A DNA stretch of 64,000 nt. Source: Bryum argenteum (taxonomy: Eukaryota > Streptophyta > Bryopsida > Bryales > Bryaceae). Below are positions 1 through 64,000 of the stretch, piece after piece. The stretch covers positions 31,491,864-31,555,863 of the forward strand of contig CM073322.1 in assembly GCA_037043015.1 (NCBI GenBank), written 5' to 3'. The notes beneath the pieces were generated by a model. That model was not told the DNA's origin and made no database searches. It saw nothing but the letters and a program-made list of their open reading frames with translations. Position 1 is the first letter of the stretch. Each line of letters begins with the position of its first letter. A program made the translations under genes and the position numbers.

Positions 1-421
1 AAGCTATGCAGTTTGAAGTGCGTCACTTCACTAATTTCAATAATATCTCGTGATCAATCATTCCAATTTGCAATCTGCTTGTTGCCCGCACCTCTAAAAA
101 AAAATCCGCTTTCAACAACACCTTAGGCGTCCCCATCCGATCAACGGTTTGCAAGATAGTGTCACTCACTCTCACACACACACTCACACACAAAACAAAC
201 TATCTGCCTTGATGATAGATTACTGGCTCCTTACCACTTTGTCAAACTTTTACACAAAATACTGCCAGCTCAACAGAATTTAGGACTTCTCACTTCACAT
301 CATAACAATTCAGGATGATATGTGCATTCATGTCGCCAATTTTTCAAGGAAATTGAGGTTTGTGACAATTTTATATGTATCGGATGTTGCAGCAAGAGAA
401 GGGCCGAGTGAGTAAACACGG
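1..421. other. 3' flank of the first pectin methylesterase gene
   Basis: I see no gene here. It holds a short CA-rich microsatellite at about 168-195 and otherwise mixed AT-rich sequence. It should contain the 3' untranslated region of the minus-strand gene that ends at 422, but I could not pick a convincing poly(A) signal. Confidence 0.5.
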
Positions 422-2711
422 TCACCGCCGCCTGGGAGGCTTGTCAAGCTTGAGCCGGCGGGTGGCTTGAAGCCACGACGAACCTTCGATGAAATCCAAA
501 TTCAAGAATTGCTGCACATCGTCATCGTTGAGCTCATACGACCACGGCACTCGGACGGCTTGTTGCGCACCAGGACCAGAGCACTTGTATTGTGCGTAAA
601 ACGAAGTGCTGCACCCAACAACATCAACACTATCATCATCAGTCACCATAGTCTGGAAGCTCAGTGCAATCTAATATCGATTCGTAAGTGGCATTGATGG
701 CAAGTTAAAGCAGAGCACGTAAGAATCATGTGTGATGTTTACAAGGCACTTCGGTTTTGAGGTTCAAGATTCTTGGCATTAGGCATTTGAGGGTGCATAA
801 CAATGTACTCTTACTGAAGAACACGACCACTTCCTCAAGAAAACTTTGCTCTTCTTCGTGTCAACGTCTATGATTCGTTCGACAGAAAGAGTTCAGTCCA
901 ATTTTCATGTGATACAATCTGCCCACCTCGCCCAATCAATAACTTGAAAGAATTGCCTTTCACTCAACTGGTGGGCAAGATTCTACTATGTCAGTGATTC
1001 TGTGGATGTTGCTATCCATTAGCAACCAATCATGTACCCAGTTCGTTGAGCTCTTAATCTAATAATGTAGCAAGAAATGAAGCAATATTCAATCCAAAAA
1101 AACAAGTTCCTGCTTATTCTCCTTGGAGGGCAGATTGGCAAGATTGTGGGAGAAAGTAGGAAATCTGGCTGAGGGAGACATGCATGGAATTGGGAGTGAG
1201 GGTGGTTTAATTACTTGTGGACAGTGGAGTCGCCGAAGTCCGTCCAGCCGGCAGGGATGATGATGTCGTCCATGTAGGTGCGCACGAACACCACGCGCGA
1301 CGACGACCCCCACGCGCGCCCCAGCCACACCAGCCCATGGCCCGTGAGTGTGCAGTCCACGAACACGAATCCCGACTCGTCGTCTGGCCGTGCCCGCGCC
1401 TGCGCCGTGATCGACCCCGTCGTCTCCGCGATCACATGAATCTCGCATCCCTGCAAGCATGCATGCATCTCCACATATAAATCCATTTCTACATTCATTC
1501 ATATCTAAGTATTTTTGAAAATCGAATGGGCAGTTTCAGACTTTCATTCACATGACAATATTGCAAGTGTCAAGAAACTGTCCTTTAATCACAAGGTGAC
1601 ATGTTGGTGATGTATGCTTACAAAATGAAACCTCTTAATATGCAATCATCGAGCACCCATTGCTTTTCTGTAATATCGTGTTCCTGGAAATAGCTAAAAG
1701 TGCCATCTTTGGAGAATATTGCCATTTTGAGAGCACTATTTTTATTTTTGTACCTCATATAGTGAGCGGCCATCGCCGAAGATGAAGTCAATGGAGCCTT
1801 CGATGAAGCAGTTCTTGAAGTAGTGCCGACCTGCGTAGTCGAACAGCGTGTCTTGCGCACCGTAGAATCCGCAATCATAAAACGCTGCCTTGTCGCCACA
1901 AATCACCAATGCTACAGCCTGTTTGTTCACCTCGCCTGGTTCCGGTTTCGGAGCTCCATTCTGCAAGAGGGTGCATCATAATCTATTCGTAAGAGAAACC
2001 AGCCACTGGCAGCCCAAAGTCATGTGTAACCCGGACACCCCCCACAGCCGTAGGTTCACGTTGCATACCTTGAATCCCATATCCACAGCTGTAAAGTGAT
2101 CGGCGTAGATGGCAACTGTCGCACTGCCTTCGGTCCCACTTTGAGCAGCCGTGTCATTGCCCACAATAATGGTGGCGTTCATCCCCGCTCCTTGCATTGT
2201 AATATGTGGTTTGTTGCTCGGTATCAGCACCTTCTCCCTGCAATCAGCCATCGCTGAATCACAATCTCCATCTTTTGAACAAATAATTCAGCTATATACG
2301 ATAGGGATGGAAAATTTGCTGGAAGACTTACTCATAAATGCCGGCTCGGATTTGGATGATGGTGCGCTGCTCACTATTTTCAGGCACAGCGTCCACAGCG
2401 GCTTGCACGGTGACGAAGTCGCCACCCCCACTGGGATCCACGCGGAAGAAGTAGGATACATTCCTGGACGACGTTGGTGAGCCTTGGCATGGCCACGAGT
2501 ACGTCTCATTGCTGAAAACTTGCGGGATGTCTGTGCGCACACTGCTGGTGGTGGTGGTGGTGGTTGGCCGATGCTCGCCGTCGTCCCTGGAGTATCCCAG
2601 CCGCAAACGCAGAATGCTGGCTGGAGAATGCGAGACGTGCACAATGAGGATGACCGTGACAAGCAGGATGACTATCCACATGCACGTCAGACGGAACGGT
2701 CCCATTCCCAT
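422..2711 (-). CDS. Pectin methylesterase (pectinesterase), five exons, membrane-anchored type
   Basis: Removes methyl esters from cell-wall homogalacturonan. I place exons on the minus strand at 2711-2332, 2237-2069, 1960-1754, 1450-1215 and 608-422, all with GT-AG borders. They total 1179 nt, or 392 residues. Residues about 10-27 are a hydrophobic signal anchor. A threonine run, a trinucleotide repeat near 2541-2560, follows. There is no PMEI pro-domain, so this is a short (type II) form. The catalytic set is complete: Gln197 (QAVAL), Gln219-Asp220 (GAQDTL), Asp241 (DFIFG) and Arg297 (LGRAW). Spacing is 22 and 21 residues, as in carrot PME. The C-terminus has FYAQYKC, WSYEL and WL motifs. 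The start is the first ATG before the anchor. The gene looks intact; its paralogue lies at 13.4-15.0 kb on the same strand. Confidence 0.93.
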
Positions 2712-3643
2712 TTCTTACAACCTTCCGGACGTACGGCCGTTGTCAACCACTATTGCATCTCCAGGAGGCTCTCAAACCGTGAGTCTGACGCTGATTGCAA
2801 GTTGGTGCCAAGATTTCAATTCTTTTTTCTCAAAACCATATCTAGCACTTTCACCACTCTCACGGCAGACAAGGCTCATAACCACAATCGGCGTTACTTC
2901 CTCCGCCATCGCTCCAACTCCCTCACTCTTTCCTGATACACGATCTCACCCTCTTCCGCTGCAAATGCTTGTCTTGCTCTTCCTGAAGTGCCATGTTTAC
3001 ATCAGCTGATCAACCTGGTAGTTACGAGATCATTCGTTACTTCTCTCATCTTGTTACCGGTCTACCATCTCAAATCTTCAATCGCGAAGGCATCATCACC
3101 CATTTTGCAGAAGAGTCAATCATCCACAGAACCATAACCTGCCCAGAAATTTCCGATCGAGATCTACAGGTTGTAAAGATTGAACAGTTTGTTTCACAAG
3201 TGCAAGTGAGATGTGTTGGGTTCGTGACCTAGAAATAGGGGTGCGGTGATATACTGTGTGGTTCCGTGGATACGGGTGAAGGTGCATACATGCATGTCCA
3301 GAAGCTTCGTTAGTATGTGAGTTGCATGAGAATTGCTGCAATTTGCGGTTGTGGACGATGACGAAGGTTGCTGAGAGGAGTGGCGGAGTTAGTTAAGCAT
3401 GTACTTGAAGGTTTGAGAAATCGTCTGGTGACTTTTCAGTTGATCTTGCCACTGGTTTCTCCTTAAACAGCTGACACTCTGGTAAGGTTATAATACAAGT
3501 TCGTTACTAGTAAGATGGCCCATGCTTTCAATCGTCCGCCCGTCTCTCACTACTCAGAATACATCGCACCAATGTATTTTACTGAGAGGGATTCGGCCAA
3601 AAATTGGATTGAGCAATTCTATTTTGAGAGATAATCTAATATT
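2712..3643. other. Upstream region of the first pectin methylesterase gene
   Basis: This should hold the promoter and 5' leader of the minus-strand gene starting at 2711. The overlapping short open frames are not gene-like. I could not fix a TATA box or transcription start. Confidence 0.4.
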
Positions 3644-4215
3644 TAACCCCTAAATCTTCTTGGTGTTTTTTGGGAGCTTGAAACCTCAAAAATGCAATTT
3701 TGTACCTCTAAGCACTCGTGGGGGTGTGAACCAATTTCTTTTCTTTTTTTAAAACTTCCAACCGTAAGATCTTGTACCTAATAATATGCTTGATTACTGT
3801 TCAAAAAGTTTACCATTTGAGAGATCATAACATCCAAAGTTTGTCTCCCAAGTTTTTTTGGACATTGCGAGGATTGGTTTTGAAAATTTTTGGAGGCTGC
3901 CCTTGTAAAATTGGTAAACTTTCTGACTTGAGTCACTTTGAAATTTGAATAGTGATTTAGAAATGAACATGTTTCAAAAAAAAATTTTTAACAAAGTTAC
4001 TTTTTTAAGCTGCCCCATCTCGGCTCGCAACCCAAGGATCGTCCTAGAAGACTCAAAAATTGGAATTTGACTTTGCAAATTTTACCACATACACTTTGCA
4101 GTATAAGGAGGACCCAGTAAAGCTCCTAGGCAAAAATATGACCTCTAACCCCTTCATTTAGGCTGCCCGGAATTGCAAAAACTCATTTTGGGCTTCAAGG
4201 AGAGTTAGGGGTTAA
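3644..4215. mobile_element. Non-autonomous TTAA-flanked element, family 1 (short copy)
   Basis: Begins TTAACCCCTAAATC and ends GTTAGGGGTTAA, so it has short inverted ends with TTAA at both borders. The interior aligns by eye with the copies at 11.85 and 17.83 kb: shared words include CCAACCGTAAGATCTTG, GGAGGCTGCCCTTGTAAAA and TTTTACCACATACAC. It looks internally deleted relative to them (572 bp against about 930 bp). TTAA sites and CCC-starting ends are the hallmark of the piggyBac superfamily. The assignment is inference because no transposase is present. Confidence 0.7.
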
Positions 4216-5750
4216 AGCAAGAAGTTTGTTTATTTTTGTTTTGTTTTGGTTGTGGCATTATGATTTCGGGCACCTCTGGTCGGATTGAGGCACATGATGT
4301 GCCATTGGAAGCGGGTTTTACCTGTAGAGTTGTGGAAAATGATCCGAACGCAAAACGGGTTGACGAATGCCAAGATATTGAATTTCATAGTATGCATGGC
4401 CCCAAAATACTAGAACTTATTTGTAGGAGCATGGCAATGCCGCGAGGATGTACCAAAAATGATAAAAATGTAATTCAATGGAGTATATCAATTTTTTTGC
4501 CATGGGTTCAAAACTTGACTTTCACTTTAGTTGATCTTAAGAATAAGCTTATTGTGTATTGTGCAACCTTTGAAAATTTTCCATGAGCTACAAATGATTG
4601 ATTGGGCAATTAAGGGTTAAGAAATTAAATAAGGTATACATAACCAAAACCTTATAACACAATTTTTGGAGAGGTAATGATGACAATTCGATCACTACCA
4701 CAAACACATGTTTATATTCCAATCTTACCCAACCATGTGTTGTGTCGCTTATATTGGAGACTAATGATGTGATATGATATTTTATGTTTAAAAAAAATCA
4801 ATTATGACACTTGTGGACTTACAAATGAGGCACATGACATAGCGTTGAATGTGTAGCAATATGCAAATTTGAAAGCCAAGACACGTTCTCATTATTTACA
4901 AGTTTTGTGTTTTTAAAAATCATTACTTCTATTGCTAACAACCAGTTTGGTAATACCATCTAAGAGCAACCAACTCCTTACTTGGATTCAATCCCTTGCT
5001 TTGAAATCATCTTAACACTTGATACAAACCTTGTATCAAGCTCTTATGCTTATGTGTGACAATAAGAAATAAATAAATAAATTAATTAATTAATAATTTT
5101 ATTTTAAAAAAAACAAAAACATATACATATGTATCTAGAAACATAGTACTTTGAGTGCACTAGAAGATTTGGTAGCATTATCCGAGGCTACTTAATGGAA
5201 GGTTAGCCCCTAGTTTAGCTCCCTCTTACAAAGGTTTCAATAAATTGGAGATTTCTCACCACAATGTTTGGTTGCTCACCGATTTCAATCAAGGGCTTTG
5301 TTCTCAAGCTTTGTAGTTGGGAACTGAACATAAGTTTGTCCAGGTGACCTTCTTGCAGTAATAACCTCCAACACTAAGAATGACTACAGAGTAGAAAAAA
5401 CTCACTTTTGATGAAAGAATAAACAGAGGTGAGGCATACTTTGGAAGTTGATACAAATAACTACCCCATCTGGCCCCATCTCTAGTCCCTTGAAGAAATC
5501 AACAATGTTTGACTCGGAAGCACTAAATAGGAGGCCTCACAAACGTACGACATTGTTTTGTTTCTTCAGAGACAGAGCACATAAAAAGAGCACAAAGGTC
5601 GTGCGAACCAGCAAACCCTAAAAACATCTCAACCGAGTCAGGGTCAATAGAGTCTCACGATTGATTTGGATGGATTGAAGGGAGATATGGATAGACAAGG
5701 ACGCATGCATGGAATTTGTGAATGACTCAAGGGATAGGTCTATTTAAAAG
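4216..5750. other. AT-rich intergenic DNA
   Basis: A 116-codon open frame at 4236-4586 matches nothing I recognise and sits beside a mobile element. I treat it as chance. There is a short AAAT/AATT microsatellite near 5066-5100. An isolated AGGGTTAA near 4613-4620 could be a stray element end. Nothing else is supported. Confidence 0.45.
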
Positions 5751-5944
5751 GTGCACTTTAGCCCCCCATGGTCTAAAATGGAGCACTTATGCCTCGAGGA
5801 TCTAAAATGGTGCACTTTAGCCCCTCATGGGCTAAAATGGAGCACTTATGCCCCGAGGGTCTAAAATGGAGCACTTATGCCCCGAGGGTCTAAAATGGAG
5901 CACTTTAGCCCCCACAATCTAAAATGGAGCACTTTAGCCCCAAC
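5751..5944. repeat. Tandem repeat, about seven copies of a 30-bp unit
   Basis: Copies begin at about 5751, 5781, 5811, 5841, 5871, 5901 and 5931. The unit reads GAGCACTTWWGCCCC, then a variable part, then CTAAAATG. The core CATGG-TCTAAAATGG also occurs just inside the TTAA element that starts at 7857. Confidence 0.85.
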
Positions 5945-6265
5945 CAAATTTTAGCCCCGAGGCTAAAGTATCAAAATCTTCTAGCAGTGCCTTTATTGCT
6001 ACATTTTTTTTCCTCTTTCGAACGCTTTAATGTCTTAATTATTCTTTTTTATCAACTTTAGATGTACACTTGTACACATTCTAAACTTAGACCAGAAAGT
6101 GGTTATCAATCCAGTTAGAGATCACAAATGATGATCCTAGAACCAAACAAGTGCAACAAGACCAATCGGGGTGGTCGCAAATGCCCCTCATTTGTGTTAG
6201 TGAATAAATAGGCTCACGTATATACAAATGAAATCAATTATACCATTTATCACAGCAAAAGCTTT
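5945..6265. other. Intergenic DNA between two tandem repeats
   Basis: AT-rich sequence with no open frame or repeat that I can support. Confidence 0.4.
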
Positions 6266-6396
6266 GACCAATCACAACCCTTGAAAGGTCGACCAATCAC
6301 AACTTTAAGTGAAAGATCCATCAATCACAATTCTTGAAAGATTGAGCAATTACAACTATTGAAAGGTCAACCAATCACGCCTCTCGAAAGAAGGTC
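6266..6396. repeat. Tandem repeat, five copies of a 25-bp CCAATCAC unit
   Basis: Degenerate copies of GACCAATCACAAC followed by CTTGAAAGGTC start near 6266, 6291, 6319, 6344 and 6369. The unit contains a CCAAT core, but no gene start nearby makes a promoter role likely. Confidence 0.75.
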
Positions 6397-7856
6397 ACGA
6401 ACATCGTTATTGTAATAATCTTATGTTGCTTTAGCAGAAAAGAATGAAATGACTAAATTCAGATCCTAAAATTAGACTCAATTCTCTTAAAATGGTGTTA
6501 TTCCATGTGCCACTATGGTAAATCGTAATATGCAATTTTGACCAGCGTTTTGAAATGCGCCATTTTAGAGGCATATAGAATTTGCCCCTAAAATGACATG
6601 TTTTTAGTATCATGCACATTCTCCATAGTATCAATTGATTTATCCACAAATAATAAATGTATTATTTGTTTCAATTTAATCACCCAAAAACGTGTTGTTT
6701 TAATAGAATACGGCCATGTTAATAGAATTGTAGTTAATTGTACATGCCTTGCAATTGAAGAAAGTTCACACCTTAGTTTATTTACAAAGATAGTATTAAA
6801 GCTCAAAAAGATACGTGCAAGTCTACATAAAATTTAAGGATGGGTTTCTTCCTCTCTAAAAAATAATGCATACATTTATCTCAAATACAAACTTCAAAAT
6901 GTTTTCAAAGTGAATAATGCACTATTGTTTACGAGACACAATCCAAGTATCTAAAGTAAGTATTTACAAAACCACATGAGTCGCATGCAATAAACCATGA
7001 GTGTGACAGACTGAACGACCAAAAACCGTTGAAAGAGTCCATTATACTCTCGTCTCACTCTTATGACATCTATGCTCTGTAAAGACTAAACAACTTCTGT
7101 TGTAGAGCATACGAGAGTCAAAATGACCCATTGCATCTCCTATTATGTCCTTCAACATCTACAAAACAGTTTACAAAGATTGAAGGGTTCCGTGTCTCCT
7201 AGTGCGTTAGAAGCATATAAGTATATAGGTAATCTCAAACCAAAATACATTACCTTCAAACCATAGTTCTAACTTTCCTTTCAAAGAAGTGTTTGGTCAA
7301 TGTTTTGAAGTCTTGCTAGAAATCCCAATCTTCCATTGTTTCCCTCTTCTTATACTTGAACTTGAAAAACACAAAATAATGATTAATCTTTTTCTACTAT
7401 ATTATAATTGTTATAATAGCTACTACTGCCGCTCACTAAATCCAATCCATGTTCCCCACTTAGGTGAGGCCCCAGTTTTTTGATTTTCCATTTTTGACCC
7501 CCTCAAGTTCATTTTAATTTTATTTTATTTTTTGAAATTTGGGGTCTGCACCCCCATTTTACCCTCGGGGGCCTCTTCTTGGAATTTTAAGGCCTTAAAC
7601 ACAAAAAAATACCGAGCAGCCTTTTATTAGCCTTCTTCCATATTTGGAAATTCCAAGAGGAACATGGATTGGATTTAGTGTCCGGCGCTACTACTCATAA
7701 GAAGTAGAGGAACCATTGACCTTGTAAGGTAGCTGTCTTAATGATTTACTAGAACGATGACCAAGATTTGCTATGGCAATAACAACAAAATGAAGATAAA
7801 GACATATTTAATCTTGATGAAGGCTGAGTCTAACGTCAAGCCAACCACTCTTCCTC
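6397..7856. other. AT-rich intergenic DNA
   Basis: Only short chance open frames are present and I see no conserved protein. The pair AACATGGATTGGATTTAGTG (about 7660) and an inverted partner near 7436-7455 suggest a decayed inverted repeat of about 240 bp. I could not define its limits. Confidence 0.4.
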
Positions 7857-8226
7857 TTAACCCTTAAACGCCCATGGGGTCTAAAATGGGCAGCCCAAAA
7901 TTGGATGACAACATCTTTTGGACTTGGGCATCATGAATAGTGCACTTTTTGAACTTGGGCATCATGAATGGGCCAATCAATGATGAGCTTGCAACCTCCT
8001 ACAAGGTTATGTACAACCCCAACCTACCTACCACAATCCTTTCAAAGCACAAAATCATTCATACAAATTGTGATTTGAATTGTGAAATTTCACTTTTTGA
8101 ATGCATCACAAGAAGGTGACCAGTTTGACATCAGAATATAAGTGAAAAGGTGAGTACAGTGAGAGCTACAGGGAAGATTCTGTTGGAATCATGCCCCTGG
8201 GGCTTGCTTGGGCGTTTAAGGGTTAA
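7857..8226. mobile_element. Non-autonomous TTAA-flanked element, family 2, copy 1 (370 bp)
   Basis: Borders are TTAACCCTTAAACGCCCA and TGGGCGTTTAAGGGTTAA, an inverted repeat that is perfect over 18 bases including the TTAA. The interior has two GGACTTGGGCATCATGAAT-like repeats. The whole element is the reverse complement of the 370-bp copy at 17468-17837. It encodes no protein. It looks like a miniature piggyBac-type element (inference from TTAA and CCC ends). Confidence 0.8.
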
Positions 8227-8499
8227 CTTACCTCTTTTAATGTCATTCACATTGTAAACATAATAGGATATGAGGAAACTATAAGAAGTCGTGGAGGAAT
8301 AAGAAAAATAGAGAATATGTTGAATGCAGATACTAACATATATAAAAGGTCAAAGTATAAAAGCGTAAGATGTTACCCAGAAAGGGATGTTAACAAAATG
8401 TCAAACGTAAGCTGTAGAAGAAAAACTAGCCATTGTGGCATGGAGCTTCCACGTTGGGGGTTAAAAGGATAGCTCAAGTTAAATTTATCAGAAATCGTG
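8227..8499. other. Spacer between two TTAA elements
   Basis: AT-rich with no supported feature. Confidence 0.4.
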
Positions 8500-10062
8500 T
8501 TAACCCCTAACCGTCCTTAAAACCTGAAATTAAACCGGATTCACAGGTCTTGGTCCGGCGAGTTAAAGGTGTTTAAATTAATATTTTTTGCTGAGATTTT
8601 TACAGTGGGTGCATATTCCTATTATCTAGCAGTGGTAAAAAGTTTGAATTCAAAATTGTAATTTTGCAACTTTTATGGCACTTTCAATTTTACTGTGCCC
8701 AAAAAGGCAGCTCGGGCTAGCCTCTGCACCAACGGCAACGAAGCTCAAATTTTGGGCAGACTTTTGGGTAAGCAAGGATAGTTAGTTGGAGGCAGTGGGT
8801 TTGGAGAGGGGTTTTGGAAAAACCTATGATCTCACAAAGGAGATTGGCGGCTCTTTTGAGTAATTGCACTAACTGCACTGTCATTTGGACGACATTCCTT
8901 AGAAAATTTCAACATCAAAGTCATAATTCCATCACATCGTCATGCAGAAATGCATGTGCTGTAGAAGTCCAGCAGGACAAGATTGTCAATGCCCCTGTCA
9001 ACCAAGCAAGTGCCATGAAAATAAATATAAGAATAAAGGGAAAAACAAGTGGCTCCTATGCAGGCTACAGATACTAATAGGAGTATAGGACATGATCCCA
9101 TTCTTAACCCTTAAACGTCATATGCTTTCCTGATACCACACCCAAAATCTCTTTTAAACTCCATTTTTAGCATTATTCTATTTTTAATTTGCTTGAGCTC
9201 TATTCTAAGAAAGTATAGATCTCTTTAAGGTGCTCAGTTTGGAATTCTAAAATTCCATTTGGTATAATGGAGTGTAAGTTATGAGCAAGATTCTCTAAAA
9301 GAAAAACCCAACCCCTTGGGCTGGGTCTGACGTTTAAGGGTTAAACATGATCAGTTTGAAATTCGAACGTGTCTTTACTAACCAATTCATAATTGTTGCA
9401 ATGGACCCGGGCAAAAGAACAAGACTTCCAATATACCATGGGTCCATGGCTGCCCCTCTCAGAATTTGGCCAATTTTTTGCACTAATCCTTTGATAATTA
9501 AAAAAAAATTGAGAATTTTGAATTTTCAAAAAATAATTGTGCCTAAAATTCATAAACTCATAAGGGCAAAATCTCACCGTTCAATTTTCAAATTTTTGAA
9601 ATACTCAAATGGAAATGTGAATTTGGCCATTTTGAGGGACAATGTGCCAATTCAAACCTCCGTATAAGAAACAATTTAGATGAAGGTTCAAAAACTTGAA
9701 TGAGCGTCGAAAATTTTGCATGCGTATGCACAACTTAATTACCTACATGGAAAAAAATATAGGCAAATTTTTTGGGGTAATAATCATCAACTTGCCCTTG
9801 GGACCATGTAGACTATGCATCCCAGGCAAGGGCAAAAAGAAGTTTAGATTCAACTTAGAACTTTATGATCTCACATATGGATAAGATCCAACAGTTAAAT
9901 TTTAGATCAGCACTTTCAAACAGGGTTGGCCACAAGATCTTACGGTTGGAAATTTAAAATTAGTCAAAGAAATTGGACCATACCCCCGAGAGTGCATGGT
10001 GGTTGAAAATCGCAGTTTTCTACTTTCAAGCTCCCAAAAACACACGGACGGTTAGGGGTTAA
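8500..10062. mobile_element. Non-autonomous TTAA-flanked element, family 1 (longest copy, hosts a nested element)
   Basis: Ends are TTAACCCCTAACCGTCC and GGACGGTTAGGGGTTAA, with 13-bp perfect inverted repeats inside the TTAA. The right half is an inverted relative of the copies at 3644 and 11849, sharing GATCTTACGGTTGG, ATCATCAACTTGCCCTTGG and related words. A smaller TTAA element sits inside at 9104-9344; without it the element is about 1.3 kb. The 87-codon frame at 8814-9077 has several cysteines but no transposase motif that I can name. Confidence 0.72.
9104..9344. mobile_element. Nested TTAA-flanked element (241 bp)
   Basis: Borders are TTAACCCTTAAACGTCA and TGACGTTTAAGGGTTAA. The interior is AT-rich and non-coding. 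It lies wholly inside the larger element 8500-10062 and so inserted later. The ends resemble family 2 (CCCTTAAACG) but the interior differs. Confidence 0.78.
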
Positions 10063-11848
10063 TATGTAATTTTGTAGAATTGAATGTTTTGTTTTAAATG
10101 TTTTTGAATTTTAGTATCGTGCGTTTACATTGGGAAAACTTAATAATAGTGTCGTGCCATGTGAGCTTTTTCGACATCTAAAGCAGTCATGTAAGAATAT
10201 CATATGGGTCTATCACACATATAATTTATGCAAACCCAAATAGGGATTCAGAATTCTTCTTCCGTGAAAGATAATGCCACTCATGGTTTTATAATTAGTA
10301 TAATTACTTTTAGTTTTGAAGTTCTATCAAAGTATGTGAACTATTTTGCCCACACACCAATATTCTTCATACTAAATAGAAGATAACTTAAAGACTACAA
10401 AAGTGCAATTTTAAGTATTTCATATCATCCTAAAAATGACTTGCTTCTCCAGCAAGACTCATTTGACAACCCATTTACAAAATGGTTGGTAAAGCACCCA
10501 AATAGAAATATAGAAACTATAAGCAATCTCCTTATGTAGCAATGATTTAATTGGATTATATCATTATATAAGGTAGGACCTAATGTCAATGAAATTATGT
10601 AAAAATTTGCTTGTGATAAAATCATACAAAAATCCATAGAATCTATTTCAAAATGTTGAGCTAGAGTCTTGAAAGACAAGAGAATCTTGCAAGAGAGGAG
10701 AATCTTGCAATAGCATCAATAAGAAATTCGCACACGCTATTCAACCCTTCAACACCAAGGCAACCAATTTTTCCTACGTGCTTCCCCATGTAGGTGACGA
10801 AAGAATTCTAATGTTTGAATCTTTCTATTGACTACATAGTTACAATTAAAATTGGTCGCCTCTGTCTTAAAGGGTTCAGGGAGTTAAAGTTCCGAATTAA
10901 GGTCAACTTAAGAATGAAATAGATCAGGTGAGGAAATTTGATGGAGAATCGCCAATGTCAAAAGGTTTAAATTAGGACCAAGCTAGTGGTTAAGGTGTAA
11001 GACTTATCGTTACGAAAGGAAGTCATCTTCGACCTACTCACTGTCACGTTTGTACGCAGTGCAGAGGCATTTGATACGCCATTTTAGAGCTCAATACCAA
11101 TCATACTACTTAGAGATACCAAAAAGTTCTGACTCCACAAACAATGACACTACAATTGTATGAAATTCAATCATGTATATGAACACTCACTATTACAATT
11201 TGAGGGGGTTTGAAACGTTCCTTCTCTAATGTTGCCAAATGTTTTCTAGAAAATAAGCAACATAATCGAATCACAAAGCAACATTATTTGTAATCTCGTT
11301 GAAAAACTGTTGCTTATATTCTTAAGACCGTTGCTCAAGCAAGTTCCCCAACGTTATTAGAATTGAGCAACATTTACACAAAAGCAAGTAACGTTGCAAA
11401 CCCCTCTAGAGGTGACTCTAGTGCAACGTTGGTTGATGCTACCCAATCTTGCTTGCAGATGCCGGCTGAGAGCCAAGGATTTTCTGTTTTTAATCTCAGA
11501 GAGAGAATTCTGAGCTGTGCATGATTCTGATTTGTAGTGACATACAGTCTGACCGAAGGTGCCCAGAGCTTTAATGAAGCATATTTCTGATTGCGCATAG
11601 ACAGTTGTCTCTCTGTCACCCTGAACACCGTTTCAGTTCAGTAAGAAAACATCTTTTCAAGACAGTGGCAGTGACTGTCAAGGGCTAGAAATGTCACTAT
11701 TCAAGACTACAAAACCTCACGAAAGTGAATTCATGTTACGATATCAATGGCAGATATCAAATGGATTACCAATAGCAATATCAATTCGAGATTTTTGAAC
11801 ATGCTCCGGACACTTACCTTCACAGATCTGTTGGGGAATTTGCTACAT
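10063..11848. other. AT-rich intergenic DNA
   Basis: No gene-like frame. From 11220 to 11440 the words GCAACRTT and AACGTT recur, which suggests a decayed repeat, but the borders are unclear. The frame at 11374-11628 has no recognisable family. Confidence 0.4.
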
Positions 11849-12777
11849 TTAACCCCTAAAAATCCAGGGGTTTCCTCGACCTCCAGAACCAAAAACTGCC
11901 ATTTTTCACCTTCGTTGGGAAATGGGGAAATGGAGAAACTTTTTTTTTCTGGTTTTAGACTTTGAACCGTAAGATCTTGCACCTAACTTGTATACAAAGG
12001 ACTGGTCAAAATTTCAACCGTTGGATGTTTGTCATTTGTGAGATCATAACAATCAAAGTTTGACCAACACTTTTTTTTGCCGTTGCGTGAGAGGCATTGT
12101 CTAAATGGTGCCAAGGGCAACTTGATGATTGTTATTCCAAATATTTTTCCCTCATTTTTTTTCATGTATGTAATCAAGTTGGGTATGCTCATGCAAAATT
12201 TTAGAGACCAATTCCACTTTTTGACCTTAATGTAATATATTTTATGAAAGAAGGTCTAAAAACAACCATATAGTAAAACAAGCACCACGTATGATATATT
12301 TAGTTTGAGAAAAATCTCGACGGTGAGAAGGTGCATTTATGATAATGTGAATTTTGAAAAAAATCTTGGAAAAAATCCAAAATCTCAATTTTGGCAATTT
12401 TTGAAAGAAAAATTGCAAAATTACTAGAAATTGTGAAGATTGTTTTTGAAAGTTTTGGAGGCTGCCCTTGTAAAATTGGTAAACTTTTTGACTTCGGATA
12501 CTTTGGAATTTGAATAGTAATTTGTTAATGAACATGATTCTAAAAAAAAAAATTAAAAAAAAATATTTTAACCTGCCCGTTTAGGACTTGAAACCTAAAA
12601 TTTCTAGGTGAAGGTTATAAAATTAAAATTTGACTTTGAAAATTTTACCACATACACATTACTGTATGAGGAGCACCCAATAAAAATCTTAGGCAAAAAT
12701 ATCAATTTAAATGCTTAAAATGAGCTGCCCGAAATCTCAGAAAACCGAATCGGTTTTCCTGGATTTTTAGGGGTTAA
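11849..12777. mobile_element. Non-autonomous TTAA-flanked element, family 1 (929 bp)
   Basis: Begins TTAACCCCTAAAAATCCAGG and ends with its exact reverse complement, a 20-bp perfect inverted repeat including the TTAA. It is about 930 bp and close to the copy at 17834-18774 along its whole length, in the same orientation. Open frames inside it are repeat sequence, not genes. The perfect ends suggest fairly recent activity. Confidence 0.85.
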
Positions 12778-13395
12778 CACCCTTTCCAATCTTCTCTTTC
12801 GAATCTAAGAAAATCTTTAACCAACAATAGGGAGCTCAAAAGAGACCTGCACATTCTTTCATTCGAAATTCTGTTCTGCAGAAGTTGTCACGAATTATCT
12901 GTTGATCATGGAAGGTTCTGAAGATTCTTATTCTTTGACCTTTATAAGACTAAATCTTTTATAATAATGTACCCGCATTAACAACATTACCCCCACATTG
13001 TCCACTTGACGCTCCATTTCCAACACCTGGGCCATCACTACGCATGTAGCATTTCCTGTAGCATGCTATAACCCTCCTAGAGCTCCCAAAACATCCAAAT
13101 GCTCATAAAAAAATCATACACTATATCTCATTTAAGAGCTGTGAAACATACACGGATCGGCACCATGTCATCGACAAACAATGCTCTGGCCAAGAGGAGC
13201 TTCCAAAACGTCAAGCCTCAAATCGTTCTCTATGAAGAAAACATTCAGGAGTGAGGTTTTGAAAGAATGAGACCACATATTATATTGTAGGACTAAAACT
13301 CATCTGCAATCAGTGCACCTGCCCTTGAATGTGGGATGATCTAGATGAGTAAAAACGAAACTGTGGCTAAAATTCATGACCAATGTGGTCGAGCT
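12778..13395. other. 3' flank of the second pectin methylesterase gene
   Basis: No gene. It should contain the 3' untranslated region of the minus-strand gene ending at 13396. Confidence 0.45.
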
Positions 13396-14963
13396 TCAGT
13401 CGTCCAAGTTCGATACACCCCATAGTCCAGCATCAATGTAGTTGAGGCTCAAGAAAGGTGCAGCTTCTGCATCAGTGAGCTCCCGAGCGAAGTACGCTCT
13501 TCCTGCTTGGTTGGCTCCAGCCCCTGTGCACTTGTATTGTGCATAGTATACAGTTCTGCATGTACCACAATGAAACTGCTCAGTCCATGCTCTTGTTCGA
13601 GAAATGATTTGGTTCAACTCTACGGAAGGTTACAGATGGCAAGCTTACTTCTCTCTGGCAGGGTCGCCCCAGTTGTACCAGCCGACAGGTTTAATGATTC
13701 CAGCAAAGTCGGTGTAGGCAAACACCACTCGCGAATACGGACCCCAAGCGCGCCCAAGGTAGACTTGCGGTGGCATGTTACCGGTCACCTTGCAGTTCAC
13801 AAACGAGTAGCCACTATCCTCTGCTGCACTCATCCGCTTTTGAGCTGTCAAGGAACCTCCAACAGACGGTAACACCTTGAGCTCGCAATCCTGCACACGT
13901 TATGAGCCATTATGTTGATATATTTGTCGCTGGCACAGAATAAGGGCGGAAAAGTAACTGCATGATATGTTTAAGCAAGAAATTCCTTGAAGAGCTTGTG
14001 TGTGAAAAGTAAAATGTGCATGCAGTGCCGACCTTGTAGAGTGACTTCCCGGCACCAAAGATAAAATCCTCTGTACCGACGATGAGACTCTCCTTGAAGA
14101 AGTGGCGGCCTCTGTGGTCATACAGGGTGTCCTGGTGTCCGTAGAAGGCACATCCGTAGAAAGCATTGAAGTCACCAGTGGTTCGGAGGGCCACTGCTTG
14201 TTGCTGAGCGCCGCCATTTGGCGCTGGAGACGAATTCTGTAATGTACACACCATCGAAGTTTACTCCTCAGGCAAAACTTGGAACTTGGAACGTTGCTAA
14301 CCTTGATCGAACAACTACCAGCTAGGCCGTGCAATATCAAAATTCTCACTCAAGACAGAGCCTTCTAATTTTCGAGTAGAATGTACCTCGAAACTGATAT
14401 TTCTTGCTGTGAAGTAAGGTGCGCTGATACCGAAGGTGGCCGATGTGTAAGTCGTGCCACTCTGTCCAGCTACATTCTTCTCTGTGATCTTGGTAACATC
14501 TCGACCAGCCCCTTGCAGTGTGATATGTTGCTTAGACTTGGGAATCACCACCCTCTCTCTGCAGATATTCAAAAAATGTAAGTGATTACGGAACAATGTG
14601 TAATCGGACTGCAGATGCATGCGTGCAGTAGGCCACTTACACATATGTTCCAGCATTGATTTTGATGGTAACGGGGGATTTGCTATGCTCCGGAATAGAG
14701 TTCAGTGCCTCGTTGACAGTCTTGTAGTTGCCAGCTCCACTCTGATCAACAACGATCACCGTTTCCCCGACTTTGCTTGCGAGCTCATCCACGCTACCTG
14801 CAGTCATGGACGCACTCTGAAACTTAGCATGTTTCTCTCCTACGGTCTTCACCCAGCTCTCGAAGTCAGCGATCACTTCGTCGTTGGTCTCCGGCAACTT
14901 CTTAAGTGCCTGAGCAGAACATGACAACGCCAACAAAACGAAGAGACACACCAGGCGAGCCAT
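13396..14963 (-). CDS. Pectin methylesterase (pectinesterase), five exons, secreted type
   Basis: Same enzyme family as the gene at 0.4-2.7 kb. Exons on the minus strand are 14963-14641, 14558-14387, 14236-14033, 13890-13649 and 13555-13396, all with GT-AG borders. They total 1101 nt, or 366 residues. Residues 1-19 form a signal peptide ending SCSAQA. There is no full PMEI domain. Catalytic residues are Gln178 (QAVAL), Gln200-Asp201 (GHQDTL), Asp222 (DFIFG) and Arg280 (LGRAW). Intron phases (2, 0, 0, 2) and positions match the first gene, so the two are paralogues from a tandem duplication. The C-terminus is more divergent than usual: the canonical FxxxxFIxGxxWL block reads [13 protein letters not shown]. 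Introns are shorter than in the first copy. It appears intact. Confidence 0.93.
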
Positions 14964-16094
14964 TGCAATGAGAGAGATCTGCAGTAGAACTAACTTAGAT
15001 GGTGCACATTCTAGCTAGTTCTGTGCCTGATGCGGGTGAGCTCAAGCTAACATACCCCCACTGCCATGCGGGAAGAATGTTGCTCTTAAAAGAGCTGAGT
15101 AGACGCTCTGAAAGGACAACAGTGACTGACCTCCATAACCATTCTGCTTGACTACATTCATTGCGGGGGGGTCGATGAGTCCAAACCTGTGCAAGACTGC
15201 AGCTGCAGGCGTACCGTTTTCAGGCCTGTGGATCTGGCAGAGATCCTTCGTTTTACTTTCCTTGGAACCAGTTAAGATTCACCCGGGAAAATGTCAAACC
15301 CAATAACTTACATCGAAATCAACTCAACTTATTACATACTCTGTAATTGCAACCCCTGGGTACACATTCTGATTACCCATCCCATCTTCAAACACTTGTG
15401 TCACCAAATATCGTTCAAGGGTAGTATTAACATACTGGCCTCGGCCTGACATCTTTACAGTTGGCCAGAATTCTTTCATTCAATACTTGTTGCAAACTGC
15501 ATTATATTGATCGTGGGATGAAGACAAGCTCATGGTAACGTTTTCGTAGGAAATAAATTGATTCGTTAGAGTGTGCACACTCATCAACGATGGAATACGC
15601 ATGCACTTAGTCGGCTTCTAATGATTCTTTAAATGATCAGTGCATTGTCTCGTTGTGCCGATCGACAGCCTCATTTAATTTGAGTTACCGTATGGCAGAT
15701 AAAAGTTCAAAGACCTCCAATGAGGAAGTTGCGAAGTAAATGTAAGCACCATTAGGTTACCACCACCGCCATTGCCGTGCTCTGCAAAGCGCGAATCCCA
15801 AGGTCTGGACGCCATTCAGACATGGGTGGTCAGAACAGTTGTAATCTGGCACCTCCTGCATATGACTCTTGTGTTCCAGTCTGCTGCACAGCCCACTAAG
15901 GTAGCTGTCGTCCTTCACACTGCCCATGCATGCAAGCTCTGCATACTGGCTATGGCACTTTGACTCAGCTATATGCAATTTTCTCGTGGAAAATGGGGGA
16001 AACAATGACAAGATCCAGCTCAATGGCTTTGTAGTTTGAGGCAATTAGAGAACCTCTCATGCTCCCTTGCATGAGAAAGAAAGTGATTAGAAAC
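14964..16094. other. Upstream region of the second pectin methylesterase gene
   Basis: Presumed promoter side of the gene starting at 14963. The frame at 15757-16044 shows no family resemblance. No further feature is supported. Confidence 0.4.
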
Positions 16095-16279
16095 AAAAAG
16101 TTCGAAAAGTTAGAAAAGTTGGAATAGTTAGAAAAGTTAGAAAGTTAGAAAAGTTAGAAAAGTTAGAAAAGTTAGAAAAGTTATAAAAGTTAGAGAAGTT
16201 AGAGAAGTTAGAAAAGTTAGAAAAGTTAGAAAAGTTAGAAAAGTTAGAAAAGTTAGAAAAGTTAGAAAAGTTAGAAAAT
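16095..16279. repeat. Minisatellite of about 20 copies of AAAAGTTAG
   Basis: A nearly perfect 9-bp unit (GTTAGAAAA in rotation) runs for about 185 bp. A few variant copies are GTTCG, GTTGGAATA, GTTATAAAA and GTTAGAGAA. Expected to be length-variable between individuals. Confidence 0.95.
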
Positions 16280-17467
16280 GTTCAGATGGGTGCACATGTG
16301 ATCACATTGAAATAACACGGATCTAACTTCCAGGATTTGAATGTCTATGATGTCCATATCACCCTGCACTTGTACTTGCATTTGAATGTCTAATCAATGT
16401 TACAAAAAAACAACCTTCTCGTTTTAAATGAGCATAATTTATTATTGTTTCCCAATTAGATCGTTGTGAAGAGCGTTTTACTCACCACATGTAAAGATAG
16501 TTACTTTGAATAAATACAAAGAGATTTGCGAACGTAGCAAAACATGGTATGTAGAAAAACGTGAAAAACGTAATTTGAGCTATTCCCACGATGCGGCTTT
16601 TAATGAAACACAAACACAAATGTAGCAAATGGGGTCATATCCTAGTAGTGAAGATTTCCACCTCTGTTTCTTAACTTTTGAACATTCAAAAAGTTGGTTT
16701 TCTTTCCTATGATCCCAGAACAAGTATCCATTTTGAGTAACATAGAGTCCAGCTTATAAATCTTATTTCTCATTTCGAGTAACCCAGAGTCCAGCTTACG
16801 AATGCTTTCTGAACTACTGCAACGAGGAATGAAATGGTTTTGGAATTTACAATCATTCATAAGAGGATGTTGGCATATAGTTTGACATTGACAGCGAAAC
16901 GATTCTTAACTTTCTTTCTTGGAATCCGAAGGACCTGTTGGCTCTAACATGCTCAAATGTACTGATCGTCAGATCGTCGCACCAGCTGGAACTGGCTTGG
17001 CTATGGAGATGACAAGGGCTACCTTATATAACGAAGCAATTGTTGTCCAAGAGTGCAGCCAGGGAATCCAAAGGCTAAATTGGGAGCATTGTAACATAGT
17101 GAGCATGCAACGCCAAGTGTAAAATTCTGATTAATAACACGAATTATTGACTGACCATCTTCTGCAACATCCGATCGAAGCTGTGCTTGCCTGACAAGTT
17201 GAAAAGATAGACTCAACCCAATCATGCATGCTTTGCTTTCAGGCCTCCTCTTACCTGCCATTTCTTTAACATTGCATGCCTTCCATCAATTTCACGGAAT
17301 AGAACAAAAGCAACATGATCATCGCAAAAGAAATCAGAAGCTTGCAACATTCTTCCGTGTGATGCAACCAATACAGTTTGTAAGCATGGAGGATAAGATT
17401 ATGTCCAATCAGCATCCCAGTTCTCTCGTTCTTTTATCTTTTTCGATTTTTCAAATAGTGGGGTTTA
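16280..17467. other. Intergenic DNA
   Basis: Only short open frames without recognisable motifs. No gene or RNA is supported. Confidence 0.4.
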
Positions 17468-17837
17468 TTAACCCTTAAACGCCCAAGAAAGCCCGAGGGG
17501 CTTTAATCCAAAAGAATCTGCTCTCTAGCTCTCACTATAATGAACTTTTCACTTATATTTTGATGTCAAACTGGTCACCTTCTTGTGATGTATTCAAAAA
17601 GTGAAATTTTACTGTTTATATCACAATTTGTATGAGTGATTTTGTGCTTTGAAAGGATTGTGGTAGGTAGGTTGGGGTGGTACATAACCTTGTAGGAGGT
17701 TGCAAGCTCATCATTGATTGGTTCATTCATGACGCCCAAGTTCAAAAAGTGCACTATTCATGATGCCCAAGTCCAAAAGATGTTGCGATCCACTTTTGGG
17801 CTGCCCGTTTCAAACCCCATGGGCGCTTATGGGTTAA
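17468..17837. mobile_element. Non-autonomous TTAA-flanked element, family 2, copy 2 (370 bp, inverted)
   Basis: Starts TTAACCCTTAAACGCCCA and ends TGGGCGCTTATGGGTTAA; the ends differ at two positions. It is the reverse complement of the copy at 7857-8226 and exactly as long. Its right TTAA (17834-17837) is also the left TTAA of the next element. Confidence 0.8.
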
Positions 17838-18774
17838 CTCCTAAAAATCCAAGCGTTTCCTCAACCTCCAAAACCAGAAACTGCCAATTTTCACCTCTAT
17901 TTGGAAATGGGGAAATGGAGAAACTTCTTTTTTCTCTTTTTAGACTTTTAACCGAAAGATCTTGTACCTAACTTGTACAGAAAGGACTCGTCAAAATTTC
18001 AACCGTTGGATGTTTGTCATTTTTGAGATGATAACAATCAAAGATTGTCCAACACTTTTTTATTCTGTTGTCCGAGAGGCATTGTTCAAATGGTGCCAAG
18101 GACAACTTGATGATTGGTACTCCAAAAAAATTTCCCTCATTTTTTCCCATGTAGGTAAATCAAGTTGGGTACGCTCACGCAAAATTTTAGAGACTCATTC
18201 CACTTTTTTACCTTAATGTACATTATTTTATGAAAGGTCTAAAATCAACAATATAGTAAAACAAGCACCACATATGATGTTTAAAGTTTAAGAAAAAATT
18301 TGGACGGTGAGTAGGTGCCTTTATGAGTATGTGAATTTCGCGAAATAAAATCTTGGAAAAAATCCAAGATCCCAAATTTTGGCAATTTTTGAAAGAAAAA
18401 ATTGTAAAATTATTAGAAATTGTGAAACTTGTTTTTAAAAGTTTTGGAGCTGCCTTTGTAAAATTGGTAAGATTTTTGACTTCGGACAATTTGGAATTTG
18501 AATAATGATTTGGTAATAAACATATTTTTAGGAAAAAATAAATAAATAAATAAATAAGCTAATTTTAAACTGCCCGTTTAGGACTTGAAACCTAAAATTT
18601 CTAGATGAAGCTTTTAAAATTAAAATTTGGCTTTGCAAATTTTACCACATACACATTACAGTATGGAGAGCACCCAATAAAAATCTTAGGCAAAAATATC
18701 AATTTATCTTCTTAAAATGAACCTCCCAAAATGTCAAGAAACCAAATCCGTTTTCCTGGATTTTTAGGGGTTAA
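17834..18774. mobile_element. Non-autonomous TTAA-flanked element, family 1 (941 bp)
   Basis: Begins TTAACTCCTAAAAATCC and ends GGATTTTTAGGGGTTAA. The interior follows the copy at 11849-12777 throughout, with scattered substitutions and a small AAAT microsatellite near 18535-18557. It abuts the previous element and shares its TTAA, as expected if one inserted into the flanking TTAA of the other. Confidence 0.83.
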
Positions 18775-18851
18775 CATCTTGACTTGTTATACCTTCCCCT
18801 TTTCTTTTAAAAGCTGATAACAACTCAAGAAGGTTCTTTTTTTTTTCTTTT

Positions 18852-18882
<31 letters not shown>

Positions 18883-19170
18883 CAGAGTTTGTTTAAGTGA
18901 AGCAACGTTTTCTTACAAGCTCTAGTAACATCATGAACATCACTATTGTGTTGATTAGGAGGTTTTAGTGACATTTGGGTCTCTTATTGAAGTCCCTCCG
19001 GAGTAAGTTTCTAAAAACTTCTTGTAAATACGGTAGTAAGGGTTAATGTACACTAAACCGGGTACAAAATGGGCAACTTTAGTGAGTATATGCTGTACTA
19101 CGAGGTATATGAAATTGAGGTAGTTGGGCATGTCAGGGCCTGACGCGTGGCGGTTTTATGCATTAATTGC
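18775..19170. other. Intergenic DNA with a TTTTG microsatellite
   Basis: A T-rich tract with repeated TTTTG runs from about 18837 to 18882. No gene is seen. Confidence 0.5.
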
Positions 19171-19290
19171 TCTGGGTGGGGCCGGGAAATCGTCGTGGTG
19201 GGGGGGAAATCTCGGGTGGGGGGGGGGGAAGCTCGGCCTCGGGGGGAAGCTCGTCGTGGGGGGGAAGCTCGGCAGGGAGCAAGGAAGTCG
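19171..19290 (+). repeat. G-run-rich stretch, potential G-quadruplex DNA
   Basis: Runs of 5 to 11 G alternate with AAGCTCG and AAATC spacers, for example GGGGGGAAGCTCG three times. All G runs lie on the plus strand. The spacing allows several quadruplexes. The overlapping Gly- or Pro-rich frames are a by-product of the composition. Confidence 0.7.
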
Positions 19291-20199
19291 CGTGTCCACG
19301 GTGTGTTGACTTTGCTCTCGCGATGTTTTTTGCGGCCGTTCCCATGCTTTTCTTTTATCCTGTTGAAGCTCGAGGTAGTTTAGGGTTTCAGAGTGAGTTA
19401 TTGTTCTCGGTCCGTCGACGTTGCTTTCCGCGTAGTGGAGCTTGCAGCCGCTATCTCGAGCTTGCAGCCGCTTACTCACCTTGCAGGGCCCGCTTACTCG
19501 TAGTTCTTGCAGCCCCTTACTCGTAGTTTTGCGGTGCGCTTTCGCGCCCGCTATTTCTTGAAGCTCGAGTTTGTTGAAGGTTGAGTGTGGTGATATTCTT
19601 TTGGTTTGAGAATAGTAACAAGGTTTTGTATTGCATCGAGGGAGTCTAGCACGAGGTAGTCTGGCATGGACAGGGTTGTAGACAATATTGAGGTCAGCGC
19701 GAGAGTGTTCAGTCATGTTTCGGGCTTCTTAGAGCGGACATTTCGTGGAGTAGGAGGGTTTAGTCTTTCGAAGGTAGCCAAAGTCGATCTTTGCTACTCT
19801 TTTTGTTTGTGGATTTTGAAGCGTGCGTGGTGCGAGGTGTAGGGTGGGAGTGCGGTGCGCTTTTACGGTGCGTTTTTAACGGTGCGGTGCGGTGCGCTTT
19901 TTACGGTGCGTTTTTAACGGCGGTGCGGCGGTGCGCTTTTACGGCAGTGCGGCGGATTGTATAAGCAACGGTGTAGGGTTTCTTTGGCGAGTTCGGGCCT
20001 TGGAGTTCGAGTTTGCGTCATGGGAAGCGTCCTGCAGCGGGAGAGTCGGGGGAGCGAAGAAGAACCCGACGCTGAAGTAGCCTTACTCGATGTGGAGTGT
20101 CGAACCTTGTTCTCCAATATTTTTGTTTTTAGCAATTAATTAGGAGTAAAATGGAAATTTTAGCAAGTAGAAATAAAAATCGGTCGGCTTAAACCGGTT
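19291..20199. other. GC-rich, G-skewed region with short direct repeats
   Basis: CTTGCAGCCGCTTACTC-like words repeat near 19440-19520. GGTGCGCTTTTACGG / GTGCGTTTTTAACGG words repeat at 19850-19945. No gene is recognised. It may be promoter-side DNA of a gene cut by the neighbouring retroelement, or part of that element's long terminal region. Confidence 0.4.
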
Positions 20200-23100
20200 C
20201 GTAGACAGTAATTTTGTGTTAGGATCCCTCCGGCTAACCTTAGGGGATTTTTGAGCTTACCGGATATCCGTATTGGTATCCGGTTGATACCTTGAGATCA
20301 CCGGATGGGCCGGTTCTCCTACCGGGCTGATGACCGGGGCCGCCGGTCGACCCGGAGAAAGGGCCGGAAAACTCGCGGGCGCCCGACAGAACCACTGGCG
20401 GCTCAATGATGACCGGGTAATTCCCGTGTACGTCTCTCGAGCTACCGGGTGATGATGTCTCGGAAGGAGAACTCCGGTTTCTTTGTTATTAGAGCCGCCT
20501 CCATTCTCAGCCATTCCAAATTGCGCGTTTTGAGGATCGAGCGATCTTGAGCGCTCAAAGAATCCGCGAGAGTTGAAAAAGCGAAGTTCTGTGAGGTTAG
20601 GGTTTGGGAAGTAGGGTTTCTACCGGAGTCAGTCCGGGAAGGCAGGGAGAGAATATTTCCGGGCAACTGCAGGAGAGTAGAACCGGAGCGATGCCGAAGA
20701 GGAGGGAAGTCGTCCCATGGCGACCCGGGATGCCGATCCCCTCAAGTCGGTGAAGCCGCAGTGCCCGAGCTCCCACCGCACGAGGCGGAGCCGAGGAGGA
20801 CCTCCTCCGGATGGGGTGCGCCGGTCAGACGATGCCCCGTGGGATTTGGCGGATCGTGCCATCATCGAGAGACCATCACCCACCGCTTCCCGAGATGTAC
20901 GTGACGCACTTCGAGGAGGGGAAGACGGATAATCGGGACCTCGCCATTGGAGGGCGACCTACAAATTCCGGACTCCCGATTGGCTACATCAAGAAGAAGG
21001 GCGACGACGGGTTGAGGAACCGGTTCCGCAGGGGGCCGACAGAGAAGGATGGGTTCAAACCGGAAGACTGCAAGGACCCCCGGGTGATGCGCCTCCTCCG
21101 GTTTCTCTTTCCCATACTCAGCCCGGATAAGCCGACCACCGCACCGTGAAGGCGTGAAGGCCATCCCAGCAAATTACGATGGGCGGATGCGGGTCGGATG
21201 GCATCACATCATCAACGAGGTGGTGCGGTGGGAGGTGGGGAAGATCGAAATCGAAGGTGCCCCCGCCCCTACCTCTTCCACCTCTATCAACGGCACGGCA
21301 TCCTCACCGACCGGGAGATCTTCTATCGCACGAGAAGCACGATCTCCCATCCGGGGATCCGCAGGGCCGCCTCTTCCGAATCCGGGGGCGAGATTGAGAA
21401 GTCCAGCCACCGACCCGGAGGGGTCACCGGAACCAACCACTCGACAGACACAGGGCGGTGGGACCCACCCAAGCCGGACCAAAAGATAGCACCCCCGGTG
21501 GCAGCGAAGAAGGAGGAAGCAACCGGGTGAATCCTACCCGAGCTCACTGACGATGCCCTCCCCTGCTCATGCCGAATGCGAGAGGAGGAAGAGGAAGAAG
21601 AAGAAGAGGTCGTCCCCCTCATCCGGAGGACAAAGAGCCCAACAGAGGAGGGCCGAGGAGATAGCCGAGGCGGGTGGAGACCAAATCCGCAGAGGGAGGA
21701 CGACCGGACGAAGACGACGAGGAAGAGGAAGAAGAGGAAGCCCCACCTCGACAGGCAAGACCATCCCTAGGGGTGAGGAGGAAGGACACGACGGGTTTTG
21801 GGAGGAGACGTTCTCCCGTCCGACTCCCTCCCGGTAGAACAGGAGGCCCGGACGAGGAGGTGGTCGCAGCGGGGCCAATGCGGAGGTGCCTCCACCCGGA
21901 GAGACCCCCGAGAGGGAGAGTGCCCAACCTCGAAGCGCAAGGCCAAGAAGAGGAAGAGGTCGGCGAGTCCGGTAGTACAACCGAGGGCCATCGAGGAGGA
22001 GCAGCCCCCCAAGTCCGGACCCCGTACTAATGCGCAGACCCGCCCCTACTCCGGTAGAAGAACCGATCCCGAGAGTCACCCAAGGTGAAGAGAAGGCCGA
22101 TTATCACGGAGGAGGAAGACACTCCGAGAGGACCACACCTCCCCCGGGCCGGAGTTACCGGAGCAAAGGAGCGACCCACCGCCACCCCAAAGATCGCTGG
22201 CGGCCCGAGTCGTCCCACAGGGGGTGACCCCGGACGGAAACACCACCCCATGCTCCCCGTCCCTACTACCGGATACCCAAATGAGGGTATCCTCCACCCC
22301 ATCCGGTTAGCCATGGAGGAGGTAGATCGGGAGAATGAACAGATTGTTCACCTCCCGGCGCGCGACTCGAGCGGGTCTTCCGCACCCCAACGTGGAGAGG
22401 TATCCGGAGTTAGCCGAGGAGATGCAACGAGAGACAAACCGGCTAAGGAGGGAGAAGGTAGAGTCGTCTCTCAAGGCCCGGCCGAAGGAGAATGCATCCG
22501 TGGGAGTTCGGTGCATATCGGACCCCTCGGACACGGAGGCACATCCGGAGGTGGAAGCCCTCGGGAGGATTGTGCGGGAGAGCGGGAGGTCGCGCACTCG
22601 GAAGCCGCAAAACATCGACAGAGACGGTGTTGCACTCCATCCTCGAAGGTGTTGCAACCGGATCTTGAGGCGCAGACGAAGGCGGCCTTTTATGATGCCC
22701 GGATTGGGATCGGCGAATCTCCCAATCCCAGGTTGCTCGGAGGCACGCAACCGGTATCAACCAAAGTGCCTCAAGGAGTTCAACCCTCACGGGAAGGTTG
22801 CTTGGGGGCCCTCCCCACGTGGAGATGAAGGAAGCCCTTCCGGAAGAGGAGGTGCTCGCACCCCGCAGGTGCCACGGAGGGGCCGATGCCCATGGAGATC
22901 GAGGAGGTGTCCCCGCCCGTTTCGGAGGAGCAGGGAATCCCGATTGATGGTGGCGTTCGGAGGACGGGGAGGAAGATCGAGATGTAACTTCCCCTCGGGA
23001 GGTGACATCCCGAGTGAAGTAGGGCTACCCGGTCCCTCCGAGGTGGAAGAGGTGGTGGAAGGAGAGGTTAACCCCTCTCAACAACCGGATGAGAACCCGT

Positions 23101-24709
23101 GGACGGTATCACGGGAGAAGGGGCGGGACTCCCCGAGCAGGTTGAGGAGGTAGTACCTCACCCGGAGGCCCAAGTCAACGAGGTGGGAGATCCGGGCGAA
23201 CAGGACCAGCAGGGATGAACTCGTGGCCCCTCAGGAACAGCAGGAGGAGCCCGTGGTCCCTCAGGAAGAAGTGGAAGTCCAACCCGTGCCCCCTCCATCG
23301 AAGTTGAAGGCACTCCGGGACAGGTGGAAGAGCCGGAGGACACAGTAAAACCCGAGGTTTTACATCGACACTCGGGTCGATCAAAGAGGCAGATTCCCCT
23401 CCCCGCGAGTGGAAAGGCACTCCCAGGAGGAATACCCCGCCGCCAGACCCCTCGAGCCGCCCCACGCCGCCGGAAGAAGATATTAATTAGTAATTAGTTA
23501 GGTTAGAAGTAGTTAGAAATAGTAGATGCCTTTTTGGCCACTCACCCGGGAATCTCGGAGGCCCGGGAATTCCGGATCTGATAGGGTTTCCGGGAAATCC
23601 GGAACCCCCCTGTACTTAGCGAAGGCTCTGCGGAGTACTTCGGGTCTTCTCTGTGATTTCCACAATTGTGAGTAAAGGTTGAACTTGCGTCCCATAAACT
23701 CGTACCCTTGTTGTATTTGTTGTGAGTCTGGGGATTCCGGGGTTGTGTGCATGTAAGTAAGGTCCGGGCCGCTGGAGTGGGCACGAGAGTCCCTTGCTTG
23801 ATTCGGTAGTCGCCATTTTAGCACTCGGTGAAGGAGTGTTGAAGGGGTAGTACGGTCAGGGAGAAGTCCGAGTGAGAGAACCCGACTAGTCTCGAGAGCG
23901 TGTTTAGTCAGTTAGTGAGAATTGCTACGTCATCCAGAGTGGGCAGAGACGTCGCAGCTGGCGAGTAAAGCCGCTCTAACCGTCAACCTCCCGGACGGGA
24001 TATTCGGTTGAGGGAGCTCCACCCCGGAGGTGTACGCAGCCTTGGTTATTGACAAACCCTTCCCGGATCCATTAGTGGGGACTTCACAGGTCTAGTGGTG
24101 GGATGCCACTCACTGAACTCCGAGTGGCAAGTAAAAACCCCCCTTCTTGGATTAAGTAAGAGGAGAGAATTGGATTGTCAGCTGTGTGACCCACTGTTTG
24201 GGATGGAACCCGGAAAGTGGCAGTTGTAATAAGGGACTAACTCCAGGAGGAGTGAGGATAATAGAATGTACAAAGGTGAAACTCCGGTCACCTGGAACAT
24301 CCGGTAGAGAGCGAAATTCCGCGCTTTTCCAAACTAATAGGAAGGATCCCTCCGAGGATTTACGGAGGTTAAACTAAATCATCCCTGGTTACTAGGTCCT
24401 AACCGGATGGGGTACCATTTGAGCTGAAAGGGGAAACTGGATCAGCACCAAATAGGTCACCCTGAGGTTTTTGGGTCAAGGAAACAAAGAGGTCTAAACC
24501 ACCGAGCCTGCTGACCCGGTGTACTCAGGTTGGGTTGGTCGTTGTAGCGTCAAACCGGTAGCCAAACCGGTCTTTATCTTGCTTTCACACTTCACAGAAT
24601 CTCCGTGGAACGTTACCCGGAAGGTGGACCATTTTGCTAGGTTGTATAAGTAAAATTGGGCTATTTTTTGGTCTTCTCGGTTTGGTAACTCACGACATGA
24701 GTGAAACTT
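20200..24709 (+). mobile_element. GC-rich block upstream of the first Ty3/gypsy primer site: probable long LTR and/or extra coding region
   Basis: Composition is the same as the pol region that follows: rich in CCGG and CCGGA. From about 20.7 to 23.4 kb it is dense with open frames on the plus strand and has Glu/Arg/Pro-rich low complexity, as if once coding. From 23.5 to 24.7 kb it is non-coding and LTR-like. The primer site starts at 24710, so at least the last part should be the 5' LTR. I found no 3' LTR copy, so I cannot fix the LTR start. The block is decayed. Confidence 0.5.
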
Positions 24710-27700
24710 TGGCGCCGCTGCCGGGGATTCTAAAGCTGTGAAGCCAAGAACTCTCCGGTGGGACGCTGAGTTTCCTTTTTGTAGATCGGGTGGATGCTGC
24801 GGGAGATCGGAATGCTGGTGAGCTCGTCAGGACGAAGTCGCAAGTGTGAGTCGGACTGAACGAGGGAGAGGCCTGCTGAGGAATACCAGCAAGTTGCTTC
24901 ATGACTCAAGGGCAAACCAGCGAACCGGACTCACGACGTGTTACCTGGTCTGCGAGAAGAAGTACCATTCCGGCAGTTACCCCAACTGCCCAAGCACGAG
25001 AGTTTCCGTACGGCCTAGAAGAAACGCTATACGCCGCGCCACCGGAAGAGGTTGTTGCTCCTGTGAGGGAGTTGAACGTACCAGCCCCTCCACCGGGTGT
25101 AGAGATACTAGTTGCACCGGAAGAAAGGAGGCCAAACCCCATGGAGGCTCCTGCCGGTCAAAGGAGGGCTGCTCCACTCACTCGCCTGAAGTATAACCGC
25201 TTCCAAGGAGATGGTAGCAAGGACGTGGATGACTGGTTGCAAGAGTTCACCACCACGGCAAACGCCAACCAGGAAGACCCGGAGTCCCGGCTGAGAGTCT
25301 TCTCCGGAATGATGAAGGGGGAAGCACTCAAGTGGTTCATGGATGTTCCGGATGAGGTGCGCGAGAACTGGGAGGAGCTCACGGCGCTGTTCCTTCATAC
25401 CTTCCGTGAAGCGGGAGGGGAGGCCAAAGCTCTGGGCCGGTTGAGCGAGATATCCAAGAAGAAGTCTGAGAACATCCGGCAGTATGGTATGAGGGTGAAG
25501 TCTCTCATGAATAAGGTCACAACGGACATTGCTCCGATTGTAGCCATTTAGTGGTACATAGCCGGTCTCCCGAATGAGATGGCCTTCCAGATCCGGAGGA
25601 CCAAACCGGTTACACTCCGAGCGGCGATGGAGGCTGCTCAGGATTATGAGGACTCGGCCCTGTCTCTGCGCGATCCAAAGAAGGAGAAAAATAAGAAGCA
25701 GCGCGAGAAGGACCGCAAGAAGAAGAAGGAGGAAACGGAATCGAGGCGACTCAGGGACGACAGTCTTTGCCGAGAAGGAGTCCGAGGAGGATGGCGATCC
25801 GGACAATGAGTCGGACCCCGAAGAGGTCCAAATGGCAAAGAAAGCCGCGAAAATCCGGTAAAGAGAAGGCGACCATCAAGATCAAGGTCGAACCGGAAGA
25901 CAACATGAAGCTCCTCCTGACAAACTCCGCGCCATCAAGGTCAACCTCACGGAGAACCGCCATCCCGAAACTACCTTCGAGTACCGCGTCGAACGTGTGG
26001 TGTTCACGCCGCCGTGAGCCAGGCCATTTCGCTTCGATCGCCCCCGCGCAAAAGCGAAGAAACCTGTCCCATTTCGTGGAGGCGGAGACCGGAGTGGAGT
26101 ACACCATGCCGGATGATGATGATTATGCGGATGGTGATGTCCAAAGACATCTACCAGGTCCAAACCGTTACGGAAGGAAGGGGAACCCCCTCGACCGACC
26201 GGTAACCCAGCAGATCCGGGCATGGGCGGGGAGCCGCTCAAACGGCCCACCCGGAGATCGAGCGAGTTACGACTACCGGACAATGTCCAGGTGCTACCCG
26301 TGCGGGAAAGATGGTCATTATGCGACCGGGTGCTTCAATGAACCCTTACAAGGTAACGGCGCTGTGCAAATCCTGCCGTGTCCAAACTGTGGCGAGTACG
26401 GCCATAGGGAGACAAGTTGTCCAAAACCTCCACGACAGAAGATTGCACCGAAAATGGTGGTGGAGCCACCTCGGGAGATGACTGCGCTGAACTACGCGCA
26501 CACCGCCGGGGTCGACAATCCGCCTAAATGATGCCAGGAGGTGGAACTGCCGGACGTGGGGGAGGTTGCTATGAACAAAGTCTCCACCCGCAGCTCCACC
26601 AAAGGCAATGAGGACTCCGGTAACCGGCGAAAGAAGAAGAGTACAAAGGCCAACCGGAAACGCAGTGATAGTCCGGGTGGTTACTCTGGGGACGTAAACC
26701 GGAGTAGCCAGCCACCAGTAGAACCACCCCCGGTAGAAGCAAAGAAAGGGGTGGAGTATGATAGGTTAGAAATAGACATAACTGATGAAGTCAGGGACTC
26801 CTTGCTGAAGGAGGGTCCTAAACCGGAGGCGAAGAAGGTCCGGTTTGTGGATAATCCGGTGATATTAAAACCGGGGCCCAAAGCAAGGGTGGATGAGTAC
26901 GACATCCTGCAGACGTCAAGGATCAACGCGAATGTCACGATCGGTCAACTCCTCCACGACAACGTCAACTACCGTAAGGTTATCCGGGAGGCTTGGATAC
27001 AGAGAAGGAAGAAGAGGTACAAGCTTCCGGCGGTGGCATTGAATTTTGCTGCCCTCGAGGATTACGGAGCCCCGGAAATTACAGTTGAAGTCGATGGCTG
27101 CAATATCCATAACGTTCCGGTGGATGGCGGATCCGGAGTTAACCTCATGCTGGAGGATACGGCATACGATCTCGGTTACACGACTCTGGAGCGAACCGGC
27201 CTGGTACTACGGATGGCAGACCAATCTCGAGTAGTTCCGGTCGGCCTTCTCTTTCAAATCCCGTCCCGTGTAGGAAAGCGGACCCTATTTGCTTTGACTA
27301 CGTGGTGATCCGGGTTAACGAGGAAGACCATTCCGAATCTTTGCTTGGGCGACCATGGCTCTATCCGCCAAGGTAGTGGTAGATCGGGGAGAGAGAAGGA
27401 ATTCGGGTTGGGAGACCCCCTGTCCGGTTCCTTGAAACACGTCGCTCACGAAGGAGAGACGGTCTGGCAAGATTACACCTCGGACTGGTCAGAGTCAGAA
27501 CCGGAGTCCCAGGCGTGTTATCTGGTCGAGGAGTTTACCGGATTGGTGGAGAAGGATTTCGAATTCCCAGAGCAGGTCCCGGAGGAAGCACCCCTCCTGC
27601 AGTTGGACCCACTCCGGGAAGGGAAGACAGATGTGGAGGATCGTTCCCTGGGCGAATCATGTACCGCACTCACGGAGAAGTGGGTACGCCAACAACTGAC

Positions 27701-30600
27701 TAACCCGGATACCCAACCTGTACGAATGGGAGGGGGGAGTCACTTGTCATGGGGGGCGTTGGATCCGGATCCAGAGGAGAAGGGACCTGAGAGGATCAAG
27801 AACGTAGTCTCACCCAAGGATTACGAGGAGATGGAAGTCCGGGCAGGACGGAAGTTCTACGTGGGGAAGACGTTAACCGCGGAAGAAAAGGAGGAATGCC
27901 GCCAACTGCTGGCGGAGTATTCCGACGTGTTCGCCTGGACTCCGAGCGACCTGAGGGGGATTCCTTCCCATCTGGGGGAACATGAAATCGATTTGATCGA
28001 TGGAGCCGTTCCGGTCAGACAACGCCAGTACCGGCTGAATCCGAAGTACTCGCTGATGGTGAAGGAGGAGATAGATCGGTTGCTGGATGCAGGGTTCATC
28101 TACCCGGTCAACAACTCGGAATGGGTTTCTACGATAGTGGTTGTTCCGAAGAAAACCGGGGCAGATGGGAAAGTGAAGATCCGTGTCTGCCAGGATTTCC
28201 GGAAACTCAATGCAGCCACCAAGAAGGACTACTACCCCTTACCCTTCACCGATGTCATCCTCGATCATGTAGCTGGTCGGGAACTGTATAGCTTCCTCGA
28301 CGGATTCTCGGGTTACAACCAAGTATCTATCCGGGCTAGCGATCAGCTGAAGACCACCTTCACGACGGAATGGGGGACCTACGCGTTCAACCGGATGCCC
28401 TTCGGACTTTGTAACGCCCCGGGCACCTTCCAGAGGTTGATGATTGACATCTTTAAAGATTTCCTACGACATTTCCTGGAAGTCTTCATCGATGACTTCG
28501 CGGTTTTTGGAGACCGGAATAGTCACCTCTCCCACCTTCGCCAAACTTTCCAGCGCTGCAGAGAGACGGACCTCAAACTGCACCCCGGTAGATGCTTCTT
28601 CGGCATGGAAACCGGGTTGCTGTTAGGACATGTCGTTAGTCGGCAAGGGTTGCAAGTGGACACAGATAAGGTCAAGGTAATCCTGACCCTATCTCCACCC
28701 CGGACGGTGCGGGAAGTTCGAGGATTCCTTGGGCGTGTGTCGGGTACTCACCGAGATTTATCGACAAATATGCACGGAGGGCGTCCCTCCGACGGAGTTC
28801 TTTGAAGAACAACGAGCCGTTTGTGTGGACATCCGAACGGCAGGCTGCGTTCGAGGATCTGAAGAAGCAGTTGGTCAGTGCTCCAATCCTCTCCCCATCG
28901 GATTGGAAGAAGGAGTTCAATGTGACCATTGACGCGTCCGGATGGTGCCTAGGGGCAATCTTGTGGCAAGCGGAAGACCAAGGGCGGGAGAACCCGATTT
29001 ACTACGCTAGCAGGCAGATGAGCTCCGCGGAGTGCAATTACACCACCACAGAGAGAGAAGCGTTAGCGGTGGTGTACTCCTGCAAGAAGTTCCGGCATTA
29101 CTTCCTCGGTTACAAAGTCGTGTTCCACACGGACCATGACTCCCTGAAGTACCTTGTGAACAAGGCTGACCTATCCGGGAGGATTGCCCGGTGGATCCTA
29201 CTCCTCCAGGAATTCGATTACGAGGTGAAGGTCAAATCCGGGAAAGCCAATTCCAATGCGGACTACCTCTCCAGGATGCGCGGGGACAAAGCTTTTGAGG
29301 ATGTGCCGAGCCTTTTCCCGGACGAGTTTTCGGAAGGGAACCCGGTTCCCTCCACAGGAGTGTTTCACACTGAACAGGCACCCATATCGGACTATCAGGA
29401 CATCAGGGATTTTCTGAACACGGGGGAGTATCCGGAAGGTATGTCAAGGGACCAGAAAAGCGTGTTCCAGTACAAAATGGCACCGTATACCCTCCTATCT
29501 GGGATCCTTTTCCGGATGGGACCTGATGATGTCATACGACGCTGTTTGGAGCCTGATGAACGCAAACCGGTAATAGAAGCACTTCACGCAGGCGATTCGG
29601 GAGGACACCTCGCAGCGATGAGCACGGTGAACCGGATCAAGAGTGCTGGTTATTGGTGGCCCTACATCATCCGTGACGTGAAGAAGTATGTTCGGAGTTG
29701 CGACCAGTGCCAGCGAACCGGTGCCCCGCAGACTAAGCACCACTGGCCACTGACCCCCATCATTCCCTTAGCCCCTTTTGTCAAATGGGGAATTGACTTC
29801 ATCGGTCCAGTCAATCCGGTCAGCAGTGATCGGAAGAGGTACATAATCCTGGCCACGGATTATGCCACCAAATGGGTAGAGGCCCGGGCTACAAGAGGAA
29901 ACGACGCCCGTGTAGCAGCCCGGTTCCTTTTTGAAGAGATCATGATGCGTTTTGGGTACCCCCTGGAGTTGGTGAGTGACCGGGGTAAGCACTTCATCAA
30001 CGACATCGTGGAGGATCTAACCAAGAGGTATGCCATCAAACACCGGAAGACGACTCCGTATAACCCGAAGGCTAATGGCCTTACGGAGCGGTCCAACGGA
30101 ATCGTTGGCAAAATCCTCGGCAAGATGGTGTCGGCAAGACAAGACGGATTGGGATCGCAAGTCGCCATGCGCCATACATGCTTACAACACCTCGGAGAAG
30201 ACCACAACCGGAAGACCCGTTCTTCATGGTGTTCGGTCAAGAATGCATCCACGGCATCGAGCTCAACATCGAGTCTCACCGGGTAATGGCAATCCGGATG
30301 GGGGAAAGAGTGGAGGATGACACCCCCCGGCTGATGGCCATTGGCAATTTGGAGGAGCTGAGGGAGGAGGCCATTGAGAAAAACCGGGTGGAGCAAGAGA
30401 ACCGTAAGGTAATCTACGACCGACGCCTTCCCCGGGATCACGGAATCCGAACCGAGACGCTGGTCCTACTGTACGACAGCCGATTTATGGACTTCCCCGG
30501 AAAACTCCACACCCGGTGGATCGGACCTTACAAGGTCACGGAGGTCTTCGCCAATGGGTCCTTGCAGTTGGAGGATTTGCAAGGTAACCCCCAGTTGGAG
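24710..30600 (+). mobile_element. Ty3/gypsy retroelement, non-chromoviral (Athila/Tat/Ogre-like), broken
   Basis: A primer binding site (TGGCGCCGCTGCCGGGGA, complementary to an Asp-type tRNA end) lies at 24710-24727. Parts follow in standard order. Gag is at about 24.9-26.5 kb, with two CCHC knuckles near 26.3-26.4 kb. An aspartic protease-like segment is at about 27.1-27.3 kb. Reverse transcriptase is at about 28.0-28.7 kb ([22 protein letters not shown]). RNase H is at about 28.9-29.3 kb, and integrase with its HHCC zinc site and core at about 29.5-30.5 kb. No chromodomain or 3' LTR is seen. It is broken, with roughly half a dozen breaks, and is truncated at its 3' end near 30.6 kb. Age cannot be estimated without paired LTRs; the number of breaks suggests it is not recent. 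Confidence 0.9.
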
Positions 30601-30690
30601 GATAGGATTGCTGTATTGAGGAAAGGTAGGCCCCCTCCGCAATACAGTCTGGAGGATTTCCACGACAAGTTTGGGTTGCTTGCTGAAGGT

Positions 30691-32009
30691 ATGAACCCTC
30701 ACGTGAAGAAAGACACCGCGATCATCAAACAAAGTGAGCTGGAGGCAGTTTACGGAGCCCAGAAAGGTAAGAGTGGGTTTTTTTTGGGGGATTGCAAGAA
30801 TGCAGAGGTGAAGAATGCCATCAACAGGATTTATCCTGTTGTTTATCAGCATCCCCATGGTCCCAAGAACAAACTGATCGGCAAGGACTTCGCCATTGGG
30901 ATTGTGGCCGATGTTGTGAAGAAACTAGATGTTAGCTGGGTAGCTTTCGCGCTTCAAACTAATTGCAATCAGCGCAGTGCCTGGAAGAAAAAAATGGTCA
31001 CAGCTTTGCAATCTAAGGCAGAGCTCGTAGATAAATCCTTCGAGGAGGTGGCGGCTGAGGAGGGTTTGGACGACCTGCTGGAGGTAAACTTCAGACATTA
31101 AACCTTGTGCTTTTAGTATTTACCATTTGTTTTTAGTTTGCTTACAGTGTTTGTAATTCTGCGGTTTTTTTTCAGTTCTGATCAATGTTCAGTGACTTGC
31201 TGCAGGGGATGTATTCGGTGAAGAACGAGGCTTTAGAGAGTCCAGTAGTGACAGTTGCAGGTAGGGTTGGAGAAGCTAATGCCCTCATCTGCGAGAAGAA
31301 AACGGAGATTGTGGAATTGTTGGTTGTTATCCGCATGGAGCTGAAGTGCATCAAGAAGGATTTGGAGGAAGCGCTGAAGGAAAAGGAAGACATCTGCAAG
31401 AAGGTGGAGAGCATGCGCATGGCACTAGGGACGATGGGGCAGACGTGTGAAGACTGCCGTTCGAAGATCGCAGCAAATCCTGATGGAGCAAATGCAATCA
31501 AACTGCAGATGACGTTGGAGTTTTTTAACACCACGTTGGCATTGCAACAGGCTGAATTTGAGAGCATCTCAGCTGAACAGTCCGTGAAGGTGGACAAGCA
31601 TGAGAGCTTGCCGAAGAGGACGGATTTCTTGGAGGGTCAGTTAGCCTCTCTAACCTCGCAGTTGAATTCCCTGAAGAGGGGTCAGCCTGGATTTGCACTT
31701 CACCCTCACCCCATCACATCCTCCATTTCTTTCCCTTTGGATGACCATGGTTACATAACGATAGCAAATTGTGTAGTTTGTGACCTTCCTTTCCCATTCA
31801 GTGACATCCTTGTTTGTAGTTGTAGACACTTGTACCACCCGTGGTGTGCAATTACATGGTTTAGGACTTCTTGGAAATGTAAAGAGAAATCTTGTGAATC
31901 CATAGTGCACCCTAATTGGTACAAAAGTTTTGGATTTGTTGAGCCCCATGCTGCCCTTCAAGAAAAGGCAGAGGAGCTCGACTGTGAGGTGCAATGCAAG
32001 AATCGGTGA
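30691..32009 (+). CDS. Coiled-coil protein with C-terminal RING-like zinc site, two exons, function unknown
   Basis: Exon 1 is 30691-31083 and exon 2 is 31206-32009, joined in phase 0 through GAG|GTAAAC and TTGCTGCAG|GGG, giving 398 residues. The N-terminal part holds VSWVAFALQTNCNQRSAWKK. The middle is a long Lys/Glu coiled coil (about 150-300). The C-terminus has a Cys/His cluster: CVVC, CSCRHLYHPWC and CKEKSC, then HPNWYKSFGF. This resembles a divergent RING or FYVE-like finger; the fold is inference. I recall similar multi-copy proteins in non-seed plants but know no function. The reading frame is already open upstream of the chosen ATG, in the 3' end of the Ty3/gypsy element, so the true start is uncertain. 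It could be a host gene next to the insertion or a gene captured by the element. Confidence 0.6.
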
Positions 32010-32340
32010 TCTCCGAGAGGACTACAATTGCGAAGGAAAATTCCCGGATATTGGTGAGCTATCTTACCTTCTCATATTCATCACTCTCTTTGGGTGTATC
32101 ATATACTCTCATCAGATATTGTAGGCTACATACTTGCATTCATTTAGTATTTAACAATCATGAGTGAAGGATAGAGTTTGCAAATAACGGCCATACAGTG
32201 TAGATTGAATTTGGATGTGTGAAGTATAAGTATTATGATAGGGAAAAGTGTGGCACTGTACCGTACATGAGTAAATGTATAGACTTTTCGATTCATATAA
32301 TACTGTTTTTGCTATGCTAGAGTATTCAATGCAACAAACT
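32010..32340. other. 3' flank of the coiled-coil gene
   Basis: AT-rich with no gene seen. It presumably includes the 3' untranslated region of the gene ending at 32009. Confidence 0.4.
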
Positions 32341-32640
32341 TAAGTATAATTGTCTAGATAAGTATAGGTTTAGACCATAGTGTAGTATACCATATCCAAT
32401 ACTGGACCACTGAGTACGAAAACATTCATGTAGTATAAGCCATTGTCTAATTAAGTGTATGTTTAGACCGTTCTTACTGTACTGTAGTACATTGTGATGT
32501 ACTAAAATGGAAGGGAAGTTAGAGAACACACCTACAGTATATGTAGAGTTGTCTAGTTAAGTGCAGGTTTAGACCTTACTTACTATACTATAGTACAATA
32601 TGATGTACTTGGAGTACGAGAATACACCTGGAATAAGTAA
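32341..32640. repeat. Three degenerate tandem copies of a roughly 100-bp unit
   Basis: The core GTCTAGATAAGTATAGG plus TTTAGACC recurs at 32352, 32445 and 32551, followed each time by a TACTRTASTGTAGTAC-like stretch. Each core carries a short inverted repeat GTCTA/TAGAC. Confidence 0.7.
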
Positions 32641-33081
32641 ACGGACTCTCAGAAGTTGTATTCCATACTACCGTGTACTACAATTGGGACTTCAGTGGTA
32701 AGATCGCATACCCTGCTGAGTTGATATTTTGACTCATGTACATGCCCGAGTATAATATTATTGCTCTTTTTAGGTGTATGCTTTTCTCGGGTTTCACTCA
32801 AGGCATGAATATGAGCTGGGCCGAATATTTTTGCAGGTTCGTCGCAGCCACTGCCTTCAGGGCCTGTCTCCATGTGTACAGGTGTGTCGAGTGTTGGAGA
32901 GGCTAGCCATGCGAAGAACTCGCGATTGAAGCCAAGGATTGAGGAGTCTCGTGGCCGTATTGTCGAATCTTTTGATGACGAGACTGGGAAGAATACGCCT
33001 GACTCCAACAAGGTGAAGGGAGATGCTCGCCAATCGTGAGGTGAACCAGATAGGGCTGTAGATGGTTTAGCGCCCCGAGCA

Positions 33082-33456
33082 TTGCATGCTGACCTCGGAT
33101 TAGGAAGTGGCAACGACGTTGCACCAGCAGTGCATTCTGAAGGCGAGGAAGATGCTGCGCCTGGCTTTTTGGAGGTCACGACGGATGTAGAAATGCCACC
33201 TCTCCCCCTTGAAGATGCGGCCGATGATCCGGGCGGAGTTGCGGATCCATGTGATGGAGGTGATCTTGGTAGAAGTAACCGAGACAACATCGTCCTCAAG
33301 TTGAGGGCGGATTGCGGCATTGAGGGCGCAGAGTCCCTCTCGGTTCATCTATCGAGAGGAGAGCGGATCTCCAACGGCGCTCGAGTCCGGCTTGAAGGAG
33401 TGGTGAGGAAGGTACCGCCGTTCCGGTATGTGAACTTGATAACGAAGGACCCGTAA
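33082..33456 (+). CDS. Possible N-terminal exon of the SUVR-like gene
   Basis: An open frame rich in Asp, Glu and Pro with gene-like composition lies directly upstream of the SET gene on the same strand. Weaker coding-like sequence continues from 32.84 to 33.72 kb. SUVR proteins have long, poorly conserved N-termini, so this could be one. I see no WIYLD domain and could not confirm splice sites. Confidence 0.3.
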   Translation: MHADLGLGSGNDVAPAVHSEGEEDAAPGFLEVTTDVEMPPLPLEDAADDPGGVADPCDGGDLGRSNRDNIVLKLRADCGIEGAESLSVHLSRGERISNGARVRLEGVVRKVPPFRYVNLITKDP

Positions 33457-33980
33457 AGACCAGGACTTTGGTCGCATTAGCTCCACTTCCGAAGTCTCCT
33501 GTCACAACGAGGAACATGGTACGGACTCGGGGGCACCTGGACCGTTGAAGGAAGTGGAGAATAAGAAGAGGGGTGCAAAGAAGGCACAAAAGAGGCAGAA
33601 GGTAGACCTACCGGTGTCTTCGCACGGCGAGGAAGATGAAGAGGACGAGTCAATACCCGGTGATCAGGACCTACTCACAGCAGCCAAGGTAAAAGTTACA
33701 GGAAGGAGGTAGTGAGACGTAGGAGAGTATAGTAGTCGGCTTAGTAGGTTACGTGAAAGCGATGTTGTTATGTGTGTAGGGGTTTTAGTATTGCTGCCTC
33801 ATGGTTTCCTTAGATGGTGTTGTCATTTAACAATTGATGGCACTGACACATGTATGGAATGCAAGGAGCCATCAAAATCAGGCGGCTCTCTGTGAATTGG
33901 CTTTGTTTCTATATTGTATGGCCTCTTTCGGTTTTAGATGTATGTGTATTGTTTGAACATTGTTTAATAAGTTGATGCAG

Positions 33981-35336
33981 ATAAAATCGGGAAACACAAA
34001 GAAAGTATCTTTTGATCTTTCAGTGGGGCCTGTGACACGAACGAACAAAAAACTCTCGTCTGATCTTTCTATGGGGTTAGAAAAGTGCCCCGTTGAATTG
34101 CAATGCAGAGAAGACACACGGCAAGGACCCCCGCACTTCAAGTATGTGAAGTGTAGCGAACGTCATGGAAGTGCCAACCTGAAGTTGCCGGGGATTTTTG
34201 AGAGTGGTGATAGGTGTACGGTGAAGTGTGGGCGGGTCAAAGGACAACAAGAGGCGCGTCCCTGTACTCTTGTCAAGGGGACTACCTCCTTACGAAGCAA
34301 ATGGGCTACTTCACCCACACTACATTGAGACGGTACTACCTTAACTTTGACCTTCGCATGTGTATAAAATTGGAATGTTGTCTAAAATGTTTGTTGTCAT
34401 TGACTAGGCAACGAGAGAAAAGGCTGGAGAAGTGGAGGACGTCTACGAATACTGCGATGAACAAGATTGTGTGGCGTTGGTGAAAGGAATGCGCAGCGGC
34501 CATATATCTCGTACATTTTTGAAGGAATGTAGCAATAACTGTGGATGTCACAGGAACTGCACAAACCGGATTGTGCAGCGAGGTTTAAGAAGAAGACTAC
34601 AGGTTAGTTTGTAGAATACTTGAAATTCAGCGTTGTTTTAAGCTTACATTATAAAACATTTGCATGGTTTCATTTGCAAATGCTTTATAATGTAAATGAT
34701 TTTTATCTTGAATTGTATTGTGGTGTTTCAGATCTTTTGGACAAACTCAAGGAAAGAGTGGGGTATACGCACTTTGGAGGACCTTCCGCAGGGAGCCTTT
34801 GTGTTTGAATATGTTGGACAGATAGTGAGTAACGAAGAGATGTCAACCCGGCGACATCACGAGAAGTTTGTGATGGACCTCGATGCGGATTGGAGGAATG
34901 AACAGAAGCTGACTGATGATGAGGCTTTGTGTCTCGATGCTACAAAGTGTGGGAACGTGTCTCGTTTTCTGAACCACAGGTAAGTTATGTGGTTTTAATA
35001 TTTACTTTGTTTATTTAATTTGTTGTATGACCATGGTGTAGGAACATGGAGTGAAAATTGTGTATGAACATGTTGTGTGTGCTCCTCAGGTGTTTCGATG
35101 CAAACCTTGTTGATATTCCGGTCAAGATTGATTCTATGGAATCACGATACTATCATGTGAGTACAATTAGTAATTATTTTAGTATGCTTTCAGTTGTTGT
35201 ATACAATTGTGATGATTTCCAATGCCTACCGGTTTGGATGTGGGAACAGGTTGCATTTTTCACGAAACATGAAGTGAAGGTGGGCGAGGAGCTTACTTGG
35301 GATTACGGCATTAGTTTTGATGATGCGGACAATTGA
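33981..35336 (+). pseudogene. SUVR-type SET-domain histone lysine methyltransferase, probably broken
   Basis: Related to plant SUVR1/2/4 H3K9 methyltransferases. Exons are about 33981-34330, 34408-34602, 34732-34979, 35090-35156 and 35250 onward, with good GT-AG borders. The first carries the LPV-like strand and part of the pre-SET. The second ends the pre-SET (KECSNNCGCHRNCTNRIVQ). The third to fifth form the SET domain: EWGIRTLEDLPQGAFVFEYV, LDATKCGNVSRFLNHR and then CFDANL, and EELTWDYGISFDD. NHRC instead of NHSC is normal for SUVR4-like proteins. Two faults are visible. Near 34265 the pre-SET continues in another frame after a 2-nt excess. After 35336 a Cys/Arg post-SET-like stretch (LKCGFGC) lies one frame away. 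Both could be sequencing errors. Confidence 0.75.
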
Positions 35337-35504
35337 AGTGTGGTTTCGGATGTTCTTTTCGCAATGTGGCCCGTCTGCGAGGACATTGGTGCCGATCAGC
35401 TAAGCCCCAGAGCAGAAGAATTTATTGTGGCCTGTCGAAAAACCTCAATGACTTGTACTTAGTGTATCATACTCGATATGTTACCTCAATGACTTATACC
35501 TTTC

Positions 35505-35570
35505 TAGTGCATTATACTACTAGTATTGTACAGTACCTTGTACTATAAGTACTAGTAGTATAATGCACTA
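35505..35570. repeat. Perfect inverted repeat with 21-bp arms
   Basis: Left arm 35505-35525 (TAGTGCATTATACTACTAGTA) with exact reverse complement at 35550-35570 and a 24-nt spacer. Located in the 3' flank of the SET gene. It could form a hairpin in RNA or be a tiny foldback element. Confidence 0.85.
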
Positions 35571-35589
35571 CTAGTAAATAGTAACGTAG

Positions 35590-36000
35590 TTACTACGATC
35601 TGTGAGGAGCCGTTTGGGTTCCCTGTGTTACCTCAATAGCTTAGAAGTAGGGAATAATACTACTAGTCTTGTCCGATTTACTAGTGAGGAGCCGTTTGGT
35701 TCCCGATTTACCTCAATAACTTAGAAGTAGAAAATAAAACTACTAGTACTTGTCCGATTACTAGTGAGGAGCCGGATTGGTTCCCGAGTTACCTCAATAA
35801 CTTATACGTAGGAAATAATTCTCGTAGTACTGTCTACTTACAGATATCGGAGCCGGTTTGGTTCCATGTATTACCTCAATGAATTATACCTCTGAAATAA
35901 TACTACTAGTCTGGTACTAGTACTTTTTAGTTACTACGAACTGTGAGAAGCTGGTTTGGTTCCCTGTGTGTATTGTGCTACCTATGAGTATGTCCATGTG
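35590..36000. repeat. Five tandem copies of a roughly 82-bp unit
   Basis: GTGAGGAGCCGTTTGGTTCCC followed by TTACCTCAATAACTTA and ACTACTAG recurs at 35602, 35684, 35764, about 35847 and 35942. The partial unit TTACCTCAATGACTTATACC near 35480 may be an older sixth copy. Confidence 0.8.
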
Positions 36001-36722
36001 TGTAAATTTCTTTATTAGCTGAATGTCTGAAATTTTATACAAGCTGTATTTTTAATGTCCAAACCAGTCGGTATCTCCGTTTGAATCGTACAGTGAGAAT
36101 GGCCAAATGGCAAAAGATTTTAATCGGGGTGAGCGTTCGGGGTATTGAACCCGACGGGGTAAAAGTGATTTATCCCATATTGTTGGGAAAGTTACCCCAC
36201 AGGGTAAATAAATAGAGAAGTTACCCCTCTCCCTTTCGTCAGCAAGACACCGAGTTGTCCTTCAGATCGGGGACGAGAGAAATCATAAGGGGAAAGTACC
36301 TTGCCCTTGATGTGGGGGGGGGACCGGTTCTTGCATGACACAATTGAACACCCAAACTGGAGCTAGTCCATGTTTGGGACTTTTTTTTTTTCACTAACTG
36401 ATTTTCTACCACTCCCCCATGTATGCACGTATCATCATATCATGCAACAAGTATATAAAGTACTCGGTAAGTATACAGGGCATGGAGAGTATATAAAGTA
36501 TACTGATACACTCAAAGTATATTACAGTATCACAGTCAAAGTATATTACAGATTTATTCAGACCCAAGAATGTAACCACATAGTATTATATACTCTATCA
36601 AGAAGACAAAAATTCACCAAATGTTGTTGTTATTGATTTTATCATACATCAAAACCCCTCAAGGCTGGTCCTAATGACTTCGATAGTTTCATTACTCAAA
36701 TTGATAAATGGTCATCCCCCCT
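36001..36722. other. Intergenic DNA
   Basis: No supported gene. A TATA/AGTAT-rich stretch runs at 36430-36600. Confidence 0.4.
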
Positions 36723-37800
36723 TCACTCTATGAAGAGCGGGTACCATTGTGAACTTGCATCAATGTAAGCAAGTTGGGAATTACTCAAATACACATATGA
36801 TTGCTCACTATTCCCCCATTTTTGATAGTAGGTACCGCAATAACGTCTTTCCACGCCGAACTCTCCACCCCACACGCAGATTGAAGCTCTCTCGCACAAG
36901 TTGTTTTTCTTTTTGGCATTGCAAAATGTAAAAGTCAACACCTTCCACATTGCCTCCGATCGCGAGAACAAAGAAAATTGTCACCAATTTTCACCAAACC
37001 TCCAAGCGATTCATCATCGGATACATAATCCCGCGGCTCTTCATCACCGAGTTGCTTCCTTCTCTCCGGACCAGGTAGCATTTGGTCCCTCACAAAAGTC
37101 ACATTAGTGGGGGCTAGTTTCACAACCCTCCAAGACTTAACATGTGATGTATTCTCACAAGATTGCCACTCACTATCTATGCATGGCGCACAATAGCAAG
37201 CAAGCTCTCTCACCATCAGCAATGTCGGGTCCGCAGGTGAGACTGCGTGTATGGAATGAAATTTCCTTGAACCTGGGATTGTGTCACATCCATGTACATG
37301 AGTCCTCTCCACATCATCTGGCTTGATGTTGTAAAAGTGTCTATACGACACTGTTCTCTTGGATTGAAGAGAACTCAACACAAGGCCTGACATGGACTCC
37401 TGTAGAAAATCCACCACATCCTTGGCGTCCTGCAACTTTCTTGACGGATTGTGAAGTTGCTCTGTCCGAAGAGCCCGCTTCACTACAGCTCCAGCCCCAT
37501 CCCATTCCCCCTTTCCATGACCTGTCCCAAAGAAATTCCAAGTAATCTCACACCCGCCCGTTAGTCCAGGATAACGACTTACAAAATACATTGATCTAGC
37601 CCCTTTAAACTGCCCTGCACACCCATCACTCCACACCCAATGGCGGGAGGGGTTAACACCTTCAGATTTCATCCAGGCCCAATGAAGAAGCAAACAATGC
37701 TGGACAAATAAGGTGTCGTGAGTGCGGTCATAAGAAACATAAAAATGAGTGTCTTTCCTTATTTTACCTGTTGTCATATCCATGCGGTATGTGATATGAA
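36723..37800 (-). pseudogene. 5'-truncated gene of an unnamed family with SDGCAGQFKG and HGKG motifs
   Basis: The minus-strand frame at about 37800-36940 reads VSYDRTHDTLFVQHCLL, then WVWSDGCAGQFKGARSMYF, ITWNFFGTGHGKGEWDG and AGAVVKRALR. Spaced Asp residues and the SDG-QFK-HGKG-DG pattern recur, as I remember, in multi-copy plant and animal proteins that look like transposon products. I cannot name the family. The C-terminal segment (YYQKWGNSEQSYVYLSNSQ) lies one frame away after about 36940, so one frameshift or unseen intron is likely. Homology stops abruptly near 37800, just before a heptamer array, as if the 5' half were displaced by an insertion. Confidence 0.5.
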
Positions 37801-37817
37801 GGACGTTACTTGGGCAT

Positions 37818-37853
37818 GAGCGTAGAGCGTAGAGCGTAGAGCGTAGAGCGGAG
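37818..37853 (+). repeat. Heptamer array: five tandem GAGCGTA units
   Basis: Units GAGCGTA four times and GAGCGGA once. Another GAGCGGT lies just beyond, near 37868, followed by AT-rich DNA with ACCCAAACCCGTGGA at about 37988. The same arrangement occurs at 45973-46140. Confidence 0.85.
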
Positions 37854-38213
37854 AATTTCAGATTGGAGAGCGGTGGTGAGAACATTTTTTTGGTAAATTT
37901 TACTAAAAATATAAAAATTCTAAATTTATACAGAATATTCTAGAGAATATTCGAATATTCCTGACTTATTACCGTGGATTTGGAACCCAAACCCGTGGAA
38001 ATGAGGGAAAAAGTTTTGAAATTTGGCAAACTTCAACAACATTCAAAAGACATGGAGACACTTATGGTGTGACATTACTTAAACAATTTTGTGGACATAG
38101 ATACTAATATTTTTTTTTTAATGCTATATTGCAAGATTGAGTCACACGACGTGTTCACAACACGGTATAGGGTTAAGGGCGAATAGGGAATAAAGTGTGG
38201 AAAACTATGACAT

Positions 38214-41200
38214 CTAAACTATGGCGAGCTCAAGGATGCCTCTCTCCATGATCATCTTCACCTCGTTGAAACTTAGGGTAGGCGCATGGATGAAGAGGTC
38301 TACATCTGGTTCAAACTTGCATACCAACACAAAGACATAGTATAGGTGCTTGCAAGGTCTATACGGTTCTCCTCTCCGCCCTAATTTTGCAATTGTGCTT
38401 TTAAACACCGGACAAGTGCAATCTGCAATGCACCTATTGATAGTTGATAAATCGATTGCGAATCGACTCCATGGAAATAATGCATCCAATTCCAGCGATG
38501 GGACCATAGTGACCTTTAGTATCTTCGCCGCATCGCACGGGGCGAATCAATATTCCGTGTGTCTTAAAGTTACGTTGCGGATCGTCGGAGGTTCCTTGAC
38601 TTCCTTGATTTTGGGAAGACATCTGCATTCTCCGGCACATGAATATGTGACAGGTCCCGTGGCGCACATGCATTGTTGAAAGTGCGGTTGAGTGGTAGTC
38701 TCTCCTTCTGAGGGAGTCGGAAACCAGCATTCTCTAACGCCTCCATCTCCGAACGTGTCAGATTTGTCCCTATCTTCACGGGCCAGATTGTTGGGATTGG
38801 GGGTTGATCTTCAGTTCGAGAGAACGGCTCCACCCACTTCCGACGAGTGCCCTTCACACACCTCTCAGTATCGTCGGGGCATAAATAAAACTTCTCCACC
38901 TTGCGGTGACCATTTTTTGGAGGCATCCATATTCCGGTATAAGTTGGTGCAGGTGTGGACTTCCCGTTTTGCACTATACGAGACTCGCATTTCTTCTTCA
39001 CATCACATGCATCTTTGCCCCAACAGACTTGGGCGAGGGCTCCTTCAATCGAGCAATATGCCATAAGTTTTCGTTCACTTTTGTCTCTTATGCAGTACCA
39101 CACCCGATTAATAGAGGCACCAAATGGATGGGGAAGATTCGATTGGGCGTGCTTCGTCTTCGTCGTCCTCGTGAATAGTTGTCGACTCTCAAAGACAACC
39201 CCTCGTAACCCTTCTCCCGATTCGGGGACGCGAGAAATTCACAGTGTCAGGCCTATGGGTTTCCTCTTCCGCTCCGATTGGAACATCACGCTTACGTTTC
39301 TTCGAACCAAAAATCTCGGCACCCTCCAAGTGAGCATCGCGAGTACAAAATATATCAGCCTCCGGGAACTCTATTACGGCCTTATTGAGAGCTGATGGAT
39401 CGCCGGTTCTATGAGCCTTGCGTTGTGCACTGCGAAGTCGGAGTTCCTCCCTAGACGGACCATGTCCACCCGCTCCACCCTTGGTGTATTGATAGTAACC
39501 CACAACTTGAAGGAAAGCACGAACGTAATCATCAACAGCTGCCATATAGAGATCACCACCCTTATTTCCCGAAGCTTGCAACCATTTGTTATGAATGGAT
39601 TCTACAAGGTTGCAGGATGGCATCTCAGCTAGCTCTTCTGGAGATAATTTTTGTTCCTGACAGGTACATAAGTAGTGATGTCAAGCTCAAAGTGTAGGAG
39701 GAGGCTATTTCGTTGACGAAATTGCCTCCTAAAAATAGATATTTTTTTATTTTAATTTTTATTGGAAAGAAATAATAATTTACATTTATCCCGACTTAAT
39801 TGTAAAATCGAAATTGCTATAACTTGAAAATTACCGTAGTAAGCATTTACTTACCAGTTCCATGAATCCACCCCACTGTCTATAGCGGTGATGCCAATAC
39901 GAAAGCCATAGGCCAAGGTGGTAGAGGCCATTTTCGGAGGTGGCGTTTGAGGATGACCACCACGCTCTGATTGCCAAATACCGGGTCTCAGCTTCATCGG
40001 ATGAACGAGCATCCTTATATTGCTTACAGAGGACCCTATGTTGATCTTGCAATTCGTGGACGATGTACTTCTTGGTATGAGTTTCTAATGATTGCGTCCA
40101 ATGGAAGTAACAAGTACGTTCTTGGTCTTCCATTGGAATTGAAGGATCTCCAGAGCCGTAAACAATGCGCACAGCGTTCCAGTTGGCTTGAGCACTGTCA
40201 GCCATAAATCCTTGAAACTTAGGTTTGGGTACTCCGTGCCTAGCCATGACGTGGTTGAGATTCCTCCAGAAGACGAGTTGAGCTTGAGTATCTTCAGATT
40301 GAAAATCTGAACATGCAATGGTTAGAATGCGCTGGTAATTAGGGTCGTCGTCTGCATGGCACGCCATGGTAGTCCATGGCTTCACCCGTTTGACATGGTC
40401 AAACATCATCCATGCATTGGAGAGGTCGCCTCCAGGCTGCATCCGGCGGACAAGGTCGACACCACTACCGGGTCCAACTTCTGACATCTTAAAAATGAAG
40501 ACTTTATCAGAATCGTCTCCTTGGCCCGGAAACATGTTGCGTTGCACATACGCCCAGTTGCTGAGTCCTTTAAGCTTCGTGATGCCATCAAGGATGCCAA
40601 ATCTGCGCATGTACTTGAAAGAGTAGATACGATTCCGCAAGCTTGGAGAGTTCAAGAGTTTACATCGATCAAAGACTGGCTCAAGTTCTTCAAGAGTTAG
40701 GTGTCCGGATTTGGGGTCATCTTCGTCGCGTAAAAGAATGTTACCTACTACGTCCTTGCTAGTCTCCAAGACAATTTTCGAAATTGTCGCTTGGGGGTTG
40801 CGGTCAACATGCTGTTCGATTAACTCATCTATCATTTGACGTGCGCATCTATAGTCTCCGACTTTGACAGGGTGCTTGTGGATACCGATATGCATACAAG
40901 CACGCTCTTGAATATCATCTTCAAAGACGTAGAAGATTTTGGCAGGACACAAAGCAACGCAGACAGGAGGTTCTCTGCAAATCTTACAGACTAGGGTGGA
41001 CGTTGAGGGAGGCGGTTCACTCACTGAGAAAGGTTCTTTGGTGATACCTTCAAACTCCACCTCATTGACTCCCGTTGCACGATCTGGGCGTTCCAAGTAA
41101 GGACACTTGTCATTGTGGCATTAGAGATGACCTACGCAATTTGAATACCGAAATGACAAGCCCAGGGTGTTGCTGATGTTAGTTGTCATCGTCCTAGTCC

Positions 41201-42155
41201 AGACATGACCGTCATAACGTTTGTCCATCCCTTCCATTGATCTTGCATTCTTGAGTACAGCAGAAGGAAGTGTCGGGGGGAGGACAAATAGGGCATCTCC
41301 GTTGAAAGATGGAGGTAGAAAGGATACTGTGTGAGTAGGGATGGAATTGAAATCTAGTTTCTTGAGAATATTCTTGCTACCGGGCATGCTACCGAGCTTG
41401 CGTAGACATGGGAGAATGTTTTTGAGCTTTTTTGTTTGAGAAGGTGGTGAGGGAGCGACTAAGGAAGAGGGCGTTGATAGAGAAGAGTTCTGAGAAATGG
41501 AGGAGATGGATGGAAGCTTAGCAGAAGAAGGACGGAGTGGTACGGGTGGCTTTCGTTCGTCATCGGATGAATCTGATATATCGATACTAACCCGTCTGCC
41601 TGGTTCGATCTTGACACGAGCAAAGAGGGGACCAACGTTAGAGATCGTGGAGGAGCTACGAGGTGTCAGAAGTTGAGTGGACGCGTTCATAACTGACTCT
41701 GTCAAACCGTATAGGCGATACTTTCCTGACTTCATCTTCCAAGTTGTAGCATTATTGTCTAAGACGACGGGTTCTACAACTGTGGAATATAGGACATGAT
41801 AAGTATGTGGATCAAGAACGTCGATTTCTAACCATAAGGAGGAGACATCATAGCCAAAGCGGATTGCAAGCCAGGAAGAGGTGACTTCAGCCAGACCGTC
41901 AGGGCCAGGAGGAAGACAGACAGGGACATCAGAGTCGACTGACTTTATCTCGATCAAATCCGGAGGAGGCTCATTGGTGGAAGCCATGACTTCAGCCACA
42001 CCGTCAGGGTGAGGAGGAAGACAGATAGGGGCATGAGATGCAACTAACTTAGTCTCAAGCAAATCCGCAGAAGGTCGCTCAGAAGAGGAAGTCATGATAG
42101 AATTTAGAGCAAGAGAATGGACATACGAGCGGTTTAAAAGAGATAATGAGTTCAT
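38214..42155 (-). mobile_element. Decayed MULE-like DNA transposase gene with SWIM zinc finger
   Basis: On the minus strand a long first exon runs from ATG 42155 to the donor at 39855. It holds a disordered N-terminus (codons 1-300), a Cys cluster (NCVGHL, CHNDKCPYLER), and a transposase-like core (RILTIACSDFQ, GFMADSAQANWNAVR, ERTCYFHWTQSLETHTK). A second exon begins at an acceptor near 39668. The last frame (38214-38560) has a SWIM finger, CTCPVF with RPCKHLYYVF, typical of the C-terminus of Mutator-like transposases. Faults: an in-frame TAA at 41121-41123 between two conserved Cys, frame changes near 39.1 and 38.65 kb, and an in-frame TGA at 38547-38549. Terminal inverted repeats were not found. 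Family name is inference from the FHW and SWIM motifs. Confidence 0.65.
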
Positions 42156-42728
42156 GTGGCGATGTTTATATACTGAACTAATGTACTAATGTAACTAGTA
42201 ATAGTAAAGAAATATTTGAAATCGTAGGTAGTTGGAGATATTGAATTAGGGTGAACGTCGGGGTAGAATTGGAAGTAAAAATTCATAGATTTTATATTTA
42301 AACAATGTAACCACCGTGTTTGAATATTGAACACTTGTATTTAATAAGCACAAGTGTAATTAATGGATAACTAAATAAGGAATTGAGATTTGAATTTGTG
42401 ACGGCGGCCGCCTCTGTCAGAATATTTGAAGGCAAGATAGGCTGAATGAAAATAGATTAGTATATATTGTCAGACACGGAATCATAGTAATAGATTTTGT
42501 ACTTTATCGGTGGGCTAAAGTGGCTATGAGTGTTATTTGGAGACGCGTTAAGAGGAGTTAGGGTTCGCAGAACGGCGCATTCAAAGTGTATAAAGGCGTC
42601 GGGATAGAAGACATAATCCTCTTTGCTTCCGAAGACGTAATCATCTTGCGTCTAAGTCGCATGATGTCCTTGTATTCTTAGTCCCTTATTTTCGAAGGAG
42701 AAGGAGAAGGAGTTTGTAATAGATCGCA
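42156..42728. promoter_or_regulatory. Shared upstream region between two divergent genes
   Basis: 573 bp separate the start of the minus-strand transposase-like gene (42155) and the plus-strand gene at 42729. A bidirectional promoter is possible. I see AT-rich DNA but no motif I would call. Confidence 0.35.
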
Positions 42729-43531
42729 ATGGAGGGTGACAGTAGTCAAGTAGAGAGAGGGAAGGATGGTGGACGGGGGAAAAAGAAGAGAAGAGGTGGC
42801 ATAAAGTTTTCTGGATCTAAAGCTTTGCGACGGAGTGCGATGCGGAAGAAAGATGCGCCGGATGTGTCTGATGACGATCATATGCAAGATATAGATGAAA
42901 CGATTGATGAGTTCCTTCCAGGCACGTTTAGAAAGAATATCAAGATGCGATCGTTGAACCTGGACGCCATTACTGAGAAAGCTCGGAGTGAGGACGAAGG
43001 AGAACGGGTTGATTGGAACGAAGGAGTGGAGGAGCTAGAGTCCAGTAAGCAATCGCATAGTAGGAGTGGATCACAAGATTTTGAACGTGACAGCGCGGAT
43101 AAAGAGTTCGAAAGAGTAGTAAGTTTAAATGAGATTTTCGGTTTGCAGTATGTGTTAATGTTGGTGTGATATACAGTCTTAAATGCTTTGATGGGTTTGT
43201 TCAGTGGGATGATATGGAGACATTCGTTGATGACATATTTGGTGTTCATCCTCAGCAATATGAAGCAGAAGGACACGGAGGAACCCAAGATTGTCAAGTA
43301 GAAGAACGGGCTGCAGTGGATGGCAATGAAAAAAAAGACGAAGTTGAATTAGACCCGGAACGTTTGCCGGTACAAATCCCAAACCTTGGACAAGAGGTAG
43401 ATTCAGGATGTCGTCCTGAGTTTATGATTTATGAACACCCTAATGGCTTCATTCAATGCTGGTTGATAGATAATAATGAGTTCCCATGGGCTGACAGTGA
43501 AGACCTGAACGAGGCAGAAGCTGATAGTTAA
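42729..43531 (+). CDS. Two-exon gene for a 238-residue charged protein, function unknown
   Basis: Exon 1 is 42729-43118 (130 codons) and exon 2 is 43205-43531 (109 codons with stop). They join in phase 0 through GTA|GTAAGT and TTTGTTCAG|TGG. The N-terminus is strongly basic (GKKKRRGGIKFSGSKALRRS), like a nuclear localisation signal. The rest is acidic. Exon 2 holds WDDMETFVDDIFG and FMIYEHPNGFIQCWLIDNN. I recognise no family. It is divergent from the transposase-like gene and, unlike its neighbours, has no visible fault. It may be a host gene or an accessory gene of the mobile element. Confidence 0.6.
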
Positions 43532-44759
43532 CATGCCCCAAGTATGTAGACCCATTGTAGTCTTTTAGTCAACGTGTATTGAAACAAAAATCGGCCATAG
43601 TGTTAAAACCTCCAATTTTAAGTGAGATGGTCGCCCATAAATAAAGATATAAGGCGAAACTTTTTGAGTAGACATTGACTAGCATGTCCTTATGTTTTTG
43701 ATCCTGACAGATAGAAATTCATTTCTCTCTCAACTCTTCTTCTCTTATAAAGTATATAATAATTTTTGGTCATGCTCTTTCGACACAGTCAGAAAACCAC
43801 GGTTGACAAAAAACAATGATAGTACAGTTGTCCTTGTAGTTGACCACCCATACCATTTAGTTGGGAATACTTGGTTTGAAATGTAATGGACGTTACGGAA
43901 AGCACTCATGACACATAGGATCATCATCATTTTATGCTTGACGCAAAATTCTTTAGAGAAAGCAGCATCTTCAATGATTTTAGTAAGAGAATGCTGTAAA
44001 TGAACGAAGATAGGTGTTTATTCTCTCTGAGGATTTTCGACAAGTTTGAAACTTTTATAATAATGTCATGGAATAATTTACACCATTCTCGATTAGTCGA
44101 TCCAAAATGCTTACTGCTCATTCTCTTATTTATTTTTGAAAAACATGCATGTATTAATATATTTAAAGTAATAGAACTTAGTAAAAAGTAAAGTATATAC
44201 TAAATATTAAATCACCGGTATATAGCTCAGTTTTGATAGGACCGGTATTGTAGCTGTTGGCTGGTGGTCGATGTGCCGGCCCAGCCCAACTCGCCAACTG
44301 GCAGTGCCTTTCATCGAACTCTACGAACCGAGGAAGGCTCGGTCCTATCGCTGAAGCAGGGTAATCGGCGACGTGCGCGATGCTCCCCCGAGGATAGTAA
44401 TCTTGTCTAATTTAGTACTGATTCGAGCTCGGCGCTATGCGAGGGTGACTTGTCGTTAACGATGATGAAATTTAGCACCACCGGATTGTCGATGACTTCT
44501 ATCAAGTTGGTCCTGTATTGGCGCTGGCTCTTGCTGCAGAGAGATCCGAGGGATTCGCCATCTCAGATCAGAGGGAGGATTGGGTGTCGCTGTCATGACA
44601 GCTTTCTCGGCACATTCGGAATGGTGGATCACCGTAATTAGCTGAGGGGTCGTGCTACAGTTCGAGTCTAGTAGTGGAACCGGATCTGAGGCAGAGGGTG
44701 ACAATAATAGCCTTATGTATGACGTGTGTTTGGATTAGGTTGAGAGTGAGCTTTACAAA
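43532..44759. other. Intergenic DNA
   Basis: AT-rich to about 44.2 kb, then GC-balanced. The short frames are not gene-like. The stretch near 44218-44290 has a weak tRNA A-box resemblance but no matching B box. Confidence 0.4.
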
Positions 44760-44825
44760 ATGAAAGGATTGACAGGAAGAGAGTTTCGATATTCGTTTAT
44801 TTCGTTTGCAGAGAGTATCAGAGAT

Positions 44826-45014
44826 GGCGAGTCACGAAGGAGAGGCAACGGCACAGCGCAATTCAAGCCACAACGTCGATGTAAGCACAGACTCTACCCC
44901 CACCACGTTCTTGATCTCAGGGTGGAGAAAGATGCAGTTGAAATCAAAAAGGAAGTTGGAGGTGTCCCAAGTGGAGATTCTCGCATCAAAGTACTCTCAA
45001 ATTCCAGAGCAGGT
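44826..45014 (+). CDS. Possible first exon of a gene cut by a later insertion
   Basis: ATG at about 44824 opens MASHEGEATAQRNSS and runs to EILASKYSQIPEQ, followed by a donor-like CAG|GTATGA near 45013. The composition is gene-like, with acidic and serine-rich start then basic KSKRK. No downstream exon is seen; intron-like repeats follow until the heptamer array at 45973. I do not recognise the protein. Confidence 0.35.
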
Positions 45015-45049
45015 ATGATTTTGTTCCCTTCTTACGTAGAACTTCGGGT

Positions 45050-45960
45050 CCAATCGATGCCTCTGGTTGTGTTCATGGTGTCGTCTCCCAGTTTTCTACT
45101 AGTGATCTAATCAGACCTCGAGGATAAGGTCGGTAGCTAGTTGATGTCGATAATCTCTACAGTCGGGTTGGGTAGGTTCAGAAGTGATTGAAGATGGGAA
45201 ATCGATATGATGGATTGCCCGATTTGCTCACTTCGTCAACGAAACTAAGCTCGCTGATACTTTAAACTACTGTCCCTGGATTAACGCTCTGGCCCCTGGA
45301 TTAACGCTCTGGCTCCGATGTTAGACCATGAGATTTGGGTCCTCGCAATCTATGCTGCTGCCTTCGATTTGCTTTGCCACTCTCGTCAACGAAACGAAGC
45401 TCCGAGTGCGGCACACACTCTTCCCTGGATTAACAGACGGGCTGCGGTTATGGAGAATGAGCTTCGGGTTCATCTATACCGCTGCCTCCGTGATGGTCTG
45501 GTCTCGTCTGAACGTGTTGATGGTCTGGTCCTGTTTGCATTTTTTCAGTGTGTGGTCTACTAGTGACTAAACCAGACTTCGAGGATAAGGTCGGAAGCTG
45601 GTTGAGCAGTATCCTCACAACCGTCTCGGGTAGGTGAAGCGGTTAGTGAAGCTGAGAAGTCGATATGATGTATTGTAGTATTAGCTTATCTCGTCAACGA
45701 AACTGAGTGGGATCCGATAACATGCTGAACGCTGTCCCTGCATTAACGCTCTCTCTGCGGTCTTGAAGCATGAGTTCGGTTCCACTAAGTCAAATTTTCG
45801 GCTATTTGGCTACATTCGTCAACGAAAGTGTGGCTGCGCTGTTGGAGCATGATTGTTAAGTCTCGTTTGAGAACCATGAGTGTGGTATTCCAGGAACCAT
45901 ACCTGAATTCGAAGACGTCCGTAGCTTGTTGATGTTGGTATACTCCAATTTTTGTGGGGA
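45050..45960. repeat. Degenerate tandem duplication, unit about 461 bp
   Basis: CGAGGATAAGGTCGG recurs at 45119 and 45580, each preceded by CTAGTGA and followed by GGGTAGGT, CGATATGATG and CGTCAACGAAAC, then a CCCTGGATTAACGCTCT-like word. A third shorter piece starts near 45830. CGTCAACGAAA occurs four times. Confidence 0.7.
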
Positions 45961-45972
45961 AACCACCGGTGT

Positions 45973-46021
45973 GAGCGTTGAGCGGTGAGCGGTGAGCGGT
46001 GAGCGGTAAAGTTTGAGCGGT
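45973..46021 (+). repeat. Heptamer array: five GAGCGGT units plus one spaced unit
   Basis: GAGCGTT, then GAGCGGT four times, a 7-base spacer AAAGTTT, and GAGCGGT again. AT-rich DNA and ACCCAAACCCGTGGA (about 46115) follow, as after the array at 37818, in the same orientation. Confidence 0.88.
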
Positions 46022-46924
46022 AAGAATAAAAAAAATTTAAAGTTAATGGCTCTATTACCATGGAATGGGTGGTCCTGAAATTTTGAAATGGTTATTTTTA
46101 GGCATAAAAGTACCCAAACCCGTGGATTTAGGTCTTTTATCCAATTCTTTTCATGATATTGAGGACATACAATATTTCATAGATAATCCACATTTGCGAT
46201 TTTTAAATAAAAGTTACTTACATTGGGGGTGACATCTTCATGTGTAACCCATATATTTCAATAAATTTACATTAATAATTTGAAGCTGTAGAGTATAATT
46301 AGGGCTGACGTCATCAATTTCCTATTACATTTATCAGAATTATACGAATATGCTTCGGTTTATATAATCTGAAGTTTATAACTACAAGTCGTCCTTCCGT
46401 GTCTCCTTGTAGGGTGTACAGAAAGACATTCACGTGGCATTGTAGTGGTCCGAGTTCGATTCTCGTCGCCCTCGTTTGAGCGTTGCATTGCGTCTTAAAG
46501 CAGCTATCCTGAGCTATACAAATATTGGACTATAGCCCCTATCAACATTGGCAAGATTCAATCACTCCAATGGAATATTATAAAAAAAAACATTTTAAAA
46601 ATTTTAGTCTGCATTGAGTTCAGAACTTAAACATTTACATACATTGATGCATGGAAATTGGAGTTGAAGAAGTTACTACAAAATTAGGGCTGACGTCACC
46701 GTTAAAGGCATGCATGGCTTAGAGAACACTGTATTCAGATACTTAGAGGAATAGTTGAAACACTTAATGTAGCTTATAGACTTAAACAAAAATAACGATA
46801 AATAATAATATAAAACCATATATATTGGAAAACACATATAGATAGTATATAAGTAATAGGTCATGGTAAACTACGAATGTATAGAGCTACCATGTCCAGT
46901 ACCTATCTGAAAGCAAATCACAAA
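46022..46924. other. AT-rich flank of the heptamer array
   Basis: No gene seen. TTAGGGCTGACGTCA-like words recur near 46299 and 46684. A tRNA T-arm-like sequence lies near 46448-46462 without the rest of a tRNA. Confidence 0.4.
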
Positions 46925-49900
46925 CTAGGTAGACGGTGTAGTACCATTAAAGTGCTGATCACACTCATTAGCCTCAAAATCTATAAACTTAAGCACACTA
47001 TTGTTATAACGTCGACGTGGAGTGTCAGACAAAATAGGAGATGGAGCTTGAACAAACTCTTGAGCAAGACGCTCAGCGTACGATGGTAGCGTGAATGTTG
47101 ATGGAGGGCTCTTATAGAGATGAGCGTTGCGAGTCAATCGCTCCTTCAGACCTGCGATCCTAAAAGTACAAAGAAAGTCAGTACTACAGTTTTGTACGTG
47201 CGTAAGTTTAAATCGATAAAGAGAATAAAAGATGGTATTACACACCAATGAACTTTCGTGGCTTCTTCACGACCGGTTCGTCCGAGTCATAATCCGCGGG
47301 AGGGGCCGATTCTCCACTTTTTTCATCACCGGGAGGACCATTCTTGTATTCCGCTAGTACTCCATCAAAGATTTCTTCGTCCGGTTCCATAGCGATGAGG
47401 TGTCGGTTGGAGCGCGCACAAGCAATCACAGATGCACCTATAAAATCAAAAGCACACGTTAGAATTGCGAAATGTATAAACAAATTCTAACGTAATGATT
47501 ACGGAAACATTACCTGTACTTGCGCTCCAGTCGAATACAATACCTCCATCGTCAGTGAGACAATCGACGAAACATTGAATGAAGGAGGGGTCCTTCTCCC
47601 GTGAGCCTCGCCACGGCGTACCGTCGGGACGATAACGCAATGTTTCTTTCTCTGCAAAGTTACAGAGGTGGTCTTCTTCATCAGGTACGATTGCCACACC
47701 CGCGTATGCGTGTGACAGTTGCCGAGTTTGGAACTTCGAAACATACCCTTTACGAACATAGACTTTGATATGGAAGCAGTGAGTCTGTAAAACACAAGTA
47801 CAAATATGTTAACATATAAGCATAGAAGGCAATTACCATGAATTGAGAAATTGAAAATTTGATTTTGATTCGTACCTCTTTCGGTTTGGGAACGGTAGAG
47901 GCCATAGGGAGGGGATTATATCCCCACCAGTCTCGAACAAGACGAAAACTATATGTTGCAGACTCAGAATCGAGAGTACGCTCGATTCTACGACATTTGG
48001 GATGCATCAGAAGAATGGCTCCAACGTCTGTCAAATGATACGCGGCAAACACGAAGAGGCTCTCAAAGTAGGTTTTGTCCCGCGGTTCCAGGATGGAATT
48101 TCATTGGAGACACACCCGACAGGCAAGTTCTCGGGAGCATCCGCAAAAATGAGATCAATCCTGGATGCTTGGGTTCATACTCCATCGCTGTACACGGGTA
48201 CCTACGGTCTTTGCCAATCTGAGGTACAAGTAAATAATTAGAAAGTGGTTAATTGATTCACGAGTACAAAACGTAATTAGGCAGATTAATAATGACGAGT
48301 GTATGAAATTATACCTTCTTGATGTGCTCGACAATATCAAGGATTTGCGAATCCCATTTAGCAGTCTTCGACGACTGATGAACCAAATCTCCAATGTTGC
48401 CCTTCTCGAGATACATTGGCAGAGTGACTGAAATTTTTGATGATGAGCTGCTACCAATGTGATTTGGTTTCGGAAGAGGACGTTTGGCGAATACTGGCTG
48501 GCTGAGGCGACGCGGAGACTGTTGAGAGTTGTGGTCAACGGTGAAGGATTGAGGAGGGGACCCTGCATTCGTAAGTCCACCTGTTGAAAGTTGAGTCAAT
48601 CTTGCACTGCGTCGACGTGCATTGTTTGTCGCACCATCCCCAGAAGCTTCGAGTCGATCAAGATCTTCAGCGCCGCAATGTCTTCTTGGAGCGGAGCAAT
48701 ATCTTGATTCTTGCACAAGATCTACAACAAAGCTCAAGAATAAAGATTGCGTCGCCTCCCCGCTTGCACGAGGCTTGGGCACTGCGACCGGTGAAGAAGG
48801 AGAAGTGATCGGATCGAGATCAAGATCGCGTAATGGAGAGGTCGTCATCGTCATCGTCGTCAATCTCCATCGGTTCGTAGTCACCGGGTTTAAAGCAAGG
48901 TTCAAGAAGATGCTTCTCCTCTTTGTGCACATAGTTGTCGCCGCACTCAAGGAACCATCCACCGGTCGTCAATTGGGAGTTGGTAAACCGCTCTTGTTGG
49001 GGAGGGAGAAAAAGTCATGGGGATCATTCGTCATCGCAACGTCTTGAACTCCATTGAACGGAGAACGAAGCTAATGCTCCCTTGGCAACGAGCTCTTGCT
49101 TTAAGTACCTACAAAAAATAAACACAATAGATAAGGAAAATTGAAGACGTTGAAGTTCCACATTCTTCAATATTTGAAAGGAAAAGAAATACATACCGGA
49201 ATAGAAGTCGCTTAATTGTAGCTTTGCCTCCGATAATCTTATGGAGATCCGAGCCTTTGATGAATTTTGGAGTTGCATTTGGAGCAAGATAGTTCCCGAA
49301 TGCCTTCTCCCATAAGAGCAACCGCCACTTCTCGATGTACGCGGATGGCTTTAGGACAACACTAGACCACTGAATGTTGAGGTTCTCGTTATCCACCAGA
49401 TTCTGCAATTCACTTTCAAGTGATTGCTCAAGCTGAGAATACAGGAAAGAAGTTAGTATCTAAAGTAACATAAAAACTCAAATTTTGTAATCAGAGATAC
49501 GAAAATGCAAGTTACCTGAGCCCAAAGAGAAGCACGATGTAAGAATGAAACCAACGCTTTATCTTTCATAGGGCGTTCTTCAGGGAAGCGAAACGATCGT
49601 CGAACATCGTCTGATGAGTTCCACCATTGGAGCCACTTTCCCTTGAAATCGAAGTGTACATTAGTTGTGGCCACCATTTGTAAGCGATCGATTGTCATAT
49701 CGGGTTTCAGGTTCTTGCTGTAATGAGAATTGATCTGCACATCACAAACACAGTTTTGATTAGAGCAGTAGAACGTAGAGAGACTTAGAGTGTCAGAAAT
49801 CGAAGAACCCATCCTGCAGTACCTCTCTCGCGAAGACCTTCCCGAGTTTAATATTGGCCACATCGACCATTTTATCGAAATTCTTGCCACGAATTAGTTT

Positions 49901-51267
49901 GATTTCAGCCTTGATTGCGTTATCCATGGCACTCCATACTCCCGGTCCTGTTTGTTTATCTTTTGGAACCGTGGCGTAGTACGTAGCTTCAGCGTCGTCG
50001 GATATTTTTGCTAACCTCCTCTATATAACAACCGAATGTAAAATGAGAAGTTGTTTTAGATAAATTTAAAGAAAAGGAGTCAAGCACATATGAAGTGAAC
50101 GTACCGCGTATAGAAATTTCACAAAAACGTCTATTGTGACACGATACCACGTCTCCTTTTTGGCTTTGGCGTTCTTACAGATCTTGTAATCCTCTGGAGA
50201 AATGAGGTCCTTGAAATCTTCGAGTTTCAACTTCCCAAATTTCCTCATGCGTTGGAGTTTCGCACACAAACTGTCTTCGACGTGATCGTGTTCAGTGGAC
50301 CTACAACACAAAATGAAACATTAGAGAAATTGTATATGTCAAAATTATGAAGGAAATAATTTTTAAAAAATGCGACATTCACTTACCAGTTGATGTTGTT
50401 CATAGCATCGAGGAGGAGATTGCTCTCTCCACGGGCATCAAGTAGGATGCAATCAACCGAAATGTACCAGGAGGGCTCATTCTTGTGATATCTCTCAATA
50501 TGACGCATTCAGGCTGTAACCCGGTGGTTACCTTCGTAGACATAGAAATATTTGTCACAAAGGTCACGAAGATCCGGATCAGCTCGCAATGTACTCTCGA
50601 ACTCTTCATTCGCGGCTTTCCAAAGCGGGTTCTTCCAAAGTTCGTCTTCAGTGTCAACAAATTTTTCCCGGCCTTTTCTGTCAAAGGGAGACACGTACAT
50701 TACCCGATCACCTTCGCGGTATCCTTTGGTGAACTCATTCTCCAGTTTTCGGACGTCTTGTTCAGAGATCGGTCGGACCTTCGGATAACAAACGAGGCGA
50801 CAAAGAGGAATTAGCATACGAGACTTCTTAACAGGTTTGTAGCGTAACCTGTTAATGATTGCAATCGAATCACTCTTGTGGAGCATTCGCATCTCATTCG
50901 CACTCCAGTCGGGGTCCTTGTTCTGAAGATGCGTGGGCATGTGAATGCTTGCAACGTTGACACCTTTAGGCAAAGTAGATTCTTCATCATCCGAGAGGGA
51001 TTGATGTCCATCATGGTCTTCCGTTGGAAGATGAATAACAGCAGCTTCATGAGGATTGTCACTTGTAACTGCATTCCATTCGCCATCGAGAGGTTGGCGA
51101 TCTGTTTTTGAAGGACTCTCTTGCGGATCTCCACTTCTCAAATCATCAACAAGTCTCACACTATGAAGTATGAGTTCATCTCCGTCGGAAACTACGGTTT
51201 GTGGAGGATTATGATGATGCGGATTGACTTCTTCATCTTGAATGAGATGGACTTGAGCAATGCTCAT
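46925..51267 (-). pseudogene. Ten-exon gene: ParB-like domain plus permuted N4/N6-type DNA methyltransferase-like domain, decayed
   Basis: Exons (minus): 51267-50387, 50300-50105, 50020-49823, 49734-49516, 49432-49197, 49108-48315, 48218-47876, 47784-47514, 47437-47246 and 47151-46925, with GT-AG borders and matching phases. Exon 1 has an acidic start, then IPLCRL, P-VR and FYVYEGNHRVTA (codons 241-252), the ParB fold pattern ending in the GxHR-like box. Exon 7 reads DLIFADAPENLPVG, in the place of the DPPY motif IV. It continues TDVGAILLMHP. Exons 8-9 end CLTDDGGIVFDWSASTG then ASVIACARSNRHLIAMEPD, the place of motif I (DPFxGSGTT) at the C-terminal side, as in beta-class N4/N6 methylases. 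Both catalytic motifs are altered. Codon 253 is TGA, and exons 6 and 7 change frame several times, so it is a pseudogene or very divergent. Confidence 0.6.
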
Positions 51268-51412
51268 CTGAAAATCCACGAAATGAAATACAACACACCA
51301 CAATAAGCATAAGATAGTGTAAAATGAATAATAATATATAAAAAAGAGTACATCATCTTTTTGTAACTTAGTATATGATAAACATATCATGTAGTGTTTC
51401 AACAAAACTAAA

Positions 51413-51719
51413 GAGATTGCATCTTTGCGGAGAGTCGCGGAGAACGTCTAGGAGCAAGTCTAGCAGATTCCATTTCTTGGATACGACGAGCTCTCGCCTC
51501 AATCTTTTTAATTCACATGTTTACTGCGAACCGATCAACGTCACTACGTGAAGTGCGACGGACAGGTGAGGTAGGAGGTGGAGTATTGGGTATCGAAGTC
51601 AATGCTATAACTAATCGACGGGACTCTACTATAGCCAACACATGATCTCTCAAAACGGAGAGGTCGCTCTCTGCATCAGAGTCCTCATCTGTATGATCTC
51701 CTTCTCGCTTTAAACGATC
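51413..51719 (-). pseudogene. Last exon of an upstream gene, cut off by the satellite array
   Basis: The acceptor TTTTTGCAG|GATCG at 51720 opens DRLKREGDHTDEDSDAESD and TPPPTSPVRRTSRSD. An in-frame TGA lies at 51513-51515, after which the same frame continues with IEARARRIQEMESARLAPRR to a TAG at 51413. Earlier exons would lie where the satellite now is. It could also be a 5' exon of the ParB-like gene. Function unknown. Confidence 0.4.
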
Positions 51720-52377
51720 CTGCAAAAACCCAGCAACCCGAAGAATTAAATACCATACGACGAGAAACAAAATTAAAAACACTTTACTTAATGAATCTTC
51801 CTTGAACTCACAAAACAAATTCAGAAAAATCGTAAGTCACGGCAAATGAAGTCAAGACCCAGTGCACAAGCTAGCCATGCCCGAATTCTCAAGCATCGAC
51901 ACCAAGAACCCCATCTTATGTGAAGCTGCATCCCCAAGCAAACAGCTTTCAGGAGGCTCGGAGTCTTGCTGAATGTCACGAGGACCATCACGGGAGATAC
52001 TTAAAAGGGGCCAGCATCCCCGAACTTAACATGCACAGCCCGCATAAATCAGGCACCCAAAATTTGAAAAACAAATGGCAAGTCGACACCAAGATCAGCA
52101 TGACCACCGTGGAAATGGCAATCCTATTCCCTTCAGCTCGATGCATCGTCAGAGCTCGGAGGTTCGAGGCTCGAGGATTGTCACGAAACGCACCCAACGC
52201 TGGAGAAGGGCAGCTCCGAGCTTCCAGCTCGCAAGCTCTCGCAGCAACGCTGGTTCCGAGGTGGGCTTGAGGGGCACTTACCAGAAAAGAGCCAGCATCC
52301 CCGTCCCACGTTGCACATGACGAATCAAGCAAGCACGCAAAATTTGGAAAAAAAAAATGAGATTGTCGGACAAGTGT

Positions 52378-52401
52378 CAGACTTGCGTCGACGCAAGTCT
52401 G
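52378..52401. repeat. 24-bp perfect palindrome in a satellite unit
   Basis: CAGACTTGCGTC followed by its exact reverse complement. Identical copies lie at 54141-54164, 54576-54599 and 55446-55469. The unit near 55008-55035 has a changed but still symmetric form (GACTTGCGTCG, CGC, CGACGCAAGTC). Confidence 0.93.
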
Positions 52402-52637
52402 GCACCCGTCCGATCAAACCTCGAATTCAAATCCACAGTTGACCACAAAATCATCCGAGGACTTGTCAAAATGGCGTAACAACACGGGAATGCATCCTGC
52501 TTGAGCGGGCTCAGCCTCGAGCTTTCTTGCCCGCCCGTTTCGAACGCGTCTTGCCCAGCCCCGAATTCCAACCACCGACTCAGCATCATCCGAGCTCAGA
52601 GGCACGAGGATTGTCACGAGGACGCAGCCAACGTTGG

Positions 52638-53960
52638 TGTCACATCCCTTTGAAAAGGATCCCCGAACACCATGGTGAGCCAAGAGGACCCCGGCAGTGA
52701 CGTCCCGGGCTTGGCAAGAGACAAGGTGAAGTGACTAAGGGGAGTCCCGAGCAAACAGCACGCAATGGCGTCGTGCTCGGCACGAACTTGGTGGTGTGCT
52801 TTACATGGTTGGAAACCTTGTTTAAGCACGCACCCATAGGTCCAAAGAACGCGCGATTTGGAGTTGTGAGTCATGAGATATGGCTCTCCAAAGTTGGAGC
52901 GCGTTCCGGGACACTCCGGGACTCGGGAGTGTTACCTTTCGGGACTCAAAATGTCGTCCTTCTTGGATGGCGGCATGTTGCATGTCTTTGGAAAGCTCTA
53001 GACAAGAGCTTTCCAAAATGCTAAGGCTCGTGAGGAGCAAAGCAATGCTTTGGGAGATATGGCTCTCCAAAGCACCGGGACTTCGGGACTCCGGGACTGC
53101 TGCCTCCCGGGACTCCCGAATGTTCAGAGGAGCATAGCTCCCACATAGAAGCTCCGATTGGGACAAGTGAGGAGTTTATCGACATCTACTCAAAGAGTAG
53201 ATGTCGAAAATGGGCTCGCACGTCCCATTTGGATAACTGAGCTACAAGTTAGCCCGAGAAGAAGATACGGCCCGTTTTTGAGGCTAAGGCAAAAACGGGT
53301 GGTCTTCCAAAACAAAAGTGTGTCACGGAAGGCCCCTCAACACAAGAGGGGGGGGCCTACCGAAGACTCCAGAGAGTACTATGAGGAGGGGTGGTCTCCC
53401 TCCTCACTTCCACATGGTGCCGAGGAGAGCCGGGGTGGCTCTAAGGGGTGAGGCTTGGGATGGAGCCTCACTCCCGCACCTTGGGCACTATGGGATGCTT
53501 GTGGTGTGCATCCCGAAACATTGGGTTGGAAAAGTGTCCCGCTCCAAACTAGTCCCCGTGAAAAGTAGTGCCGGTTTCCGGTAATGTCCCGAATGGAGAG
53601 TGTAGACATGAATGGAAGGGGACTAGTGGGCATTTGGACAATATGCAAGGGCGGTTAGCTCCGGGGGTGAGTAGTGCCACCCTTGGGAGCTTGGACATGT
53701 GTGGAAGGCCGCCCCGTGCCACCAAGTGGCATGCCCATGTGTTTTGTGGGAATTCCGGTTTACGGGTTCCGGGTAATGGGTTGGGGGAGTCAAGGTGGGT
53801 TGGACACCTTGACTAGAAATGGTGCTAACATTGTGTGTGCTTGGCATGTGCAGTGTTAGCTAAGTTGTGGCCGGTTGCTACCAACAAAGTAAGCCGTGAT
53901 TCCGCTACCAAGTAAGGCTCACTTGAAGAAAAAGAGTTGGGAGTAATTAGGGCCGCGACA
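52638..53960. mobile_element. Solo LTR of an LTR retrotransposon, 1323 bp
   Basis: Begins TGTCACATCCC and ends GGGCCGCGACA, so TG...CA with a TGTC/GACA inverted end. It is flanked by the 5-bp duplication GTTGG (52633-52637 and 53961-53965). It splits one satellite unit cleanly: removing LTR plus one duplication restores the 435-bp spacing exactly. No coding part is left. Superfamily unknown (Ty3 or Copia). The perfect duplication suggests moderate age at most. Confidence 0.88.
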
Positions 53961-55523
53961 GTTGGAGAGGGGCACCTCCGAGCCTCCAGCTCGCAAGCTC
54001 TCGCACAAAGGCTGGTTCCGAGGTGGGCTTGACGGGCACTTAGCAGGCAGGAGCCAGCATCCCCATCCCATGCGGCACATGACGAATCAAGCAAGCACGC
54101 AAAATTTGACATAAAAAAACTGAGATTGTCGGACAAGTGTCAGACTTGCGTCGACGCAAGTCTGGCACCCGTCCGATCAAACCTCGAATTCAAATCCACA
54201 GGTTACCACAAAATCATCCGACGACTTGTCAAAATAGCGTTACAACACGCGAATGCATCTTGCTTGAGCGGGCTCAGCCTCGAGCTTCCTTGCCCGCCCG
54301 TTTCAAAGGCGTCTTGCCCAGCCCCGAATTCCAACCACCGACTCAGCATCTTCCGAGCTCAGAGGCACGAGGATTGTCACGAGGACGCAGCCAACGCTGG
54401 AGAGGGGCACCTCCGAGCCTCCAACTCGCAAGGTCTCTCACAAAGGCTGGTTCCGAGGTGGGCTTGACGGGCACTTAGCAGGCAGGAGCCAGCATCCCCA
54501 TCCCATGCTGCACATGACGAATCAAGCAAGCACGCAAAATTTGGAAAAAAAAAACTGAGATTGTCGGACAAGTGTCAGACTTGCGTCGACGCAAGTCTGG
54601 CACCCGTCCGATCAAACCTCGAATTCAAATCCACAGGTTGACCACAAAATCATCCGAGGACTTGTCAAAATGGCGTAACAACACGGGAATGCATCCCGCT
54701 GAGCGGGCTCACCTCGAGCTTCCTTGCCCGCCCGTTTGAACGCGTCTTGCCCAGCCCCGAATTCCAAACCACCGACGCAAAGATCTTCCGAGCTCGAGGC
54801 ACGAGGATTGTCACGAGGACGCAGCCCAACGCCGGAGAGGGGCGCCTCCGAGCCTCCACTCGCAAGCTCGCGCACAAAGGTCGGTTCCGAGGTGGGCTTG
54901 ACGGGCACTTAGCGGCGCAGAGCCAAGATCCCCGTCCCATGCCGCACATGACGAATCAAGCAAGCACGCAAAATTTGACAAAAAAATCGAGATTGTCGGA
55001 CAAGTGTCGACTTGCGTCGCGCCGACGCAAGTCCGCACCCGTCCAATCAAACCTCGCATTCAAATCCACAGTTGACCACAAAATCATCCGAGGACTTGTC
55101 AAAATGGCGTTACAACACGGGAATGCATCCTGCTTGAGCGGGCTCTGCCTCGAGCTTCCTTGCCCGCCCGTTTCAAAGGCGTCTTGCCCAGCCCCGAATT
55201 CCAACCACCGACTCAGCATCATCCGAGCTCAGAGGCACGAGGATTGTCACGAGGACGCCGCCAACGTTGGAGAGGGGCAGCTCCGAGCCTCCAGCTCGCA
55301 AGCTCTCTCACAAAGGCTGGTTCCGAGGTGGGCTTGACGGGCACTTAGCAGGCAGGAGCCAGCATCCCCATCCCATGCTGCACATGACGAATCAAGCAAG
55401 CACGCAAAATTTGGAAAAAAAAAACTGAGATTGTCGGACAAGTGTCAGACTTGCGTCGACGCAAGTCTGGCACCCGTCTGATCAAACCTCGCATTCAAAT
55501 CCACAGTTGACCAAAAAATTATC

Positions 55524-64000
<8,477 letters not shown>

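Follow-up and report, generated by a model that had tools for sequence, protein, structure and literature searches.

Gene structure and coding state

Within the window, by which we mean the whole stretch of 64 000 nucleotides that was analysed, a gene of 10 exons and nine introns was found on the minus strand, running from its ATG at 51267 to its stop codon at 46925, with all nine introns being of the GT-AG type (Table 1). The coordinates given for this gene in the original prediction were exact and its consistent exon borders were largely repeated in 15 sister copies, which showed about 78–97% DNA identity to the window copy over long BLAST alignments. Five of the 20 long loci (L038, L042, L044, L045 and L048) were excluded as truncated or rearranged from the comparisons of exons, frames and palindromes. 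Splice sites and exon lengths were mostly preserved in the sister copies, with most internal exons having a constant length, exon 1 being variable, and one or two splice sites altered in L036, L037, L046 and L047; this conservation rules out chance as the source of the gene model. The peptides earlier quoted from the locus were all present, with the ParB-type IPLCRL and EGNHRVTA in exon 1, the motif-IV-like DLIFADAPENL in exon 7 and the motif-I-like GGIVFDWSASTG spanning the border between exons 8 and 9. Motif IV (exon 7) hence precedes motif I (exons 8–9).

Table 1. Features of the element in the window, with positions counted from its first nucleotide
Feature	Position	Strand	Support
Right terminus, GGGGAAACCACCGGTGTGAGCG inwards on the + strand	45956..45977	-	Homology of 14/20 sister loci stops at 45954–45956, flanks differ (BLAST)
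Subterminal heptamer repeats (GTGAGCG/GAGCGGT), at both element ends	45971..46007		Tandem Repeats Finder; same repeats beside five left ends
Exon 10, holds stop codon	46925..47159	-	
Exon 9, remainder of motif I (ASVIACARSNRHLIAMEPD)	47242..47437	-	Profile comparisons
Exon 8, methylase-like, motif I start FDWSASTG at its end	47514..47784	-	Profile comparisons
Exon 7, methylase-like, degenerate motif IV (DAPE), frameshifted in window copy	47876..48218	-	
Exon 6, frameshifted in window copy	48315..49108	-	Sister-copy comparison
Exon 5	49197..49432	-	Sister-copy comparison
Exon 4	49516..49734	-	Sister-copy comparison
Exon 3	49823..50020	-	Sister-copy comparison
Exon 2	50105..50300	-	Sister-copy comparison
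Exon 1, acidic N-terminus and likely ParB-like core (IPLCRL ... GNHR ... INW), in-frame stop here	50387..51267	-	101 homologous proteins, most over ~60% of query, corresponding to the exon-1 part
Conserved coding segment, ~100 aa, end near RRSPRL; candidate 5' exon or small separate ORF; stop in window copy	51400..51720	-	Similar peptide in 11/16 copies
Tandem array 5' of gene, 435-bp unit in window, palindrome in four units	52164..55523		Common to sister copy L039
24-bp palindrome CAGACTTGCGTCGACGCAAGTCTG	52378..52401		
24-bp palindrome	54141..54164		
24-bp palindrome	54576..54599		
24-bp palindrome	55446..55469		

The window copy has itself decayed, with an in-frame stop in exon 1 and frameshifts in exons 6 and 7. 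Six of the 15 sister copies had an open frame of 1169–1191 codons, L039 among them being locally out of frame across motif IV and L047 having an altered splice acceptor, while the other nine were broken. The protein is maintained by purifying selection, with a mean dN/dS of 0.165 (range 0.133–0.226, 15 pairs). Matches to the gene elsewhere in the genome numbered 181 among the best 150 of 1341 candidates, which rules out an ordinary single-copy host gene, and relatives were found in Ceratodon and many other sequences. Among the matches listed, the ParB exon lay upstream of the methylase exon and on the same strand in all 77 pairs within 6 kb; two unrelated adjacent genes are thereby ruled out, and the two halves belong to one gene, as had been proposed. 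The conserved coding segment at 51400..51720 is preceded by a GCAG-type acceptor.

Relationships of the two parts of the protein

Judged by profile comparisons, the C-terminal part is a relative of the beta-class DNA methylases. Searches of PHROG profiles matched phrog_3008 at E 2.5e-5 to 9.1e-4, hhalign against beta-class methylases gave a probability of 95% (E 2.7e-8, 55 columns) and only 31–50% against a second phage set, with two of the five moss methylase rows used, and in tblastn a phage methylase was matched over 85% of the query at E 4e-3. These three approaches agree with the predicted methylase relationship; the predicted order of motif IV before motif I was supported as well. The curated cut-off of PF01555 (N6_N4_Mtase) was not reached (14.5–18.3 bits against 26.7; E 0.0024–0.034, at the motif-I end only), and a PDB profile search with this part gave only weak matches, to an N4-cytosine methylase and DpnA (E 0.1–0.6). 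Dynein light chains also appeared in the PDB profile search (E 0.006, profile positions 9–61, mostly before motif IV) and were taken as chance.

The catalytic tetrad of beta-class methylases is (D/S/N)PP(Y/F/W). Motif IV was covered by 16 sequences, and in all of them Glu, Asp or Ser had replaced the aromatic residue of DPPY, with the Asp and one Pro each being retained in 15 of them, and motif I read D-W-S-A-S/N-T-G as compared to D-x-x-x-G-S-G. The catalytic signature thus appears to have been lost. Methylase activity is doubtful because of the replaced aromatic residue, which speaks against the working modification gene that had been envisaged, although a methylase with such an unusual motif IV might nonetheless be active.

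The part encoded by exon 1 is likely ParB-like, with marginal statistics. A match to phrog_1033 was obtained for seven of 33 relatives (E 0.0027–0.0049), and most relatives carry GNHR, the GxHR motif, together with the strand after it, being a feature of ParB/Srx proteins. Using hhalign, GNHR was aligned with the G(H/N)xR site of phage proteins at a probability of 1–2% (P 0.02–0.04; reversed control 0.28). Neither PF02195 (ParB_N) in Pfam nor ParB in NCBIfam was matched, tblastn searches of phage and plasmid sequences with two of the ParB exons gave no match, and a PDB profile search with the ParB part gave either none or one chance match at E 2.1. The original prediction had called for matches to both PF02195 and PF01555; homology to methylases was indeed obtained, below the PF01555 cut-off, whereas PF02195 was not matched and the ParB assignment is hence suggestive only.

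The transposon carrying the gene

A DNA transposon that is present in many copies in a moss-like plant genome and has been recently active carries this gene as an accessory gene. The right terminus of the element had 231 genome matches with at most one mismatch, compared to 0 for a backward control. Of the 73 exact right ends in the list, 35 had a listed left end facing them at a distance of no more than 30 kb, and two were paired the wrong way. Left ends were located by the heptamer pattern, a search with the right-end octamer being uninformative. The median element length was 14.6 kb (roughly 14–15 kb) for paired ends among the matches listed, and the element in the window extends beyond the gene, reaching from its terminus at 45956 as far as 55523 or further. 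Target duplications were found in eight of eight elements taken from C1, being 10 bp in seven and 11 bp in one, with a non-cognate maximum of 5/10. With defined inverted ends together with target-site duplications, this is a TIR DNA transposon. Perfect 22-bp inverted ends were ruled out, as the ends agree at 4 of 13 outer bases and at 13 of 22 overall.

Among the matches listed, 41 of 47 neighbour pairs had a transposase-like gene upstream and on the other strand, and in 23 of 25 neighbours a small divergent gene lay upstream on the strand of the ParB exon at a distance of up to 9 kb. The genome lists used for such pairing comprised either the best 150 candidates or the first 100 places, the latter all being exact matches. 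The ends, the target duplications and the transposase-like neighbour bear out the carriage on a mobile element that had first been offered as a surmise. Coordinates of many copies gave a layout with the transposase-like gene directed toward the left end, the small gene diverging from it, then the palindrome array, and finally the ParB/methylase-like gene directed toward the right end. In Pfam, even a limit of E 10 gave no transposase family for the transposase-like pieces of the window. The transposase-like gene at 36.9–42.2 kb of the window was ruled out as a partner, since it lies downstream on the same strand and belongs to a related backbone family. That backbone, consisting of transposase and small gene (36.9–43.5 kb of the window), is also high-copy, and none of its 86 best small-gene matches had a listed ParB exon within 9 kb with the small gene upstream on the same strand; mobility of the backbone therefore seems not to need the gene.

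A palindrome array upstream of the gene

A conserved palindrome array was present upstream of the gene in all 16 copies and comprised 57 sites in total. The gene bodies and 3' flanks, 107 942 bases altogether, had none, nor was any seen at the right terminus of these copies, and 20 shuffles of the upstream sequences gave 0–3 sites apiece. Apart from the four sites in Table 1 the window held no match with at most three mismatches, its single ParB-free backbone element included, and shuffles gave 0. Genome-wide there were 1153 sites with at most one mismatch, with 0 for a backward control. Among the exact or best matches listed, C1 had 15 methylase-exon copies below 11.18 Mb; an exact palindrome lay within 12 kb upstream of six of them and downstream of none, and nine of 19 palindrome clusters had neither a listed exon copy nor a listed left end beside them. 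At core positions 5 and 9 both halves of the palindrome change together. The outer arms are symmetrical in several subfamilies despite differing in sequence, a pattern that may stem from structure or from gene conversion between the arms instead of marking a binding site.

Discussion

According to the passages of PMC12477816 on the 21.5-kb Sola1-1_Ec32 transposon of the brown alga Ectocarpus, that element has a ParB/methyltransferase accessory gene, and similar genes in green and red algae are cited there. Likened by that description, the moss gene has in common with it a ParB-like and an N4/N6-type methylase part in one protein of about 1100 aa, encoded on the strand opposite to the transposase within a large DNA transposon; among the matches listed, both domains occurred in one gene on that strand, the ParB half being likely. 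It differs in its moss-like plant host, its degenerate motif IV and the palindrome array described for the moss element. Since algal transposons have already been reported to carry such proteins, the kind is known, and the moss gene is its variant in a land plant. The original prediction that the architecture was undescribed in plants thus stands for land plants, for which our literature searches found no description, but not beyond them, given the brown algal transposon gene in PMC12477816. New here are the degenerate motif, the palindrome array and the 10-bp duplications.

Our results extend ParB-methylase transposon proteins, reported so far for algae in the literature searched, to land plants. 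In the version described here the catalytic signature appears lost and yet the gene is under selection, and the palindrome array inside the element is a concrete candidate DNA target. Gene targeting is possible in mosses, and whether such accessory proteins write modifications or read and bind DNA becomes directly testable there.

Phage ParB_N-N6_N4_Mtase fusions likewise have a ParB-like part followed by a methylase with motif IV before motif I, and their motif I region could be aligned with that of the moss protein. In the Streptococcus phage Javan405 fusion, PF01555 was matched at E 2.2e-28 and PF02195 at E 1.4e-5 (25.5 bits, just below the cut-off). Unlike the moss protein, the seven aligned phage fusions are 386–470 aa long, have DPPY and GSG in all cases and lack the middle part of about 500 aa.

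The most likely role of the protein, to which we assign a probability of roughly 0.5, would be binding of its own array for regulation or anti-silencing. It would thereby be the sequence-specific DNA-binding factor of the element, with the ParB-like part, probably dimeric, binding the palindromes between the genes, and the methylase-like part, instead of acting as a writer, serving as a scaffold that binds DNA or a cofactor. Such binding could maintain access to the DNA between the genes and control the surrounding promoters, by analogy with VANC of VANDAL, and so help the element to escape host silencing. VANC are anti-silencing proteins of the Arabidopsis VANDAL (Mutator-like) elements, with tandem motif arrays, as described in sections of PMC5735166 and PMC10398659. 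Going by these accounts, the systems share an element-encoded second protein and a short motif that is tandemly repeated in non-coding parts, in arrays varying by subfamily. The VANC motifs are 8–9 bases (PMC5735166), unlike the 24-bp palindromes of the moss element, and the text of PMC5735166 mentions neither palindromes nor a methyltransferase. Tentatively, we may also picture a parS-like system of a land-plant transposon, in which the ParB-like/dead-methylase fusion would bind the array of ~22–26 bp palindromes that lies amid the element's genes, spread or cluster there, and shield the element against being silenced; the array and the protein would diverge in step from one subfamily to the next.

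Instead, the palindromes could be the target of the transposase, of the product of the small gene or of a host factor. If the array were the operator controlling either the transposase or the small divergent gene, and the ParB/methylase protein acted elsewhere, this would suit an array that has the small gene on one side and the ParB/methylase gene on the other, but we regard this as rather unlikely, with the one ParB-free backbone element of the window being devoid of the palindrome. We consider it doubtful that the protein is an active methyltransferase (N6-adenine or N4-cytosine) that is directed by the ParB-like part and marks the DNA of its own element, a role proposed for the Sola1-1 protein of Ectocarpus. 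Its domain pair and opposite-strand position match the Ectocarpus protein as described in PMC12477816, and the methylase relationship, the purifying selection and the retained Asp and Pro of motif IV would agree with activity, whereas the replaced aromatic residue and the departure of motif I from its consensus argue against it. We find it similarly improbable that the ParB-like part takes part in synapsis, end recognition or target choice together with the transposase, using the array as an internal assembly site; the palindromes are internal to the element and alongside its genes, but the backbone is high-copy without a listed ParB exon nearby (0/86) and the right terminus carries no palindrome. 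A captured host or foreign passenger gene without a role for the element, as could be imagined from the related backbone elements lacking the gene and from the broken sister copies, is very improbable in view of the constant exon structure across subfamilies, the purifying selection and the occurrence in Ceratodon and many other sequences.

With regard to the transposon itself, Sola elements have target duplications of 4 bp, as compared to the 10 bp of the moss element, and a CxxH motif is a trait of MULE transposases. The moss element differs from MULEs in the agreement of its ends at 4 of 13 outer bases and in its transposase-like pieces, which have no Pfam transposase match. It resembles them in the CxxH motif of its transposase-like ORF and, going by the part of PMC6446971 that gives MULEs inverted ends and target duplications of 8–11 bp, in its inverted ends and its duplications of 10–11 bp, which fall within that range.

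Ends of the ParB element and duplication of its target

The element that carries the ParB/methylase gene (here the ParB element) spread by DNA transposition, and did so recently, as marked by flanking repeats of 10–11 bp in eight of eight elements. Its right end, GGGGAAACCACCGGTGTGAGCG, is the point where BLAST homology stops (45954-45956 in 14 of 20 loci, with differing flanks beyond) and was found 231 times in the genome at up to one mismatch, while the left end, GGACGTTGCTACCGTGTGAGCG, occurred 339 times at up to two mismatches, the control giving 0 in both cases. The two ends are identical at 13 of 22 bases and, in the ends read, both are adjoined by GAGCGGT heptamers. Among the exact matches listed, within the genome part common to both listings, 35 of 73 right ends had a facing left end at less than 30 kb (median 14.6 kb), and wrongly facing left ends numbered two. 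The eight elements are all on the largest contig (C1); one has a flank duplication of 11 bp, and the other seven have 10 bp, of which 9 or 10 are identical, against at most 5 of 10 matching bases in 56 comparisons of non-cognate flanks. Carriage on a mobile element, for which the original prediction had said only "perhaps", is thus borne out by the two ends and the duplications. The window copy retains the right 9.6 kb, and no left end was found when the window was searched for it.

Structure and copies of the ParB/methylase gene

The gene is a repeat family. As genome queries, the methylase exons (motif IV in exon 7, motif I across exons 8 and 9) gave 181 matches, with the best 150 of 1341 candidates scored, and the ParB exon (exon 1) gave 150, with the best 150 of 1132 scored; among the matches listed, all 77 pairs of the two that lie within 6 kb share order and strand, at a median separation of 3.0 kb. 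The window copy lies where it had been predicted, and its nine introns, also predicted, were found between ten exons, all with GT–AG borders. Its frame is interrupted: exon 1 contains an in-frame stop, and exons 6 and 7 are frameshifted. Twenty loci of 10 kb were fetched from the same genome, and the 15 sister copies that span the gene were used; most of their internal exons agree in length and splice sites. Nine are broken, and six (L033, L035, L039, L041, L043 and L047) have frames of 1169–1191 codons without interruption, including L039, in which the motif-IV stretch is out of frame, and L047, with AA instead of AG as exon-5 acceptor. Selection on the gene was evident from a mean dN/dS of 0.165 over the 15 pairs among these six.

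Mean synonymous divergence of the six copies was ~0.8 in the middle (exons 2–6) versus ~0.2–0.26 in the methylase part and C-terminus (exons 7–10), a difference in sequence that suggests gene conversion or recombination between subfamilies in the 3′ half. A conserved segment upstream of the gene (51400-51720), with a possible intron acceptor, could represent either a 5′ exon or a small ORF of its own; further 5′ exons may exist beyond those placed.

Partner genes and layout of the element

The ParB element consists, in order, of the left end, a transposase-like gene directed towards that end, a small gene, a palindrome array, the ParB/methylase gene and the right end, as assembled from the coordinates of many copies, not from one fully read element. 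This order follows from the positions and strands of the neighbouring genes. The transposase-like family, first noticed as a window ORF without any match in Pfam, had 150 matches (best 150 of 1123 candidates), and, paired with the listed methylase exons at up to 20 kb, its members were upstream on the opposite strand in 41 of 47 pairs, 27 of these at 8.6–12.7 kb, with other arrangements in six. Among the matches listed, where the small gene has a transposase-like neighbour within 6 kb, it diverges from that gene, at ~2.7 kb, in 45 of 48 cases; where it has a ParB exon within 9 kb, it lies upstream on the same strand in 23 of 25, and in all 23 it is the more diverged form (from rank 86 onwards among 150). 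Related backbones that lack the ParB gene are abundant too, and one copy is adjacent in the window.

Features of the window in and around the ParB element
Feature	Position	Strand	Remarks
Gypsy-type LTR retrotransposon coding region	27309-30283		Reverse transcriptase, RNase H, integrase parts
ParB-free two-gene element	36938-43528		Transposase-like ORFs (-), including piece with SDGCAGQFK ... HGKG
GAGCGTA heptamer repeat	37818-37854		Inside ORF of neighbouring transposase-like element
Transposase-like ORF	39834-41120		
Small gene	42723-43166		
Small divergent gene of ParB-free element	42723-43528	+	
ParB/methylase gene	51267-46925	-	ATG 51267, stop 46925
Upstream coding segment	51400-51720		~100 codons; 11 of 16 copies have a similar one, by automated detection
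Gypsy-type LTR retrotransposon coding region	59271-63998		Same parts; open frame of 1576 codons

The methylase-like part

Judged by its sequence matches, the C-terminal part is related to beta-class methylases, as originally predicted. The family phrog_3008 matched it at E 6.4e-5 in a protein of this genome and at 2.5e-5, 9.1e-4 and 4.9e-5 in three Ceratodon purpureus proteins; a full-length protein search (best 8000 candidates scored) matched these three only, at 51–54% identity. The Ceratodon relatives suggest that the host plant is a moss. Using tblastn, 286 phage records were obtained up to E 10, and of the 20 listed 19 were annotated as methylase or methyltransferase and one lacked annotation; the best (E 4e-3) covered both motif regions and 85% of the query overall. 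With hhalign, the probability was 95% against six phage methylases, over 55 columns around motif I, and 31–50% against a second set of phage ParB-methylase fusions, where the moss profile was under-filled and the reversed control gave 1.5%. The score for Pfam PF01555 was below cut-off.

Aligned to active enzymes, the DPPY tetrad reads DAPE and the glycine-rich motif DWSASTG, and with these changes catalysis appears doubtful. Motif IV is degenerate throughout: of 17 aligned sequences 16 span it, and in these the aromatic position is always Glu, Asp or Ser, with the Asp and the second Pro each retained in 15.

The ParB-like part

The N-terminal part is likely, though not proven, to be ParB/Srx-like, which it resembles in IPLCRL, in a conserved core and in GNHR with a strand after it. 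The family phrog_1033 was matched by seven of 33 relatives (best E 0.0027; local copy 0.0049), and hhalign against phage ParB-methylase fusions aligned the moss GNHR with their G(H/N)xR site, at a probability of 1–2% (P 0.02–0.04; reversed control P 0.28). No ParB match was obtained in Pfam or NCBIfam, nor any tblastn match of the ParB exon to phages and plasmids. Statistically, the predicted ParB domain is weakly supported.

The N-terminal part is shared by 101 proteins, mostly along exon 1; the majority derive from short contigs, and one is encoded on the V chromosome of Ceratodon. Many of these (P0004-P0104) are single-exon pieces of the gene family standing as separate database proteins, and those from short contigs are probably plant DNA in metagenomes.

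A palindrome array and its possible role

The tandem repeats upstream of the ParB/methylase gene can be aligned only poorly from one subfamily to another. A palindrome, CAGACnTnCGTCnACGnAnGTCTG, was present there in 16 of 16 copies (15 sister copies and the window) at up to 5 mismatches of 19, with 57 sites in 55,103 upstream bases. The gene bodies and 3′ flanks (107,942 bases) had none, and 20 shuffled versions of the upstream sequence had 0–3 sites each; since the motif was derived from the same sequences, these two controls bear the weight. The window has four sites at up to three mismatches, all within the array. At core positions 5 and 9 there are two complementary types, the change affecting both halves together, and in several subfamilies the outer arms are symmetrical despite differing sequence. 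Genome-wide, 1153 sites were found at up to one mismatch (control 0), and of 19 clusters listed on C1, 10 neighboured a methylase-exon copy or left end in the lists, whereas 9 had neither beside them, both lists being incomplete.

We propose that the ParB/methylase protein would bind this array and act on the element's own expression or chromatin. The closest functional precedent is VANC of the Arabidopsis VANDAL elements, which binds short motifs in tandem non-coding arrays with ensuing loss of methylation (PMC5735166, PMC10398659). Closest in architecture is the 21.5-kb Sola1-1 of Ectocarpus, which joins ParB and methyltransferase in one protein (1104 aa) on the strand opposite to the transposase, with binding and self-modification proposed and green and red algal cases cited (PMC12477816). 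The view that this architecture is undescribed in plants therefore needs narrowing: it is known in algae from that source, while the open-access literature, with subscription journals outside, yielded no land-plant report. As far as the open-access literature shows, three features are new: a moss element that makes 10-bp duplications, a DPPY motif whose aromatic is lost across relatives, and the array of palindromes.

Genomic distribution and neighbouring sequences

C1, with 17% of the genome, held 79 of 150 listed methylase-exon copies (p 3e-23), and of the 64 listed copies on eight further contigs whose length is known, 25 were less than 1 Mb from an end (expected 9%, p 8e-11). In the window, the GAGCGTA repeat is similar to the ParB element's subterminal heptamers, and the second Gypsy-type region lies on the side expected for the left part of that element.
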